From the NCBI RefSeq assembly GCF_024345795.1, contig NZ_JAGQBU010000008.1, positions 1-64,000 of the forward strand: a stretch of 64,000 nt of DNA. The letters run 5' to 3'. Positions 1 to 64,000 of the stretch are shown in pieces. Position numbers and translations under genes: made by a program. Positions within the stretch are counted from its first letter, which is position 1; every line of letters starts with the position of its first letter. The DNA comes from Synechococcus sp. J7-Johnson. Lineage in GTDB: Bacteria > Cyanobacteriota > Cyanobacteriia > PCC-6307 > Cyanobiaceae. The notes beneath the pieces were generated by a model. It was given only the letters and a program-made list of their open reading frames with translations, was not told the origin of the DNA and made no database searches.

Positions 1-2
1 TC

Positions 3-80
3 GCAGCTACCCACAACCTGCTGAAGTTGTTCAGGTTCAGGCGATCACAACAACAGGCGCTGGCGGCGGCATCGGGATGA
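3..80 (+). pseudogene. Transposase C-terminal end (partial)
   Basis: The first bases are open in one plus frame for 25 residues and end in TGA at 78-80. The visible segment AATHNLLKLF resembles the C-terminal tail of DDE transposases of IS1182/IS5-type elements, where a (A/C)AHNLLKL stretch is common. The rest lies outside the window, so it cannot be said whether the element is intact. A strong stem-loop follows at 88-114. Identification rests on one short motif and is tentative. Confidence 0.4.
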
Positions 81-87
81 GGGGCAG

Positions 88-114
88 CCGCCCTGGCCGA
101 TCTGGCCAGGGCGG
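88..114. terminator. Strong stem-loop after the left-edge gene
   Basis: CCGCCCTGGCC and GGCCAGGGCGG form a perfect 11-bp stem around a 5-nt loop (GATCT), 8 bp after the stop of the partial transposase. There is no T-tract, so it may be a terminator or part of the insertion sequence end. Confidence 0.5.
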
Positions 115-218
115 ACTGAGGCCCATCAAAGGGCACGGCCTGCAGAACCCAAGGCGTCTGCATCCTTGCATTCGCTCACATCAGAGGGGTCATTAGACGT
201 GGCCAGAGGGCCGCTGCC

Positions 219-509
219 CTATTGGCAACAAACTCCTAGGGCACCTGGCCCACCCCACTTCTCAGCGCCGACAAGGCGGCCGACCTCGGTGCCGTTGAGG
301 CGGACGGTAACCACAGGCTGGAGCACATTGGCGCCGTTTTCGTTAATGCGCCGCTGCTGCTGGGCGCTCACCTCAACTGGACCATTGCGCAAGCTGCCGC
401 TGAGACGGTTGTTCTGATAGTCCATCTTCAGAACCTGCCCCAGAGCAGGGCTGCCGAGCAGAGCCCCCATGCTGATCAAGGTAGGAATCAGACCAGCACG
501 CAGATCCAC
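219..509 (-). CDS. Small secreted protein, unknown
   Basis: Encodes 96 residues. The N-terminus has a hydrophobic stretch (about residues 5-20) ending in SPALGQ, consistent with a cleavable signal peptide. The mature part is polar with no recognised domain. It is the last gene of the leftward block and is separated from its neighbour by about 80 bp. It may belong to the phage-like block or to the flanking host DNA. Function unknown. Confidence 0.45.
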   Translation of the reverse strand: MDLRAGLIPTLISMGALLGSPALGQVLKMDYQNNRLSGSLRNGPVEVSAQQQRRINENGANVLQPVVTVRLNGTEVGRLVGAEKWGGPGALGVCCQ

Positions 510-589
510 TGGACGAGTAGCTGAGGAGTATCACTCTTCACCGTAAGCAGGGAGGTCATGGAGGCAAGCAGGCTGAGTTGCCGCTTGCC

Positions 590-826
590 TCACTGACGCA
601 GGTGCCGGCGACTCCATCCCGTGATCGCGGCTTCCACGTTCTCTCCATGCCACTGCAGGGGTCCCTTCCCCTGGGTGCAGCCCCAGCGGCGGAAGTGCTT
701 GCCGGGTTGCAACACCCCCCGCAGCCGCAGCTGACGGAGGGTTTCGCGGCTGATGCCCAGCACATCGCAGGCCTCGGCCGTGGTGATCCAGACCCGCTGG
801 CGGCCCGATGATGCAGCGCTGTCCAT
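590..826 (-). CDS. Excisionase/MerR-like helix-turn-helix protein
   Basis: A 78-residue protein whose central part (RVWITTAEACDVLGISRETL) is a winged-helix HTH of the kind seen in excisionases and MerR-like phage regulators; a basic, Trp-rich tail follows. Small HTH proteins of this type bind attachment sites or early promoters. Its ATG overlaps the stop of the upstream BRO gene (TGATG at 824-828), so the two are translationally coupled. No integrase is visible in the window, so a role in excision is only possible. Confidence 0.6.
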   Translation of the reverse strand: MDSAASSGRQRVWITTAEACDVLGISRETLRQLRLRGVLQPGKHFRRWGCTQGKGPLQWHGENVEAAITGWSRRHLRQ

Positions 827-1602
827 CAGCCCAGCTCCCGCACCACATCAACGACGGCGGGGTTCCAGAGGACCTGGTAGCCGCTGTGGCCGTGACGGCA
901 GTAGGGCATCGCCTCGGCCCATTCCTGGCCACGGTCCGTGAGTTCCCATTCATCACGGGCGTTGCGGAACTGCAGGCCGCAGGCTTCCAGGTGTTGGTTG
1001 GTGACCCGGGCGGACATGCCCAGCCGCTGGCCCAGTTGGGTGGGATTGAGTGAGCAGATGGGATCTTCTGCTGCCGGTAGAGCCCGACGCAGGGTGTCGA
1101 CCGCCAGACCGGTGTTCTCCTGGATGCACGTGAGCGTGGCGGCCATGGCGATGCCTGGCTTAACGCCGGGGACTTGGGCCACTGCCTGACCGATCAGCAG
1201 CAGGGCGCCGACGCTGTCCTGCTTGTCCGCTGTCAAGGCCGCTGGCTTGGGTGCGATGCCGGGCACGGTGTAGAACCCCGTGCGGCGGATCGCCGGAAGC
1301 ACCTCATGGGTGACCCAGCGCTTGAAGCGCTTGGCTTCCGGCTTACGGCTGCCCAGTACCAGGTTGTAGAGACCGGGCTCGTTGACCGTCGTCATGGACT
1401 GCTCGCCGCCGGGGGTCTCGGTTGAACCGAGACCCTTTTCATCGTCATCGAGGCGACTGAGCGCATCGCTTGGGTTCCGGATTGCCAGGCATGCGCAGAC
1501 ATCGGCGGCGACAAACCAGGGTTCACCCTGCTCATCTGTGATCACCCGGACCTGGCGGCCCTCGAAATCGAGTGGCACCAGGGAGGATTCGCTGCTGCTC
1601 AT
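826..1602 (-). CDS. BRO-N domain phage antirepressor
   Basis: The 258-residue product begins with a BRO-N domain (about residues 8-110): a beta strand pair around FEGRQVRVITDEQGEPWFVA, then the AADVCACL and RFKRWVTHEVLPAIRRTGFY segments typical of the family. BRO-N proteins are DNA-binding phage regulators, often antirepressors. The C-terminal half looks like a variable winged-helix domain. The chosen ATG at 1602 overlaps the stop of the upstream membrane-protein gene (ATGA); an upstream in-frame extension to 2001 is low-complexity and antisense to real genes, so it was rejected. Confidence 0.8.
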   Translation of the reverse strand: MSSSESSLVPLDFEGRQVRVITDEQGEPWFVAADVCACLAIRNPSDALSRLDDDEKGLGSTETPGGEQSMTTVNEPGLYNLVLGSRKPEAKRFKRWVTHEVLPAIRRTGFYTVPGIAPKPAALTADKQDSVGALLLIGQAVAQVPGVKPGIAMAATLTCIQENTGLAVDTLRRALPAAEDPICSLNPTQLGQRLGMSARVTNQHLEACGLQFRNARDEWELTDRGQEWAEAMPYCRHGHSGYQVLWNPAVVDVVRELG

Positions 1603-1907
1603 GGGAACTGAAGCGGGGTGACAGGGGTGGATCCGCCGGCAGTGATGTCGGCTGCGGAGGTGAGGAAGGCCTGATCGGTTGCTGGGACCGGCGTCAGCCG
1701 CGGCGGCACGGGCCCAGCGATCACCAGCAGCAGGGTGCTCAGCTGGAAAACCAGGACCAGCAGCAGCAGTTGGTAGAGGTGCCGAAGGCTGCTCACGTAG
1801 ACGGTTGTGGTGGGCCGGCGGGTGCGGCAGAAGGCCGGCAGCTGGGGTTTGCCCCCCTGGGGGCGTCCGCCGCCAACACCGCCGCGGACGCTGTGGAGGT
1901 GAGTCAT
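1599..1907 (-). CDS. Small phage membrane protein, unknown
   Basis: 102 residues with one clear hydrophobic helix (about residues 45-66, LYQLLLLVLVFQLSTLLLVI) and a Pro/Thr-rich C-terminus. Both ends are coupled: its ATG overlaps the stop of the ssDNA-binding gene (TGATG) and its stop overlaps the BRO start (ATGA), which argues that it is real. Could be an early membrane or exclusion protein; there is no sequence evidence for a specific role. Confidence 0.55.
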   Translation of the reverse strand: MTHLHSVRGGVGGGRPQGGKPQLPAFCRTRRPTTTVYVSSLRHLYQLLLLVLVFQLSTLLLVIAGPVPPRLTPVPATDQAFLTSAADITAGGSTPVTPLQFP

Positions 1908-2494
1908 CAGAAGGGTGCCTCCTCGTCGTCATCGGCGGCCCAGTCACTGGAGCCGGTGGATGTGTTGACCGCGGAGTAGCCGTCGAGCTCGTCGAAGCCA
2001 TCGGTGGGATCGACCTGCTCGTAGGGAACGAACTCGACGACCTGGATGGCCCTTGGCTGGAACGTCATGCCGCAGCCGTTCTCGCCGTCCCAGTCGTAGA
2101 TGTCGAAGGCGACGATCACCTTTGAGCCGTTGCCGATGGCAGCGCCATCCCAAGGCTGCTTTCTCGCGTCGACAATGCGGGGCCCTTCGGAAAGGGAGCC
2201 GTCGCGCCGCTGAAACTGCGGGATCTTGAAGCGCAACACGGTGAGCTCGCTGGGCTTGTCCTTGTCGGCCTTCCAGGGGAAGCCCTTCTCAGCGCGGCGC
2301 TTGCGGCTGCCGTGCAGGGCGATGAACTGATCCTCCATCGCCAGCAGGAAGGATTGGGCCTTCTCGTCGGTGTTGGGCAGCAGCAGGTCGCAGGTCCAGG
2401 CCAGCGGTTTGCTTTTGTCGAGCTGATGCCTTGGGGTGATCAGGTGGGCCCAGCGCACGGCGGCGAGGGGCGTGCGGAACAGGTCTTTAGCCAT
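1907..2494 (-). CDS. Phage ssDNA-binding protein (DUF2815/gp2.5-like)
   Basis: A 195-residue protein starting MAKDLFRTPLAAVRWAHLI and ending in an acidic tail (ADDDEEAPF). A beta-rich OB-fold-like body with aromatic patches plus an acidic C-terminus is the hallmark of T7 gp2.5 and DUF2815 ssDNA-binding proteins. It would coat ssDNA during phage replication and contact partners through the acidic tail. It lies with an ERF-like recombinase and near a nuclease and a helicase. The start at 2494 overlaps the end of the upstream gene by 8 bp; an upstream start at 2551 is less likely. Confidence 0.7.
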   Translation of the reverse strand: MAKDLFRTPLAAVRWAHLITPRHQLDKSKPLAWTCDLLLPNTDEKAQSFLLAMEDQFIALHGSRKRRAEKGFPWKADKDKPSELTVLRFKIPQFQRRDGSLSEGPRIVDARKQPWDGAAIGNGSKVIVAFDIYDWDGENGCGMTFQPRAIQVVEFVPYEQVDPTDGFDELDGYSAVNTSTGSSDWAADDDEEAPF

Positions 2495-2732
2495 GGTGTG
2501 AATCGGTGGAAATGGGGTTTTGATCGAAGGGCGGAAGCGGCGGCAGGCCAAAGCGCTCCCGCAGCAGGTGGTGCACCGCTCCGCTGGCGGAGAGGTTGCG
2601 GGCCTCCATCAGCTCGCGGATCCGCAGGTAGACGTCGGTGCGCACCTGGGTCTGGATGAAGTGGCGGCCGGCCAGTGAGCGGGGCTGCTCGCCGTAGCGA
2701 CGGGGCGGCCTGGGGCGATGGCTCGGGCTCAT
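2487..2732 (-). CDS. Ribbon-helix-helix-like small protein
   Basis: 81 residues. Residues about 27-60 (QTQVRTDVYLRIRELMEARN, then ASGAVHHLLRERFG) have the beta strand plus two helices of a ribbon-helix-helix DNA-binding fold; the N-terminus is basic and Pro-rich. Likely an early regulator. Start at 2732 overlaps the preceding stop (ATGA), and the end overlaps the ssDNA-binding gene, so it belongs to one tightly packed leftward operon. Fold assignment is by eye. Confidence 0.5.
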   Translation of the reverse strand: MSPSHRPRPPRRYGEQPRSLAGRHFIQTQVRTDVYLRIRELMEARNLSASGAVHHLLRERFGLPPLPPFDQNPISTDSHHG

Positions 2733-3475
2733 GGGGCTGGCGGCGTGGGAACGACATCCGGCTCCATGCCCCGGCATTCCTCGAGGAAGCGCTCGATGAA
2801 GTCGCCGTGGTGGCGCTGGGTGATGCGATCACCGATCGAGCGGGCGTTGCGGGGCACCTGGAAGTGCTCACGGAACGCATGGGTGAGCTCGCGGCGTACG
2901 GCCGGCGGCAGATCAAGCACCCGGCGGTGGTAGCCGCTGATCTCCTCGGGCGTCAGTGGAAGCAGTGCTGGATCGCCACCTCCATCGGCGCCACCGCTGC
3001 TGCTGGCCTGCTCGTCGACCTGCTGGTCTGAAGCTTGTGCCTCAACATCGGGCACCGGCCGAGCCACAGCCGTCAGCGATCCGTCGGACTTGTCGACCCC
3101 ACTCTGCTCTGCACTGTCACAGGGCTCTGCAGTCCAAGCCTGCGAGGACACAGGAATGCCCAGCAGCATGGCCAGCATCAAGCCGGTCATGTCCGCCAGA
3201 GCGCTGGGCTCGTCGGCCCAGGTCTCGCTGCTGAGCTCAGCGCCAGCGGCGTGCCGCACCGTGACCTGCAGCCTGGAGCGGCCCTGCTGCTCGTCCAACT
3301 GGGCGGACCAGCCGATGCCCTGGCGGAAGACAGGGCGTGCAGCCTGCGCGACGGCCCCAAGGTCGGAGAAAGGGATGGCGGATACCTCGGCCTGGAAGCA
3401 GGCCAGGGTGTGGGTGAGCTGTTGCTCAGGGGGTTGATGGCACAGGCCCTCCACGGGCCTGGATGGTGTGACCAT
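2729..3475 (-). CDS. ERF-family-like ssDNA-annealing recombinase
   Basis: 248 residues. Residues about 18-108 (LTHTLACFQAEVSAIPFSDL, AARPVFRQGIGW, VTVRHAAGAELSS, then MTGLMLAMLLGI) follow the order of conserved blocks in ERF annealing proteins. A Ser/Gly-rich linker and a helical C-terminal region follow. ERF proteins anneal complementary ssDNA and usually work with a 5'-3' exonuclease; a PD-(D/E)XK nuclease gene is present at 10375. The canonical lysine-rich stretch after FQAE is shortened, so family membership is an inference. First gene of the operon; upstream DNA holds a motif shared with 11083 (see 3547-3559). Confidence 0.55.
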   Translation of the reverse strand: MVTPSRPVEGLCHQPPEQQLTHTLACFQAEVSAIPFSDLGAVAQAARPVFRQGIGWSAQLDEQQGRSRLQVTVRHAAGAELSSETWADEPSALADMTGLMLAMLLGIPVSSQAWTAEPCDSAEQSGVDKSDGSLTAVARPVPDVEAQASDQQVDEQASSSGGADGGGDPALLPLTPEEISGYHRRVLDLPPAVRRELTHAFREHFQVPRNARSIGDRITQRHHGDFIERFLEECRGMEPDVVPTPPAP

Positions 3476-3546
3476 GGCGAATCAGATCGGGCGGATGCCC
3501 GCTGATCGGAATCTTAGGGCTCTTTACTTGCAGCCGCATTAGTAGC

Positions 3547-3559
3547 GACTGTTAATTCC
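3547..3559 (-). promoter_or_regulatory. Shared 13-bp early motif, copy 1
   Basis: On the minus strand this reads TAGGAATTAACAG and lies about 75 bp before the ERF-like gene. The identical 13-mer occurs on the plus strand at 11083-11095, also upstream of a phage gene, and a partial match (CTAGGAATCTGCAG) lies on the minus strand near 7160 before the helicase. Position before early genes suggests an operator or promoter part. Confidence 0.4.
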
Positions 3560-3565
3560 TAGCCA

Positions 3566-4285
3566 TCAGGCCGAGACTGGCTTCTTGCCCTTGCTGTTGC
3601 CGGGTTTGCGCGGCTGGCGGTGGGCGGTCTCCCACTGGTCCAGCCAGCGCTTGGGCTGATATAGGTCGCCCTCGATCCAGAGTGGGGCCAGCTCCTCGGG
3701 CTTGTAGTCGCCAAAGCCCGTGAGGACGGCATAGAAGCGCTTGCGGTGCTCCTCGCAGGCTTCTGCCGCCAGGGCGGTGATGGCGTCGCTGGGGTCGAGC
3801 GCGCACTCGTCGACCACCCGCCGCAGCTGGTTGCGCCACTTGGCCGACAGCTCGGCGGCCTTGCGCTGGCCGATGGTCGGGGCCGGCGTGGTGCGGAACG
3901 CATCCGGCACCTCCCGCAGGCCGCAGTAGCAGGCCCAGAACTCCAGCGGCGTCCAGACCGGGTAGTCGTTGTCTCCGATCGGAACCGAACCCTTCAGCTT
4001 CTCCTTGATCGCCTGATCCTTGAGCGGACCCCACTCCTCATTGGCGATCCGACGGTTGAGTTCCCCTAGTTGCCAGAAGGCCTTCTGCCGCAGCTCGCCC
4101 GCCTTGCCCTGCTCGATCACCGAGAGGTTGCCGTAGGAGATCGTCTCGAAGCCAACCTCTTCCGCCCAGCTGCAGGCGGTGTACTGAGTCCAGCCGTTGC
4201 GTCGGCGCCAGTTCAGCAGCATGCGTCCGAATGCAGCACGGTTCTCCTCCTGGCGCTCAAGCAGCTCCGCGTAGGTGATGGCCAC
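3566..4285 (-). CDS. XRE-like HTH protein, possible phage repressor
   Basis: 239 residues. The first ~70 residues (FGRMLLNWRRRNGWTQYTAC ... GNLSVIEQGKAGELRQKAFW) look like an extended XRE/lambda-repressor HTH: R-x-x-x-G-W-T-Q, then a recognition-helix region and an IEQGK turn. The remainder is a Trp-rich helical domain without known match and a basic tail. It stands alone with about 80-90 bp on each side, and two inverted repeats lie directly upstream (4304-4320 and 4348-4367), as expected for a regulator with autoregulatory operators. Could be the lysogeny repressor. Confidence 0.55.
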   Translation of the reverse strand: MAITYAELLERQEENRAAFGRMLLNWRRRNGWTQYTACSWAEEVGFETISYGNLSVIEQGKAGELRQKAFWQLGELNRRIANEEWGPLKDQAIKEKLKGSVPIGDNDYPVWTPLEFWACYCGLREVPDAFRTTPAPTIGQRKAAELSAKWRNQLRRVVDECALDPSDAITALAAEACEEHRKRFYAVLTGFGDYKPEELAPLWIEGDLYQPKRWLDQWETAHRQPRKPGNSKGKKPVSA

Positions 4286-4303
4286 GTTCTGAACTCCGAG
4301 TTC

Positions 4304-4320
4304 TTAGCGGGAAGCTAAGA
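4304..4320. promoter_or_regulatory. Inverted repeat, candidate operator
   Basis: CTTAGC and GCTAAG flank a 5-nt spacer, 19 bp upstream of the XRE-like gene start (4285). Size and place fit a repressor operator. Confidence 0.4.
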
Positions 4321-4347
4321 CATACTTGGCAAGCGCAGCCAGAGCCT

Positions 4348-4367
4348 GTCATGTCTTGGCATGACAG
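4348..4367. promoter_or_regulatory. Inverted repeat TGTCATG-n6-CATGACA
   Basis: A perfect 7-bp inverted repeat with 6-nt spacer between two minus-strand genes; it overlaps the 3' end of the small gene ending at 4349. Either a second operator for the XRE-like protein or a weak terminator. Confidence 0.4.
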
Positions 4368-4528
4368 AACCGGTCAGAACCAAGCCTGTTGAGGATGTGC
4401 TTGGCTTGTTGCCCAGTGATCGCTTTCCCTGTTTCCACCTGCAATCTCAAAGCCAGGGTGTAGGGATGCTCGCCGGGGTGGGCCTGAGCCAACCGCCTGA
4501 GCCGCTGCTGCAGTTCTGGCGGATCCAT
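4349..4528 (-). CDS. Small phage protein, unknown
   Basis: 59 residues starting MDPPELQQRLRRLAQAHPGE, mostly helical and basic. The ATG at 4528 overlaps the stop of the VRR-NUC gene (TGATG), a pattern used by most genes here, which supports this start over longer in-frame extensions. No recognisable domain; coupling suggests a role in the same DNA-processing step as the nuclease. Confidence 0.5.
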   Translation of the reverse strand: MDPPELQQRLRRLAQAHPGEHPYTLALRLQVETGKAITGQQAKHILNRLGSDRFCHAKT

Positions 4529-4905
4529 CAGCGGCTTGGCCGCATCGAGCTCGTCACGGAGAGCGACTGCTCGGCCTCCTCGATGGAGCGGCAGACGGCC
4601 GCCACGCCCCCGAGCTGCCCCACGAGCTGCAGAAAGGCCCACTGCTCGGAGCTGACGGCCCCATGGGGGGTCTTGATCTCCAGGGCGACGAACTGGGCGA
4701 TTCTCTGGCCCACCATCTCGGGCGTGATCTCCAGCGAGCGCAGGCCGATCAGGTCGCTACTGCCCCTGCACAACCCGAAACGCACCAGACGGCCCTGCTG
4801 ATCGACCAGGGCACCGGTGTTGTTGCGCCACAGCCGCACCGGCCCATGGCCGCAGGCCAGGCGGATGCGCTGCTGGATCTCGTATTCGCTGGGGGAGGAG
4901 GCCAT
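4528..4905 (-). CDS. VRR-NUC domain nuclease
   Basis: A 125-residue single-domain VRR-NUC protein of the PD-(D/E)XK superfamily. Visible features: SEYEIQQRIRLAC at the N-terminus, LWRNNTGA, GSSDLIGL with the catalytic Asp, VALEIKTPHG with the E-x-K pair, then SSEQWAFLQLVGQLGGVAAV. Phage stand-alone VRR-NUCs act as structure-specific or Holliday-junction-like nucleases in replication and recombination. Start chosen at MASSPSEYE (4905); an extension to 4941 is possible. Confidence 0.85.
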   Translation of the reverse strand: MASSPSEYEIQQRIRLACGHGPVRLWRNNTGALVDQQGRLVRFGLCRGSSDLIGLRSLEITPEMVGQRIAQFVALEIKTPHGAVSSEQWAFLQLVGQLGGVAAVCRSIEEAEQSLSVTSSMRPSR

Positions 4906-4954
4906 GCCTCCTCTTGCCGTGTTGCCCAGGCCTCGCCCCACAATCCCGCTTAGA

Positions 4955-5215
<261 letters not shown>

Positions 5216-5216
<1 letters not shown>

Positions 5217-5662
5217 TGCTTTACGTCGATACCTGCGTGCTGCTGGCGGCTCTCACACCGGAGGCCCACTCCGATACCGCAGCGGCCTTTCTCGAGCAGG
5301 CCACAGCACCACTGGCAATCAGCCCCTGGAGTGCCACCGAGCTCCATTCCGCTCTCGGGCTCAAGGTGCGCACCAAGGCCCTGACCCCGCCAGAGGCCGA
5401 GGCGGTGCTGCTGGGCTTTGAACGCAGCCTGGCCCCAGGCCTTCTGATGCTGGAGGTGGAACCGCAGGACTTCCGTAATGCGAATGCCGCTCTGCGCGGC
5501 TGGACCACGGCCTTGCGGGCGTCCGATGCGCTGCACCTGGCGATCGCCTCCGGACGGGGCGCCACCCTTTGCAGCCTGGATGCCCCGTTTGTGCTGGCGG
5601 CCCAACAACTGGGGCTCGATGCCCAGTTGATTGGGGCTAACTCAACCTCCGTTCAGACCTGA
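5216..5662 (+). CDS. PIN-domain toxin (VapC-like ribonuclease)
   Basis: 148 residues with the PIN acidic quartet: D5 in MLYVDTCVLLAAL, E42 in SATELHSALG, and RASDALHLAIA plus CSLDAPF near the C-terminus. VapC toxins cleave specific RNAs, often tRNA or rRNA. Here the partner antitoxin is Phd-type, a known mix. Its last 10 bp overlap the 3' end of the convergent helicase gene. Confidence 0.85.
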
Positions 5663-7071
5663 AGGCCCCGCTGCCGGGCCGCCCAGACATGCTTGGCCCA
5701 GCCGGGTTTGTAGCCCCGCTCCTGCTCCCGCTGCTGCAACTGCTCGAAGCTGCGGCAGCCGGCCGAGGGCGACCTGTGGCGTGGCCGCTGCTGTTGGCGG
5801 GGCTTGGGCCGGTGGGCACCGGCGATGATCTCGACGAGTTCGCCCTCGAGCTGCTGGAGTCCGCGGCGCTGCTCATCGCACTCTTCGCTGAGGAACAGGT
5901 GGCCGCAGTCGTGGCACTGCTGGGCCGCGCTGGGGCAGCTGCAGAAACAGAGCGGGCAGTCCTTGATCGGTATCGAGACGCCCTCCCGCTTGCGGCGGCC
6001 AGCCAGATTCCACTCGCGCTCGTCGGTGGGCAGGCCGTGGCGATGGGCATTGCCGACGTGATCGAGGATCACCGCCTCACCCTTCCCCGGGGCAGGCCGC
6101 AGGGCCCGGCCGACCATCTGCAGGTACAGGCTCAGGCTGGCGGTGGGGCGCATCAGGATCGCGCCGCCGACCGAGGGGATGTCGGTGCCCTCGGAAATGA
6201 TCATGCAGCTGGTGAGCACCTCCACCTCGCCGGTGCCCAGCCCGGCGATCAGGCGCCTGCGCACCTCGGCCGGGGTGCCGCCGCTCACCGCCGCTGCCCT
6301 GATGCCATCGGCGCGGAACGCAGTCGCCATTTGCTCGGCGTGCTGGATCGTGCAGCAGAAACAGATCGCCGTGGCCGGGTGCAGCCGGCGCCGGTAGTGC
6401 GACACCGCATCGCCGATGGCGGCCCGATCGCCAAAGGCGCGTGCTGCCTGCTCCAGGTCGAACTCGCCCATCCGGCGACGAAGTTTGCTGTTGCGCGCCC
6501 CTGGCCAGGAGAAGACTCGGGGCCGGGCCAGCCAACCCTGCTCCACCAGCCAGGCCGCTGAGGGCCCCAGCACCAGGGCTTCAAAGAAGCCGCCCGCTTC
6601 CACTCCGAGCCCCTTGCCGTCGAGGCGCTCGGGGGTGGCGGTCTTGCCGATCAGGTGGGCACCTGGCCAGGCGTTGATGATCCGGCCCCAACTGTTACCG
6701 CTCACCAGGTGGTGGGCCTCGTCCTGAATGATCAGATCCGGAGCCGGCAGCTGAGCCAGGCGCCTCACCACGGTCTGCACCGAGCCCACAGCCACCTGCC
6801 GCCCCTGGAGCTGGTGACCGGGGGCGATCAGGTCGGGCTCCAGGCCCCAAGCCCGCACCGTGGCGCTGAGCTGCTCGATCAGTTCGGCCCGGTGGGCCAG
6901 GACCAGCACTCGGCGCCCCTTGCCGGCCGCGCCTTGCACGATCGCGCCGATGGTCTGGCCCTTGCCGGCGCCGGTGGGCATCACGGCGCAGACCCGCCTA
7001 TGCCGCTTCAGGGCGGTGCGCAGGTCGGCCAGGAGCTGGAGCTGGTAGTCGCGCAGGACGATCGGGGCCAT
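5653..7071 (-). CDS. SF2 DEAD/DEAH-box helicase (phage)
   Basis: 472 residues. Motif I MPTGAGKG (31-38), motif II DEAH (117-120), motif III TAT (in IGKTATPER), motif VI QMVGRALR (about 322-329) define an SF2 helicase. A Cys cluster (CPLCFCSCP ... CHDCG, about 368-393) forms a likely zinc finger, and the C-terminus is basic. Phage enzymes of this build unwind forks or recombination intermediates. Its promoter region is shared with the divergent genes at 7175. Confidence 0.85.
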   Translation of the reverse strand: MAPIVLRDYQLQLLADLRTALKRHRRVCAVMPTGAGKGQTIGAIVQGAAGKGRRVLVLAHRAELIEQLSATVRAWGLEPDLIAPGHQLQGRQVAVGSVQTVVRRLAQLPAPDLIIQDEAHHLVSGNSWGRIINAWPGAHLIGKTATPERLDGKGLGVEAGGFFEALVLGPSAAWLVEQGWLARPRVFSWPGARNSKLRRRMGEFDLEQAARAFGDRAAIGDAVSHYRRRLHPATAICFCCTIQHAEQMATAFRADGIRAAAVSGGTPAEVRRRLIAGLGTGEVEVLTSCMIISEGTDIPSVGGAILMRPTASLSLYLQMVGRALRPAPGKGEAVILDHVGNAHRHGLPTDEREWNLAGRRKREGVSIPIKDCPLCFCSCPSAAQQCHDCGHLFLSEECDEQRRGLQQLEGELVEIIAGAHRPKPRQQQRPRHRSPSAGCRSFEQLQQREQERGYKPGWAKHVWAARQRGLQV

Positions 7072-7174
7072 GGAGAGGACTGGATGCTTGGCGCTGATCA
7101 GCGCGGACTGACACTGCTCAACTTACCAAGCCTTGCCCAGTGTGCTTAGGCTGTACTGCAGATTCCTAGCGAAT

Positions 7175-7372
7175 ATGGCTTCCTTTGCTCCGCCCCTGAG
7201 CTTCTCGATCACCGAGGGGCAGCTGACTTGGCTTGACCAGCGCCGCCGGCACGGCGCCCTAAGCCGCTCGGCGGCGCTGCGGCAGGTGCTGGATGCCGCC
7301 ATCGCCGCTGAGCAGAGCGCCAGCAGCGCCCTGCCTGTTGCTTCCGGGACCGCGCTTGTTTCCCAGCGCTGA
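7175..7372 (+). CDS. Small RHH-like protein before primase
   Basis: 65 residues beginning MASFAPPLSFSITEGQLTWL; SRSAALRQVLDAAI resembles the second helix of ribbon-helix-helix proteins that follow a beta strand (PLSFSITEGQ). Ends 15 bp before the primase gene, so likely co-transcribed. Probably a small DNA-binding regulator; assignment by fold pattern only. Confidence 0.5.
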   Translation: MASFAPPLSFSITEGQLTWLDQRRRHGALSRSAALRQVLDAAIAAEQSASSALPVASGTALVSQR

Positions 7373-7387
7373 CCCGAGGCGATCACC

Positions 7388-10084
7388 ATGGCCACCGATG
7401 TTCTTGCGGCGGCCAGTGGCCGCTGGAGCGAAATCCTTGAGGCACTGGCCGCTCTGCCCCCCGAACAACTGAGCAACCGCCATCAGCCCTGCCCTATCTG
7501 CGGCGGCAGGGACCGCTACCGCTTTGATGACCGGGATGGCAGCGGCTCCTGGTTCTGCAACCAGTGCGGCGGCAAGGACCACATGGGTGGCGGTGGCTCC
7601 GGGATGGACCTGCTGATGCGGGTCCGCCACTGGAGCTTTCGCCAGGCCTGCGAGGAAGTGGAACGCCATCTGGGCCTGGTGCCCGAACCTGATCAACGAC
7701 ACCGGCCTCAGGCCAGCGCTTCCTCCAATGGCTCATCCGGCAGACCAGCAGCGGCATCGGCTGCCGGCCTCCCCGGCCATGGCGGTCGGCCCTGGCGGCA
7801 GCCCGAACTGCCTCCAGCCGATGCACCCCCGCCTGCTCTGGAGCAGGGCGCCATCGCCCAGTGGTGCTACCGCGATCCGGCCGGCGCCCAGCTGTTCTGG
7901 ATTCAGCGCCTCTGCTCCGGCCGCAGCGGTCGCAAGGCTTTCCTGCACCGCGTCTGGCTCGATGGCGGCTGGCACCGGCCCAGCCGCCGCGACCCCTTTT
8001 CCTGTGAGTGGCCTGCGCCCCGGCCCCTCTACGGCCTTCATCACCTGGTCGCCCGCCCGGAGGCACCGGTGCTGGTGGTGGAAGGGGAAGGCACAGCCGA
8101 TGCGACAGCGCTGCTCTTCCCGCATCACGTGGTGATCAGCTGGCCCAACGGCACCAACGCCACCGCCAAGGCCGACTGGAGTCCGCTGGCGGGGCGATCG
8201 GTGACGCTCTGGCCCGATGCCGATGCACCGGGCCGCAAGGTGATGCAACGCCTCGCCCCCCTTCTGGCAGAGCAGGGCTGCCTGGTGCAGCTGGTGGAGC
8301 CGCCGGCCGAGTTGCCGCAGGGCTGGGATTTGGCCGATGCCGACTGGACGCCGGCGGAGGCGGCTGAGCGCCTGCAGGCATGGCTCATGCCCTTGCCGGC
8401 TGATGAGGCAGAAGGAAGCACGGGTCATGCGGCCGCTGACAGCAGGGCTTCCGGCAGCGAGCCCCCGCCCCCCACTGGCCGCGCAGCTCCGTTTCAGTGC
8501 CTTGGCTACGACAGCGAGGCGAACTACTACCAGCCCAGCAGCACCGGTCAGATCCTGCGGCTGGGCCGCTCCTCTCACACGGCAACCCAATTGGTGGCCC
8601 TTGCTCCGCTGCGCCACTGGGAGACCCTTTACCCGAGCCGCACAGGCGTGAACTGGGCGGCGGCGGCCAGCGACCTGCACGAGCGCTCCGCCGCCACCGG
8701 GATGTTCGCCCCGGAGCGCATCCGCGGCCGTGGTGCCTGGTGGGACAGCGGGCGCACCGTGCTGCACCTCGGTGACCGCCTGATCACCCCGGACGGGGAG
8801 CACCCGATCACCGAACCCTTCCCCTCGCGGCACATCTACCAACGCCTCAAGCGCCTCCATGGGCCCGGCGGCGTGAAGCCCCTTTCTGTGGAGGACGCGG
8901 CCGTGATCGTGAGCATCGCCAACCGCTTCCGCTGGGAGGTCCCGGCCTCCGGCACCCTGCTGGTCGGCTGGGTGGTGCTGGGCCCGATCTGCGGTGCCCT
9001 GCCCTGGCGGCCTCACCTGTGGCTCACCGCTGGTGCGGGAACAGGCAAGAGCGCGATCCTCGATCGCTTCGTGGTGCCACTGCTCGGGGACTTCGCCCTG
9101 GTGGTGAGCGGCGCGACGACGGAAGCGGGCCTGCGCCAGACGATCTGCTGCGATGCCGTGCCGGTGGTCTTCGATGAGGCCGAGAGTAACGAGAAGGGCG
9201 ATCAGCAGCGCATGCAGGCGATCCTCTCGCTGGCGCGGGTGGCCAGCAGCGAAAGCAGCGCCGCCATGCTCAAGGGTTCACCCAACGGCGAGGTGAGCCG
9301 CTACAGGGTGCGCTCGATGTTCCTGCTCAGCTCGATCGCCACCGCCCTCAAGCAGGGCGCCGACAAGAGCCGCTTCGCCCAGCTCACCCTGCGCAGCCCA
9401 AGCGACATCCCCAAGCAGGAACGGGAAGCCCATTGGGCTTCCCTGGACCGTGATCTGGACTGCCACATCACCCCGGAGCTCAGCCGGCGCCTGATCGCCC
9501 GCACCGCCGGCCTGATCCCGATGATCCGCCAGGCCGCCGGGGTCTTCACCCGTGCGGCGGCGCGGCACTTCGATTCCCAGCGCCTCGGCGATCAGTACGG
9601 CACGCTGCTGGCGGGCGCCTGGTCACTGCTCAGCGATGTGGGCCCTACAGAAGCCGAGGCCGAGCTCTGCATCGCGGCCCACGAGTGGGACAGCTACAGC
9701 CAGAGCACCGAGATCCCCGATGAGCGGCGCTGCATCCAGACGATCCTGCAGCGGCCGATACGGGTGGAGACCAATGACAAGCCGCTGACCCGCACGATCG
9801 GCGAGCTTGTGGATCTGGCCACCAGCCGCGACAGCTGCATCGAGATCTCACCGGACCTGGCCGATCAGACCCTGGCCCGCCATGGGCTGCGGGCCGAGCC
9901 GGACCGCCTCCTGGTGAGCAACACCGCCAAGGCGATCGAGCAGATCCTCGCTGACACCGCCTGGGTGAACAGCTGGCCGGTGGTGCTCTCCCGGCTGCCT
10001 GGAGCAGTGCGCTCCGGCCCCGTGCGCTTCCGCGGCGCGGGGATGGTCACCCGCGCCGTTGCGGTTCCCCTCACTTCCCTGTGA
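7388..10084 (+). CDS. Phage primase-helicase (Zn ribbon, Toprim, P-loop ATPase)
   Basis: 898 residues. The N-terminus carries a primase zinc ribbon (C35-x2-C38 ... C57-x2-C60). A Toprim segment VLVVEGEGTADA (about 228) with LWPDADAPG follows, matching bacterial-type primase cores. A Pro/Ser-rich linker leads to a DUF927-like helicase/ATPase part with Walker A TAGAGTGKS (about 547-555) and a Walker B-like VVFDEAES. Such fused proteins prime and unwind DNA in phages and plasmids. Last long gene before the repeat-rich gap 10081-10351, a candidate replication origin. Confidence 0.85.
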   Translation: MATDVLAAASGRWSEILEALAALPPEQLSNRHQPCPICGGRDRYRFDDRDGSGSWFCNQCGGKDHMGGGGSGMDLLMRVRHWSFRQACEEVERHLGLVPEPDQRHRPQASASSNGSSGRPAAASAAGLPGHGGRPWRQPELPPADAPPPALEQGAIAQWCYRDPAGAQLFWIQRLCSGRSGRKAFLHRVWLDGGWHRPSRRDPFSCEWPAPRPLYGLHHLVARPEAPVLVVEGEGTADATALLFPHHVVISWPNGTNATAKADWSPLAGRSVTLWPDADAPGRKVMQRLAPLLAEQGCLVQLVEPPAELPQGWDLADADWTPAEAAERLQAWLMPLPADEAEGSTGHAAADSRASGSEPPPPTGRAAPFQCLGYDSEANYYQPSSTGQILRLGRSSHTATQLVALAPLRHWETLYPSRTGVNWAAAASDLHERSAATGMFAPERIRGRGAWWDSGRTVLHLGDRLITPDGEHPITEPFPSRHIYQRLKRLHGPGGVKPLSVEDAAVIVSIANRFRWEVPASGTLLVGWVVLGPICGALPWRPHLWLTAGAGTGKSAILDRFVVPLLGDFALVVSGATTEAGLRQTICCDAVPVVFDEAESNEKGDQQRMQAILSLARVASSESSAAMLKGSPNGEVSRYRVRSMFLLSSIATALKQGADKSRFAQLTLRSPSDIPKQEREAHWASLDRDLDCHITPELSRRLIARTAGLIPMIRQAAGVFTRAAARHFDSQRLGDQYGTLLAGAWSLLSDVGPTEAEAELCIAAHEWDSYSQSTEIPDERRCIQTILQRPIRVETNDKPLTRTIGELVDLATSRDSCIEISPDLADQTLARHGLRAEPDRLLVSNTAKAIEQILADTAWVNSWPVVLSRLPGAVRSGPVRFRGAGMVTRAVAVPLTSL

Positions 10085-10351
10085 CAGCCAATGCGTCACG
10101 CCATGGGCCCCCGGAACAGCATCAGTCACGCCGAGAACGGTTGCGGCATCCGGGTTTACGGCATGCGTGACGGTGTGACGGTTCTGGCGGGGCAGAGCCC
10201 CCCTTACAGAGATCAAGAGGAATCCCCCTCTCTACTGATCCATCTTCTGCTGCTTGCTAAAGCTTCTATGCCTCTACAGATGGTTACCTCGTTACAAGGG
10301 GCTCCAACCCTGCTTCCAGCCAGGGATCTGGGTTGTGACGCTCTCCGTCAC
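10081..10351. repeat. Cluster of GTGAC/GTCAC sites, possible replication origin
   Basis: The 290-bp gap after the primase holds seven GTGAC or GTCAC cores (10081, 10095, 10125, 10167, 10175, 10335, 10347). Longer versions include ATGCGTCACGCC, CAGTCACGCC, ATGCGTGACGGTGTGACGG and TTGTGACGCTCTCCGTCACC, some in inverted pairs. No convincing gene is present. Iterated sites next to a primase suggest origin iterons or an operator cluster. Confidence 0.4.
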
Positions 10352-10374
10352 CCGCCGTTGCAGCCGAAACGGCC

Positions 10375-11061
10375 ATGCTGACCAGCACCTGGCTCGATCC
10401 GATCCCCGGCCTGTGGCGGGAGGAGGCTGCCCACCGCTACTGGCTGGGTGAGCACCTGTTCCCGGTGTCGATCACTGGCGTGCTGGCCCATGGCCTCAGC
10501 GCCACCGCCCGCAAGGCGATTGCGGCCAAACGGCCGATCTGGGAACCACGCGGCACCACCGTGCACACGGCCCTGGAGCACTACAGCCAGGCCCGCTTCC
10601 TGGTGGGCCGGAGCCCTGAGCAGGCCCTTTTGGCCATCGAGGAGCTGCCGGGGCACCACCGGTACCGGGACTGGATCCTGCCGCTGCTGCAGCTGCCCCT
10701 CTGGGACGAGGTGCAGGTGATCGCCAGCGAACGGCTCAGCTGCTGCCTCACCCGCAACCTGGCTGGGGGCTTCGATGGGGCCTATGCGTCACCGGCGCTC
10801 AGTGAGCGCTGGGGCCGCGAGGTGAGGGTGCTGTACGACCTCAAGACCCTCTCGGCCCATGGCCGGCCCTATTCCACCGCTGCCCAGCTGGGGGGCTACA
10901 TGGTGCTGGAGGCTGCCCAGGGAAACCACTACGACCTGGGCCAGACGCTCTGGAGCAAGCCGGGCGAGGCAACTCCCAGCACCTTCTACAGCCGAGAGCA
11001 GTGCCTGGCGGCCTGGGCCGCCGCCTGGAGCAGCTACTGCCTGGCCCGCAGGCCCTTCTGA
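10375..11061 (+). CDS. PD-(D/E)XK exonuclease, RecB/Cas4-like
   Basis: 228 residues. HTALEHYSQARF, GGFDGAY (metal-binding Asp), VLYDLKTLSA (D-x-K) and AAQLGGYM form the ordered motifs of RecB/Cas4-like PD-(D/E)XK nucleases. In phages such enzymes are the 5'-3' exonuclease partners of annealing proteins; the ERF-like gene at 2729 and ssDNA-binding gene at 1907 would complete the set, though on the other strand. Starts ATG at 10375 directly after the repeat cluster. Confidence 0.75.
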   Translation: MLTSTWLDPIPGLWREEAAHRYWLGEHLFPVSITGVLAHGLSATARKAIAAKRPIWEPRGTTVHTALEHYSQARFLVGRSPEQALLAIEELPGHHRYRDWILPLLQLPLWDEVQVIASERLSCCLTRNLAGGFDGAYASPALSERWGREVRVLYDLKTLSAHGRPYSTAAQLGGYMVLEAAQGNHYDLGQTLWSKPGEATPSTFYSREQCLAAWAAAWSSYCLARRPF

Positions 11062-11082
11062 GCTGCCACTATACGCCGATAG

Positions 11083-11095
11083 GAATTAACAGCCA
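11083..11095 (+). promoter_or_regulatory. Shared 13-bp early motif, copy 2
   Basis: TAGGAATTAACAG, identical to the minus-strand copy at 3547-3559, lies about 90 bp upstream of the gene at 11186. Confidence 0.4.
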
Positions 11096-11105
11096 CTGTG
11101 ATTGC

Positions 11106-11123
11106 GGCTCTGAAAGCAGAGCC
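11106..11123. terminator. Stem-loop GGCTCTG-AAAG-CAGAGCC
   Basis: A perfect 7-bp stem with a 4-nt loop 45 bp after the exonuclease gene. No T-tract follows, so it may be a terminator or an operator for the packaging genes. Confidence 0.4.
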
Positions 11124-11185
11124 AATACACTGATCTGAGCGCCAGACTGTGTTTCCCTGGCTTGCCTTTCGTTGTGTCGGCCGTC

Positions 11186-11554
11186 ATGACCACCGCCCCC
11201 GCCGCTGCTTCTCCATCCGCACCAGCAGCGGAAGCGATCGACGCCCTGCTGGATGCGGTCACCGCGCTCAAGGCACAGCAGAAGCAGCTGGAGCAGCAGC
11301 TGGAACCCCTGCTGGAGGCACTCAGCGAGGCGATGGACGCCGGTGAGCTGGATCCCTCTTTCTCGCACAACGACTGGGCCTTCACTCACAACGCGGGCCG
11401 GCTGAGCTACGAGTTCCCGCCGGCGGTGCAACAGATCGAGCAGCAACTCAAGGCGGCTCGCGATGCCGCGATTCAGCAAGGCAGCGCAATGGAGAAGCGC
11501 GGCAAACCCTTCTGGACCATCCGCCCTCCGAAAGCAGCGGCCCTGCCGATCTGA
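11186..11554 (+). CDS. Conserved-looking phage protein, unknown
   Basis: 122 residues: Ala/Pro-rich N-terminus, a coiled-coil helix (ALKAQQKQLEQQLEPLLEAL), a middle segment with FSHNDWAFTHNAGRLSYEFP, a second Gln-rich helix and a basic Pro-containing tail. It opens the plus-strand packaging block five bases before the TerS-like gene. No known family recognised. Start chosen at ATG 11186; an upstream in-frame start at 11162 exists. Confidence 0.55.
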   Translation: MTTAPAAASPSAPAAEAIDALLDAVTALKAQQKQLEQQLEPLLEALSEAMDAGELDPSFSHNDWAFTHNAGRLSYEFPPAVQQIEQQLKAARDAAIQQGSAMEKRGKPFWTIRPPKAAALPI

Positions 11555-11559
11555 GCTCC

Positions 11560-12078
11560 ATGCCGCCCTGGTCCGCTGCACCGACTCCAGATCCGATCGA
11601 GGAACTGCGCTCCGCTGCCAACGCAGAGGATGACGACGGCCAACCGCTGTATGAACCGACGGATCCGGCCAGGCCGATCGGGCACGCCAATCCTCCCCGC
11701 CGGCCCAGGGGCATCGCCACACAACGGCCGCCGAGGCCCTCGCGGCTTGAGGTCGAACGTCGCATCGCCGAGGCGCAGTTGTGGATCGCCCAGCGGATTC
11801 CGCTGGTGTTGATCTACGAAAAAGGTCGTGAAAGCTGGGGGGTGAACAACAGCCAGACGATCAACAGGTATCTCAACCTCGCGCGCGAACGGATGGTTGA
11901 GGAGCTGATCTCCGATCGCAAGCGTCACCAGGCCGAGCAGATCTACGCCCTGATGGATTGCGCCCGCCGTGCTGCGGACGCCGAGCAGTTTTCTGCTGCC
12001 GTCGGTGCCCATCGGGTGATCGCTGAAATCGCCGGGATGCTGCGCGCCCCTGCCAAGCCGTATTCGGAGCGGCCATGA
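11560..12078 (+). CDS. Terminase small subunit-like protein
   Basis: 172 residues with a disordered, Pro/Arg-rich N-terminus, a central HTH-like region (RLEVERRIAEAQLWIAQRIP, then NNSQTINRYLNLARER) and an Ala-rich C-terminal helix. Position directly before, and 4-bp overlap with, the large terminase make it the likely DNA-recognition subunit that picks the packaging site. Sequence similarity of small subunits is generally weak, so the call is mainly by context and size. Confidence 0.6.
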   Translation: MPPWSAAPTPDPIEELRSAANAEDDDGQPLYEPTDPARPIGHANPPRRPRGIATQRPPRPSRLEVERRIAEAQLWIAQRIPLVLIYEKGRESWGVNNSQTINRYLNLARERMVEELISDRKRHQAEQIYALMDCARRAADAEQFSAAVGAHRVIAEIAGMLRAPAKPYSERP

Positions 12079-13730
12079 CGCCGCTGATGCCACCCTCCAC
12101 TGCCCTGCTTACCTGGGCCGGTCGCCCTGTCGATGGGGGCCTGCTCCATGGCCCGTACCACCCGGACCCCTGGGCTGACCCCGGTGTGCTGGCCTACCGC
12201 GATCCCGACGCGCTCACCGCTGGTGCAGGGCCGCTTTCCCTGGAGCAGTTCATCGCCCTGGCCTATCCCCGCTATGCATTCCACCGCTGGGCACAGGTGC
12301 TGATTGCCCTGCTGCAAGCCATCGCCGATGGCGAGCTGAGCCGGCTGATCGTCACCTGTCCGCCGCGGCTGGGAAAATCGCTCTTGGTTTCCAAGCTGTT
12401 CCCCGCCTACTTCATCTACCGCCACCCCCATCTGTTCGCCGCCATCGCCAGCTACTCCGGGGAACTGGCCTACGCCCATTCCAGGGAGGCTCGGCACTAC
12501 TACCGGGTCACCGGCAATCCGCTCTCGAAGGATTCAGCGGCGGTCGGCAACTGGCTGACGCCCGAGCGTGGTGGCTGCATCGCTGCCGGTGTGGATGGAC
12601 CCTTCACGGGCAAGGGCTACTCGCTCGGCATCATCGATGACCCCTACAAGGGCCCGGCCGATGCCGGCTCCGCCCGGGTGCGGCAGCGCTTGGTGGAGTG
12701 GATCAAGGCCGTCTGGTTCCTGCGCGCCGAACCGCAGTTCATTGAGGCCGGCAAGGGAGCCCTGCAGCGCAACCTCTCGGCTCAGGTGATCGTGCTCACC
12801 CGCTGGGACCACGAGGACCTGATCGGCTGGCTGCTTCAAGAGGAAGCCGGCGATGCCCCCCACAGCTGGCACCTGCTCAACCTGCCGGCAATCGCCGAGC
12901 ATCCGGCAGACCGGCAGACCTTCCCGCGGACCTGCACCGTCGAGCCCGACTGGCGCCGGGCCGGTGAGGCGCTCTGCCCCGAGCGCTTTCCGCTCTCGGA
13001 GCTGCTCAAGATCCGTTCCCGCTCCGGTTCGTACTGGTGGCAGGCGCTGTACCAGCAGCGCCCTTCCCCGGCCACCGGTTCAATCTTCCTGCGCCAGTGG
13101 CTGCGCCCGCCCTTCCCTCGCAGCAAGCCACGTCGCTATGCGCCCCTGGTGCTCTCCTGCGATCTGTCCTTCAAGGGGGAGGAGGACTCCGACCACTGCG
13201 GCTTTGTGCTGATGGGGCTGCTGGCACCGGAGCTCGCCCAAGGCGAGACCCAAAGGGCCGGACCCCAGCGGGGCGGGCCCCAGGCCAAGGCCAGCCCGCA
13301 GGAGCTGGAGATCGAGGTGCTCTGGGCGGCGCGGCATCGCTTCGGGTTGCCGGAGACGATCCGCTTTCTGCTCTCCTCCCTCGCGGCCCTCCACCACCAG
13401 GGCCTCAAGCCCGACGCGGTGCTGATCGAGGACGCCGCCAACGGTCCTGCGGTGCTGCAGATGCTGCGCCGCAAGGTACCGGGCCTGCTGCCGATCCCGG
13501 CGCGGGGCAGCAAGACCTTCCGCGCCCATGCCGTCGCGCCGCTGCTGGAGGCCGGCCAGGTTCGTTTTCACCCCCGCGCCAGTCAGCTCACCGAGGAGCT
13601 GCCGCGCTTCCCGAAAGGGTCGAAGGATCTGGTGGATGCCTTCGGGCATGGGGCCCTGTGGCTTGAGACCCGCTACTGGCGCGGCCTGGGCATCAAGCGT
13701 GATCCGCTGCCGATGCTGCTGACGCGTTGA
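12075..13730 (+). CDS. terL: Terminase large subunit
   Basis: 551 residues. ATPase part: Walker A CPPRLGKS (95-102, an atypical P-loop frequent in TerL) and Walker B LGIIDDP (184-190), plus LTRWDHEDL. Nuclease part: LSCDLSFKG (first acidic residue), VLIEDAANG and KDLVDAFGHGA supply the RNase H-like metal ligands. It cuts and pumps phage DNA into the procapsid through the portal. A Gly/Gln/Pro-rich insert (about 389-412, RAGPQRGGPQAKASPQE) between strands is unusual. Overlaps TerS by ATGA. Confidence 0.92.
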   Translation: MTPLMPPSTALLTWAGRPVDGGLLHGPYHPDPWADPGVLAYRDPDALTAGAGPLSLEQFIALAYPRYAFHRWAQVLIALLQAIADGELSRLIVTCPPRLGKSLLVSKLFPAYFIYRHPHLFAAIASYSGELAYAHSREARHYYRVTGNPLSKDSAAVGNWLTPERGGCIAAGVDGPFTGKGYSLGIIDDPYKGPADAGSARVRQRLVEWIKAVWFLRAEPQFIEAGKGALQRNLSAQVIVLTRWDHEDLIGWLLQEEAGDAPHSWHLLNLPAIAEHPADRQTFPRTCTVEPDWRRAGEALCPERFPLSELLKIRSRSGSYWWQALYQQRPSPATGSIFLRQWLRPPFPRSKPRRYAPLVLSCDLSFKGEEDSDHCGFVLMGLLAPELAQGETQRAGPQRGGPQAKASPQELEIEVLWAARHRFGLPETIRFLLSSLAALHHQGLKPDAVLIEDAANGPAVLQMLRRKVPGLLPIPARGSKTFRAHAVAPLLEAGQVRFHPRASQLTEELPRFPKGSKDLVDAFGHGALWLETRYWRGLGIKRDPLPMLLTR

Positions 13731-13733
13731 GCC

Positions 13734-14303
13734 ATGGATCAACTCGCGCTGCCGATCACGATCGTTGCTCCGCCAACTAAGCGGTGCTCTCGCTGTCGCC
13801 TTCGTGCTGCCTCACATCCTCAACAGGGTGATGAGCAGCTCTCCCTCAGCCTCCGGCCCTGCCGCCCGCGGCCACGTCGACACCGGCCGAGTAACCCGAA
13901 CGCCGCGGCACACGCCCTGGCGCTGGCGCACCTGGATCTGGCGGACAAGATCGCCGGCAACTTCGCCCGCCGCACCACCCATTCCTTTGATGATCTGCGC
14001 CAGCTCGCGGTGATCGGATTGCTCAAGGCTGCCGCTCGCTTCGATGGCACGGGCGGGCGTTCGTTTCGCCCCTACGCCCGCACCTACGCCAACGGCGAGA
14101 TCACCCACTACTTGCGGGACCACGGCTTTGCGATCAAGGTGCCCCCCTCCTGGCGCGATCTCTACGCCAGTGGGCAGAAGTTTTTGCGGGAGGGGCTGCC
14201 GCCCCATGCGGTGCCGGAGCGGCTGGGGATCACGGCCGAGCGCTGGCGGGAGATTCAGGACGCTTGTTCGATCACGGTGATTGCGCTGCAGCCGGATACC
14301 TGA
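13734..14303 (+). CDS. Phage-encoded small sigma factor lacking region 4
   Basis: 189 residues. After a Cys/Arg-rich N-terminal ~50 residues, residues about 60-130 (LADKIAGNFARRTTHSFDDL, RQLAVIGLLKAAARFDG, FRPYARTYANGEITHYLRDH) match sigma-70 region 2, with region 3-like sequence to about residue 180. The protein ends before any region 4. Such a factor could contact core polymerase and a -10-type element but not a -35 element. It sits between TerL and the head genes, where phage late-transcription factors are common; a repeated TGGCAAT(A/G)G box precedes several late genes. The link is inference. Confidence 0.75.
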   Translation: MDQLALPITIVAPPTKRCSRCRLRAASHPQQGDEQLSLSLRPCRPRPRRHRPSNPNAAAHALALAHLDLADKIAGNFARRTTHSFDDLRQLAVIGLLKAAARFDGTGGRSFRPYARTYANGEITHYLRDHGFAIKVPPSWRDLYASGQKFLREGLPPHAVPERLGITAERWREIQDACSITVIALQPDT

Positions 14304-14318
14304 GGGCTTGGTCAATGA

Positions 14319-14405
14319 GCTGCAACGTTCAAAATCAGAAACGGGCAGGGACTTGAGCATAGGCGGGTCTCTGCGCTCCCGTCTTCTGTATCTTGAGCGT
14401 TGGGC
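14319..14405 (-). repeat. attC-like imperfect palindrome 1
   Basis: On the minus strand it starts GCCCAACGCTCAAGATACAG and ends TTCAAAACGTT-like complementary sequence, closing with GTTGCAGC. The arms pair over about 25 bp with unpaired extra bases (an A and a G on one side only), GCCCAAC fits the RYYYAAC consensus, and the 87-bp length is within the attC range. It lies 41 bp after the stop of the gene at 14447, in the orientation expected for an integron cassette. GTTGCAG deviates from GTTRRRY at one base. Confidence 0.45.
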
Positions 14406-14446
14406 TGCCTGCATGCCATCAATCCAATGAACAGGCATAACTAATG

Positions 14447-15007
14447 TCACGCAACAGCTATGAACAAGCCAATAAGAAAGACAAGCATCGAAAGAACAAT
14501 CAACGTCTTGGCGCCTTTCAGGCAGTCTGCGTAGAAATCTGCTCTACAGCCCAAGTCCGTGATCACCTCATGAAACATCTTCCGAGTTCTTAGATCAAAG
14601 AAATCCGACCTAATGTAATCATCAAGATCTACTACTTTAGAAATGGTGATAGACAAAGGCTGTAATGACAAAAGTATGCCGAGAATTGCAATTATTAAAC
14701 ATGCAAGCAATATGCTCTTTGGATATTGAGTCGACAGGATGCCGGTGAGGCTATAAAGGCCTGCCAAGACCGATTGCAATGACAGCAAACCTCCTAGCTT
14801 TGTTTGTAGTAGAGCGATCTTAGTTGTGGCTTGCTCGTGCAAGAACAGTGCCAACTCCCAATGATTGGGCCTATCAGTATAACAAGGATCATTGTCATAT
14901 CGACAGTTGCTTACCTCGCTAATCCTTACGTTTCCCTCCGGGAACAAGAGGATCCTGAGGAGCATAAAGACTATTCGATCCGAAAACCATCCAACCCACC
15001 TATTCAT
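14447..15007 (-). CDS. Membrane protein of the cassette block
   Basis: 186 residues with three hydrophobic helices: about 80-95 (LLSLQSVLAGLYSLTGIL), 99-118 (ILLACLIIAILGILLSL) and the C-terminal 165-185 (LIVLSMLVFLIGLFIAV). The arrangement resembles small SLATT-like or Pycsar/CBASS-type effector membrane proteins only in general shape; no family is claimed. Its first base overlaps the ATP-grasp stop (ATGA). Base composition is clearly AT-richer than the phage genes on either side. Confidence 0.6.
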   Translation of the reverse strand: MNRWVGWFSDRIVFMLLRILLFPEGNVRISEVSNCRYDNDPCYTDRPNHWELALFLHEQATTKIALLQTKLGGLLSLQSVLAGLYSLTGILSTQYPKSILLACLIIAILGILLSLQPLSITISKVVDLDDYIRSDFFDLRTRKMFHEVITDLGCRADFYADCLKGAKTLIVLSMLVFLIGLFIAVA

Positions 15008-15897
15008 GGCTGAACATCTAAATTAGCAAAGAAGAAATTCGATGCGCTATACTCAAGGAACTCGTCCATCCATACCCATTGGCCATTTGGATTATTCTCA
15101 AGGAAGAACCAACTCCCATCTTTAGTGACAACAAAATCAGATGTACAGAAGCGAAGACCGTTCTTTCTCATCAAGTGGATATATCCTTCTGCCACGCTAG
15201 AAGGTGGCTCAAGTATCTGATACTGGATGTGTTCCATCTCATTTCTGCGGACATCTAATGGCCCACCGTACAACCCAATGAATAGCGTACTCCCATTTAA
15301 GTATACCGTCCTTACGTCAAAGGCTTTCTCCAGCCTTTTCTGAATAAGCGTAGGACACAGGCCAATCAAGGATAGGTTGGTATCAGAAGACTTAAGTTCG
15401 TTCGTATAAATGTGCCAGGATTGTTCTCCGTGTGTAACGTAGCCGCAATCTATAGGCTTAAGAATACATTTCCACTCATGCTCCTCTATAAATCTTTTTG
15501 CTTCAGTAACTTTGTTTGTGATCACCCATTCTGGGGTTAGGAGGCCACAGTCGTGTGCCAGCATTAACTGGGTAGCTTTCTTGTCAGCCATCCAGTTGTG
15601 GGTCGGGAAATTTATCCATTTGTGGATTGGGATCTGCATCATCAGGTTCCACATGGCCTCCTCTATTTCCGCTAGCCGCAATTTTTCTCCAACTGATGTC
15701 GGAGTCGCATTATTCTCGAACGGCCTTCTATACCAAAGAAAATCTATATCAGAGAAGGGCTTGGGCTGATTGCTTCCAATTGTGAATACGGGTACGTCGT
15801 CTGAATTGATCACTACGCATGTAAGCCAATCAGGTGCCCTTTGAACAATATGAGCTACCGTAGCGTCTGAAGAATTACTCCAAATGCATAGCTTCAT
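15004..15897 (-). CDS. ATP-grasp ligase, graspetide (MvdC/D-like) maturase
   Basis: 297 residues with the layout of ATP-grasp RiPP maturases: LWYRRP (54-59), KWINFPTHNWMADKKATQLM (93-112), WKCILKPI (ATP-binding Lys), VRTVYLNG, then the C-terminal metal/ATP site SDFVVTKDGSWFFLENNPNG followed by QWVWMDE. Members such as MvdC, MvdD and PsnB use ATP to form ester or amide links between Ser/Thr/Lys and Asp/Glu side chains of a precursor peptide. It is coupled by ATGA overlaps to a small upstream ORF and a downstream membrane protein. Substrate is not known; the family call is by motif order. Confidence 0.7.
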   Translation of the reverse strand: MKLCIWSNSSDATVAHIVQRAPDWLTCVVINSDDVPVFTIGSNQPKPFSDIDFLWYRRPFENNATPTSVGEKLRLAEIEEAMWNLMMQIPIHKWINFPTHNWMADKKATQLMLAHDCGLLTPEWVITNKVTEAKRFIEEHEWKCILKPIDCGYVTHGEQSWHIYTNELKSSDTNLSLIGLCPTLIQKRLEKAFDVRTVYLNGSTLFIGLYGGPLDVRRNEMEHIQYQILEPPSSVAEGYIHLMRKNGLRFCTSDFVVTKDGSWFFLENNPNGQWVWMDEFLEYSASNFFFANLDVQP

Positions 15898-16160
15898 AAA
15901 GGCTTAAATGAAATAAGTGATCTGTCTGGTGCCTCTTTTGAGACATCTGTCCTGGTCTTTAATCCCTGAAACTCAAACCCATATGATCTCATGCGTGTAA
16001 CGTATTTGTCGGGTGATTCGCCTGATGTGCGCGTAACAGTCTTGGTCACACTGGATACATTGGATCTTGCTGCCACTAATTCCAAAAAGCACTCAAGCAA
16101 GCATTTGGCCTGTGAGTCGCAACCTTCCTGACCACTTAGGTTGTTGTCGTAGTGCGCCAA
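15894..16160 (-). CDS. Candidate RiPP precursor or small partner protein
   Basis: 88 residues from a TTG start (16160), overlapping the ATP-grasp start by 4 bp. N-terminal half has Cys and acidic residues and a short amphipathic helix; the C-terminal half is rich in possible cross-link residues (Ser, Thr, Lys, Asp, Glu), e.g. GLKTRTDVSKEAPDRS. This suits a precursor peptide for the ATP-grasp enzyme, but the usual microviridin leader motif PFFARFL is absent and no core repeat is seen. An internal ATG would give a 32-residue peptide ending in the same C-terminus. A good sigma-70 promoter lies just upstream. Confidence 0.45.
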   Translation of the reverse strand: MAHYDNNLSGQEGCDSQAKCLLECFLELVAARSNVSSVTKTVTRTSGESPDKYVTRMRSYGFEFQGLKTRTDVSKEAPDRSLISFKPL

Positions 16161-16189
16161 TCGCTTACCGCATGAATCTGCAAGAATAA

Positions 16190-16218
16190 AGTGTAGTGTG
16201 TTTTGCTTATTTTGTCAA
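16190..16218 (-). promoter_or_regulatory. Sigma-70-type promoter of the ATP-grasp cassette
   Basis: On the minus strand, TTGACA (16218-16213), a 17-bp spacer and TACACT (16195-16190) form a strong vegetative promoter about 30 bp upstream of the first cassette gene. A host-type promoter implies expression independent of phage late transcription. Confidence 0.65.
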
Positions 16219-16275
16219 TTACACTGGCATTCACATTTTTTTGGACGGAGGTCCTTCGTCTGCTGGTTGCTCGCA

Positions 16276-16370
16276 GCCTGCACAATGCTGCCCTTGAGTG
16301 GCAGGCAAGGAGGCTGAGGTTGCGGTGCAGAGAGCTGATGGCGGCCTGTCCACTGGAGGGGCTTGTTGGC
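16276..16370 (-). repeat. attC-like imperfect palindrome 2
   Basis: Minus-strand arms GCCAACAAGCCCCTCCAGTG and the complement of GCCTGCACAATGCTGCCCTT (continuing GAGTGGCAGGC) pair through CCCT-n2-AGTGG and CAGG with one extrahelical A, a hallmark of attC sites. Length 95 bp; begins 14 bp after the stop of the gene at 16384, in the same orientation as the element at 14319. The end motifs match RYYYAAC/GTTRRRY imperfectly. Confidence 0.45.
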
Positions 16371-16383
16371 TGGTGCTACCCAG

Positions 16384-17340
16384 TCAATCACCACGCATCT
16401 TTCTAATAACGCGCTCAAGTACATTATTGGGAAATAAGCGATAGCGAATTGTGCAGTCTTTCGCAACCCCAGCTTCGAGATGGCAATCAGCTTTTAGTAT
16501 TGGAGGTGACTGTATGACACCAGCCTGAATCAATGCAGCGACTAGAGATCCTAAGGTCAGAAAGATGATTGCCCCCTGAATTCTCATCGATTGCCTGTGG
16601 CGTTGTCTTGATTGTTGAATTTCACTAAGACTTTTAAATGCGCCTGGCAAGACTCTGTATTTATAATCAGCGGTAGGCTGAAGATCCCCGGTAACAGCAA
16701 GTGAGCCAAGAAGATACTCAGTCCTCTTCCTCGCGCTGTTTGCCCCTGGATGTAAATACCAGCGATAATTATACATACTAGTCAGGACAGCGCCAGAATC
16801 AAATGTTGATCCAGAGACGGCGTATTCATCTACCACGTACTCAAGCAACTTATCTCTATCGATCTCAAGCTGGCTTCGCTGATTAAAAAGGGTTCTTGAG
16901 AGATGAGCCCATATTCGCCTCAAGGCTAATAATAGGTGAGGAACCCGACTTAATTCACCGAGCCAGAAATGAGAAGCGCTACTGTATTCAATCTCGCTCG
17001 GTCCAATGTAGTGGACTATCTTCAGGCTGAGCGTTGCCGCATAGGGAGTCTGAACACGTATGATCCCGGCATACCTATGCTGGTCTTGATACCAGAGTTT
17101 TCCCTGGATATGAGTATCTCCCATGTCAGTCACTAGCAAATAAGGCCTTTCCTCATCATCAATTAGCGTCGAAAAACAATTGACTTGATCAGCAGCTTTG
17201 CCGGATCGAGGGATCCGGCTTGGACACTGCTTTGCGAGGGACATCCTTAGACAGGATTTAAAAAGCAGCAGGCTGATTCTCATCATTAAGCCTATGACTA
17301 GCCTTTTGGGCCACATTGTCGGCGATGATGTTGTTGTCAA
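16384..17340 (-). CDS. Unknown protein with C-terminal membrane helix
   Basis: 318 residues. An N-terminal hydrophobic/basic stretch (about 12-35) and one clear membrane helix near 250-275 (IQGAIIFLTLGSLVAALIQA) frame a soluble middle part with WYQDQHRYAGIIRVQTPYAA and many aromatic residues; a short Cys-containing tail follows the helix. No known domain recognised. AT-rich codon use matches the neighbouring ATP-grasp unit and not the phage genes. It ends next to an attC-like element, suggesting it is a separate cassette. Start uncertain. Confidence 0.55.
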   Translation of the reverse strand: MTTTSSPTMWPKRLVIGLMMRISLLLFKSCLRMSLAKQCPSRIPRSGKAADQVNCFSTLIDDEERPYLLVTDMGDTHIQGKLWYQDQHRYAGIIRVQTPYAATLSLKIVHYIGPSEIEYSSASHFWLGELSRVPHLLLALRRIWAHLSRTLFNQRSQLEIDRDKLLEYVVDEYAVSGSTFDSGAVLTSMYNYRWYLHPGANSARKRTEYLLGSLAVTGDLQPTADYKYRVLPGAFKSLSEIQQSRQRHRQSMRIQGAIIFLTLGSLVAALIQAGVIQSPPILKADCHLEAGVAKDCTIRYRLFPNNVLERVIRKMRGD

Positions 17341-17673
17341 CTTGATGTGTTGATATTGTTTAGATGATAGATCTTCTGTGGCCCAGCCAACTTTTTCTTC
17401 GACAGATCAGTAGATCACTTCCGATCAGTCTCTCCTTTCCGCTGAACACGGTTTGTATCCCAGCTGGACGCCCTCCAAGATTAGCTCCCGCAGTGACTCC
17501 GACTTTCCCGTACTGACCGGCGCCCATGTCTGCCGGTCTGCAAACCACTGTTCGGCAGTAACCATTCAGCCTGCATGCCGGCGGACACCCAGGGCAGGAA
17601 GCTTTAGTTGAGTAGGTAGCCCCCACACCTCCTGGTGTTGCTCATCTCCAAGTGACACAGGCGTCCCTGAATC
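17341..17673. other. Gap between cassette block and portal gene
   Basis: About 330 bp without a convincing gene. A minus-frame 88-codon ORF (17360-17626) is Cys-rich and overlaps nothing but lacks supporting features. An inverted repeat GGCGTCC ... GGACGCC (about 17663-17697) lies across the assumed portal start. The phage/cassette junction must be in this gap. Confidence 0.4.
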
Positions 17674-19422
17674 GTGCGGATCCCCTGGACGCCGTGCAGA
17701 ACGCGGCTGGGGGAAAGGTTCCGCCGTTGGAGTCCGTCTGATGCCAGCCATGGGGGCACTCTCATTGGCACCCACCGGCTGGTAATAGTCCTCAGCAGCA
17801 ACAGGCGCTTGGCCTCCAGGAGTCGCAACCGATCCCGCAACAAGTGGCTGCCGCTCTCTCCGCCCGAGGCGCAGGCCCTGGCGGCGGTAGGCAGCGCCCC
17901 GCTGCTGCAGCCCTGGCGTGAGCACGCCACCCTCCGCTCCCTGCGTGAGCAGTTGCAGCTCTGCTTTGACTGTTGGAACCTGCTAGAAGCACCCGGCGGC
18001 ACCAGCCGCCGCAGCGTCTACCTGCCGCCTGGCGCCAAGGAGCCTGACGCCAACTACCGCAACCGGGTGGAGAACGCCCGCCCTAGCGGCTTCTTCCGTG
18101 ATGCGCTGCGCACCTACGCAGGGATGCTCTCCTTCCTGGAGTACCTGGCCCTGCCGCCCTCGCTGCAGCGGGTGATCTCCGATGTGGATGGGCGCGGCAC
18201 CGACCTCGGGGTGTTCCTGTTCATCGCCGATCTGCTGGTGCTGCGTGATGGCGGCTGCTTGATCCTGGTGCTGCCGCCCCTGCGGGGCTGGCCATCGGAA
18301 GGCCACTGGCTCGAGGCGATCCGCCGTGGTGATCGGCTCTCGCTGCCCCGTCTCTCGCTGGTACCGCGTGGTGATCTGCTGGATTGGCATCTGCCCAGCC
18401 CCGACAGCCCACCACATCGGATCAGTTGGCGTCAGGACCGCAGGGCACCGCAGCCGCCGCTCTATGACAGCGCCATCCCGGCGCATCACCTCGGCCCTCT
18501 GGGTCTGGGCCCGGCTGGTGCCGATGGCGTCACATCGCCACGGCTCGAGGACTGGCTGTACCACCAGGCGACCCTCGGTGATGACGGCCTGGCCGTCGAA
18601 ACCTTCGCTGCCGTGCCCAAAAGCGCTGCCGCCAGCGGGTACTCCGCCCAACGGCTCGGCCCGCCGCTGCTTCTGCCCCGTCAACACACCATGCCGGTGG
18701 TCTGGTACGCCGCTGATGGGGCGGCCTTTGGCGAGGGCGATCTGCCCCACCTGGGCCTCGCGAACCAGTATCTCACCCACTACAGGCTCAAGAGCGAGTA
18801 CGAGGACCTGCTCAGCCGCTGCGCCCTGCCGGTGGGGGTCCGCAGCGGCCTGGTCGATCAGTACGGCTTCCAGCGCAGCGAGGACGGCGAACCCCGCCCT
18901 CCAGAGCAGCTGGTGCTCTCCACCTCCACCTTCATGGACCTACCCGAGGGGGCGGACTTCAACTGGAAGGAGATCCGCGCCCGCTCGCTCGCCGAGCACC
19001 GCGCCTACCTGACCCTGCTGGATGAAACCATGCGCCGTGATGCGCTGGTGCCGACCCAGAACCGTGGCGCTGGCCGCAGCGAAACCGAGATTTCACTCAC
19101 CGCTGGCCAGGCCTACGCCTTGCTGCAGTCGCTGGCCACCCAGAAGACCTCGGTATTCGCAACGGTGCTGGAGCACTGGTGCTCGCTCACCGGTGACAGC
19201 CTGGTGCCAGGCGCCGGCCTGGCGCTGACCGTGACGCCGCTCACCCCGCCGCTGCGGCCCCAGCCGTCGGTGGGCGAGTGGCTCACGCTGCATGAACGCG
19301 GGGTGATCAGCACCGCTGAGCTGCGCCACCAGCTCTCTCTCGCCGCTGCACCGGGTGTGGTCAACCCGATCAGCGGCTCGGCGACGGAATCGTTCGCCGT
19401 TCCCTGCCCGCAGCACAGCTGA
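17674..19422 (+). CDS. Portal protein, DUF4055-like
   Basis: Up to 582 residues. From about residue 70 (TLRSLREQLQLCFDCWNLLE, YLPPGAKEPDANYRNRVENA, then FFRDALRTYAGMLSFLEYL) it follows the DUF4055 portal-like family, with a C-terminal helical region (AEHRAYLTLLDETMRRDALV ... AGRSETEISLTAGQAYALLQ). The portal forms the ring through which TerL packages DNA. The first ~55 residues are Arg-rich and unlike the family, so the true start is probably downstream at a non-ATG codon; the cassette block may have replaced the original 5' end. Overlaps the next gene by one base. Confidence 0.75.
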   Translation: MRIPWTPCRTRLGERFRRWSPSDASHGGTLIGTHRLVIVLSSNRRLASRSRNRSRNKWLPLSPPEAQALAAVGSAPLLQPWREHATLRSLREQLQLCFDCWNLLEAPGGTSRRSVYLPPGAKEPDANYRNRVENARPSGFFRDALRTYAGMLSFLEYLALPPSLQRVISDVDGRGTDLGVFLFIADLLVLRDGGCLILVLPPLRGWPSEGHWLEAIRRGDRLSLPRLSLVPRGDLLDWHLPSPDSPPHRISWRQDRRAPQPPLYDSAIPAHHLGPLGLGPAGADGVTSPRLEDWLYHQATLGDDGLAVETFAAVPKSAAASGYSAQRLGPPLLLPRQHTMPVVWYAADGAAFGEGDLPHLGLANQYLTHYRLKSEYEDLLSRCALPVGVRSGLVDQYGFQRSEDGEPRPPEQLVLSTSTFMDLPEGADFNWKEIRARSLAEHRAYLTLLDETMRRDALVPTQNRGAGRSETEISLTAGQAYALLQSLATQKTSVFATVLEHWCSLTGDSLVPGAGLALTVTPLTPPLRPQPSVGEWLTLHERGVISTAELRHQLSLAAAPGVVNPISGSATESFAVPCPQHS

Positions 19423-19931
19423 TGACCAACCCACCTGCCAACCCCACCCCCAACCCAAACGCCTGGCGTCCTGCTGATCTGGAAGCGATCCGCCGCGCCT
19501 TGCTGATCCCCGTCGCCGCGCCTGCTCTGCGGGCCATCAATGACGCGATGGCCCAGCTGGAGCGCAGCTACCCCGAGGCGATCCCTGGCGCCAAGGCCTC
19601 GCTCGACGCGATCGCTGTGATCGATGCGGGCCTTGCCACTGGCGGCACGCCCGCTGACCCGTTCGTGATCAAGACCACTCGCAAGGCCGCCGCCGGGCCG
19701 GTGCCAGCTGAGCTGCCCAAGAAGAAACTCGATGTGATCGAGTACGCCACCGAGCTGCTGATGGAGGAGGTGTCGACGGAATACGCCGAACCGACGGCCA
19801 ACAGCTACGGCTTCAGCTCCGCCTCCCAGCGGCGCGGCCATGTGGCCAATCTGCTGCTGATGCTTCCCGGCCTGGCCTCCTGGTGCCCGCCGGCGCCGAC
19901 GCCGTTCTCCGGCACCTTGATCCGCTCCTGA
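19422..19931 (+). CDS. Head-associated phage protein, unknown
   Basis: 169 residues with Pro/Asn-rich start (NPPANPTPNPNAWRPADLEA), helical middle and KKKLDVIEYATELLMEEVST. It lies between portal and LysM genes, overlapping both by TGATG, so it is part of the head/connector operon. Possible head-tail connector or head-completion factor from position alone. Confidence 0.5.
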   Translation: MTNPPANPTPNPNAWRPADLEAIRRALLIPVAAPALRAINDAMAQLERSYPEAIPGAKASLDAIAVIDAGLATGGTPADPFVIKTTRKAAAGPVPAELPKKKLDVIEYATELLMEEVSTEYAEPTANSYGFSSASQRRGHVANLLLMLPGLASWCPPAPTPFSGTLIRS

Positions 19932-21025
19932 TGAGCGCCACCCCGCTCACGGCGCTGCAGGAGGTCGCCAATGTGCGCCTGATGCTTCAGCAGCAGCAGC
20001 ATCCCGGCGCCAAGAACCCAGTCACGGTCTGCCGCCAGGTGATCGACTGCGCGATTCAGCAGAGCAAGCTGATCTCCAGCCGCGACAACGGCCCCGGCAT
20101 CGACACCGGCGACATCCTTTGCGAGGGCTACCTCACCCGCGCTGCCCTGCTGCCGCCAGCCACGGCCCTGTCCAACCCCTGGGATTGGCTGGCAGCCGCG
20201 CAGGCGTGGCAGACCCCCGGCCTGCGGGCCACCTTCCAGCCGCCGCCGGTGCCGCCAGCAACCGAGTCCCCTCGGCCAACCACCTTGCAGGTGCCCGCCG
20301 AGGGGGTGTGCTGGCTGGGTGATCTGTCGCTGCTGCAAGCGCCGGGCGTGCTGCCGCTCAGCCCCCGGGCCGTGTTTGCTGGCGCCAGCCTGCTGATGAT
20401 CGGCCAGGCCTACGGACCTGGTGGCATCGGCCTGCAGGTGCAGCCGGAGCTGGGGGAGGCGATCAGCTTTGCCCTCAAGCCCAACCGCGTGCTGGTGATC
20501 GAAACCGGCGACAGCATGAACCTGATCGCCGAGCGCTACGGCACCACCGTGCAGACCCTGCGAGTGGTCAACCCGGATCTCGCCCAGCAGGGGCCGATCA
20601 CCACGGCGGCCGGCGACACGCTCAACGTGCTGGCCAGCCGCCACGGCACCACCGTGGATTTCTTGCGCAAGCTCAACCCGTCGCTGTTGCGCGCTGATGG
20701 CCACACCACCGCGGCTGGCGACACGCTCAAGCAACTGGCGATCGACTACGACACCACGGTGGATTGGCTGCGGCTCTACAACCCGGACTACGAGCGCTGG
20801 CCCCGCAGTGATCCACTTCCGGTTGGCGTGCCCCTCGATGTGCCGGCGATCCGCCCGTCCGATGAGCTAGACGTGGGCCAGGTGTTGCAGGTGCCGCTGA
20901 TTCGCCCGGCCACCTTGCTGAATGCCGGCGGCTGGATCTACTTGCCGCCACTGCGGGGCGTGAATGCGGCTGATGACCTGTGGGATGTGGAGCTGCCGCC
21001 GAATCCTCCGCCCGTCTCGCCGTGA
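19931..21025 (+). CDS. Phage LysM-repeat structural protein
   Basis: 364 residues. The N-terminal ~150 residues are unassigned (ALQEVANVRLMLQQQQHPGA). Three LysM-like repeats follow at about 195-320: ETGDSMNLIAERYGTTVQTL, TAAGDTLNVLASRHGTTVDF and TAAGDTLKQLAIDYDTTVDW, each ending in (V)NP. LysM modules bind peptidoglycan; in virions they can anchor tail or baseplate proteins to the wall, and in assembly genes they may form the tail-hub. Overlaps the preceding gene by TGATG. Confidence 0.7.
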   Translation: MSATPLTALQEVANVRLMLQQQQHPGAKNPVTVCRQVIDCAIQQSKLISSRDNGPGIDTGDILCEGYLTRAALLPPATALSNPWDWLAAAQAWQTPGLRATFQPPPVPPATESPRPTTLQVPAEGVCWLGDLSLLQAPGVLPLSPRAVFAGASLLMIGQAYGPGGIGLQVQPELGEAISFALKPNRVLVIETGDSMNLIAERYGTTVQTLRVVNPDLAQQGPITTAAGDTLNVLASRHGTTVDFLRKLNPSLLRADGHTTAAGDTLKQLAIDYDTTVDWLRLYNPDYERWPRSDPLPVGVPLDVPAIRPSDELDVGQVLQVPLIRPATLLNAGGWIYLPPLRGVNAADDLWDVELPPNPPPVSP

Positions 21026-21030
21026 CTTGC

Positions 21031-21048
21031 TGGCAATAGCTGGGGTGA
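21031..21048 (+). promoter_or_regulatory. TGGCAATAG box before scaffold gene
   Basis: TGGCAATAGCTGGGGTGA lies 55 bp before the ATG at 21086. The same 18-mer occurs at 57456, with shorter versions before other late genes; candidate phage late promoter. Confidence 0.5.
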
Positions 21049-21085
21049 GTGCAGCCCGGATGGGGCGCTCCCTTCAACCACAGCC

Positions 21086-21967
21086 GTGATGGGTGGACCG
21101 ATGACCAAACGCCTTCCTCAGGACCTCCGCGTCCTGCAGCAACCGACCGTCGAGCATCAGCAGCTCGTCAGCTACGCGCAGCCGCAGCACTGGCCCAACC
21201 AGGAGCTGCCTGCTCAGCCCGAGCCAGAAGACGACGACCTCGAGGATGACGACCTCGACCCGGATGAGCCCCTGGATGAGCCCGGCGAGGAAGTCGAGGC
21301 TTCCCGCTCCGAACCATCCGATGCGCTCAAGGCCGAGCGGCGCAAGACCAACCAGCTGGAGCGGGAGCTGCGCACGATCAAGCGGCAGCTCGCCCAGTTC
21401 TCCAAGATCAACCCCGACGAGTACGAGCGTCTCCAGGAGGCCGAGCGGCAGAAGGAGCAGCTGGAGCGCGAGATCGCCAGCCGTGAACTCCAGCTCGAGG
21501 CTGCCGCCGCCCGCAAGGTGAAAGCCGCTGCCAAGGAACGCGACGAGGCGCTCCAGGACGTGCAGAACCTGCGCAAGGAACGTCTTTTGGAGCGGCTGTT
21601 CGTCGATGCCGATGGCCGCGCCGGTGGTGACAACCGCGGTTCCTTCTTTGAGATCTTCAAGCACCAAGTGGGCGGTGAGTTCCGCCTCACCAAGGACGGC
21701 GCCGGGCGTGACCTGCTGGAGCCGATCGACTCCAAGGGCAACGTGCTGCTCGGCGATCACGGCAACCTCGATGCCGCCGATCACATCGAGTCGCTCCGCA
21801 CCCATCCGGTGCTCAGCTTCCTGTTCAACCAGCGCGGCGGCCTCGGCCCCGCCACGGTGATCGCCGAGTTCGATGGCAACGGCCAGCCGACCAACCTGCA
21901 GAGCATGAGCGCCAGCGAGCTCTACCTGGCCAGCTACGCCAAGAAGCCAGCCGGCGCCAGGCGTTGA
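21086..21967 (+). CDS. Scaffold-like coiled-coil protein
   Basis: 293 residues. Acidic N-terminal region (EPEDDDLEDDDLDPDEPLDE), a long coiled coil at about 75-175 (ALKAERRKTNQLERELRTIK ... LEREIASRELQLEAAAARKV) and a compact C-terminal region. Acidic-coiled-coil-basic layout between portal and capsid genes is typical of scaffold proteins that shape the procapsid. Unusually, the capsid gene is not next but 32 kb away. An alternative start at 21101 is possible. Confidence 0.65.
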   Translation: MMGGPMTKRLPQDLRVLQQPTVEHQQLVSYAQPQHWPNQELPAQPEPEDDDLEDDDLDPDEPLDEPGEEVEASRSEPSDALKAERRKTNQLERELRTIKRQLAQFSKINPDEYERLQEAERQKEQLEREIASRELQLEAAAARKVKAAAKERDEALQDVQNLRKERLLERLFVDADGRAGGDNRGSFFEIFKHQVGGEFRLTKDGAGRDLLEPIDSKGNVLLGDHGNLDAADHIESLRTHPVLSFLFNQRGGLGPATVIAEFDGNGQPTNLQSMSASELYLASYAKKPAGARR

Positions 21968-22212
21968 TTCATCCGCGCTCCGTCCATCACGGCGGAGCGC
22001 ACAATCAAGCGCGATGCAGGGCACTCAAGTTCACGATCAATTCAATCAAGTGAAGATCAAAAAGGGGGGATTTACCCCCGAATACGAGAAACTCGCGCCT
22101 ACCGCTTCGGAAATGTCGAAAAATCTGGAAATTCACTTTTGCGATCACCTCAACGTCGGCGGACCTTCCTCCTGCAGAGACAGTGCTGCCTGAGGCGGCC
22201 ACGGGGCGCAGC

Positions 22213-22314
22213 GGAACACCCGAGCAGGAGCGAGCGGTTGGAGCCGCCTGGCCGCCGTCCGGTGCTGCGCAGAGGCTGGCCCGGGAACCCCGAGCAGGCG
22301 CGAGCGGGTGGAAC
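22213..22314. repeat. Two direct repeats CCGAGCAGG(A/C)GCGAGCGG
   Basis: Copies at about 22213-22242 and 22284-22314 share GGAAC-CCCGAGCAGG and GCGAGCGG-TGGA with a few changes, 71 bp apart. Function unknown; local tandem duplication or binding sites. Confidence 0.5.
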
Positions 22315-22418
22315 GGTGAGCCGCTGGTGCTGGTTCAGCAAGGTCGTCAGCGCTGCTGAGCCTTGCGGGTCTTGCTTCCGTCTCAATCAACTACCCATCA
22401 AGTACCGCGTCGGCTCAA

Positions 22419-22441
22419 ACCCGGCGGAAAGGCCGCCGGGT
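22419..22441. terminator. Hairpin terminator between convergent genes
   Basis: ACCCGGCGG-AAAGG-CCGCCGGGT, a perfect 9-bp stem followed on the minus strand by TTTGAG. It sits between the scaffold gene and the minus-strand gene ending at 22476 and could stop both transcripts. Confidence 0.5.
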
Positions 22442-22475
22442 ACTGGTGGGGCCCAGGGGCCAGAGGCCCGTGGCC

Positions 22476-22838
22476 TCACACGGCCCAGCGCAGCGGCAGC
22501 TCCTGCTGCGGATCGGCTTCGCTTTCTTCATCGAGCCACTCCACATCCCAGTGGGAGCCGATGAAGCGGCCCACCACCGGCTTGGGCTCGCTCCAGCGGC
22601 CGGAGGCGACTTCCGCCTCCCAGGCCTCCTGGTTGGCGGCCCGCTGGGGATCTTTGGCCTTTCTGGCCTGGGCTGGCTGCACCCATTGCTGCAGGACGGT
22701 GCCAAGCCAGAAGCCGGCGCTGAAGCAGAGGCCGCAGCAGCACACGACGACGGCCAGGCTGTGGGCCAGGGCTACCTGGATGACGGGACGGGAGGAGGTG
22801 GTGATCACGGCTGTGGTGGAGAAGAACGCGCTTCCCAC
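22476..22838 (-). CDS. Small membrane protein, unknown
   Basis: About 120 residues from a GTG at 22838: a hydrophobic helix near the N-terminus (VALAHSLAVVVCCCGLCFSA) then a charged, Trp-containing tail (WSEPKPVVGRFIGSHWDVEW, DEESEADPQQELP). The start is inferred because palindrome copy A (22856-22911) lies directly upstream, as similar copies do before other genes here; a longer reading to 23024 would run through the palindrome. Single-pass membrane proteins near head genes may be lysis or exclusion factors. Confidence 0.45.
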   Translation of the reverse strand: MGSAFFSTTAVITTSSRPVIQVALAHSLAVVVCCCGLCFSAGFWLGTVLQQWVQPAQARKAKDPQRAANQEAWEAEVASGRWSEPKPVVGRFIGSHWDVEWLDEESEADPQQELPLRWAV

Positions 22839-22855
22839 GCACCGGCCAGCGGCGG

Positions 22856-22911
22856 GGTCAAGGGCGGCGCAGCCGCCGTGCGGCGAGCCGCTCGCCATCG
22901 CCCTTGACGCC
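22856..22911. repeat. Leader palindrome, copy A
   Basis: GGTCAAGGGCGG ... CATCGCCCTTGAC with inner GCGGC/GCCGC pairing; 18 bp before the proposed GTG start of the minus-strand gene. One of six related imperfect palindromes in gene leaders. Confidence 0.6.
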
Positions 22912-23132
22912 GGAAGCGAACGCCAGCCCGTGAGAGCAACCACGGCTGCTGGCTGCCGGATGCAGGCTCGATCGCGTTTCGCCACCACCCGTGGCGCCGC
23001 CCACGTCACCACCTGAAGCCCCACATCCTCCGCCGGCGCTGCGCTGATGGCTTCCTTGCCGTCGCTCTCTGGCGCCGGCCAGCGGTGGGAAGGGGCAGCC
23101 AGCTTGCGCCAGCCACCCCCGGTGGGCCGTGA

Positions 23133-23543
23133 TCAGACCCGGAAGCCGAACTCCCGGCGATAGAGATCAGGGTGGTGGGCTTCGATCAGCTCCATGGCCA
23201 GAAAGGCCGGGAATGGGACCAAGCCCGACAGGGTGACCTCCTGGGAAGACAGCCCACGCCGGGGGCGCGCAGGAACCGCGGCAGCGACAGGCTTCTGAAG
23301 GGGCTCCATCTGGCGCAGCTTCTGCTCCAGCACCGCCCAGAGATATTTCGGGATGCCGGAGGGCCGAGGACAGCGCCACACCTTGCAGGTGGCATCCCAG
23401 GGCCGGGACTCTTCCAGCAGCAGCCCGTGCTTGCCGGCTTTGCTGATCTCGATCATCAGAAGGTGCTCGCTCACCGCCTTGCCGGTGACGGCCCTCCAGG
23501 TGATGCCGCTCATCGTGGATGCATAGATCGTGATGGGTGCCAT
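23133..23543 (-). CDS. Unknown phage-region protein
   Basis: 136 residues starting MAPITIYASTMSGITWRAVT. Middle part has HLLMIEISKAGKHGLLLEES and CKVWRCPRPSGIPKYLWAVL; the C-terminus (FPAFLAMELIEAHHPDLYRR) is helical. No family recognised. Palindrome copy B lies 41 bp upstream. Belongs to a set of small minus-strand genes between scaffold and capsid that share the leader palindrome. Confidence 0.5.
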   Translation of the reverse strand: MAPITIYASTMSGITWRAVTGKAVSEHLLMIEISKAGKHGLLLEESRPWDATCKVWRCPRPSGIPKYLWAVLEQKLRQMEPLQKPVAAAVPARPRRGLSSQEVTLSGLVPFPAFLAMELIEAHHPDLYRREFGFRV

Positions 23544-23583
23544 GGCCAAACCAGGCGAAGGACCCCGAAGCCCTGCGTGGGGA

Positions 23584-23623
23584 GGGCAAGGGGCGCGTCA
23601 GCGCCTCGCGCAGCCCTTGCCCC
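23584..23623. repeat. Leader palindrome, copy B
   Basis: GGGCAAGGGGCGCG ... CGCGCAGCCCTTGCCCC, 40 bp, 41 bp before the ATG at 23543 (minus). Confidence 0.6.
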
Positions 23624-23755
23624 GCCGCGCACGCTGAGGAGGGCCGCCGCCGATCCTGTGGATCATCAGGACCGCTTTGGTGATCCGCTATCGATCTTTG
23701 TGTGCATAGGTGATCCACAACGTCAGAGGAAAGGGGCCCGAAGGCCCCATGGGCC

Positions 23756-23971
23756 TCAGATCACCGAGACGGTGCAGCCCCGGGTGCCCTGCAGCTTGCG
23801 GGCGATCGCGAAGGCCTTCTCGGCGGGCACGAAGCGCATCTTCTTGACCGGCTTTCCGCGCCGGCCAAAGAACTGCTGCTCAAAGGGGTGGGCGCCGCCC
23901 TTGAGGCCATCGGGATAGAAGTGGACGATGACGCGGCGGATTTCGCAGCTGGGGGCAGAGGGTGTGGCCAT
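23756..23971 (-). CDS. Small basic protein, unknown
   Basis: 71 residues, MATPSAPSCEIRRVIVHFYP then GRRGKPVKKMRFVPAEKAFA, basic with a likely beta-beta-alpha core. Palindrome copy C lies 49 bp upstream of its ATG. No known family; same gene set as its neighbours. Confidence 0.5.
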   Translation of the reverse strand: MATPSAPSCEIRRVIVHFYPDGLKGGAHPFEQQFFGRRGKPVKKMRFVPAEKAFAIARKLQGTRGCTVSVI

Positions 23972-24019
23972 GGCCTTGAGGTGAGGAACCCGATCTGGCC
24001 GCGCGGCCCGCGCAGGGAA

Positions 24020-24056
24020 GGCAGGGGGCGCGAAGCGCCTCGCGTCAGCCCTTGCC
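24020..24056. repeat. Leader palindrome, copy C
   Basis: GGCAGGGGGCGCG ... CGCGTCAGCCCTTGCC, 49 bp before the ATG at 23971 (minus). Rest of the 380-bp gap to 24352 shows no gene. Confidence 0.6.
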
Positions 24057-24351
24057 GAAGCGAGCAGGCCAGCGCAGCCTTCGGGTGCTTCTCACCGGGG
24101 CCGTGGCGGGCGCACTCCCCAGCGGTGCTGCCCTAACCGCGTTCGTCCATGGCTGCCGCCGATTCGGGGCAGCGGCGATCGTGCCCCAGCAGCCGACGTC
24201 AGAGGTGGTGAAGTTGCAGTTCTGGGCGCCTGACGGAACAGCTGGCTTTCAGCGCGCCCCTGTCTCCTGGCGCTCCACCTGAAGTCGTCCGCGAGCTGGT
24301 CAGAACCAGACGACCTCTGCTAGTACAGGTGTTCTCTTTGCTGGTGTCGCC

Positions 24352-24651
24352 GTGGCTGCTTCCCCGCCCCGCTCCCGCGGCGCCCGGCCGGCGCCCAACT
24401 CAACGGCAGACGATGACGGCTACGAGCAGTGGCCCTATCTCGATGAGGATGTGCTGGTGGCCAGCCGCAGCGGCAAGGTCTGCATGACCTGCCACTGGTT
24501 TCGCCATCACGCGGGGGTTGACTGCATCCCTCTGCTCACCTGCCAGCTGCACCAGGGTCTGCTGGCCCAGGGAGAGCACCTCACCAGCCGCTGCCAGGGT
24601 TGGACTGAGGACATGACGCGCCAGCGGGGCTGGTGCCCGGAGGTGGCATGA
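24352..24651 (+). CDS. Cys-rich small protein, unknown
   Basis: 99 residues from a GTG start: disordered N-terminus, then a Cys cluster (CMTCHWF, CIPLLTC, CQGW, WCPEVA) with His residues, suggesting a small metal-binding protein. Five Cys and three to four His could form one zinc site. Such Cys-rich small proteins are frequent in picocyanobacteria. First gene of the middle, host-like block. Confidence 0.55.
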   Translation: MAASPPRSRGARPAPNSTADDDGYEQWPYLDEDVLVASRSGKVCMTCHWFRHHAGVDCIPLLTCQLHQGLLAQGEHLTSRCQGWTEDMTRQRGWCPEVA

Positions 24652-24749
24652 GGCGAAAGCGAACCGTGCTGATCTGTGGAACCTGCGCAGTCTGTGCTTT
24701 ACGGCCACTCTCATCTCTTGGGCTGGGGGGAGCTTCATCAGGACACGCA

Positions 24750-25439
24750 TCAGTTGATGCGTTGATCGAGCAAGCGCAGTACTGCCTGGGTGCGGTTGGC
24801 GACCCCCAGCTTCTGCATGATTCCGTGGCCGTGCACGCGCACCGTGCCAAGGCTGATGCCTAGAGCGTCAGCGATCTGCTGGTTGCTCCAGCCCTGCCCC
24901 ATCGCCTTGAGCACCTCCAGCTCCCTAGGGGTGAGCAGCTCCAAAGCTGGGGTGTCCTGAAGGGTTCGATTGCCAGGCACTTCATTCAGGATTTGCCCGG
25001 GGGCGACCTGAGGGGACCCCAAGGGGAGCTCCAGATCCCGCAAAGCCGCTGTGGCCATGGCATCCCACCAGGATGCTCCCCGCAGCAGGGTTTCGATCGC
25101 CAGTTGCAGGTCGTGGGCCGAGACGCCTTTGCACACGTAGCCGCGGGCGCCCGTCAGGAGCAAGCGCCGACAGGCGGCGGGGTCCTCCTGGCTGGTAATC
25201 ACCAGCACCGGTAGCTCCGGGTGATCACTGGCGATCCGCCGGCAGGTTTCTAGCCCCCCCAGCCCTGGCAGCCCCAGATCCAGCAGCACCACGTCCACCG
25301 CTTGCCGGCGCAGTAGTTCCAGGGCCTGTTCGCCGTCACTGGCGGTGAGAACGCCAGTGACCTGCTCAAAGGCGGCCAGGGTGATCTCCAGCCCAAGGCG
25401 AAACAGCTCGTCGTCTTCGACCACCAGGCAAAGGGCCAT
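24750..25439 (-). CDS. NarL/FixJ-family response regulator
   Basis: 229 residues. Receiver domain 1-120 with acidic pocket ED9-D10, phospho-acceptor D54 in VVLLDLGLPGLGG, and K at about 104; LuxR-type HTH at 165-229 (LLTPRELEVLKAMGQGWSNQ, then IADALGISLGTVRVHGHGIM). Receives phosphate from the kinase encoded directly upstream (1-bp gap). The pair lies head-to-head with kdpA, so it is a good candidate regulator of kdp in place of KdpE, which is not seen. Confidence 0.9.
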   Translation of the reverse strand: MALCLVVEDDELFRLGLEITLAAFEQVTGVLTASDGEQALELLRRQAVDVVLLDLGLPGLGGLETCRRIASDHPELPVLVITSQEDPAACRRLLLTGARGYVCKGVSAHDLQLAIETLLRGASWWDAMATAALRDLELPLGSPQVAPGQILNEVPGNRTLQDTPALELLTPRELEVLKAMGQGWSNQQIADALGISLGTVRVHGHGIMQKLGVANRTQAVLRLLDQRIN

Positions 25440-25440
25440 C

Positions 25441-26568
25441 TCAATCGTCCTTGGCCAGGATGGGCAGGTCCACCTCGATTACCGCCCCGCCCCCAGTCCG
25501 GTTGCGCAGAGAGATCGTGCCGCCATGGGCGCTGACGATCTGGCGGCAGAGGTAGAGGCCCAGGCCACTGCCCTGGCGATCTGCCGAGAGCCGGTGAAAG
25601 CGCTGGAACAGATTGGGAAGTTCCTGCTCAGGAACCCCGGGTCCATGGTCAATCACCTGGAGCCGGTGGGCGGAGCCCAAGCTCGCCAGAGTCACAAGGA
25701 TCTGGCCGCCGCGCAGGCTGTGGTGGATCGCATTGAGCAGCAGGTTTTCGATCATCCGCCGCAGCTGCACGGGGTCGGCTACCAAGGTGTGCGCCTGCCG
25801 CTGGCCGCTGCCCATGAAGGTCAACCGAATCGTCAGCTGCCGTTCCTGGGCCAGGGCACTCACTTCATTGATCACCTCCTCTACGAGCTGGCTCAGATCC
25901 AGGTGCTCCAGGCTTAATCGCAAGCCCTCGGCGTCGTTCCCGTAGACCTCAAGCAGGGTCTGGATCTGGCGCAGCGCGCGGGTCTGGCCGCGCTCGATCG
26001 TAGAGATCGCCCGGCTCAGCAGCGCTCCATCGGGGCGTTGCTGCTCCCCCAGAAGCTTTGTGGTGGCGATCGTGCCGAGGATCGGGGTTTTGAGGTCGTG
26101 GGCCAGGGTAGCGACGAAGTCGCTGCGCAGATCCTCAACGCTAAGGCGCGCCTGGAGATCCAGCCGTTGACGCTGCAGGGCCTGAACCCGTAGGCATTGG
26201 CCCGCGGTGACGAGCAGGGCGCCGCAGACCAGAAGCCGGTTGACGACGACGGGCCCTTCCAGGGTCACGGGAGGAGGCAGCACCAGGTTGAGCAGGGTGA
26301 GCACGCAGACCAGCAGCGCGTAAGCCCAGAGCGTGCGCGCCGAAGCCGTGGTGCCCAGGCGCAGCATCGGGATCACGTAGAGCGTGCCGAACACAATGTC
26401 TTGCGGCGTCACGAATTCCAGGAGGGCGACGGCCAACGTCATCACCGACACCTGGCCGACAGCGGCGCTCATGAGTCCTATGTCCTTGGGTATAGAGCGC
26501 GTTGCCCGATTCATACCCACCGGCAGATGCGGACGCTCCAGCGCCCGCCGCAAAGTGACAGAGATCAC
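25441..26568 (-). CDS. Membrane sensor histidine kinase
   Basis: 375 residues. Four membrane helices at about 33-125 (VSVMTLAVALLEFV, IVFGTLYVIPML, LWAYALLVCVLTLLNLVL, RLLVCGALLVTAG), a coiled coil, HisKA with H157 in LAHDLKTP, N-box NLLLNAIHHS, G1 DHGPGVP and G2 GSGLGLYLC. The short membrane part resembles KdpD/DUF4118-type sensors in having four helices close together, but no KdpD N-domain is fused. Start uncertain: ATG at 26568 leaves only 20 bp to kdpA; ATG at 26514 is plausible. Confidence 0.88.
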   Translation of the reverse strand: MISVTLRRALERPHLPVGMNRATRSIPKDIGLMSAAVGQVSVMTLAVALLEFVTPQDIVFGTLYVIPMLRLGTTASARTLWAYALLVCVLTLLNLVLPPPVTLEGPVVVNRLLVCGALLVTAGQCLRVQALQRQRLDLQARLSVEDLRSDFVATLAHDLKTPILGTIATTKLLGEQQRPDGALLSRAISTIERGQTRALRQIQTLLEVYGNDAEGLRLSLEHLDLSQLVEEVINEVSALAQERQLTIRLTFMGSGQRQAHTLVADPVQLRRMIENLLLNAIHHSLRGGQILVTLASLGSAHRLQVIDHGPGVPEQELPNLFQRFHRLSADRQGSGLGLYLCRQIVSAHGGTISLRNRTGGGAVIEVDLPILAKDD

Positions 26569-26588
26569 CGCGATGGACGCTACCGCCC

Positions 26589-28265
26589 ATGACCGACTGG
26601 TTTCAGGTTGTCATTTTTGTGGCTCTGGTCTGGGCCGCGGCACCTGTGCTGGGCAAGCACCTCTTTCAGGTTTTCGGCGACCAGCCCCAGCCTCGCTTCG
26701 ATCGCTGGCTGACACCCGTGGAAAACGGGTTGCTGCGCTTCATCGGTGAGCGCGGTCGCCCGGCTGATCAGGCCTGGGATTATCTGCGGCCCCTGCTGCT
26801 CAGCAACCTGCTCTTCGGCCTGGTGGCCCTGGCCTTTCTCCTGTTCCAGCCCCCCTGGCTCAATGCCCAGGGGCTGCCGGCGATGCGCTGGGACACGGCC
26901 CTGCACACGGCGATCTCCTTTCTCACCAACACCGATCAGCAGCACTACACGCCGGAGCAGAGCCTCAGTGATCTGAGCCAGCTCGGGGCGTTGCAGTTCC
27001 TGTTCTTCACCTCGGCGGCCACCGGTCTGGCGGTGGGCTTCGCCTTCATTCGCGGGCTCTGCGGCCGCCCCCTGGGCAACTTCAACACCGACCTGATCCG
27101 CGGGATCACCCGGGTGCTGATCCCGCTCAGCTTCCTGTTCGCCCTGGTGCTGCTGGTCAACGGAGCGCCGATGACGCTGGCCGGCCCGGTCACGCTCAGA
27201 ACCCTCGAAGGTGCCGATCAGATCCTGGTGCGCGGCCCGGTGGCGGGCTTCGAGGCGATCAAGCAACTCGGCGAGAACGGCGGTGGCTTCTTCGGCGCCA
27301 ACTCCGCCCACCCGTTCGAGAACCCCAACCCGTTCACCAACCTGCTGGCGATGGTGGCGATGTTCGCCATCCCTGCCGCCACGATCGATGCCTTCGGCCG
27401 CTTCCTTGGCAACCGTCGCCAGGCCACGTTGCTGCTGCTGCTCGTGACGGTGCTGTTCCTGACGCTGGCGGCTGTGGCGATCAAAGCCGAGCAGGGGGGC
27501 AATCCCCTGCTGGCCGCCTGGCTCAGCGGCCCCAACCTCGAGGGCAAGGAGGTGCGGTTCGGCGCCGGCATCACCGCCCTGTTCGCCACGATCACAACGG
27601 GCTCGATGACCGGCGCAGTGAACGGATCGATGGATTCGCTGCTGCCCCTGGGGGGGCTGGTGCCGCTGTTCAACCTGTTCCTGCAGGTGATCTTCGGCGG
27701 CCAGGGCACCGGCGTGGCCTACCTGCTGGTGTTCCTGATCCTCACGGTGTTCCTCACCGGCCTGATGGTGGGGCGCACCCCCGAACTGTTCGGCCGCAAG
27801 GTGGAGAAGGGGGAGATCGTCTGGAGCAGCCTGATCCTGCTGATCCACCCGCTGTTCGTGCTGGTGCCGGCGGCGATCACCCTCGCCTACGCCCCCGCCC
27901 TCTCGGGCATCAGCAACCCGGGGTCCCACGGCATCAGCCAGGTGGTCTACGAGTACGCCTCGGCTTCCGCCAACAACGGCAGCGGCTTCGAAGGCCTGGG
28001 AGACGGATCGCTGTGGTGGAACCTCAGCACGATCGTCAGCCTGCTGGGGGGCCGCTACCTGCCGATCGCGGCCCTGCTGCTGCTGGCCGCCGGTTTCGCC
28101 CGCAAGACCAAGGTGCCGCCCGGCCCCGGCACCCTCGCCACCGATACCGGTCTGTTCACCGTGGTGACAGGGGTGGTGATCCTGATCCTTGGCGCGCTCA
28201 CGTTTTTCCCGGTGCTGGCCCTCGGGCCGATCGCCGAAGCCTTTTCGCTGGTAGGAGCCCCATGA
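26589..28265 (+). CDS. kdpA: K+-transporting ATPase subunit A
   Basis: 558 residues, the usual KdpA length, with about ten membrane helices. The K+ selectivity loops are visible, e.g. TNTDQQHY and [18 protein letters not shown], and SATTGLAVGF-like segments. KdpA selects and conducts K+ in the KdpFABC complex under K+ limitation. First gene of the operon; its TGA overlaps the kdpB ATG. A long antisense reading frame on the minus strand is a codon-bias artefact. Confidence 0.97.
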
Positions 28266-30358
28266 CGACACTGCAACCGCCGATCTTTCCCCGCATGCCA
28301 CGGGGTCGCCGCGACCAGCGGCGCTACACCGAGCGTCCCAAGAGCGATGGCCTGCTGGGTCGGGCCGTTGTGCAGTCGTTCGTGAAGCTCGACCCGCGCC
28401 TCACCGTGCGCAATCCGGTGATGTTCGTGGTCTGGTGCGGCACGCTTGTGACCCTGGCCGCCACGGTGGAGCCGCGCTTGTTCGAGCTCAGCCCCGAGGC
28501 GCCGGGCCGGGGCTTCAACGCCCTGCTCAGCCTGATCCTGCTGGCCACCCTGCTGTTCGCCAACTTCGCCGAGGCGTTGGCTGAGGGTCGTGGCAAGGCC
28601 CAGGCCGATGCCCTGCGTCGCACCCAGGCCAGCACCCAAGCCCGGCGGCTGCTGCCCGATGGCAGCGAATCGCTGGTGGATTCCAGTGCCCTGCGCCGGG
28701 GCGATCAGGTGCGTGTCAGCCAGGGCGAGATGGTCCCCGCCGACGGGGAGGTGGTCGATGGGGTGGCAGCGGTGGATGAATCGGCGATCACCGGTGAATC
28801 GGCCCCCGTGCTCAAGGAAGCGGGCTCTGATGTAGCCAGTTCGGTAACGGGCGGCACACGGGTGGTGTCCGATGAGCTGCTGATCCGGATCACGGCCGAC
28901 CCCGGCAAGGGCTTCATCGATCGGATGATCGCCCTGGTGGAGGGGGCCGAGCGCACCAAAACTCCCAACGAGATCGCCCTGACTGTGCTGCTGGCGGTGC
29001 TCACCCAGGTGTTCCTGATCGCCGTGGCCACCCTGCCGCCGGTGGCCGCTTACATCGGCAGCCCCACTCCTGTGGTGGTGCTGGTAGCCCTGCTGGTGGC
29101 GCTGATCCCCACCACGATCGGCGGCCTGCTCAGTGCGATCGGCATCGCCGGCATGGACCGGGTGGCCCAGTTCAACGTGATCGCCACCTCCGGGCGCGCC
29201 GTGGAGGCCTGCGGCGACATCACCACCCTGGTGCTCGACAAAACCGGCACGATCACCCTCGGCAACCGCCTGGCGGAGGAGTTCCTGCCGGTTGGCGGCC
29301 ACAGCGAGCGCGAGCTGGCCACCACCGCCCATGCCGCCAGCTGGTTCGACAACACACCGGAGGGCAAGTCGATCGTGCGCCTGGCCGAGAAGCTCGATGC
29401 CGTGACGACCCTGCCGATGGACACGGCCACGGGGCTGGAGTTCTCGGCACGCACGCGAATGAGTGGCACTGATCTGGCTGATGGCAACGAGCTGCGCAAG
29501 GGGGCTGTGGAGGCGATCAAGGGGTTCGTGCGCTCCCGGGGCGGCACGGTGCCAGCGGACCTCGATGGGGCCTATGAGCGGGTGTCACGGCTCGGGGGCA
29601 CCCCCCTGGCGGTGTGCTTGAACGCCGAGATCCATGGGGTGATTTACCTCAAAGACATCATCAAGCCCGGCATGCGGGAACGTTTCGACCAGCTGCGGCG
29701 CATGGGCATCCGCAGCGTGATGCTCACCGGTGACAACGCCATCACCGCCGGGGTGATCGCCCGCGAGGCCGGCGTCGACGACTTCATCGCCGAGGCCACC
29801 CCGGAGGACAAGATCGCCGTGATCCAGGCGGAGCAACGGCTCGGGCGGCTGGTGGCGATGACCGGCGATGGCACCAACGACGCCCCCGCCCTGGCCCAGG
29901 CAAACGTGGGGGTGGCGATGAACTCCGGTACCCAGGCCGCCAAGGAGGCGGCCAACATGGTCGACCTCGATTCCGATCCCACCAAGCTGATCGACATCGT
30001 GACGATCGGGAAGCAGCTGCTGATTACCCGCGGCGCGCTCACCACCTTCTCGATCGCCAACGACGTGGCCAAGTACTTCGCGATCCTGCCAGCGCTGTTC
30101 GGCAAGGCGGGCCTGGCGCCCCTGAACCTGATGGGCCTGGCCAGTCCCCAGTCGGCGATTCTCTCGGCGATGGTGTTCAACGCCCTGATCATTCCCGCCC
30201 TGGTGCCCCTGGCTCTCAAGGGCGTGGCCTTCCGGCCGGCCACCGCTGATCAGCTGCTGCGGCGCAACCTGCTCGTCTACGGGCTGGGGGGCTTGGTGGT
30301 GCCGTTCATCGGCATCAAGCTGATCGATTTGGCCGTCTCCGCCCTGCGGCTGGTCTGA
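28262..30358 (+). CDS. kdpB: K+-transporting ATPase subunit B (P-type ATPase)
   Basis: 698 residues from ATG at 28262 (ATGA overlap). TGES loop (ITGESAPV), phosphorylation site D326 in [19 protein letters not shown] nucleotide-binding region and [12 protein letters not shown] hinge are intact. It hydrolyses ATP to drive K+ taken in through KdpA. An in-frame extension upstream to 28013 lies inside kdpA and is not used. Confidence 0.97.
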
Positions 30359-30464
30359 GCTGCCGCGCCATTCAGGCCGCTCCGCTCAGGCCGATCCGCG
30401 CCTGCTGCTGATCCACGCCCCCAACTGACTCCCCGCCAATCCATCACCCAACCTTCCCCGACCC

Positions 30465-30665
30465 ATGGCTTCTTCGTCTGGTCTCCTGAGTAAACCGCTG
30501 TTCTGGCTGCCCCTGGTGCTGGCCCTGGGCACGGCATTGGCCGCACCCCTGTTCGGCTCCAGCCCCAGCCCTCTGCAGACCACCGCCCTTGCCCTGCTGC
30601 TCACCGGCACCGTGGTGCTCTCGGGCTATCTGTTCGTTGTGATCTTTCAACCGGAGCGTTTCTGA
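30465..30665 (+). CDS. kdpF: KdpF-like subunit with extra membrane helix
   Basis: 66 residues; the C-terminal half (LLLTGTVVLSGYLFVVIFQP, then ERF) matches KdpF, a ~30-residue stabilising subunit. An additional N-terminal hydrophobic segment (FWLPLVLALGTALAAPLF) makes it twice the E. coli length. Located between kdpB and kdpC; its stop overlaps the kdpC ATG (TGATG). Confidence 0.75.
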   Translation: MASSSGLLSKPLFWLPLVLALGTALAAPLFGSSPSPLQTTALALLLTGTVVLSGYLFVVIFQPERF

Positions 30666-31243
30666 TGTCCTTCCTGCGAGAGGGCTTCAAGGCCCTGCGC
30701 CTCACCGCCGCGCTCTGGCTGCTCACCGTGGTGCTCTACACCCTGCCGCTGCTGGCTGTGGGCCAGGGCCTGTTCCCCGCCCAGGCCAACGGCAGCCTGC
30801 TGCGCAACGAGAGTGGCCAGGTGCTGGGATCGACCCTGATCGGCCAGCCCTTTGCCTCCGATCGCTACTTCTGGAGCCGTCCGAGCGCCGTCGACTACAG
30901 CACCGGCAAGGCGGCACCGACCTCCGCCCCCAGCAACCTGGGCCCCACCAACCCTGATCTGGTGAAACGGATCAAGGACATGGCCGCTACCTACGCCCAG
31001 GCGGGCATCGCCAAGCCCGCCGCTGATCAGCTGTATGCCTCCGGTTCGGGTCTCGATCCCCACATCTCTCCGGAAGCGGCGCGTCAGCAGATCCCGAGGC
31101 TGGCCGCGGCCCGAGGAGTTCCTAGCAACCGGCTGGAGCCGCTGATCCAGCGCCACACCCAGGGCCGGTTCCTTGGCTTCATCGGTGAGCCGGGCGTGAA
31201 CGTGCTGGCGCTCAACAACGCCCTCGATCAGATCAAGCCGTGA
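30665..31243 (+). CDS. kdpC: K+-transporting ATPase subunit C
   Basis: 192 residues with one N-terminal membrane helix (LTAALWLLTVVLYTLPLLAV) and periplasmic/soluble domain containing SDRYFWSRPSAVDYSTGKAA, SGSGLDPHISP and NVLALNNALD, all KdpC landmarks. Acts as a chaperone-like subunit raising ATP affinity. GTGA overlap with the next gene. Confidence 0.95.
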   Translation: MSFLREGFKALRLTAALWLLTVVLYTLPLLAVGQGLFPAQANGSLLRNESGQVLGSTLIGQPFASDRYFWSRPSAVDYSTGKAAPTSAPSNLGPTNPDLVKRIKDMAATYAQAGIAKPAADQLYASGSGLDPHISPEAARQQIPRLAAARGVPSNRLEPLIQRHTQGRFLGFIGEPGVNVLALNNALDQIKP

Positions 31244-32370
31244 TCCGCATGCTCGGGGGCCCGGGGCGGCACAAGCTGTTCATCGGTATGGCCCCCGGCG
31301 TGGGCAAGACCTTCCGCATGCTCCAGGAGGCGCAGGACCTCAAGAGGGAGGGGGTTGATGTGGTCATCGGGGTGCTCGAAACCCATGGCCGCCGCGATAC
31401 GGCCCGCCAGGCCGAGGGGCTGGAGCAGGTGCCCCGCCGGCGCCTGGTGCACCAAGGGGTGACCCTTGAAGAACTTGATGTTGGGGCGATCCTGGCCCGC
31501 CGACCCCAGCTGGTGCTGGTGGATGAGCTGGCCCATACGAACGTGCCCGGCAGCGAGCGCCCCAAGCGCTGGCAGGACGTGGCGGTGCTGCTGGCCGCCG
31601 GGCTCGACGTGTATTCCACGGTCAACATCCAGCACCTGGAGAGCCTTAACGACCAGGTGGCCCAGCTCACCGGTGTGGTGGTGCGCGAACGCCTGCCCGA
31701 TCGGGTGCTGCAGCAGGCCGAGGAGGTGGTGCTGGTGGATGTCACCCCCGAGACCCTGCAGGAGCGATTGCAGGACGGAAAGGTCTATGCCGCCGAAAAG
31801 GTGGACCAGGCCCTGGCCCATTTCTTCCGTCGCCCCCACCTGGTGGCACTAAGGGAGCTGGCGTTGCGGGAGGTGGCCGACCGGGTGGAGGAAGACGGCC
31901 CGCCGGCCAGGGGCCTGCGGGAGCGGGTGATGGTGTGCCTCTCCACCTACCCCGGATCAAACCGGCTGCTGCGCCGCGCCGCCCGCCTGGCGGGCTTCAT
32001 GGATGCGCCGTTGTTGGCGCTCACCGTTCAGGACCCCGGCCACTTTCTCAGCAAGGAGGAGGCGGTGCGGCTTGAGGAGTCGATCCGGCTCTGCGAGGAT
32101 TTCGGCGCCGAGTTCCTGCGCATCGACAGCGACGACGCCCTCGGCACCATCGCGCGAGTCGCCAGCGAACGCGGCATCACCCAGGTCGTGCTGGGCCAGA
32201 CCCTGCGCTCCCGCCCCCAGGCGTTTCTGCGGCGCACGCTCTCCGAGAAGCTCCAGCACCGCCTCAAGGGCCAAGCGGTGGATCTGCACCTGATCTCGAT
32301 CGACGCCAGCTCCCCCCAGGCGGAGTTGCCGGAGGATTCCAGGGGCGGCCGAGATCAGCGGATCTCGTAG
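31240..32370 (+). CDS. kdpD: KdpD N-terminal domain protein, no kinase
   Basis: 376 residues from GTG at 31240. KdpD N-domain with Walker A GMAPGVGKT (16-24) and Walker B VLVDELAHT, followed by a USP-like domain (VMVCLSTYPGSNRLLRRAAR ... SERGITQVVLGQTLRSRPQA). The membrane, HisKA and HATPase parts of full KdpD are absent, a form known from cyanobacteria. In E. coli this part binds ATP and c-di-AMP-type signals bind the USP region elsewhere. It may act on KdpFABC or on the nearby kinase. Confidence 0.88.
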   Translation: MIRMLGGPGRHKLFIGMAPGVGKTFRMLQEAQDLKREGVDVVIGVLETHGRRDTARQAEGLEQVPRRRLVHQGVTLEELDVGAILARRPQLVLVDELAHTNVPGSERPKRWQDVAVLLAAGLDVYSTVNIQHLESLNDQVAQLTGVVVRERLPDRVLQQAEEVVLVDVTPETLQERLQDGKVYAAEKVDQALAHFFRRPHLVALRELALREVADRVEEDGPPARGLRERVMVCLSTYPGSNRLLRRAARLAGFMDAPLLALTVQDPGHFLSKEEAVRLEESIRLCEDFGAEFLRIDSDDALGTIARVASERGITQVVLGQTLRSRPQAFLRRTLSEKLQHRLKGQAVDLHLISIDASSPQAELPEDSRGGRDQRIS

Positions 32371-32665
32371 TGCAGCCAGCGGCAATCGAGGTCGCCTGTA
32401 CCGATCAACGACTGGCAGGGAACACCATCAACTCGGTGTTGTGGTCTGAACTGATGAGGAAGCCCTCATCGAAGCAAGGGCTCTCTCAATCAACACTGTC
32501 GTGGTAGCGATTAGTTAACCAAACTAGGTGAGCATCACGGCCACCTTGATCGTGATGGATAGCGATGATACGAAAGCGAAGCAGGTGATTTCCCGTGCCA
32601 CCAGTGATCTGCACATGAAGATCCTCCAGCTTGTTGGAGCCGATTGATTGGTCTATCCCTCACAG

Positions 32666-32878
32666 ATGCAGGGACACTGGCTTGGACTTGAGCTCATGCG
32701 TCCAAACATGCTGGAGCGGCTCCACTTGTTGCTGGAGTGGGTGGCCGTTTACGACGAGCGGGAGGGGGAGCTGGGCCGGGGCGACCATCGAGAGTGCTTC
32801 CTCTCCTACGAGGGCCCGCGAACGCACTGGATCGAGAGGCCCAGCCTGGATGCCCTCAGCGAAATTTCCTGGGATTGA
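32666..32878 (+). CDS. Small hypothetical protein
   Basis: 70 residues: MQGHWLGLELMRPNMLERLH followed by a charged segment and YEGPRTHWIERPSLDALSEI. An upstream TTG at 32648 could extend it. Codon use looks normal for the region but no domain is seen and nothing couples it to neighbours. Confidence 0.35.
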   Translation: MQGHWLGLELMRPNMLERLHLLLEWVAVYDEREGELGRGDHRECFLSYEGPRTHWIERPSLDALSEISWD

Positions 32879-33150
32879 ACCCACAGTCCTCAGGCCTCGC
32901 TTCTCCAGCCACATCGATAAGGCCTTAACCCACAGCCGACCGCAAGTGGGGCGATCTCGTGAACTCGCTCCCTCGCCCGATCCTGGGTCCCGCCTGGAAG
33001 GATCACCAGCCGGCTGGATCCCACTGGGCCACGTCACCGCCAGCACCGAGGAGGAACGGTTTGCCGTACTGACAAGCAAAACAAGCGGATCTATCAATGA
33101 ATCAGAGGCCTCGACCAGGGCAGCACCAACCAGTTCCCTGCAACCGGCCC

Positions 33151-33176
33151 AAGGGCGCCCGACACGGGGCGCCCTT
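33151..33176. terminator. Perfect 10-bp stem-loop
   Basis: AAGGGCGCCC-GACACG-GGGCGCCCTT. A perfect 10-bp stem with 6-nt loop, typical in strength of an intrinsic terminator, though the following bases are CCCATT rather than a T-tract. Confidence 0.6.
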
Positions 33177-33323
33177 CCCATTGGGTACCTGTTCAGCCTT
33201 CCTGCAGCTGCGCTGGTATGCCGGCCTTTTGCTCTTCTCCAAGACGGTGTCTGGCTTCCCCGGCAGCGTCATGCCTGGCCAGGTAGCCAGGCCTAGCGTT
33301 CGGGCAATGCCGCCGGGTGGGCC

Positions 33324-33713
33324 ATGGCCGTGGTGAACCGCTGTGCGGTGGGGATCTACCCCAGCCAGAAACTGCTCGACTGGGCACGTCAGCTCGAGTT
33401 GGATGTGGATGTTGCCGGAGCCAGTGAGCCCTGCCTGTATCTGATCCCCGACTACGACACGCAAGAGGAGGCAGAGGAGATTCTCGAGGAGGTTTACGAG
33501 GCGATTTTCGAGGCCGAGCTCGATTACTGGCATCGCGACACTGCCACCTGGCCGGCGGAGCGCACCTACGCGGTGTTTCGGAAGTGGTTCGAGGTGCGCT
33601 TCTACCCCTTGATCCAGGACCTGGTGGGCGAAGAGATCACCGCCACCGAGCTGGATGAGGAGTTCATCGGTGAGCTGCGCACGGCGCTGGAGGGTCTGGA
33701 GCCGCGCCCCTGA
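33324..33713 (+). CDS. Acidic conserved-type protein, unknown
   Basis: 129 residues, strongly acidic in the middle (DYDTQEEAEEILEEVYEAIF) with an aromatic C-terminal half (YAVFRKWFEVRFYPLIQDLV). Size and composition resemble short conserved proteins of picocyanobacteria; I do not know a function. Good start context (GCCGGGTGGGCC before ATG). Confidence 0.6.
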   Translation: MAVVNRCAVGIYPSQKLLDWARQLELDVDVAGASEPCLYLIPDYDTQEEAEEILEEVYEAIFEAELDYWHRDTATWPAERTYAVFRKWFEVRFYPLIQDLVGEEITATELDEEFIGELRTALEGLEPRP

Positions 33714-33755
33714 GCGAGGCCAGAAGGGAAGGGCGACGGCCCTCAGACTGGGGTG

Positions 33756-34421
33756 ATGCCCCTGAGCCCGCCCCCACTTGCCACGCTGTTGCTGGCGGTA
33801 GTGATGACCTTGGCGGCGACATCCCCGGCGGCGCTGGCCGACCCCGAGGTTCGCGCCACGGTGCTCTCGATCGGTGATGGCGACACGATCCGCGTGCAGC
33901 AAGGTGGCAAGCGGATCACGATCCGGCTGGCCTGCATCGATGCTCCGGAGATGGCCCAGTCTCCCGATGGTGCCAACGCCCGCCGCTATCTGCAGACCCG
34001 CTTGCGGCTGGGCTCCAGCGTGACCCTCAGGCCCCAGACGGTTGATCGCTATGGGCGCACCGTGGCCGAGGTGATCGGGGAGGTGAACCTCAACCTGGCG
34101 TTGGTGGAAGACGGCATGGCGTTCGCCTACCGGAAGTACCTGGGCCAGTGCGACGCCAAGGAGTACCTGGATGCCGAGTTCCGGGCCTCCCGCAGCCGCA
34201 CCGGGGTGTGGAGAGTGCCGGGCGGCATCACACGCCCCTGGGACTTCCGCCGCGGCAGAAGCTCGGGGCGATTCGTCAGTGGCACCACGTCGATTCCTGG
34301 TGGCCGGAGGTATCGCTGCAGTGAGATCGGCTCCTTTGCACGCGCCCAGGAGTTGCTCCGCCAAGGGCACACGTATCTGGATGGGAATGGTGATGGCGAG
34401 GCCTGCGAAAGCCTCCGCTGA
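33756..34421 (+). CDS. Secreted thermonuclease with Excalibur domain
   Basis: 221 residues. Signal peptide about 1-27 (LATLLLAVVMTLAATSPAAL, cut after ALA), a staphylococcal nuclease domain with SIGDGDTIRV, RLACIDAPEMAQSP (catalytic Arg/Asp), DRYGRTVAEV and NLALVEDGMAF, and a C-terminal Excalibur calcium-binding motif (RYRCSEIGSFARAQ ... DGNGDGEACE). It degrades extracellular or periplasmic DNA/RNA with Ca2+. Confidence 0.9.
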   Translation: MPLSPPPLATLLLAVVMTLAATSPAALADPEVRATVLSIGDGDTIRVQQGGKRITIRLACIDAPEMAQSPDGANARRYLQTRLRLGSSVTLRPQTVDRYGRTVAEVIGEVNLNLALVEDGMAFAYRKYLGQCDAKEYLDAEFRASRSRTGVWRVPGGITRPWDFRRGRSSGRFVSGTTSIPGGRRYRCSEIGSFARAQELLRQGHTYLDGNGDGEACESLR

Positions 34422-34485
34422 CGGGACGGACACCCGTACTTTTTTGCTCTGGTCACCAACAGCCTGATCGTTATGGTCCAGCTGA

Positions 34486-34497
34486 TTGATGCATCAA
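34486..34497. promoter_or_regulatory. 12-bp palindrome before cyAbrB
   Basis: TTGATGCATCAA, a perfect palindrome 5 bp before the cyAbrB start codon; possible autoregulatory site. Its position over the expected ribosome-binding region would allow repression of translation or transcription. Confidence 0.35.
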
Positions 34498-34501
34498 CAC
34501 C

Positions 34502-34873
34502 ATGGCCCTCACCGGATCTGACCTGCTCGCCAAAGTCAAGGAGCTGGGTGATGCCTCCAAGTCCGATCTGGTGCGAGCTGCCGGCTATGTGAGCACCAAG
34601 AAGGACGGCAGCGAACGGCTGAATTTCACGGCCTTCTACGAGGCCCTGCTGGAGGCCAAGGGCGTCAGCCTCGGAGACGGTGGTGGCAATGGCAAGGGGA
34701 AGGCGGGCCGCAGCTTGAGCTATGTGGCCAAGGTGCAGTTCAACGGCAACCTGCTGGTGGGCAAGGCCTACACCGGCCTGCTTGATCTCAAGCCGGGCGA
34801 TGAGTTCGAGATCAAGCTGGGTCGCAAGCAGATCCGCCTCGTGCCGGCTGGCGGGGCTGACGAGGAGGAGTGA
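34502..34873 (+). CDS. cyAbrB transcription regulator
   Basis: 123 residues. The N-terminal part (LTGSDLLAKVKELGDASKSD ... RAAGYVSTKKDGSERLNFTA, FYEALLEAKG) and the C-terminal AbrB-like DNA-binding fold (YVAKVQFNGNLLVGKAYTGL ... LKPGDEFEIKLGRKQIRLVP) are characteristic of cyAbrB proteins, found only in cyanobacteria and acting on carbon/nitrogen and other genes. Strong evidence for a cyanobacterial host of the middle block. Confidence 0.92.
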   Translation: MALTGSDLLAKVKELGDASKSDLVRAAGYVSTKKDGSERLNFTAFYEALLEAKGVSLGDGGGNGKGKAGRSLSYVAKVQFNGNLLVGKAYTGLLDLKPGDEFEIKLGRKQIRLVPAGGADEEE

Positions 34874-35082
34874 GGGGCAGCTCCGCTGGATTCACTGTGG
34901 TGACCAAGGCTTCAATCCCCCCTGTAGTTCCGGCTTCGGCGAGGCCTCCTGGAGATTGGTGCCTCACGGGATTGCCCCGGCGCTGTGGGCCGGCGGGGTA
35001 TGGGGAGCGAAGCCAATCGCGCACACAGGCCTGAAGCCGCGTGGCTGTCCCATGCTGGAGGCCGCCTCGATGCGTTCCCTTC

Positions 35083-35271
35083 ATGCCACGCCATCGTTAC
35101 CGCCAGGATCCGTTGCCGCTGGGAGCGGAAGCCCCGCCTGCTGAGGTGTTCGGACCGGAGCAACCGAACCCGCCGGGCTTGCAGGTGGCGGAGCAGGGTC
35201 AGTTGGGGGTGGTGCCGCTGGGGCCGTTGTTCGATGGGCAGAGAGGGAACGAAGACAGAAACGAGGCCTGA
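35083..35271 (+). CDS. Small Pro-rich protein, unknown
   Basis: 62 residues, MPRHRYRQDPLPLGAEAPPA then GLQVAEQGQLGVVPLGPLFD. Disordered and Pro-rich; ends 8 bp before the next gene, so possibly co-transcribed. No known family. Confidence 0.4.
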   Translation: MPRHRYRQDPLPLGAEAPPAEVFGPEQPNPPGLQVAEQGQLGVVPLGPLFDGQRGNEDRNEA

Positions 35272-35279
35272 GCAGCACC

Positions 35280-35651
35280 ATGGCTGACCTCACGATCACC
35301 ACCCAGGACGATCTGCCAGGCCCCGGTGACGATCGTCCCTATGTGATGTTCGTCAATCAGACCGAGTACGGAATCGGGAAGTTTCTGCGCACCAACGTGC
35401 TCTCGGCACGGCCCGATCTCAAGCGGTTCACCTCGATCCGCTTCCGCATGAATTTGAAGCGGCATCCGAGCGACAGCGCTGGGGAGGTCGTGCTGGCCCT
35501 GCTGGAGGCGATGGATCTGGATCCACCCCTCTCAGTGTTCTGCAGCGACATCCACCTGGAGATGGAGGGCTACCCGATCGAGGAGGGCTGCACGATCGAA
35601 GTGCCGCTGCTTCCGCCTGGTCGGCGGCCTCCGGCCAAGGGTTTCAGCTGA
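35280..35651 (+). CDS. Conserved-type protein, unknown
   Basis: 123 residues: LTITTQDDLPGPGDDRPYVM, NQTEYGIGKFLRTNVLSARP and a Pro-rich end. Compact alpha/beta look with no cysteine cluster or membrane segment. No domain recognised. Confidence 0.55.
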   Translation: MADLTITTQDDLPGPGDDRPYVMFVNQTEYGIGKFLRTNVLSARPDLKRFTSIRFRMNLKRHPSDSAGEVVLALLEAMDLDPPLSVFCSDIHLEMEGYPIEEGCTIEVPLLPPGRRPPAKGFS

Positions 35652-35656
35652 GGCGG

Positions 35657-35905
35657 CTAAAGCGGCGGGTTTCCGGGCTGAAGCTCCAGGTTGGCCACAT
35701 TCACCTGGCTGCTCTCGCCATCGGCCCAGACGACGGTGGCCAGCACCAGGGAGCTGCCAGGGCTGATCGGGGCGATCGCCGTCACCGTGCCCCTGGCAAA
35801 CGGCCCCACGCTGGTGGGGGCCGCCGGGCCGGTGACCATCGCGGTGGACTGCAGGAAGGCACGCGTGAGGCGCACGGTGTCACCGATCTGCAGGGGCGTC
35901 GCCAC
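35657..35905 (-). CDS. Small beta-rich protein, unknown
   Basis: 82 residues: IGDTVRLTRAFLQSTAMVTG, VTAIAPISPG and LATVVWADGESSQVNVANLE. The pattern of short strands resembles small SH3/KOW-like barrels seen in cyanobacterial short proteins. Convergent with the gene ending at 35651 with 5 bp between. Confidence 0.6.
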   Translation of the reverse strand: MATPLQIGDTVRLTRAFLQSTAMVTGPAAPTSVGPFARGTVTAIAPISPGSSLVLATVVWADGESSQVNVANLELQPGNPPL

Positions 35906-35994
35906 GGCATCAGTTGCAGGCCTCCCATCCTCGCTGGGGTTGCGAGGAGCGGCCGATACCGTGGGGGTCCCCCTGACGAAGCAGCCTCTTGGCG

Positions 35995-36777
35995 ATGGTT
36001 GATCACGCGCTCTTGCCGGCCGTGACCCGCATCCTCGAGCGGGTGGAGGAGGTGAGTGGACTGCCGGTGGCCGTGGCTCAGGAGCCCGGTCTCAGCACCC
36101 TCGCCACCCTCAAGCCCGCCAACAGGGAACGGCAGGCGCATCTGATTCTTTTCAGGGAGGACGACGAGGCCAGCAGCTACCACGTGGCCTTTGAGGCGGC
36201 GCTGCTGCTGCGGCTGGTGCAGGTGCCCCAGGAGTTGCGGGTGAACCTCACGGAGAAGCGGGAGGCCCGCGAGCAGGTGGTGTCGCAGGTGGAGAAGCTG
36301 CACAAGGGCAAGCTGCCCTTAGCCCGGGCCAGGGAGCTGGGGCTGCGCTTCTACAACGGCCTGATGGTGCAGCTGCGCTCCATAGGCCCTGGGCTGTGCG
36401 CCGACCAGTGGCTGTTCGAGGAAGCACCGGAGCTGCGGGGTCTGCAAGCCGCGGTGCTGCAGGAGCAGGTGCAGCAGAACGTGCCCAGCCTCAATGCCGA
36501 CATCGACCGAATGGCTCCAGCCGCGGTCGTGAAGGCCAGCCGGGGGATGAACGCGGCCTATGCCTTCCAGGCTGCTGAGCTGGTGGGGCTGCCGCCGCTG
36601 GCGGTGCCATACCAGGCGGCAGGGTTTGAGGCGCTGGCGCGGGAGCTGATCGCCAGCACCCGAGAGCAGGCCGCTATGGGGGATCCGGATCGGGAGATGA
36701 TCGACGCGTGGGCGGAAAGGCTCGGGATTGCACGCTGGTACAGCTGGCAGCCGGCCTATCCGGCCGAGGTTTGCTGA
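35995..36777 (+). CDS. Helical protein upstream of TPR gene, unknown
   Basis: 260 residues (ATG at 35995; a TTG at 35989 is possible). Mostly helical: EVSGLPVAVAQEPGLSTLAT, YHVAFEAALLLRLVQVPQEL, RELGLRFYNGLMVQLRSIGP, then MNAAYAFQAAELVGLPPLAV. The C-terminal WAERLGIARWYSWQPAYP is Trp-rich. No family recognised. It abuts the TPR gene with no gap and starts an apparent operon leading into the restriction genes. Confidence 0.55.
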   Translation: MVDHALLPAVTRILERVEEVSGLPVAVAQEPGLSTLATLKPANRERQAHLILFREDDEASSYHVAFEAALLLRLVQVPQELRVNLTEKREAREQVVSQVEKLHKGKLPLARARELGLRFYNGLMVQLRSIGPGLCADQWLFEEAPELRGLQAAVLQEQVQQNVPSLNADIDRMAPAAVVKASRGMNAAYAFQAAELVGLPPLAVPYQAAGFEALARELIASTREQAAMGDPDREMIDAWAERLGIARWYSWQPAYPAEVC

Positions 36778-37896
36778 ATGGGCATGCAGGCCACCTCATT
36801 CACGATCGAGGAGACGACCTTCGATGTGTCGTTGCTGCCGGAGGACTGCCGCAAGCCGGGCAGCGAGGCCTTCCACCGAGCGGTGACCGATTACTTCCAG
36901 CAGGCCTATGGCGCCATGGGCGGCCGGGTGGCGGTGGTGTTCGCCAACGGCCGCATCGAGGTGAGCTGGAGCCCAGATACCGAGACAGCCTCTCCGGCAG
37001 CCGAGGCGATGGGCACCATCACGCCGCTGCTGAAGCAGCGCCGCTACGGCGAGGCCCGGCCGTTACTGGTGGCCCTGCTGGAGGCCGAACCCGAGAACCG
37101 CGATGCCCTCTACAACCTGGGCATGGTGGCGAGCGATGAGGGCCAGCTGAAGGAGGCCCGCGAGCTGCTGCGGCGGTCGGTAGCGGTGGATCCATCCTTC
37201 GCCAACGGGCAGGTGGCCCTAGGGGTGGCAGCCCTGCGGGACCTGGACCAGGCGGAAGCACGCCAGGCGCTTGAGAGAGCGATTGAGCTGGAGCCTGACA
37301 ACCCCTTTGCGCTGCGCACCCTCGGCAGCCTGCTCACCACGGCCGGCGCCCTGGCGGCAGGGGCAGAACGGTTCCGGCAGGCCCTGGCGGTGGCACCGAA
37401 CGATCTGGTGGCCAGCCTGTGTCTGGCCCAGGCGCTGCTGGAGCTGGATCCAGGCGAGCACCGCGACGAGGCCGATGCGCTGTTGCTGCGGGTGATCGAG
37501 CAGCAACCGTTTGGGGAGCTGGGTGAGCAGGCCAAGGCGCTGCGGGGGCAGGTGGCCGCGCGGGATCTACGCCAGGGCAGCCCCAACGGTCTGAGGCAGG
37601 ACGCGGTGACCTACTGCCTCGATGCCCTGCGCCGCTTCCAAGCGATGGACCAGGCCGAGTTCATGGCGGTGATCAGCGAGGTGGCGGCCGTGGGCCAGGG
37701 CGGACTGCAGATCAATGAACCCGGCACCAGCCGCACCCTGAAGAGCCTGCCGGGCAGCTACAGCGACCTGGCCCTTGCCTGCCTGATCCATGTGGGTATG
37801 AAGCGACTCACCCCCAACGAGGACTCGGGGCTGGGGATTGAGGCGGAATACGTGGAAGCACTCAGAATGATTGGCCATGACGGAGTAGGACCATGA
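36778..37896 (+). CDS. Tetratricopeptide-repeat protein
   Basis: 372 residues. N-terminal ~80 residues (ATSFTIEETTFDVSLLPEDC) are unassigned; about 80-245 has five TPR-like repeats (AMGTITPLLKQRRYGEARPL, NRDALYNLGMVASDEGQLKE, and so on); the C-terminal ~110 residues are distinct (ITYCLDALRRFQAMDQAEFM-like). TPRs mediate protein contacts. Its TGA overlaps a 23-codon ORF which in turn overlaps the helicase start, so it may be co-expressed with the SNF2/Mod/Res genes. Confidence 0.75.
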   Translation: MGMQATSFTIEETTFDVSLLPEDCRKPGSEAFHRAVTDYFQQAYGAMGGRVAVVFANGRIEVSWSPDTETASPAAEAMGTITPLLKQRRYGEARPLLVALLEAEPENRDALYNLGMVASDEGQLKEARELLRRSVAVDPSFANGQVALGVAALRDLDQAEARQALERAIELEPDNPFALRTLGSLLTTAGALAAGAERFRQALAVAPNDLVASLCLAQALLELDPGEHRDEADALLLRVIEQQPFGELGEQAKALRGQVAARDLRQGSPNGLRQDAVTYCLDALRRFQAMDQAEFMAVISEVAAVGQGGLQINEPGTSRTLKSLPGSYSDLALACLIHVGMKRLTPNEDSGLGIEAEYVEALRMIGHDGVGP

Positions 37897-37964
37897 CCCT
37901 TTGGCTGATCCACGCCGGCTCCCCGATGGCACAGAAGATCCGGCAATGGATTGATCTTCTCTGA
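37893..37964 (+). CDS. 23-residue ORF bridging TPR and helicase genes
   Basis: ATG at 37893 overlaps the TPR stop (ATGA) and its TGA at 37962-37964 overlaps the helicase ATG (TGATG). The peptide MTLWLIHAGSPMAQKIRQWI is followed by DLL. Double overlap suggests a coupling micro-ORF that passes ribosomes to the helicase gene. Confidence 0.45.
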   Translation: MTLWLIHAGSPMAQKIRQWIDLL

Positions 37965-40849
37965 TGGGACTGACTCCCTTCCATGCCAAGTATTACGCCC
38001 ATGACCTGACCAGACGGGCCGCTGGAGGTTTGGATCGTTTGTCGATGTCGTTGTTTGATGCTGCAGTCGATCTCAATCCCCATCAGATTGAGGCGGCACT
38101 CTTTGCGTTGCAATCACCGCTTTCGAAGGGTGTGATCCTTGCCGATGAGGTGGGGCTAGGCAAGACAATCGAAGCTGGGATTGTCCTTTGCCAGTACTGG
38201 GCCGAGAGGCGACGGCGCTTGCTCGTGATCACACCTGCCTCAATCCGCAAGCAGTGGGCGCTGGAGCTGCAGGAGAAGTTCAACCTCAATGCTGTGGTAC
38301 TGGACTCCAAGGCCTGGCGAGAAGCACGTAAGAACAGCAAGGATCCATTGGCTCAAGGAGCTGTGGTGGTGATGTCCTATCACTTTGCCAATAGCCACCG
38401 CGACGATCTCAAGGCGGTTGGGTGGGATCTGGTGGTGATTGATGAAGCCCACAAGCTGCGCAACGCTTACCGGCCCAGCAACAAGGTCGGCCAGGGGATT
38501 CGATGGGCAACAGAGGAGTGCCGCAAATTGCTCCTCACCGCGACGCCGTTGCAGAACTCTCTTGTGGAGCTGTACGGGCTTTCCACATTGATTGACGACA
38601 GCCTTTTCGGAGATCTGAATGCCTTCCGTGCCCAGTACACCGGGGCGGGCAGCAACCTGGCGGCCTTGCGCCAACGGGTTTCACAGTTCTGCCGGCGAAC
38701 GTTGCGCAGGCAGGTCACGGAGTACATCCGCTACACGGAGCGACGACCGATAACGCGCCCATTTCGGCCCACAGACGACGAACATGCCTTATACCAAGCG
38801 ATCTCAGGCTTTCTGCAGCGAGAAGAAAGCTATGCGTTACCGAGGCGGCAGCGGCAACTGACGACCTTGATCCTGAGAAAACTGTTGGCCTCCTCCTCAC
38901 AAGCCATTGCCGGCACGCTCGAGACCTTGACCAAACGGCTTGAGAGCCTACGGGACGAGAAAGTGGCGAGTGATCCGGACTGCATTGAAGAACTGCTTGA
39001 GGCAGAGGAGATGGAGGGTGATCTCCTCGATGAAATCCTGGAGCCTGATCAGACGGAAGCCTCCGTAGAGCATGAAGCTGAGACGATTGATCGAAGGAAA
39101 CTTCAGGATGAAATTGAGACCTTGAGGGGTCTTGCTGACTGGGCTCGCAGCATTGGAGTTGATACCAAGTCACGCACCTTGCTCAAGGGTCTTGAGATTG
39201 GCTTTGAGCAGATGGGCAAGCTGGGGGCTGAACGAAAGGCACTAATTTTTACTGAGTCGCGTCGCACCCAGGACTATCTTAAATCATTCCTGGAATCGAA
39301 TGGTTACCAGGGACAGGTCGCCCTGTTCAACGGTAGTAATGCAGGGCCGGAGGCTGCCGATATCTATGAACGCTGGGTCAAAGCCAATGCGGGTTCAGGT
39401 CGCGTGTCTGGTTCACGTGCGGTTGATATGCGCACAGCATTGATTGAAGCCTTCCGCGATGAAGGCACGATTTTGATCGCTACCGAAGCTGCCTCAGAGG
39501 GAATCAACCTGCAGTTCTGCTCCTTGGTGGTGAACTATGACCTCCCCTGGAATCCTCAACGGGTTGAGCAGCGAATCGGTCGGTGTCATCGCTACGGACA
39601 GAAACACGATGTGGTGGTGATTAATTTTCTCAATGAGCGTAATGAAGCTGACCGGCGGGTGCTGGAGCTGCTGACCGAGAAATTCAACCTCTTTAATGGA
39701 GTGTTTGGTGCTTCTGACGATGTACTTGGGAGTATCGAATCAGGCGTTGACTTTGAGCAACGCATCCTCGCCATCTATCAAGAGTGCCGTACACGGGCAG
39801 AGATCGATGCGGCGTTCAGCGCACTTCAGAGCGAGATGGATGAACAAATTAAGACTCGCCTAGGCAATACCCAGAAAGCACTATTTGAGTATTTTGATGA
39901 GGATGTTCATCAGCGCTTGCGTTTGCAACTGGCTGACGCAAAAGCCCAGCTTGATCGGGTTGGCCAAAGGTTTTGGTCACTCACGCGCTACATGCTGGCT
40001 GATGATGCCCGCTTCCAGGAGGCTGAATTGGCCTTTGATCTCGATCGGCCGCCACGGCAGGATCTGTCCGGGGGGCGATACCACTTGATTTCCAAGAATC
40101 GGCCAGTTGAGGCCTCAAGCCAAGAATCAGAGGAAGGCTTTCTCTACCGGTTGTCTCATCCCTTGGGAGAATATGTGGTGGCAACGGCAAAAGACCTGGG
40201 GACTGCATCCGATGAGGTGGTTTTTGATGTCAGCCATCACCCCACCAAGCTCTCTGTGGTGGAGGCCCTACGGGGCCAGAGTGGGTATCTCACGCTGAAC
40301 AGGCTGACAATTGAGGCTTATGACCAGGTGGAAGAGTTGTTGTTCTCAGGCTTCACCGATGCTGGGGCCAGCCTGGATCAAGAGGCGATGGAGAAGTTGT
40401 TTCTCTGCGGTGGAGGTACCACAGGGTTCGGATCGGTCCCTGCAGGCTCATCTTCGCGGCTTGCTGCAGAGGCGGAGCGCCATGCCAGTGCCACCATCCA
40501 TCGCTCCCTGGAGGAGAACAGCAAATACTTCAAGGAGGCACGGGAGAAGTTGGAGCAATGGGCCGATGACATGGTGGTTTCGGCCGAACGGGCTCTAAGT
40601 GCAACGAAGGAGCAGCTCAAGGCCTTGCGCCGTGAAGCGAGGCAGGCGGTGACGCTTGAGGAGCAGCGCCAGATCCAGGAGCAGACCCAGAAACTGGAAC
40701 GACTTCAGCGCAGCCAGCGCCAGGAGATCTTCAAGGTGGAAGACGAGATCATGGAGAAACGGGATCAGCTGATCGATCAACTGGAGCGTCGGCTGGTGCA
40801 ACGCACGACCAATGAGACCCTGTTCACGATTCGCTGGTCGGTGGTGTAG
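37964..40849 (+). CDS. SNF2-family helicase of a defence-like operon
   Basis: 961 residues. SNF2/SF2 motifs: I DEVGLGKT (61-68), Ia VITPASIRKQW, II DEAH (about 160), III LTATP, V/VI EGINLQFC and QRIGRCHRYGQ (about 535). A long coiled-coil C-terminus (about 820-950, rich in LEEQRQIQEQTQKLERLQRS). Proteins like this occur beside methyltransferase and restriction genes in several defence loci. 42 bp before the Mod gene and on the same strand. It may remodel protein-DNA complexes or help find invading DNA; its exact role here is unknown. Confidence 0.85.
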   Translation: MGLTPFHAKYYAHDLTRRAAGGLDRLSMSLFDAAVDLNPHQIEAALFALQSPLSKGVILADEVGLGKTIEAGIVLCQYWAERRRRLLVITPASIRKQWALELQEKFNLNAVVLDSKAWREARKNSKDPLAQGAVVVMSYHFANSHRDDLKAVGWDLVVIDEAHKLRNAYRPSNKVGQGIRWATEECRKLLLTATPLQNSLVELYGLSTLIDDSLFGDLNAFRAQYTGAGSNLAALRQRVSQFCRRTLRRQVTEYIRYTERRPITRPFRPTDDEHALYQAISGFLQREESYALPRRQRQLTTLILRKLLASSSQAIAGTLETLTKRLESLRDEKVASDPDCIEELLEAEEMEGDLLDEILEPDQTEASVEHEAETIDRRKLQDEIETLRGLADWARSIGVDTKSRTLLKGLEIGFEQMGKLGAERKALIFTESRRTQDYLKSFLESNGYQGQVALFNGSNAGPEAADIYERWVKANAGSGRVSGSRAVDMRTALIEAFRDEGTILIATEAASEGINLQFCSLVVNYDLPWNPQRVEQRIGRCHRYGQKHDVVVINFLNERNEADRRVLELLTEKFNLFNGVFGASDDVLGSIESGVDFEQRILAIYQECRTRAEIDAAFSALQSEMDEQIKTRLGNTQKALFEYFDEDVHQRLRLQLADAKAQLDRVGQRFWSLTRYMLADDARFQEAELAFDLDRPPRQDLSGGRYHLISKNRPVEASSQESEEGFLYRLSHPLGEYVVATAKDLGTASDEVVFDVSHHPTKLSVVEALRGQSGYLTLNRLTIEAYDQVEELLFSGFTDAGASLDQEAMEKLFLCGGGTTGFGSVPAGSSSRLAAEAERHASATIHRSLEENSKYFKEAREKLEQWADDMVVSAERALSATKEQLKALRREARQAVTLEEQRQIQEQTQKLERLQRSQRQEIFKVEDEIMEKRDQLIDQLERRLVQRTTNETLFTIRWSVV

Positions 40850-40891
40850 GGCGACCATGACAGGCCAGAATAAAAGCCGAGCTGAGCCCAT

Positions 40892-44151
<3,260 letters not shown>

Positions 44152-44152
<1 letters not shown>

Positions 44153-47100
44153 TGCCACGGGGACGCCCCAGGAAGAACCCAGAGACAACCGCGACTGCGT
44201 CACCCGCCGCCCGGCGAGGTCGTCCGAGCAATAAGCCCCAGGTGCGCTTCGCTGACAAGCTGGTGCTCAACCAATGGCTGCTGTCGCTTTTCAACGTCAA
44301 GCAGTTTGATGACCTAGCCAAGCCGCTCCGCAATGAGGCCCTTGAAGGGTTGGATGAGAACAACGTCCACCACTTCCATTACGCCCTGACGTCTCAGCTG
44401 CTCAACCTCACGCAGCTCCCCACCGAGCTTCTCCTGGAGTACGACCAGAACATCGTCCGCCACAGTCAGCGTCTGAACGAACGTCGCATCACCCGAGGGG
44501 AGGAGCCAATCGTCTGGAAGTACTTCCAGTACCTGGCCTTGCTGTTCAGCGAGATCTACCTCGATCACTACTTCCGCGATGCCAATGGCCTCCTGGCAGC
44601 CCTCAACACACAGATCACCTCCTACAACGAAGACAAGTCCGAACCTGACCAGCTCACACATCTGGACGCGGAAGCTGAGGCGTGGCCACAACTGAACAAG
44701 CTTGCCTTCTGGATGGCCACAGGTGCTGGCAAAACACTGGTGATGCACACCCACATCCTCCAGTTCCAGTGGTATCTGGAGAAATACGGGCGCCGCCGCG
44801 AGTTGAACCGCATCATCCTTCTCACACCCAACGAAGGCCTTTCGCAGCAGCACCTACGCGAATTCGAGTCCGCTGGTATCTCTGCCGAGATCTTCAACAA
44901 AGATGGAGGCCGGTTGTTCACGGGGCAGGCGGTCGAAATTCTTGAAGTCACCCGTCTGAAAGATGAGATGGGCATCAAGACCGTTGCGGTGGATGCCTTT
45001 GAGGGCAACAATCTGGTGCTGGTTGACGAAGGCCACAGGGGCGCCTCCAGTGGCGGTGACGGTGCCTGGATGCGTTATCGCAACGCCCTTTGTGAGAAGG
45101 GCTTTTCGTTCGAATACTCCGCCACCTTTGGCCAGGCGGTGAAGGGGAACCCTGGGCTCACTGAGCTCTACGCCAAGAACACCCTGTTTGACTACTCCTA
45201 CCGCTACTTCTACGGAGACGGCTTTGGCAAGGATTACCAGATCCTCAACCTCGACGAAACCACCCAGCGCAACCACCGAGACCTTTATCTCACGGCGTGT
45301 CTTCTTTCGTTCTTCCAGCAGCAGCGACTGCACCGTGAGCAAGAGAGCGCCTTCAGGCCCTTCCTGATCGACAAGCCGTTATGGATTTTCGTCGGTGGCA
45401 GCGTGACGGCGACCTTGGCCAAGCAAGACGCCTCCGACATCGTGGAGATCCTGCAATTCCTAGCGCGCTTCGTTGCTGATCGCCCAGTCAGCATCCAGCG
45501 CATCGAGCGCGTGCTGAACCAGGGCCTCATCACCACCAGTGGTGCCAACCTGTTTGCGGGTCGGTTCGCCTACCTGAACACGTGCGGCCTCACTGCCACG
45601 CAAGTCTTTGAAGCGACCCTGGCAATCCTCTTCAACGCACCTGGGGGTGGCCAGCTCTATGTAGAGAACCTGAAGGGAGCATCGGGCGAGATTGCCCTGC
45701 GGCTTGGCGCCGAGAACGAGCCATTCGGCGTGATCAATGTGGGTGATGATGCCAAGTTGGTCAAGCTGTGCGAGGAGAACGGTCTGGCTTGTGGTGACCG
45801 CGAGTTTGCCGGTTCGCTGTTCCACGAGATCAATCAGGTTCACTCCCCCGTGAACCTGCTGATCGGATCAAAGAAGTTCACCGAGGGCTGGTCCAGTTGG
45901 CGGGTCTCCACCATGGGCCTGATGAATGTGGGTCGTACCGAAGGGGCACAGATCATCCAGCTCTTCGGCCGTGGTGTACGCCTCAAGGGCTACGAAATGA
46001 GCCTGAAGCGCAGCGGACGTGCGCAGCTGCCAGATGGCCTGCAGAGTCCAAAGCACATCGCCGTACTGGAAACCCTTGGCATCTTCGGCATTAAGGCTGA
46101 TTACATGGCCCAGTTCCGCGACTTCCTTGAAGAAGAAGGACTTCCCACCAATGAGGTCCGTATCGAATTCCTGCTGCCTGTCATCAAAAATCTCGGCACC
46201 TTGAAACTCAAGACAGTGCGGCTCCAGAAAACAATCAACGGCGTCAACACTGAGTTCGGCGATGCCTTTCGCAAGCTGGCGCCTATCCCCACCGTGGCGC
46301 CACCTGATCCTGATAGCGACCCGAGAACCTGCTCCCTGCAGAAGAACCCGGTCGTCCTGAACTGGTACCCCAAAATCCAAGCCATGAAGTCAAGCGGGAT
46401 CCAGGGACTTGATTTTGAAGTTTCGCCAAATCAGACGCACTTGACAGCGCAGCATGTTGCTTTTCTGAATCTCACTCAACTGTATTTCGAACTGGAACGC
46501 TTCAAGGCCGAGCGTGGTTGGTACAACCTCAACCTCACGCTGGCTGGCATTGCCAGGCTCCTGGCCAACCAAACCTGGTATCTGCTGCTGATTCCTGCCG
46601 AAGAGTTGGCCTATGATTCGTTCGAACGGGTGCGTCTGTGGCAGGAAATTGCCCTCGCATTGCTCAAGAAATACACAGAGCGCTACTACATTTCTAGCAA
46701 GCGAGACTGGGAAGGCAAGTATTTGGAATACCGCTACTTGGAGGGCGACGATCCGAACTTCTTGGGTGGCAAAGATGCGGGGGAGGAAGGGTATTACCGC
46801 ATTCTAATTGAAGAATCCCAGGAGGAGATCGTGGCCAAGCTCACTGAGCTTAAGGAAGCGATTGGCAAGGGAGATCTCAAGCCATGGGAGTTTCGGGGCA
46901 TCAAGGCCCTCTGGTTTGGCAAACATCTCTACCAACCTCTGCTGTATCTCGACTCGAAGGTCGTTGAAATCAGCCCGGTGCCGTTAAACAAAGGCGAGCG
47001 GTATTTTGTTGAAGATCTCAAGGTCTTTTATGATGCCAACGCTGATTTCTTCAAAGACAGGGAACTGTACTTGCTGCGCAACCTAAGCAAAGGAAAGGGA

Positions 47101-47451
47101 GTGGGTTTCTTTGAGGCGGGTAACTTTTACCCAGACTTCATCCTGTGGTTACTGGTTGAGGATCAGCAGCACGTGATCTTCGTGGATCCCAAGGGTATCC
47201 GCAATCTCGGCCCTGCAGACCCGAAAATTCAGTTCTACGAATCCATCAAGGAGACAGAAGCTCGCCTCGGCGATCCGGAAGTTCACCTACATTCCTTCAT
47301 TATTTCCAACACGGCATCAGCCACGATGAAGTTGCTGTGGAACATGGACAAAGATCAAATGCTTAGCAAGCAAATACTCTTCCAAGAAGAAGACAAGGAC
47401 ACCTACATTGGATCAATGCTGACTAGGGTCATGACTGGCCCAACTCAGTGA
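44152..47451 (+). CDS. Type III-like restriction subunit (Res)
   Basis: 1099 residues. Two AT-hook motifs at the N-terminus (PRGRPRK, 2-8; RRGRPSN, 21-27), helicase motifs I MATGAGKT (188-195), II VDEGH (291-295), [21 protein letters not shown], and a C-terminal PD-(D/E)XK nuclease with PDFILW (about 994) and IFVDPKG (about 1010). It would cut unmodified DNA with Mod. AT-hooks are not standard in Res. Followed by about 200 bp without a gene. Confidence 0.9.
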
Positions 47452-47652
47452 TTGATGCAAAACCTACTTTAACTCGGCACTGTGAGGGCTGGTTTGTTGG
47501 ACATCTTGCATCCATAGGCCCTCCCAGCGTTGACCTGATCCACCCAGCTTCTGATCAGTGGTGACCAGCATCAGCGCTGACTGGATCACGCTGCGGCAGT
47601 CGCTTCCTTCTTCGGCAGGGTTGATGCAAACCCCCCGCATAACGCAGAATCT

Positions 47653-48600
47653 TTAGCCGTGGTAAGCCCCGCCATGGGGGTCTCCCTCCCCATCAACCTC
47701 CGGACAGATCAGCTCCACCGCCTGCCGCGCTTCGCTCAGCACCTGAAACAGCACCTTGGGCGATTCCTTGAGCAATTTGATCCAGTGACCCAGATAGGCG
47801 GCATGACTCTCGATCTCGCTGCCGATCTCTAGCCGATCCCCCAGCAGCACCGCCCCCAACTCAGCAACAAGTTCCTCACGGGCATAGCGTGGCTTCCCGA
47901 AGACACCGCCCAGATCCCGCTTGAGCCGAGATTCATGGCCGGTGGAGTGGACGGCTTCATGGGCCCAGGTGGCGCAGAACGCCGCTGGTGAGTGGAAGCT
48001 GGCGCGATCAGGGAGCTGGATCCGATCAATCGCCGGCAGGTAGCAGGCGCGATCACCCCCAAAGCTGACCGGCACTGGCCAGGCCCCCAGCAGGGACTCG
48101 GCGGCCTCCAGGCGCTCGGGCTCCGGCTTGGGCTCCACACCTTCCGCAGCCTTGCGGGCCTCAATCAGGCCAGCCAGTGCTGCTCCCTCGAGATCAGATG
48201 CATTGAAGACCGCCACCGGCCGGTAGCTGGCCCAGCTGCGCAGGGTGACTTCACCGCCCTCGCCTGGCTCCTCGCGGCTGTGCAGCTGGGGCCGCAGGAT
48301 GTGAACGGCCTTGCTGCCCTTCTTGGGGAAGATGCCAAGCTTTCTGGCCTCGGCAAAGCCGCACCAGAACGGCAGGGACGAACCCCGGATGTGCAGACCG
48401 AGGGTGAGCAGGATCGGATTGGCGCCGCGGTAGCGATGGCCTGAAAGCAGATTGACGTGGTGGCCGCCGCCGCTGCCATCCCAGGGACGCCGCCAGGGGG
48501 CAGAACCTGCCTCCATCAACTCGATCAAGGAAGCAACGATCTTCTCCTCGGCCGTGGGGCCATCGAAGGATTTGCGGGAGCGGGACTGGGACGCGGCCAT
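47653..48600 (-). CDS. ArdC-like antirestriction protein
   Basis: 315 residues. ArdC N-terminal ssDNA-binding domain (EKIVASLIELMEAGSAPWRR, GHRYRGANPILLTL, GFAEARKLGIFPKKGSKAVH) plus a zincin metallopeptidase domain with HEAVH (214-218) and GHE. ArdC of plasmids protects incoming DNA from restriction. Starts at ATG 48600; a longer frame to 48726 would run through palindrome copy D. First phage-side gene after the Mod/Res operon. Confidence 0.82.
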   Translation of the reverse strand: MAASQSRSRKSFDGPTAEEKIVASLIELMEAGSAPWRRPWDGSGGGHHVNLLSGHRYRGANPILLTLGLHIRGSSLPFWCGFAEARKLGIFPKKGSKAVHILRPQLHSREEPGEGGEVTLRSWASYRPVAVFNASDLEGAALAGLIEARKAAEGVEPKPEPERLEAAESLLGAWPVPVSFGGDRACYLPAIDRIQLPDRASFHSPAAFCATWAHEAVHSTGHESRLKRDLGGVFGKPRYAREELVAELGAVLLGDRLEIGSEIESHAAYLGHWIKLLKESPKVLFQVLSEARQAVELICPEVDGEGDPHGGAYHG

Positions 48601-48640
48601 GAACGGCAAAGCGCGGGACGCCCGAGTGGTGCCCCGCGAC

Positions 48641-48692
48641 GGCAAGGGCGGCGACGGCGCCTGTCGCCGAGCCGCTTGCGCAGCCCTTGCCC
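48641..48692. repeat. Leader palindrome, copy D
   Basis: GGCAAGGGCGGCGACGGCG ... GCGCAGCCCTTGCC; 41 bp upstream of the ArdC start at 48600 (minus), and 46 bp after the stop of the gene at 48738. Confidence 0.6.
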
Positions 48693-48737
48693 GTGGGGCG
48701 ACCATGAGGAAGCCCGCGCGACCCATCCCCAGGGGGG

Positions 48738-48986
48738 TCAGTCCCGCAGCAGATCACCGCTGCTCCAGCCACCGCTGCGCCGCACCCGTGACGGCCGAGA
48801 GACGGTGGTCTTGGTCATCTTCTGCCGATCGAAGCTGCCCCGCGAGGGGGCCATGGCGACGGAGAAAGCAACGCCCGGTGCGCCGACCACCTGCTGGGGC
48901 CAGATGCCGGTGCGGGGCTTGGCGTGAACCCGGGCGATCTGAGCTGGGGCCTTCATCGATCTGGCGCTGATCATCGTGGCGGGCAT
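48738..48986 (-). CDS. Small basic protein, unknown
   Basis: 82 residues, MPATMISARSMKAPAQIARV and a basic, Ser-rich C-terminus (SRGSFDRQKMTKTTVSRPSR). Preceded by AAGGAG-type ribosome-binding sequence and by a TGGCAATGG box 33 bp upstream of the ATG, so it is probably a late phage gene. No known domain. Confidence 0.5.
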   Translation of the reverse strand: MPATMISARSMKAPAQIARVHAKPRTGIWPQQVVGAPGVAFSVAMAPSRGSFDRQKMTKTTVSRPSRVRRSGGWSSGDLLRD

Positions 48987-49010
48987 GGCTTGGCTCCTTG
49001 TGTTCAGGCT

Positions 49011-49019
49011 CCATTGCCA
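49011..49019 (-). promoter_or_regulatory. TGGCAATGG box
   Basis: On the minus strand TGGCAATGG starts 33 bp upstream of the ATG at 48986; same spacing as the copies before the fibre genes. Confidence 0.5.
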
Positions 49020-49068
49020 GGGCACGGTTGGCGCTGGCAAGGGGAATTGACGTCTTGCGGCCCCGCTG

Positions 49069-49263
49069 ATGCCTCCTGCCATCCGTGGCTCTGCCAACGG
49101 CTCGGCCTTGGGTGAGAAGCCCGGGCCGTCAGGTCCTGCCGGCCCCTGGCGGGTCACGGCCAGGATCAGTGGCGGCCTGGTGCAGATCAGCAACAACCAC
49201 GAGTCGCGGGTGATCCGCAAGGCGGAAGTGGAGACCTACCTGCACATAGGCAAGGCCAGGTGA
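49069..49263 (+). CDS. Small hypothetical protein
   Basis: 64 residues: Gly/Pro-rich start, then ARISGGLVQISNNHESRVIR and KAEVETYLHIGKAR. It fills the gap between two minus-strand genes; the C-terminal half looks like a real small domain. No RBS of note and no known family. Confidence 0.4.
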   Translation: MPPAIRGSANGSALGEKPGPSGPAGPWRVTARISGGLVQISNNHESRVIRKAEVETYLHIGKAR

Positions 49264-49313
49264 ATCAAACACTGCCGGGGATAAAAAAGGCGGGGAGTCT
49301 TCTGCGTGACGCC

Positions 49314-49715
49314 TTACGCCGTTGGCACCCAGTTTTCAACATGCAGGCCGCTCACCTGGGCAAACTCGCGGGTGTTGTTGGTGATCAGCGTGGCCTGCAG
49401 GCTCAGGGCATGGGCCGCGATCATCGTGTCGAGTGAGCCGATCGGTGTCCCTCGGCGTTCAAGCTCCGCACGCACATCGCCATAGGCCCAGGCAGCACGT
49501 TCGTCAAAAGGCAGAATCGTGAGAGGGGCCAGAAACATCTCCAGGGCCTGGCGGTTGCGCGCCGAACCACTCTTGGCCACACCAAAGGCCAGCTCAGCGG
49601 CCACCACGCTGCAGAGGCCAATCTCTCCGAGCCGGTAGTGCTTGAACCGCTCCAATACCGCCGGCGGCTTGGCATTGATGATGGTGATGCAGATGTTGGT
49701 ATCGAGCAGGATCAT
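49314..49715 (-). CDS. vapC: VapC-type PIN toxin
   Basis: 133 residues with MILLDTNICITII, ELAFGVAKSG, GSLDTMIAAHA and TNNTREFAQVSGL, the four conserved PIN regions. Likely a tRNA/rRNA endonuclease. Its ATG overlaps the antitoxin stop by 4 bp. Closest in layout to the FitB/VapC group with AbrB-type antitoxins. Confidence 0.9.
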   Translation of the reverse strand: MILLDTNICITIINAKPPAVLERFKHYRLGEIGLCSVVAAELAFGVAKSGSARNRQALEMFLAPLTILPFDERAAWAYGDVRAELERRGTPIGSLDTMIAAHALSLQATLITNNTREFAQVSGLHVENWVPTA

Positions 49716-49945
49716 GGGTTGATCGCCTCCCGGATCTGCTCTTCGGGTTGCTCGCGCGTGATCACAAACCCGGGTTCGAAGGCGGCCAGCCCCGCCTCCA
49801 GGGTTTGCCAGGGGTCATCAATGGGCAGCAGCAGCACCCCGTTGCCGAAGTGCTTCACCACCACCTCACTGCCGCTGAAGCGGTACTCCTTCGGCAGCCG
49901 CACAGCCTGGCTGCGGCCCGATTGAAACAGACGTGCGGTGTCCAT
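49712..49945 (-). CDS. vapB: VapB-type antitoxin (AbrB fold)
   Basis: 77 residues, MDTARLFQSGRSQAVRLPKE YRF-type N-terminus: the AbrB/SpoVT swapped-hairpin domain of VapB antitoxins; acidic C-terminus binds the toxin. A perfect 12-bp palindrome lies 28 bp upstream (49974-49985). Confidence 0.88.
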   Translation of the reverse strand: MDTARLFQSGRSQAVRLPKEYRFSGSEVVVKHFGNGVLLLPIDDPWQTLEAGLAAFEPGFVITREQPEEQIREAINP

Positions 49946-49973
49946 CGGATGCCCCTGATCGGGTAGTGACCCA

Positions 49974-49985
49974 TGGTAGCTACCA
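49974..49985. promoter_or_regulatory. vapBC operator palindrome
   Basis: TGGTAGCTACCA, perfect 12-bp palindrome upstream of vapB (start 49945, minus); expected VapBC autoregulation site. Confidence 0.5.
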
Positions 49986-50124
49986 CTGCTGGAGCTGGGC
50001 TCACAGCGACAAGGCCAGCTGGGCAGCCCCCAAAGCCATTGCGCGGCCGCGCATGCTGAGGAATTCCGCTCCACGTCCGTCCACGGCTCGGTCAGATGCT
50101 GCCCTGCCTTGATGGGGCGATCCC

Positions 50125-50152
50125 TTGACAGGCACGCGGCGGGTCCTATGGT
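50125..50152 (+). promoter_or_regulatory. Sigma-70-type promoter of higBA
   Basis: TTGACA (50125-50130), 16-bp spacer, TATGGT (50147-50152), 21 bp before the toxin ATG. Confidence 0.6.
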
Positions 50153-50169
50153 ATTCCTTGGACGGAATA
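50152..50169. promoter_or_regulatory. higBA operator, TATTCC-n6-GGAATA
   Basis: A 6-bp inverted repeat with 6-nt spacer placed between the -10 element and the start codon, where HigA would block transcription. Confidence 0.55.
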
Positions 50170-50173
50170 ACGC

Positions 50174-50533
50174 ATGTGGGATGTCGGGCACACCCTGGCC
50201 TTTGAGGAGTGGTGGAACGATCTGAGCGAGCAGGAGCAGGACGATGTGACCGCCATCGTGGAGTTGCTCGAGGAGATGGGCCCCAAGCTCCCCTCCCCCT
50301 ACTCCTCAGGCATCAAGGGCTCACGCCACAGCCATATGCGCGAGCTGCGCATTCAATCCCATGGAGATCCACTTCGAGTTTTCTATGCCTTTGACCCGCA
50401 GCGCAGCGCCGTTCTCCTGATCGGAGGTAACAAAACAGGCGATGAAAAGCGGTTCTACAAGAAGCTGATTCCCAAGGCCGACGCGCTCTACGACGACCAT
50501 CTTCTGAGTCTCCAATCCCAATCAGACCGATGA
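50174..50533 (+). CDS. higB: HigB/RelE-like toxin
   Basis: 119 residues of the Gp49/HigB family: EWWNDLSEQEQDDVTAIVEL, SHMRELRIQSHGDPLRVFYA (catalytic basic residues) and AVLLIGGNKTGDEKRFYKKL. HigB toxins cut mRNA on the ribosome. Toxin-first order and 4-bp overlap with the antitoxin are typical of higBA. Confidence 0.88.
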   Translation: MWDVGHTLAFEEWWNDLSEQEQDDVTAIVELLEEMGPKLPSPYSSGIKGSRHSHMRELRIQSHGDPLRVFYAFDPQRSAVLLIGGNKTGDEKRFYKKLIPKADALYDDHLLSLQSQSDR

Positions 50534-50895
50534 CCCGCCCCTTCTCCGAACTCACCAAGGACTTCAGCAGCGAGCGCCGTGCCCGCATCGATGAGCGTAA
50601 GGAGCAACTGCGGCAGGAGATGACCCTGGCTGAGCTCCGTAAAGCCTTCTTGCTCACCCAGGACACCCTCGCTCAGGCCCTCAATGTCAAACAGGCGGAG
50701 ATCTCCAAGATTGAGAACCGGGCGGACATGCTGATGAGCACGCTGCGGAATTTCGTTCAGGCCATGGGTGGTGACCTCGAAATCCGTGCCGTGTTCCCTG
50801 ATCGCTCAGTCGAGATTGCCAATTTCTCCTCTCTGGCATCCAAGCGCAAATCGACGCGCGCCTCAGGCAAGAAGGCGGCTGCGATGACGGCGTAG
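50530..50895 (+). CDS. higA: HigA-like XRE antitoxin
   Basis: 121 residues. XRE HTH at about 35-95 (MTLAELRKAFLLTQDTLAQA, LNVKQAEISKIENRADML). A Lys/Ser/Ala-rich C-terminal tail is unusual. Overlaps higB by ATGA. Confidence 0.88.
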   Translation: MTRPFSELTKDFSSERRARIDERKEQLRQEMTLAELRKAFLLTQDTLAQALNVKQAEISKIENRADMLMSTLRNFVQAMGGDLEIRAVFPDRSVEIANFSSLASKRKSTRASGKKAAAMTA

Positions 50896-51016
50896 ACCCC
50901 GTTCGGTTGACCCCGCTGATCAGACCTTCAGGGCCTGGCCGCAGGCCTTTCTGGCAAAGCTGTTGCTTGCCGTGAAACGTGCATAAACCGTCAGGACCGG
51001 CAGGCCCCAGGCAAGC

Positions 51017-51313
51017 TCAGGCCGCAGCCAGTGGCTCTGGTGCCATGGAGGCCTGGACCAGCTCGATCTCCGCTTCGTGGGCGGCCTCCAGCGCCGCATC
51101 GATCTCCTGGATGCGGGCCAGGAACAGCTCCATCGCGGGGATCAGCTCTTCCTCCAGCAGGGTGATTTCTTCCTCGCCATAGGGGTGATCGATCCAGAGA
51201 CGGCGGATTGGCTTGCCTCTGTGGGTGCGCAGCAGCCGGGTGAGCGCCAGGTGGCTGGAGTGGACGAGGGCGACGGGATCCTCGCGGCAGAGGGAATCGA
51301 GCCAGAGGGACAT
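51017..51313 (-). CDS. Helical protein before lysis genes, unknown
   Basis: 98 residues starting MSLWLDSLCREDPVALVHSS, then a helical acidic region (EEEITLLEEELIPAMELFLA). Start chosen at ATG 51313 because palindrome copy E lies 53 bp upstream; a longer frame to 51442 would run through it. No domain recognised. Confidence 0.5.
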   Translation of the reverse strand: MSLWLDSLCREDPVALVHSSHLALTRLLRTHRGKPIRRLWIDHPYGEEEITLLEEELIPAMELFLARIQEIDAALEAAHEAEIELVQASMAPEPLAAA

Positions 51314-51365
51314 GGGGCCTGGCGCCGTGGCGCAGCGATGGGACGCCAGCAGCACCGCCGGATCA

Positions 51366-51403
51366 GGCAAGGGGCGCGAAGCGCCTCGCGCAGCCCTTGC
51401 CCC
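51366..51403. repeat. Leader palindrome, copy E
   Basis: GGCAAGGGGCGCGAAGCGCC ... GCGCAGCCCTTGCCCC; 53 bp upstream of 51313 (minus) and 53 bp after the stop at 51456. Closest to the family consensus. Confidence 0.6.
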
Positions 51404-51455
51404 GGCGGATGATGCGCGATCCCACCGCGCTGGCCGGCACACCAGGAGGTCCTCC

Positions 51456-51770
51456 TCAGCGTCCGCCGTTTGTGAGCGCTGCTCCGCCCAGCAGGGCGAT
51501 GAGCAGTTTCAAAGTGGCATCAAAGGCGGCAGTCACCTGATCGAGCACACGCGGACAGACCTCGACCACCTTCTGGCGCTGGGAGTAGGCCACATTTCCG
51601 CAGACCCCAGTCGCCACGGTGTACAAGCTGAGCTGGGTGATGATCACAACCGCCAGCAACTTGAAGATGAACCGCTCCCGATCGAAGGGCGGTTTCGAAC
51701 CGCGCTTCCTCGCAGAGGCTGGTCGCTGACCCGAGCCACTTCCAACACTGCTCGGGTCGTGGCCTGCCAC
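51456..51770 (-). CDS. Holin-like small membrane protein
   Basis: 104 residues with two hydrophobic helices (about 32-56, FIFKLLAVVIITQLSLYTVA; 82-98, FDATLKLLIALLGGAAL) and basic N-terminus. Small two-helix membrane protein directly after a C39-like peptidase gene (3-bp gap): the layout of a phage lysis pair. Holin function is inferred from context. Confidence 0.5.
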   Translation of the reverse strand: MAGHDPSSVGSGSGQRPASARKRGSKPPFDRERFIFKLLAVVIITQLSLYTVATGVCGNVAYSQRQKVVEVCPRVLDQVTAAFDATLKLLIALLGGAALTNGGR

Positions 51771-51773
51771 GGC

Positions 51774-52496
51774 TCACGAGAACAGCCAGGCCCAGCCCGA
51801 TGACGGACCTTCCGGCAGCCAGCGGGGGTTGGTGTTCTTGAACGAGTAGTGCAGACCTCTGCCGGCCCCGCCGCCTTCTGTGGCCCAGGTGCCGCGGATC
51901 AGATCGAGATCGCCGTAGGGGTCATGCACCAGCCAGCCGCTGCTGTTGTAGCCCCGCACCGCGATGTAATGCCCGCCGCCGGAGGGTGCTGAGACTGGAC
52001 CCTTGTGCAGGATTCCGATTGCCAGGCCGAACCCCCTGTCGATTTCGGCCTTGGCCCGCTCCACCGTGCAGGTGGTGAGGAACCGCCCCGGTGCGTTCAG
52101 CTCGGCCAGGGCCTTGGCGTGGGCCGCCTGGCTGGTGGTGTCGCCGTAGCGCTCCACCACCCGCAGGTAGTCGAGGTCGTCGCGGATGCCGGGAACCTGC
52201 AAGAAGGCGAGGTTCATGGCGATGCTGGAGCTCTGGCAATGACGCCAGCCCTCGGGCCCGTCGTTGGTCTGATCGAAGAACGGCAACGCCAGCGGATTGC
52301 CCCTGGCTGGAGGCGACGCTGCTGGCTTCTCGCTGAACTTGAGCGCCCAGGCGGCCTGCTCATCGAGGATGTCGCCGCTGCCTTCCAGTTCGGCGATCGA
52401 GCTGTAGAGGCCCCAGATGCCAGACACCTGCTGGGGTTCGCCCTTGAACGCTTCCCAGCGGTCCTGGAACCGCTCCGGGGTCATCGGCGTGGCCAT
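51774..52496 (-). CDS. C39-like cysteine peptidase, probable lysin
   Basis: 240 residues. Papain-fold C39_2-like domain with C87 (GWRHCQSSS), H176 (GGGHYIAV) and D192 (HDPYGD). Peptidases of this type occur as phage lysins that cut peptidoglycan cross-links. No signal peptide, so export would need the neighbouring membrane protein. A TGGCAATGG box lies 35 bp upstream of the ATG. Confidence 0.7.
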   Translation of the reverse strand: MATPMTPERFQDRWEAFKGEPQQVSGIWGLYSSIAELEGSGDILDEQAAWALKFSEKPAASPPARGNPLALPFFDQTNDGPEGWRHCQSSSIAMNLAFLQVPGIRDDLDYLRVVERYGDTTSQAAHAKALAELNAPGRFLTTCTVERAKAEIDRGFGLAIGILHKGPVSAPSGGGHYIAVRGYNSSGWLVHDPYGDLDLIRGTWATEGGGAGRGLHYSFKNTNPRWLPEGPSSGWAWLFS

Positions 52497-52520
52497 GGCG
52501 GCAAGGGGGTCTCAGGTCCA

Positions 52521-52531
52521 ACCCATTGCCA
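52521..52531 (-). promoter_or_regulatory. TGGCAATGG box and degenerate palindrome
   Basis: Minus-strand TGGCAATGGGT starts 35 bp before the peptidase ATG. It overlaps one arm of a degenerate GGCAAGGGGGT ... ACCCATTGCC repeat (52500-52530) related to the leader palindromes. Confidence 0.5.
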
Positions 52532-52543
52532 GGGGCGGCAGCG

Positions 52544-52559
52544 GTACGCTTTGACGTAC
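52544..52559. promoter_or_regulatory. Candidate yefM operator GTACG-n6-CGTAC
   Basis: Perfect 5-bp inverted repeat with 6-nt spacer, 20 bp before the antitoxin GTG start at 52580. Confidence 0.45.
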
Positions 52560-52579
52560 GTGCCTGACGCTTTGCTCTG

Positions 52580-52822
52580 GTGGCCAGCATTTCCGCGACG
52601 GAAGCCCGCAAGCGGCTGTATGCCCTCATCGATGAGGTCGGCAACTCCCACGAGCCGGTTCAGATCACCGGCAAGCGCGGCAATGCCGTTTTGCTTTCGG
52701 AGGCCGACTGGAACGCCATCCAGGAGACCCTGCACCTGGTTTCGATCCCGGGGATGCGCGAGTCGATCCTCGATGGCCTCGCCACTCCGGCAGAAGAGCT
52801 CAGCGAGCAGCCCGGCTGGTGA
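52580..52822 (+). CDS. yefM: YefM/Phd antitoxin
   Basis: 80 residues from GTG: ISATEARKRLYALIDEVGNS, then PVQITGKRGNAVLLSEADWN, the YefM signature with the downstream ESILDGLATPAEEL toxin-binding helix. GTGA overlap with the toxin gene. Confidence 0.9.
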   Translation: MASISATEARKRLYALIDEVGNSHEPVQITGKRGNAVLLSEADWNAIQETLHLVSIPGMRESILDGLATPAEELSEQPGW

Positions 52823-53088
52823 GCTGGAGCGTTCGTTTCACCAAGCAGGCGCAGAAGGACGCCCGCAAACTCGCTGCCGCCTCACCTGCCCTCAAGGCCA
52901 AGGCCGAGCAGCTGCTGCAACTCCTGGCAGAGGATCCCTTCCGGCAGCCGCCGCCCTATGAAGCGCTGGTGGGTGATCTGCGCGGAGCCTTCTCCCGTCG
53001 GCTCAACATCCAGCACCGGCTCGTCTACCAGGTGCTCCACGAGGAAAGGATCGTGAAGGTGCTGAGGCTGTGGACGCACTACGAATGA
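52819..53088 (+). CDS. yoeB: YoeB/Txe-type toxin
   Basis: 89 residues: SVRFTKQAQKDARKLAAASP, PPYEALVGDLRGAFSRRLNI, QHRLVYQVLHEERIVKVLRL, ending WTHYE; all catalytic landmarks of YoeB (E, R, H, Y) are visible. Cleaves mRNA at the ribosomal A site. Followed at once by a hairpin (53088-53107). Confidence 0.92.
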   Translation: MSWSVRFTKQAQKDARKLAAASPALKAKAEQLLQLLAEDPFRQPPPYEALVGDLRGAFSRRLNIQHRLVYQVLHEERIVKVLRLWTHYE

Positions 53089-53137
53089 GCCCGGCCGCAG
53101 CCGGGCTCGGTGGGCAGGAGACCGAATAGAGCAGCAG
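53088..53137. repeat. 50-bp direct repeat flanking vapBC, copy 1
   Basis: Begins with the perfect hairpin AGCCCGGC-CGCA-GCCGGGCT and continues CGGTGGGCAGGAGACC. It matches 53906-53955 at all but two positions, with weaker similarity for about 20 bp more. The second copy covers the end of the gene at 53941, so this copy looks like a truncated duplicate. Confidence 0.8.
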
Positions 53138-53199
53138 CGCCAGAAGCTCCAGACGAGTGAGACCTGCTGCTCCTGCTGCCACCGCTCTTGGGCGAGCTG

Positions 53200-53598
53200 T
53201 CAGATCCAGTTCTCGTAGAGCAGCCCGTCTACCCGCTCGAACTCGCGCAGGTTGTTACTCACCAGGGTGAGGCCCTCACTGCGGGCATGGGCGGCGATGT
53301 GCAGATCATTCACCCCGATCGGTGTGCCGCGGCGCTCCAGGGCAGAGCGGATCTGGCCGTAATGCTGGGCGGCCTTGGCGCCATAGGCCAGCACCTCCAG
53401 CCGACTGCAGAAGTCCTCCACCACCGCCAGAGAGCGCTGCGGATCGGAACTCTTCTCAGCGCCATGCATCAACTCGGCCAGAGTGATCGACGAAATCGCA
53501 AGGTGACTGGCGTTGCGGTTGAACCGCTCCAGCAGCGTCTCCGGCCGCCGCTTGATCACGTAGATGCAGATGTTGGTATCCAGCAGATAGCGCAGCAT
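53200..53598 (-). CDS. vapC: VapC-type PIN toxin
   Basis: 132 residues: MLRYLLDTNICIYVIKRRPE, SSITLAELMHGAEKS, GVNDLHIAAHARSEGLTLVS and NNLREFERVDGL, the full VapC motif set (MvpT-like). ATG at 53598 is 5 bp after the antitoxin stop; a longer frame to 53679 overlaps vapB and is rejected. Confidence 0.92.
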   Translation of the reverse strand: MLRYLLDTNICIYVIKRRPETLLERFNRNASHLAISSITLAELMHGAEKSSDPQRSLAVVEDFCSRLEVLAYGAKAAQHYGQIRSALERRGTPIGVNDLHIAAHARSEGLTLVSNNLREFERVDGLLYENWI

Positions 53599-53605
53599 CG
53601 GCGAA

Positions 53606-53842
53606 TCAGAAGGACTCGCGTTCGCCTTGCTGCTGGGAAGCCCGCTCCGCCAAGAAGTCGTCGGGCACTGTGGGTCCACCCTGGAAGAAGCTGTCCCAGC
53701 TGCGGCCCAGTGGAGCGATGATCCGCTCCTGGCCGCAGGCCCGGACCTCCACCTCCGTGACGGAGTCGGGAAGCCGCAGATGAGCGGGGATGCGTACCGC
53801 CTGGCTGCGGTTGCTCAGAAACAGCTTGGTGACAGCCCGCAT
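53606..53842 (-). CDS. vapB: VapB-type antitoxin (AbrB fold)
   Basis: 78 residues; VTKLFLSNRSQAVRIPAHLR is the AbrB-fold VapB/MvpA N-terminus, followed by ACGQERIIAPLGRSWDSFFQ. A GGATA-n11-TATCC inverted repeat (53853-53873) upstream is the likely operator. Confidence 0.9.
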   Translation of the reverse strand: MRAVTKLFLSNRSQAVRIPAHLRLPDSVTEVEVRACGQERIIAPLGRSWDSFFQGGPTVPDDFLAERASQQQGERESF

Positions 53843-53852
53843 CCGACCTCTT

Positions 53853-53873
53853 GGATATACATGCAGTCTATCC
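53853..53873. promoter_or_regulatory. Second vapBC operator GGATA-n11-TATCC
   Basis: Inverted repeat 11 bp upstream of vapB (start 53842, minus), with TATAC/TATCC sequence that may also form the promoter. Confidence 0.4.
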
Positions 53874-53905
53874 CTGGATCACTTGTCCCGCCAGCGGGAT
53901 GAGAA

Positions 53906-53955
53906 AGCCCGGCCGCAGCCGGGCTCGGTGGGCAGGAGACCTAATAGGGCAGCAG
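53906..53955. repeat. 50-bp direct repeat flanking vapBC, copy 2
   Basis: Second copy of the repeat at 53088-53137, 818 bp away, with the same AGCCCGGC-CGCA-GCCGGGCT hairpin. The two copies bracket the vapBC pair exactly. Confidence 0.8.
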
Positions 53956-54138
53956 AGCCAGGATCTCCGGATCAAGAGCCCGCTCCGGCAGCGCCGCCTG
54001 GCGCTCCCTGAGGATCTGATCGGCCAGCTCTGCCAGCCGTGGTAGCGGCACCCAGGCCGAGTGGCAGATCGTGCTGATCCGATCAAGGGATTCGGAGCTG
54101 TGGCGCTCCTGTGCAGCGCGGCGGAAGGCGGAAGCCAT
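53941..54138 (-). CDS. Small helical phage protein, unknown
   Basis: 65 residues, MASAFRRAAQERHSSESLDR, then LAELADQILRERQAALPERA LDPEI-type helices. The C-terminal codons are within the direct repeat. Divergent from the capsid gene. No domain recognised. Confidence 0.5.
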   Translation of the reverse strand: MASAFRRAAQERHSSESLDRISTICHSAWVPLPRLAELADQILRERQAALPERALDPEILALLPY

Positions 54139-54176
54139 GGGGAGCTGGAGAAGGACCCCAAAGCCGGGCGGGGTGG

Positions 54177-54217
54177 GGTCAAGGGCGGCTTTGCCGCTTG
54201 CGTCAGCCCTTGAGGCC
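54177..54217. repeat. Leader palindrome, copy F
   Basis: GGTCAAGGGCGGCTTTGCCG ... GCGTCAGCCCTTGAGGCC; lies between the divergent small gene (54138) and the capsid gene, 92 bp before the capsid ATG at 54309. Confidence 0.6.
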
Positions 54218-54265
54218 ACCCCGCACCATGACGGGCCCTGACCAGCGCCCAACCCTTTCTGTCGA

Positions 54266-54281
54266 TGGCAATAGATGGGTG
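54266..54281 (+). promoter_or_regulatory. TGGCAATAG box before capsid gene
   Basis: TGGCAATAGATGGGTGAC, 43 bp upstream of the capsid ATG at 54309. The in-frame upstream start at 54228 would place the box inside the gene, which is one reason to prefer 54309. Confidence 0.5.
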
Positions 54282-54308
54282 ACGTTGCTGGGTACACCCG
54301 GAGCAAGC

Positions 54309-55208
54309 ATGGGCCTCTCCCTGATCGAGGCTGCCAAACACGAGACGCGGGTGGAGCGCCTGGCCGTGATCAAGACCTTCACTGAGGGTCAACTGATCAG
54401 CCGCCTGCCCTTCCGCAACCTGCTTGGTGGTGCTCTCAAGTTCGCCGTCGAGAAGAAAATGCCCCGCGTCGGCTTCCGCGCCGTCAATGAGGGCTACCGC
54501 CGTGATTACGGCGCCGTCGAGAACGACACCGAGTTCGTCCACCTCTTTGGGGGGGACCTTGATGTGGACCGCTCGATCGTGGACCTCAACGGCCCTGAGG
54601 CCAGGGCTTCCCAGACCGAGCAGAAGGTGCGCTCAATGCGGCTCACCCTGGAAGCAGCTGTGATCAACGGCGATGCCGCCTTCGACCCCCGTGCCTTCAA
54701 CGGCCTCAGCAAGCGGCTCACCCCCGGCGGCCCCCAGACCGTCGACAACACCTCAGGCAGCGTCAAGCTCACCCGCCTGGAGGCCCTGGTGGACTCCGTC
54801 AATGCCTACGGCAGCGAGAAGGTGCTGCTCACCAGCAAGGCGGGCCGGCGTCAGATCAGCTCCGCCTGCCGCGCCGCAGGCGGTGATCTCTACCAGGTGA
54901 TGGACGGCCGCCACTGGTTTGAGGACACCGAAATCCTCTGCCTGGAGGAGGACGCCAACGGCAACGACGTTCTGGGCTTTGGGGAAGCGGGCGGCACCAC
55001 CTCGATCTACTGCTGCGCCTTTGGCGACGAGCAGATGACCGGCCTGCAGGGACCGTTCGAGGGCCGCTACGGCATCTCGGTGCGGGACTTCGGCGAAGTG
55101 CAGGACGCCCCTGTCTTCCGCACCCGCGTCGATTGGTACGTGGGCTTCGCCGTGTGCGATCAGAAGGCGATCGGGCGGCTGTTCAACATCGGCCCCGCTC
55201 TGACCTGA
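54309..55208 (+). CDS. Major capsid protein
   Basis: 299 residues. The start MGLSLIEAAKHETRVERLAV has the N-terminus usual for HK97-like major capsid proteins of this group (M-x-L-x-L-x-E-A), then LISRLPFRNLLGGALKF, GFRAVNEGYRRDYG, LDVDRSIVD and a C-terminal GISVRDFGEV ... VDWYVGFAVCDQKAIGRLF. RBS GGAG lies 6 bp upstream. It builds the icosahedral shell. Scaffold and portal genes, normally adjacent, are over 32 kb away. Confidence 0.85.
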   Translation: MGLSLIEAAKHETRVERLAVIKTFTEGQLISRLPFRNLLGGALKFAVEKKMPRVGFRAVNEGYRRDYGAVENDTEFVHLFGGDLDVDRSIVDLNGPEARASQTEQKVRSMRLTLEAAVINGDAAFDPRAFNGLSKRLTPGGPQTVDNTSGSVKLTRLEALVDSVNAYGSEKVLLTSKAGRRQISSACRAAGGDLYQVMDGRHWFEDTEILCLEEDANGNDVLGFGEAGGTTSIYCCAFGDEQMTGLQGPFEGRYGISVRDFGEVQDAPVFRTRVDWYVGFAVCDQKAIGRLFNIGPALT

Positions 55209-55265
55209 GGGCCAGAGGCCCGAGGCCCAGAGGGCCACACCGCTCGATCCGTTTCTCCTGAGGAC

Positions 55266-55697
55266 ATGACCATGACCGCTTCCGGCAACAAGCTCATCGA
55301 TGCCGCCACCACGCTGGTGGGCTGGATCAACTACAGCGCCACCGACCCGTTCGAGCGCACCCGGGTGAGTGCTGAGATCGTGCGCCTGAGCGTTCCGCTC
55401 GACACCGTCGAGCACTTCACCCTGCTGTTCTCCCACCCCGGTGCCGCTGCTGCGGTGACGGCCGTGCTGCAGGTGGCCCCGCTGCTCAAGGACGGCACCA
55501 CCGGCACCTGGGTGACGGCCGCCACCGTGGCGATCCCCGCCGCTGGCGGCCAGATCGAGGCGACGATCAGCGGCGATGCCCTGGTGCCCGCCGCTGGTGA
55601 TCTGGCCAACGTGGTTGACCCGTGCTTCTTCTTTGCGCGCGCAACCCTGACGCCATCGACGCCCGCTGGTGCCCACGTCAGCCTCACCCACGGTTGA
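55266..55697 (+). CDS. Structural phage protein, unknown
   Basis: 143 residues, beta-rich (VSAEIVRLSVPLDTVEHFTL, GTWVTAATVAIPAAGGQIEA), ending PAGAHVSLTHG. Immediately downstream of the capsid gene; could be a head-decoration or minor head protein. ATG at 55266 or 55272. Confidence 0.6.
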   Translation: MTMTASGNKLIDAATTLVGWINYSATDPFERTRVSAEIVRLSVPLDTVEHFTLLFSHPGAAAAVTAVLQVAPLLKDGTTGTWVTAATVAIPAAGGQIEATISGDALVPAAGDLANVVDPCFFFARATLTPSTPAGAHVSLTHG

Positions 55698-55701
55698 GCC
55701 G

Positions 55702-56634
55702 ATGAGTGACTCCGGCCCTGACGACCTCAATGGCTCCGTGATTGAGGCGACGGCGCTCGCCAATCCAGTCGTGCGCCCCACGGTGCCCGGCTCCCCCTGG
55801 GCGCCGCCTCAAGCCCTGACGCAGGGCTCGGATCCGACGGTGCCGACGGCGCCGCCGCTCGATCCGTTGCCCGATGAACTCTCTGATCGCGTCCGACCCT
55901 CTGATCCGACGATGTCGATGCCACTCACCGATGCGATGCCGAGGCTGGATGTCCCCCCCGAGGGGATGATCCGGATCACCCGTGGCAGTGAGACCCGCTA
56001 CTGCTTCCCGTGTCACATGGACGGTTGGCAGACCCTGGGCTGGCAGGCGCACGCTCCCAGCCTTCCGGGTGCTGATGGGGAGAACGGTGGATCGCCGGTT
56101 GATCCGCCTGACTCGGTTCCAACGATCACCGCGATCAAAGGCGGACCATTTGTGGTCAAGGGCGAGACCGTGGAGGCGTTCGTTGTTGGTACGGGCTTCT
56201 CTGCTGATGGTGACCTTGAGGTCCGTGGTGAGAGCCAGGCAGAGGCAGGTGACTACAGCTTCCTCAGCGCCACGGAGTTGAGCTTCCAGCTGGATTGCAG
56301 CCTGATCACTGAACCTGTCCGGCTGCCGGTGGTGGCGGTGAACAGTGCGGGCAGGAGCACGCCGTTCCTGCTTCCGGTGGTGGCCGCCGGATCTGTAAGT
56401 GCAGCGGTTGCGGATGCAGCGGTGGCGGCCTCGCTGCCTGAGTTTGCGGCGATGACCAAGGCGCAGATCATCGCCGAGGTGGAGCGCCGCTACGGCGTGG
56501 CGCTGGATCCGGGCATGACCAAGGCGGAGCTGGTGGCCGAGGCTGAGCGGCTGACCTCCGGTGGCCTGACTTCCGAGGCGGAACCTGACTCCCGAGGCGA
56601 GCTCCCGGCCCTGCCGCTGGATCTGCTGCGCTGA
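55702..56634 (+). CDS. Structural protein with IPT-like and SAP/HeH-like parts
   Basis: 310 residues. Disordered Pro-rich start (TVPGSPWAPPQALTQGSDPT), an Ig-like/IPT segment (ITAIKGGPFVVKGETVEAFV ... VGTGFSADGDLEVRG) and a C-terminal helix-extended-loop-helix pair (MTKAQIIAEVERRYGVALDP, then MTKAELVAEAERL) resembling SAP/HeH. Probably a virion or tail protein binding carbohydrate or DNA. Starts 4 bp after the previous gene. Confidence 0.6.
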   Translation: MSDSGPDDLNGSVIEATALANPVVRPTVPGSPWAPPQALTQGSDPTVPTAPPLDPLPDELSDRVRPSDPTMSMPLTDAMPRLDVPPEGMIRITRGSETRYCFPCHMDGWQTLGWQAHAPSLPGADGENGGSPVDPPDSVPTITAIKGGPFVVKGETVEAFVVGTGFSADGDLEVRGESQAEAGDYSFLSATELSFQLDCSLITEPVRLPVVAVNSAGRSTPFLLPVVAAGSVSAAVADAAVAASLPEFAAMTKAQIIAEVERRYGVALDPGMTKAELVAEAERLTSGGLTSEAEPDSRGELPALPLDLLR

Positions 56635-56649
56635 TCCCGTCGCACCGCC

Positions 56650-57432
56650 ATGCCTTACCCGCTGCCTACTGGCCTCGATGACACCAGCGGGCGGGTGCGG
56701 ATCCTCCCGCCAGTTGGCTGCCCGGGCAGCGAGGAATGGGTGCTGCTCCATGAGGCACCGCGCTGGCGGGAGCTGAGCTTCCGGCTGGGGCCGGTGCCGG
56801 CGCTGCCGCTGGAGCTGTTCTGGATGCCAGCGCCCAGCCGCTGGAATGATCCGCTCGGCTCAGCGCCGATCGAGCTGGCGGTGAACCCACTGGGACTGCC
56901 GGCCCAGGACTTTCAGGTGGACTGGGGTGATGGCAGCAGCGAAACCGTGCCGTGGACGCCCTACCGGCCGGATGTGCCCAAGGTGCGGCATGTCTACGGG
57001 CAGCGGCTGGACCTGACCGTGACGGTGACGATGGGGGTGAACATCGCCACCTTGGCGGTGGCGCTGCTGGGCTGCCCGCTGCCGCCCAACATGATCCCGA
57101 CGTCCCCAACTGGCGGCGCCGCTGGCGGCAGCTTGGTGGGCGTGGAGCCGCTGGTGCCGAGCGACGGCCTCGATGGGCTGGCCTACAACGGCAGCCGCGC
57201 CGAGGTGTGGCGGCTGCGCCTGCACCCCCAGGGCGGCCTGGCGCTGCTGCCTTCGCCGGTGGATGGCAAGCCGTCGCTGGTGGTGATGAACGGCTCCGGC
57301 GCAGCCAGCCGCGGCACCCGCTGGTATGCGGGTGATGGGCCACCGCCCAGCGAGGGGCTCAACCCGACGCCGGCACCGGGGGATCTGTACCTCAACCGGA
57401 CGAACGGCCAGGTGTTCGAACTGATCGTGTGA
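56650..57432 (+). CDS. Tail-type protein with PKD-like segment
   Basis: 260 residues. FQVDWGDGSSETVPWTPYRP is a PKD/Ig-like motif (WGDGS). The C-terminus (RWYAGDGPPPSEGL ... GDLYLNRTNGQVFELIV) matches the linker found in the collagen-like fibre at 58990 ([13 protein letters not shown] ... [15 protein letters not shown]), so both proteins probably feed one fibre. Confidence 0.65.
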   Translation: MPYPLPTGLDDTSGRVRILPPVGCPGSEEWVLLHEAPRWRELSFRLGPVPALPLELFWMPAPSRWNDPLGSAPIELAVNPLGLPAQDFQVDWGDGSSETVPWTPYRPDVPKVRHVYGQRLDLTVTVTMGVNIATLAVALLGCPLPPNMIPTSPTGGAAGGSLVGVEPLVPSDGLDGLAYNGSRAEVWRLRLHPQGGLALLPSPVDGKPSLVVMNGSGAASRGTRWYAGDGPPPSEGLNPTPAPGDLYLNRTNGQVFELIV

Positions 57433-57455
57433 GGCCAAGGCCCCGCCAGCGCCGG

Positions 57456-57473
57456 TGGCAATAGCTGGGGTGA
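57456..57473 (+). promoter_or_regulatory. TGGCAATAG box before first fibre gene
   Basis: TGGCAATAGCTGGGGTGA, identical over 18 bp to the copy at 21031; its first base is 34 bp before the ATG at 57490. GGGGGAG RBS follows. Confidence 0.6.
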
Positions 57474-57489
57474 AACGCTGGGGGAGTGG

Positions 57490-57870
57490 ATGACGTCTTG
57501 GGGCGCCCTCGGGTTGTCGCTGCGGGGGCCGGAAGGCCCAGCTGGAGCTGCTGGTCCGGCGGGCAGCCAGGGCCCAGCCGGCGCCCAGGGCCCCCAAGGT
57601 GTGCCCGGCACCACAGGCAACACCGGACCAGCCGGGCCCACCGGAGCAACGGGACCAGGCGGAGCGACTGGTCCAGCTGGAGCCACCGGCAGCCAGGGCC
57701 CAGCCGGCCCTGCTGGGCCGAGTGTGTGGGGCGGCATCACCGGCAGCTTGAGCAGCCAGGCCGATCTGCAGGCGGCGCTCAACCTCAAGCTCAATGCCTC
57801 CAGGCTGACGGTGGGACCAACGGCACCAGCCAGCCCCCAGGTCAACGACCTCTGGGTGGACACCAACTGA
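57490..57870 (+). CDS. Short collagen-like tail fibre protein
   Basis: 126 residues. About 22 Gly-X-Y triplets ([20 protein letters not shown] ... GPAGP) between a short MTSWG head and a C-terminal segment ([20 protein letters not shown], then [11 protein letters not shown]). Collagen triplets form trimeric rods in phage fibres. Stop overlaps the next start (TGATG). Confidence 0.85.
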
Positions 57871-58688
57871 TGGCGATCACGAACCGCGACCAGTTGATTG
57901 CGGCGCTGACGCTCTCGCGCAACGCCCTGATCGACAAGGCGAGCCTCACCAACGCTGTCGCAGGCCGCTTCTATTCGCTCTGGCGGGCGACGGGCCAGCC
58001 GGGCCAGGGCGCCATCCCCACCACGGCGGCGGTCTGCACCCGTGCCACGACTGGGGCACTGCCGCTCACGAATCAGACACCGCCGTTGGCCAGTTACATC
58101 GCCTGGCTGGATCTGGTGACGGCCAACAGCGCCACCAACCTCAGCGTCCATGACCGGCTCTGTCACCAGGGCGGCCTCTCGGGCACCGTTGCTTCCCCGA
58201 CGGTGCAGACCACCAACCTGCCCCTCACCCTCACCGGCGTTGCCGCTGATCGGATCGGCGCGGTGGACCTCTCTGAGCTCTGCTGGTGGCTGGAGTGGAC
58301 CACGGACACTGGCGCCACGGGCGTCAACGCCACGGTGAACGTGACCTATGCCGATGACACCACCGGAGACGTGGTGATCGCCCTGGCGGCCACCAGCCGC
58401 GCCTCCGGCCTCTATCCGATCCTCCCCGCTGCGGGCAAGAGCGGGATCAAGCAGGTCAACAGCGTGACGCTGAGCGCCACCACCGGCACAGCCGGGGCTT
58501 TCGGGGTGACGTGCACCCGCTTTTTGACCGGCACCACGACGATGGTGGCCAACAAGAGCGAGATCCGCGACTGGGCTGGCCTGGGCTTGCCGGTGGTGCC
58601 CAATGACGCCTGCCTGGCGCTGCTGATGTTCTGCTCGACTACCACCACCGGCGCGGTGCGGGGCCTGCTCAAGCTGGCGGTGGGCTGA
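57870..58688 (+). CDS. Tail-fibre-associated protein, unknown
   Basis: 272 residues, [20 protein letters not shown], then beta-rich Thr/Ala sequence with ATVNVTYADDTTGDVVIALA and TTMVANKSEIRDWAGLGLPV. Likely a virion protein of the fibre or receptor-binding assembly; no domain recognised. Upstream extension into the collagen gene is rejected. Confidence 0.65.
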   Translation: MAITNRDQLIAALTLSRNALIDKASLTNAVAGRFYSLWRATGQPGQGAIPTTAAVCTRATTGALPLTNQTPPLASYIAWLDLVTANSATNLSVHDRLCHQGGLSGTVASPTVQTTNLPLTLTGVAADRIGAVDLSELCWWLEWTTDTGATGVNATVNVTYADDTTGDVVIALAATSRASGLYPILPAAGKSGIKQVNSVTLSATTGTAGAFGVTCTRFLTGTTTMVANKSEIRDWAGLGLPVVPNDACLALLMFCSTTTTGAVRGLLKLAVG

Positions 58689-58691
58689 GCG

Positions 58692-58937
58692 ATGCGCAGG
58701 CGTCAGGACCCGATCGGGCCCTTCGAGGGTGGCCAGGGCAACTGGGACCAGGGACCGGCGGGGCGGATCGTCACCGAAGAGTTCTTCGGGGTGAGGACGG
58801 CCAGCCCAGGTGCTGCGATGACCTACCTCGGCATCGATCGGGGCTTTCAGCCGATCACCGCCAAGGTCTGGACCGGCAGCGCCTGGATCCTGCGGCCGAT
58901 TCGCTTCTGGAGTGGAGCGGCCTGGGTGCTGACCTGA
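58692..58937 (+). CDS. Small tail protein, unknown
   Basis: 81 residues ending AKVWTGSAWILRPIRFWSGA AWVLT. The G-S-A-W-I-L repeats (WTGSAWIL, WSGAAWVL) resemble short phage tip proteins. Placed between two fibre genes. Confidence 0.6.
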   Translation: MRRRQDPIGPFEGGQGNWDQGPAGRIVTEEFFGVRTASPGAAMTYLGIDRGFQPITAKVWTGSAWILRPIRFWSGAAWVLT

Positions 58938-58955
58938 GGGGCCTGCTCGCATCAA

Positions 58956-58973
58956 TGGCAATAGCTCGTGAGA
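58956..58973 (+). promoter_or_regulatory. TGGCAATAG box before long fibre gene
   Basis: TGGCAATAGCTCGTGAGAAC, first base 34 bp before the ATG at 58990, the same spacing as at 57456. Confidence 0.6.
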
Positions 58974-58989
58974 ACGGCCTGCAGAGCTG

Positions 58990-60252
58990 ATGACCTCCTG
59001 GGCGAACACCGGCTCGATCCGTGGACCGCAGGGGGTGCCTGGACCGACGGGCCCCACGGGACCGGCAGGCCCGGCAGGCAGCCAAGGAAATGCTGGCCCC
59101 CAGGGTTCACCTGGCCCCACCGGCAGCCAGGGGCCAGCGGGAGCCATCGGCCCCGCAGGCAGCACGGGAGCAGCTGGCCCCCAGGGCCCGGCTGGTCCCC
59201 AGGGCACCGCCGGCACCGGTATCAACCTCAAGGGCAGTGTTCCCACCTTCTCGGCGTTGCCGACGACCAACCGCCAGCAGGGGGACGCCTACATCGTTCA
59301 GGACGAGAACGACAGCCTCTACAGCTGGAACGCATCCGGCAGCGCCTGGGTGAACGCCGGGCCGATCTCAGGCCCCGCGGGCCCCGCTGGACCGACCGGC
59401 GCCGTGGGCCCAGCTGGCCCCACCGGCCCTACCGGACCGGCCGGCAGCACCGGTGCCGCTGGACCGCAGGGGATCCAGGGACCGATCGGTGCCACCGGTG
59501 GTGCCGGCGCCCAGGGTGCCCGCGGCACGGGCTGGTATGTAGGCAGCGGCCCGCCGCCAGCCTCGATCCCCGGCCAGATCACCGGAGACCTCTACCTCGA
59601 TCAAAGCAACGGCGATGTCTACAAGCTCGGCGCGACGCCGACGGGAACCCCGGTGGCCAGCCTGCCGGCGATCGGTGCGGCCTACGAGGGCGGCTACTAC
59701 GGCGGGCTGATCTCCCAGAGCATGAACGGCGTGGCCACCCACGCCCTGATCATTTCCCCCAAGGCCAGCGGCCAGAGCAGCCGGGCCTGCAAGACCAGCA
59801 ATACGGCAACCACGGGGGCATCGAGCACCTTCGATGGCTGGGCGAACAGCAACGCCGCCAACGATGCGGCTCACCCGGCTACCCAGTGGGCGCGGGGGCT
59901 CTCCATCGCGACCTTCACCGACTGGTACATCCCGGCGCTGTTCGAGCTGGAGATCCTCTATCGGCGTTTCAAGCCGGACGGGAGCGAGGGCAACGTGACC
60001 ACCCACGGCGCCAACCCCTATGCGGTGCCGGCCAGTGCCAACTACACCTTCTCGTCTCCTGCTCAGACCACCTTCCCGCTTTTTGCGATCGGCGGTGCCC
60101 AGGAGTTCCTGGCCGGCGGGATGGGCACCTCCACCCAGGACTCGGCCACCACCCATCAGGTGCAGGACTGGTTCTATGGCAACTGGGAGCCGCTGGGCAA
60201 GACGTTTCCCCAGACCGTGCGGGCGATCCGCAAGATCCAGGTGATCCCCTGA
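58990..60252 (+). CDS. Long collagen-like tail fibre with DUF1566/Lcl tip
   Basis: 420 residues. Starts MTSWANTGS, about 26 Gly-X-Y triplets in two blocks split by a non-collagen insert ([31 protein letters not shown]), the [10 protein letters not shown] linker, then a C-terminal tip of DUF1566/Lcl type ([10 protein letters not shown] ... [37 protein letters not shown]-like). The tip likely binds the host surface. Start and promoter box resemble those of the short fibre gene. Confidence 0.85.
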
Positions 60253-60686
60253 TGCCAGTTGCTCCCCGCTGGGTACCGCGGATCGACACGCCCCGGCGGG
60301 CCCTTGAGCAGCAGACCAGTGGGCCGCTGAGTGGCCCAACGATGCTGGATCTGAGCTTTGCGGGCCTCGGCGTGGATGGCCTGTTCCTGGAGGTGAGCTG
60401 CTCGGTGGCCGCCTGGGTGAGCTTCTATGACTCTCCGGCGGCACGGACGGCGGACGCCGCCCGGCCGATTGAGGAGGACCCACCGCTCTCGGCCGGTGTG
60501 TTGCTCGACCTGCGCTTCTCCGCCGACACGCCGACCCTCAAGCTGGCGCCGCTCAGCAGCTATAGCAACGGCGAGATCCCCCTGCAGCAGCGGCTCTGGG
60601 CCAGGGTGCGCACCGAGGTGACGGGCGCCCACACGGCCAGTCTGGGCGTGCTGGCTCTGGTGCTCAACGATTCGGTGGGCGGCTGA
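60252..60686 (+). CDS. Tail-fibre-region protein, unknown
   Basis: 144 residues, beta-rich; VSCSVAAWVSFYDSPAARTA and LLDLRFSADTPTLKLAPLSS. Its ATG overlaps the previous stop (TGATG). Probable virion protein; no domain. Confidence 0.6.
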   Translation: MPVAPRWVPRIDTPRRALEQQTSGPLSGPTMLDLSFAGLGVDGLFLEVSCSVAAWVSFYDSPAARTADAARPIEEDPPLSAGVLLDLRFSADTPTLKLAPLSSYSNGEIPLQQRLWARVRTEVTGAHTASLGVLALVLNDSVGG

Positions 60687-61555
60687 TGGCAGCGACGATC
60701 ACCGATCTCAGCCGCCGCGGAGACCAGGGCTTTGCCCTCCCGGGCCTGTTTGCTGAGGCCCATGCCCTGCTGATGGCCTGGATCACGGCGGCCAACGGCC
60801 AGAACCCCACCCAGCTACTGAGCGTGCTCACTGGCCCCACCGCTGCGCCGGGCTTCTGCGGCTGGACGATCAAGGCACGCCTGGCGGCGCTCAGCGGCGG
60901 CTCTCCGGTGGAGCTCATGGGCCAGTGGGTGGCGAACCTGACGACGGGCGCTGTGACCACCCACGCCGGTCTGGCCTCGGGGTTCACAGCCGGTCCCGCC
61001 CTCGGTGGCCACGGCAGTCTCACGGGCGGGGTGGGCAGCACCAGTTCCCTGATCACCCTCCCCCCTCAACCGCTGCCGCTGGGGGCGGTGGTGGCCTCCT
61101 CCCTGGCGGCAGGCCAGGAGTTCTTCTGCTTTGCCTTCTCTCAGCACTCCTTCTCCAACCGGCAGGCGGTGGCGCTGCTGATCGCCAAGGACGTGGTCTC
61201 AGGCCAGTGGCACCTCTCGCTCACCGACATGGCCGGTGTGATCGCCACGGTGGCCTGGAACCTGGCACGCCCCCAGGTGCAGCTCTCCACGGCCTTCCGC
61301 GCTGACTTCTTCTCATCGGCGGCGCCGCTGATGCTGGTGCGCCCGGCCCAGTGGCTGCCGATCACACCGACGATCGTCTACCAGGTGCCGCTGCCGCCGG
61401 TGCAGTGGTGGGACCCGGTGGCGTTGCCGGCGGACCTGGCGCTCTACAACCGCACCTTCACAAGCCTTGGGTACATCAAGCCGGCTGATGGCAGCGAGTG
61501 GTTGCAACTCGGCCCGTCACGCCTGGTGGTGCGGCTCAAGGACCACACCAGCTGA
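60686..61555 (+). CDS. Large-repeat tail region protein, unknown
   Basis: 289 residues, MAATITDLSRRGDQGFALPG; many hydrophobic beta stretches with GSTSSLITLPPQPLPLGAVV and FFCFAFSQHSFSNRQAVALL. Overlaps the preceding stop (TGATG). Same operon as the fibres; the segment FFCFAFSQ/FFCYTIAP is shared with the next gene, so the two may be paralogues. Confidence 0.6.
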   Translation: MAATITDLSRRGDQGFALPGLFAEAHALLMAWITAANGQNPTQLLSVLTGPTAAPGFCGWTIKARLAALSGGSPVELMGQWVANLTTGAVTTHAGLASGFTAGPALGGHGSLTGGVGSTSSLITLPPQPLPLGAVVASSLAAGQEFFCFAFSQHSFSNRQAVALLIAKDVVSGQWHLSLTDMAGVIATVAWNLARPQVQLSTAFRADFFSSAAPLMLVRPAQWLPITPTIVYQVPLPPVQWWDPVALPADLALYNRTFTSLGYIKPADGSEWLQLGPSRLVVRLKDHTS

Positions 61556-61559
61556 ACCG

Positions 61560-62762
61560 ATGACCCTCACCTGCTCCGCCCTGCAATGGCCGCTGTGGAA
61601 CTGGACCAGCAAGTTGGCCACTGATCCGGGCCAGAAGCTGGCGGAGGCCTTCAGTGCCTTTGCGGCGGAGGTGAATGCCACGCCGGCCAATGCCCTGGTG
61701 CCACTGTCGCTGATCAAGGATCACAGCGCCGCGACGGGCACCACCACCTACGGCTATGTCTGGCGGCTGGGCCATCCCCAGACTCCGGTGCTGCTCAGCT
61801 TCTCTAACAGCTCCAAGGTTCAGGGCTACAACTCCAGCAGCAGCTCGGCGCGCCTGCTGCTGGGCCTCGAGAGCGCCTACACCAACGACAGCAGCAACGG
61901 CGGCTACGGCAGCTTCTCGGCGACTCTCTTCAGCGTCAATGCCGGCCTGTCGCACTACGCCTCCGATGGCACACCCACCTGGGATCTGGCCGGCTTTCTG
62001 TTGATTCAGGCCGATACGACGCCAGGCCGTGAATTCTTCTGCTACACGATCGCGCCGGTCGGCACCGACATCAACACGCAGAATCACACGCTGCTGTTGT
62101 TCCGCTCGCCGGTAGTGAGCGGCTGGAGTGTGCTTCTCAACCGCTCCAACTCCTACACCGGCATGTTCTATTCGCAGAACAGCTACACCTGGAGCAACAA
62201 CGCCGTGGTGGCGGCCTCGATCATTCCGCTCCCACCCACTGGCAGCGACCAGCAACTGATTCGTGGCTGCGGGTTGTATGCGAACACCGCCAGCGGCCTG
62301 TTCGCGCCGGGGATCCTCCAGCCACGCATCGCGCTGCCGGACTGCTTCTGGTTGGGCAGCAACCAGCACTCCGACCCGCGCCGTCTGGGCCGGGTGAGCA
62401 ACCCCGGCGGAGTCGGCACCTTTTACCAGCTGGCGGCGGCCTACAGCGGCGCCACCGACCTCTGGTACCTCAACCCACCGGGGACGCAACCACGGGCGGG
62501 CTGGGACACGGTCGGTTCCTTGCCCTGGACCACGATCCCGGATCGGCTGAGCTTCTGCCCCCTGCTCACGCCTGGGCCCGTGGCGATGGGACCAACCACC
62601 GGCCCGGATTTCCTGATCGACTGGTCAACGGCAGCGCTCGGTGCCCCGGGCGTGCGCCAGCACCCCTTCTATGCCAAGCAGCTCCAGGGGGGTGGGGGAT
62701 CTGGTGGAGGTGGCAGCGGCCGTCCGAGCAGCGGAGTGCTCTGGCCGCGGGGGGCGCCATGA
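61560..62762 (+). CDS. Tail region protein, possible paralogue
   Basis: 400 residues, MTLTCSALQWPLWNWTSKLA. Contains LLLGLESAYTNDSSNGGYGS, REFFCYTIAPVGTDINTQNH and a Gly-rich C-terminus (LQGGGGSGGGGSGRPSSGVL). Resembles the preceding gene in the FFC motif and in the arrangement of beta stretches. Probably a receptor-binding or tail structural protein. Confidence 0.6.
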   Translation: MTLTCSALQWPLWNWTSKLATDPGQKLAEAFSAFAAEVNATPANALVPLSLIKDHSAATGTTTYGYVWRLGHPQTPVLLSFSNSSKVQGYNSSSSSARLLLGLESAYTNDSSNGGYGSFSATLFSVNAGLSHYASDGTPTWDLAGFLLIQADTTPGREFFCYTIAPVGTDINTQNHTLLLFRSPVVSGWSVLLNRSNSYTGMFYSQNSYTWSNNAVVAASIIPLPPTGSDQQLIRGCGLYANTASGLFAPGILQPRIALPDCFWLGSNQHSDPRRLGRVSNPGGVGTFYQLAAAYSGATDLWYLNPPGTQPRAGWDTVGSLPWTTIPDRLSFCPLLTPGPVAMGPTTGPDFLIDWSTAALGAPGVRQHPFYAKQLQGGGGSGGGGSGRPSSGVLWPRGAP

Positions 62763-62857
62763 GCGACTGTTGTGAAGCCCCAGGAATGTCTCAGCCAGCA
62801 CCCCCGCCAGTGGGCCCATTGCCGCTTCTCGGGGATCGGAGCAGCCAGCCGCTGATC
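62759..62857 (+). pseudogene. Start of a phage gene, possibly interrupted
   Basis: ATG at 62759 overlaps the previous stop (ATGA), and the first ~33 codons (SDCCEAPGMSQPAPPPVGPL, PLLGDRSSQP) look like a phage-style N-terminus. Further reading is antisense to the minus-strand gene starting its 3' end at 62858. Either a short gene ends near here by other means or it was truncated when the neighbouring DNA joined. Confidence 0.35.
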
Positions 62858-63865
62858 TCAGCGCGCAAGCAGATCCATCTGTTGGGCGGGTCTGCGAAGA
62901 ATCTCGATGGACTCCACCGCCACAAGCCTGGGCTGCTCGTCGGTAGCCGCCTCGTAGCTGCCGCTGACCCGAACCGTGCAATCGAGGATCTCCTTGACTG
63001 TTGCCTTGTGCCGCTCTTCGTACATGCAGCGGATGCCGCGCAGATACCTGGGGCCGCGGATCTCAAAGCGCAAGGCATCCAGATCGATCTCCCGCACCAC
63101 GCCCTCAAAGGAATCAGTGCCGCTGGAGCGCTTCCCAGAGGGTTCGTTCAAGCTTCTCCTCAAGATCTCCCGACTCTTCATGGTCAGTGGAGGCGGTGCC
63201 AGCTCGTCTTCTCCGGGGCAACTCAGGAACAAATCGGTGATGCCTTTGTTCTTTGACGATGGGGCCAGCTTGTGGGCAGCCAGCATGATGGTGTCTCGAA
63301 CGGCCGGATCAGGAAACAGGGAATAAACCTCTTCGCTGACACCCTCCTCCTCGATCAGCCTTGGGATGATGGGAAGACTGCGGACAGCGTCCCTCACGGC
63401 TTGGTAAAGCCCGTCGGTGACCCCATCGAGAACCAACTGCCCCTGGGAGTCCACTTCCCCTGGCCTTGGCACCCGCATCCCCACAACCAGGCTTCCATAA
63501 GCCAACCCGGACAAGTGCGGATCGAGATGCTCAGGCCATTTCACCCTCTGCTCACCCAGCCCTGCGATCGACTTGGCGATGTGCTGAATCTGCGTGCGCA
63601 GCTTGGAAAAGGCTCCGGTGACCAGCGAAACCGGTGGCTCGTGATTGAGAACCCCTGGCCCCGTAAAGCGAGCGACCAAATCCGAATGATCCGCCAGTGA
63701 GGCAATGGGGTAATCGTCCCGATAGAGCTTCGCGAGCAACTCGAAATAGGGGGAGCTGATTTCATCTGGATTTTTGCCCATGCGCACGGCCAGCTCACGC
63801 GCAGCCAGCAACTCCTGGTGGATGATGCGGGCCTTCTCCTCAATCGCGTCGATCCAGCCGCCCAT
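62858..63865 (-). CDS. Unknown protein, host-like flank
   Basis: 335 residues. N-terminal helical part (IEEKARIIHQELLAARELAV, SPYFELLAKLYRDDYPIASL), a middle part with SGLAYGSLVVGMRVP, and a C-terminal beta-rich part (VVREIDLDALRFEIRG ... VKEILDCTVRVSGSYEA). No known family recognised; layout is like proteins of unknown function that pair with toxin or ImmA-type genes. Coupled to an upstream gene by TGATG. AT-richer than the tail genes. Confidence 0.6.
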   Translation of the reverse strand: MGGWIDAIEEKARIIHQELLAARELAVRMGKNPDEISSPYFELLAKLYRDDYPIASLADHSDLVARFTGPGVLNHEPPVSLVTGAFSKLRTQIQHIAKSIAGLGEQRVKWPEHLDPHLSGLAYGSLVVGMRVPRPGEVDSQGQLVLDGVTDGLYQAVRDAVRSLPIIPRLIEEEGVSEEVYSLFPDPAVRDTIMLAAHKLAPSSKNKGITDLFLSCPGEDELAPPPLTMKSREILRRSLNEPSGKRSSGTDSFEGVVREIDLDALRFEIRGPRYLRGIRCMYEERHKATVKEILDCTVRVSGSYEAATDEQPRLVAVESIEILRRPAQQMDLLAR

Positions 63866-64000
63866 CACCGCAACCTCAACAGCCCTTTTTTGTGGCCGTA
63901 AAACAAGTTCATGGCGATTGCCTCCCTGGGATCTAAAGAACTGAAGTAGGCAACGAAGTCTCTCCCCGACTGCTGAAGTGCTGTATTGAGGTCGATCCGA
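63865..64000 (-). CDS. Unknown protein, partial C-terminus
   Basis: Partial; the C-terminus reads RIDLNTALQQSGRDFVAYFS ... SLDPREAIAMNLFYGHKKG and stops at 63865-63867 (TGA) overlapping the next ATG. The rest lies beyond the window. Confidence 0.55.
   Translation of the reverse strand, partial: RIDLNTALQQSGRDFVAYFSSLDPREAIAMNLFYGHKKGLLRLR

Follow-up and report, generated by a model that had tools for sequence, protein, structure and literature searches.

In phage T4, gp55 is a region 2 sigma factor with a clamp-binding motif at its C terminus, gp33 is a mimic of sigma region 4, and the late promoters have no upstream element (PMC2988020, PMC7892883). Contact of the coactivator gp33 with the clamp is essential for activation (PMC2988020, PMC7892883), and a review describes involvement in transcription as a role unique among clamps to that of T4 (PMC9690074). 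We found no clamp-binding sigma factor outside the T4-type phages in the openly licensed PubMed Central literature that we searched. Promoters of cyanobacterial SigF require the sequence TAGGC at −32 and GGTAA at −12 (PMC2758279). In SigO/RsoA of Bacillus subtilis, one subunit has region 2 without region 4 and works with a partner that carries region 4. A group 3 sigma factor was noted in the cyanophage P-SS2 in 2009, when the promoter search was for sigma-70 (PMC2784084), and the main text of that paper contains neither "region 4" nor "clamp." For the bacterial clamp DnaN, the consensus binding pentapeptide is QL[S/D]LF, and QLSLPL from Hda is a tight binder (2025 paper, PMC12309361).

The window, by which we mean the whole stretch of 64,000 nucleotides that was analyzed, belongs to a 3.0-Mb genome. 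It carries a short phage sigma gene directly behind the terminase genes.

11560 to 12078, plus strand: candidate small terminase, assigned by position, with no significant family match.
12075 to 13730, plus strand: large terminase TerL, directly upstream of the sigma gene, an adjacency preserved in relatives.
13734 to 14303, plus strand: truncated group 3 (SigF-like) phage sigma factor of 189 amino acids, identified from Pfam, NCBIfam, alignment, AlphaFold2, and relatives.

The sigma open reading frame (ORF) starts three bases past the end of TerL (13730) and is the final gene of a replication and packaging run, where it follows a primase (7388 to 10084), a nuclease-like gene (10375 to 11061), the candidate small terminase, and TerL. 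This run reflects our own gene calls, made with a simple caller, and the start codons are approximate. The sigma gene is also placed after the large terminase in relatives, and of 37 loci compared, all 37 have the sigma family, 36 have TerL, and 31 have the portal. The closest relatives of the sigma protein come from Cyanobium and Synechococcus genomes, and a second copy with 82% identity is present in the same genome as the window. A genome search gave sigma matches at an E value of ≤1e-15 in 52 of the 201 genomes of the family, although some of the weakest of these matches may be host sigma factors. One genome (G148) had ten matches at this threshold on ten contigs, and many related prophages or remnants may coexist there.

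Pfam analysis of the sigma protein recognized Sigma70_r2 only (PF04542; E = 3e-11), and an AlphaFold2 model predicted a second domain behind it.

13923 to 14126, plus strand: sigma region 2, residues 64 to 131 (Pfam PF04542).
14145 to 14267, plus strand: predicted sigma-3 three-helix bundle, residues 138 to 178 (AlphaFold2 model; the protein ends at residue 189).

We aligned 29 of the 37 sigma-family members, from clades A, A2, and B, in an alignment designated A1 (L015, L017, L021, L023, L027, L028, L038, and L047 were left out). All 29 sequences, including the window's sigma, matched region 2, and none of the 29 gave a Pfam match to region 3 or region 4. Missing Pfam matches alone do not prove that region 4 is absent because, of two host sigma factors used as controls, one (L003, 318 amino acids) showed regions 2 and 4 but the other (L004, 328 amino acids) showed region 2 only, even though it is full-length. 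The argument therefore rests on the missing length past region 3 and not on Pfam alone. The top NCBIfam profiles for the protein were SigF and SigB/F/G, all below their cut-offs, with the SigF match spanning residues 65 to 178. In the AlphaFold2 model, sigma-2 was confident (helices from 57 to 129) and three helices stood in the place of sigma-3, while the pLDDT was below 50 at residues 1 to 40 and 182 to 189. VIA-align 2 placed sigma residues 49 to 189 on residues 364 to 511 of Escherichia coli sigma70 (rank 2), and the structure matches that span both domains end at E. coli sigma70 residues 501 to 512, which we take to be the start of region 3.2. These two-domain matches had root mean square deviations of about 6 to 12 Å versus 1.1 to 1.4 Å over 69 to 78 residues for sigma-2 alone, and it is possible that the larger values come from a different placement of the domains. 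The model thus places the end of the protein near the expected start of the region 3.2 finger or linker.

The end point of the protein is shared by its relatives. We compared 79 distinct ORFs (identity of ≥45% across >90 residues), of which 77 have only 10 to 23 residues after the region 3 cysteine; the two exceptions are L141, which has in-frame stops, and L063, in which the reading changes within region 3. These comparisons show that the truncation is conserved in the lineage at the level of sequence. We also considered a hidden region 4, which was ruled out by the profiles, by structure matches that end with sigma-3, and by the absence of further sequence. A first-pass annotation had described a 189-residue protein with region 2 and part of region 3 but no region 4, lying in a packaging operon. 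The first part held by profiles, predicted structure, and relatives, and the check proposed for it, a profile search with structure prediction, returned region 2 only by Pfam, a predicted sigma-3 bundle, and no divergent region 4; the position directly after TerL, here and in relatives, is consistent with the second part.

The N terminus of the sigma protein, which is predicted to be disordered, contains two motifs of the DnaN-binding type.

13740 to 13757, plus strand: first clamp-binding motif, QLALPI, residues 3 to 8, with Q and L invariant in the 29 rows of A1.
13836 to 13853, plus strand: second clamp-binding-like motif, QLSLSL, residues 35 to 40.

Up to the basic stretch that lies at residue 49, A1 has only two invariant columns, Q3 and L4, and L6, P7, R22, Q35, and L36 are conserved in at least 90% of the sequences. 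The Q-L pair is not invariant across all 37 members, since L038 has M at the place of L and L028 has no motif. Forms of the motif interchange among QLSLF, QLDLPL, QLSLPL, QLCLPL, and QLALPI, with clade A2 carrying QLSLF or QLLLF. In all 36 loci where both genes were called, the TerL stop codon precedes the first motif (by 10 to 102 nucleotides [nt] in 35 and by 421 nt in one), and synonymous codon changes are present within the motif. Many members have a second motif 30 to 40 residues further on (QLSLSL, QLVFAF, or QLEINL), and we therefore infer that a dimeric ring could be bound at two points. A single DnaN is present in the host.

A strict form of the motif was present in 54 of the 79 distinct ORFs, in 18 forms, and a looser form was present in 62 of 79. 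We compared N termini of up to 111 residues, taken from the 54 of 60 distinct ORFs that have the region 2 anchor, with other proteins, of which the first 80 residues were used; the strict motif occurred in 45 of the 54 distinct N termini versus 4 of 846 other proteins. It occurred in 8 of 10 clusters formed at <60% identity, and shuffled sequences gave a mean of 0.04 of 10 and a maximum of 2. The strict pattern was written after some of the sequences were known, although it agrees with the published consensus. Of the 20 prophage families that are conserved, sigma alone had the motif as a rule (28 of 37 members), and each of the others had it in no member or in one. A few members of clades A and B lack the strict motif, and clade C and some other relatives have no clamp motif although sigma and box are both present, so the motif is not universal. 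These results show that the N terminus carries canonical DnaN-binding motifs in most of the lineage, a conclusion about sequence for which there are no binding data. The motifs, often two to a protein, go beyond the first-pass annotation, as do the likeness to a SigF −12 half-site and the clade-specific box forms described below.

Several variants of the gene were seen at the edges of this lineage. L098/L063 has a sigma with an intact QLSLF N terminus, a reading shift inside region 3, and an unusual end. Short sigma-like ORFs that stop soon after region 3 and have no clamp motif were seen in other picocyanobacterial genomes (L102 to L104 and L106 to L109), and the marine relatives in which no region 4 was seen are L101 to L104 and L106 to L109.

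The late genes of the window are preceded by a nine-base box.

17780 to 17788, plus strand: late box TGGTAATAG before the portal gene; the homologous position in L024, L025, L026, L030, and L084 is occupied by TGGCAATAG.
17809 to 19422, plus strand: portal protein, start codon uncertain (phrog_145).
21031 to 21039, plus strand: late box TGGCAATAG before the scaffold gene.
21045 to 21072, plus strand: conserved leader stem-loop just downstream of the box and before the scaffold start, with relatives in alignment A3.
21101 to 21967, plus strand: head scaffolding protein (phrog_206).
54266 to 54274, plus strand: late box TGGCAATAG before the capsid gene.
54309 to 55208, plus strand: major capsid protein (phrog_212 and Pfam GP7).
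57456 to 57464, plus strand: late box TGGCAATAG, 34 nt before the first tail fiber gene.
57490 to 57870, plus strand: collagen-repeat tail fiber protein, from profile matches.
58956 to 58964, plus strand: late box TGGCAATAG, 34 nt before the second tail fiber gene.
58990 to 60252, plus strand: collagen-repeat tail fiber protein.

Counted within the window, the TGGCAATAG signal is weak, with 13 sites at ≤1 mismatch versus 8.6 expected and 5 of 100 shuffles reaching 13, and across the whole host genome it is only modestly raised (15 matches versus 9 for the reversed pattern). The signal is strong across relatives, where it is carried by position and strand rather than by genome-wide count. When we counted nine-base words without a target in the gaps before genes, requiring a word to reach 6 copies, 4 loci, and 5 contexts for clades A and B, TGGCAATAG was the top intergenic word in clade A loci, and TGGCAACAG and TGGCAAGAG were among the top gap words in clade B. 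The same counting in clade C gave CGGCAATA and GGCAATAG, tied with one other word for most contexts. We counted 86 occurrences of the combined form TGGCAAnAG in 58 loci longer than 5 kb (1.05 Mb in total, with some overlap), and within 250 nt upstream of a start, 51 occurrences pointed towards the gene and 1 pointed away. After removal of redundancy there were 30 start-proximal sites, versus a mean of 1.0 and a maximum of 6 for 300 permuted motifs. This permutation test was run on the same loci that defined the box, and 17 fresh loci (below) provide the independent check. Shared ancestry explains part of the statistics for both the box and the clamp motif, which were defined on related phages. 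A coding origin for TGGCAATAG (Trp-Gln-stop) was dropped, since 11 of 14 sites in clade A fall between genes and position 7 is C or G in the other clades.

We searched for an upstream partner of the box in 31 nonredundant sites, drawn from 73 gap sites of which 54 lie within 250 nt of a start. No conserved partner was found in these 31 sites, where the information content was ≤0.31 bit at the base adjoining the box and ≤0.20 bit elsewhere. The SigF −32 word TAGGC was upstream of none of the 31 boxes as an exact match and of 8 at ≤1 mismatch versus 6.7 in shuffled sequences. There was no clear excess of any positional hexamer upstream of the box (best 3 versus 2.5 in shuffles) or of TTGACA (2 of 31 versus 1.1 in shuffles). 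These results show a conserved late box without an upstream partner, as far as sequence by itself can show it. The stem-loop in the scaffold leader had two-sided changes in 3 of its 14 predicted pairs, each in one of 17 sequences, which fits only weakly with a transcript start near the box.

The first-pass annotation had placed a compact box before late genes, at 57456 and 58956, and had inferred a −10-only promoter. The box claim held, as TGGCAATAG is present at both places and also at 21031 and 54266, all on the plus strand; it was recovered untargeted in clade A, precedes portal, scaffold, capsid, and tail fiber genes, and was found again in 13 of the 17 fresh loci. The promoter claim has the support of sequence in that there is no conserved upstream element, with core polymerase binding and transcription remaining inferences.

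The form of the box varies with the clade of the sigma. Position 7 was T in 20 of 27 clade A and A2 sites versus 2 of 22 clade B sites (P = 7e-6) and in 5 of 10 clade C sites. Position 1 was T in none of 10 clade C sites versus 35 of 49 others (P = 3e-5), and the basal clade C group combines the box CGGCAA[T/C]AG with the absence of a clamp motif. The sequences show that box variants covary with sigma clade, and common descent of whole phages contributes to this covariation.

We wrote down predictions before fetching 24 further loci, of which 7 duplicates were set aside to leave 17. Sixteen of the 17 sigmas end at the usual place, and the remaining one (L141) is broken. The strict motif was found in 8 of 17, with the new forms QLDLPL and QLALPL, and its predicted distribution was only partly right, since it was present in 4 of the 6 loci for which we had expected it but also in 4 of the other 11. 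Thirteen of the 17 loci had boxes on the sigma strand ahead of a gene start (22 boxes versus 2 on the opposite strand), as judged with a pattern in which position 1 could be only C or T. Each of the 10 boxes next to a strict-motif sigma starts with T, whereas 9 of the 12 beside other sigmas start with C. The position 7 prediction was met by a single clade A2 locus, which agreed and is hardly a test.

The phage in the window is not T4-like, and its nearest phage terminases are those of cyanosiphoviruses. S-CRES1, S-CRES3, S-CBS2, and P-SS2 have a homologous sigma behind TerL, and their "Type III rpoS" or SigF genes share the order small terminase, large terminase, sigma. Unlike the window's sigma, the proteins of S-CRES1, S-CBS2, and P-SS2 have no N-terminal motif and have a C-terminal extension. 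The S-CRES1 sigma ends in QGSLF, the S-CRES2 protein is identical to it over its whole length, and the S-CRES3 sigma gives a full-length match. Five metagenomic relatives from IMG/VR end in QPSLF (L119) or QGSLF (L120 to L123), and L124 is truncated by the contig end. The ORF recorded for the S-CBS2 sigma (L116, 3917 to 4537) stops early relative to its relatives, and another frame reads to QGSLF. A profile scan of L119, S-CRES1, and P-SS2 found region 2 only, and weakly in L119 and S-CRES1. P-SS2 showed no clear clamp motif and no clear late box. In the loci of S-CRES1, S-CRES3, and S-CBS2 (L126 to L128), several genes are preceded by a single box of another sequence, GG[A/C]ATACTAG, often about 30 nt from the start, with GC[C/T]ATACT[A/G] elsewhere. 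A tree separated the marine, P-SS2, and S-CRES-type sequences (support, 100/99) from clades C, A, A2, and B (97/93), with A plus A2 and B each at 100/98, though the bootstrap had not settled and there was a long-branch warning. Because the tree separates these groups, the motif is N-terminal in one lineage and C-terminal in another. The S-CRES-type protein gave a low-quality structural model (mean pLDDT of 54.7), which was not used, and a second scan of viral contigs with the alignment gave no additional loci.

The window's sigma and the T4 gp55/gp33/gp45 system share a small phage sigma that has region 2 and lacks region 4 (PMC2988020, PMC7892883, PMC9690074), a clamp-binding motif at a disordered terminus, and, judged only by sequence, single-box late promoters without a −35 element. 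The differences are that the window's sigma is SigF-like with a predicted sigma-3 fold and that the T4 motif is C-terminal and serves the phage's own clamp, whereas the motif here is N-terminal, often double, and of the bacterial DnaN type. The T4 late box TATAAATA also differs from TGGCAAnAG. A Pfam scan found no phage clamp among the 29 other phage-region proteins, and we found no gp33-like sigma-4 mimic in the genes scanned and no second family with the clamp motif as a rule among the 20 prophage families, although gp33 itself is weakly conserved. The best profile matches of the window's sigma were to SigF and SigB types and to PHROG sigma families, and gp55 was not directly compared. By the features tested, it is not a member of the gp55 family. 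Its resemblance to gp55 lies in the way we propose that it works, which is inferred, as binding and transcription are untested. SigF of cyanobacteria is the best NCBIfam match (below the curated cut-off), and its −12 GGTAA resembles the GG[C/T]AA of the phage box, but its promoters also need the TAGGC that is absent at −32 of the phage boxes. Since SigF needs both elements, the phage box resembles the −12 half alone.

We consider it likely that this protein is a late sigma factor in which a tether between RNA polymerase and the host replication clamp takes the place of region 4 and the −35 element, so that late transcription is coupled to replication; clamp binding, core polymerase binding, and start sites are all inferred. 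The sigma would be made from the replication and packaging operon, its sigma-2 domain would bind the host core polymerase, and the box would serve it as a −12 element of the SigF type. Binding to the dimeric DnaN ring of the host, possibly through both motifs, would keep the sigma at promoters, and we propose this because the −35 and beta-flap contacts of region 4 are missing. Late genes would then be transcribed mainly from DNA under replication. Recognition of the box by this sigma, binding to DnaN, and coupling to replication are each inferences. A bolder reading, which we favor by a narrow margin, is a second origin, outside the T4 phages, of late transcription coupled to a clamp: a sigma of the SigF type would have lost region 4 and gained DnaN motifs, with the host ring as the only upstream anchor in the absence of gp33, and cyanosiphoviruses of the S-CRES1 type would have placed the motif at the opposite end.

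If this is true, it would be a second, separately built clamp-tethered late sigma, working on a bacterial host clamp, and region 4 and the −35 element would be replaceable by a tether to the replication ring. The system would be a small one to test, with one protein, a nine-base box, DnaN, and core polymerase. It would further point to a way in which temperate cyanophages could match late gene expression to replication and in which late modules set apart by large cargo could be activated in trans.

The alternative that survives best, though we think it unlikely, is a late sigma with a single-box promoter and no clamp coupling, in which it is enough for sigma-2 and sigma-3 to contact an extended −12 box and the QLxLxL motifs have another function. 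In its favor, clade C has a truncated sigma and the CGGCAA[T/C]AG box without a clamp motif, and the predicted sigma-3 fold is present and could read bases adjoining the box. Against it, little is conserved in the N terminus, which is variable and predicted to be disordered, except for QL, the positions that follow, and a few others; the motif alternates between two known clamp-binding forms (QLxLF and QLxLPL), and Q[G/P]SLF stands at the opposite protein end in a separate lineage.

We regard as very unlikely a split sigma in which a second protein supplies region 4. The precedent is SigO/RsoA, in which a region-2-only protein works with a partner, and a LuxR-type response regulator in the window (24750 to 25439) matches Pfam region 4 models through its helix-turn-helix. 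However, the boxes have no conserved upstream −35 element, the regulator lies in a nonphage segment beside a histidine kinase and its match is to a common helix-turn-helix, and, in contrast to SigO/RsoA, no region 4 partner was found among the phage-region genes scanned (no Pfam region 4 match in the 29 other proteins).

The box could also be a mosaic junction, a cargo insertion site, or an RNA signal heading phage modules, and not a promoter. The boxes have unrelated sequence to their left, where cargo is often found, and the box of the scaffold gene has a conserved stem-loop in the leader behind it. We give this reading very little weight, since the boxes at 57456 and 58956 lie between adjacent tail genes without cargo, the boxes precede several unrelated leaders, and box variants change along with the sigma clade. 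A decayed or inactive sigma remnant, suggested by the shortness of the protein and by the large nonphage segment interrupting the prophage, was rejected and is all but excluded by the end point conserved in 77 of 79 relatives and a strongly conserved core.

The surroundings of these genes in the window yielded further observations. A large nonphage segment (22000 to 54200) splits the structural genes between scaffold and capsid. It includes a sensor kinase and the LuxR-type response regulator (24750 to 26472) adjoining a kdp operon (26589 to 32370; kdp assigned by eye). Within the same phage-bounded segment there is a putative type III restriction-modification system (MTase_III and REase_III) with a DrmD-like helicase (38045 to 47451), next to which lies an ArdC-type antirestriction protein with a metallopeptidase domain (47653 to 48600). 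Between sigma and portal (14447 to 17340) there are minus-strand genes without a clear family, apart from one weak ATP-grasp match, and this region may be a cargo site. Gene pairs that resemble toxin-antitoxin systems by eye are found at 4995 to 5662, 49314 to 49945, 50174 to 50895, 52580 to 53088, and 53200 to 53842. A BRO-family (Bro-N) protein, a common phage antirepressor type, is encoded on the minus strand at 826 to 1602.
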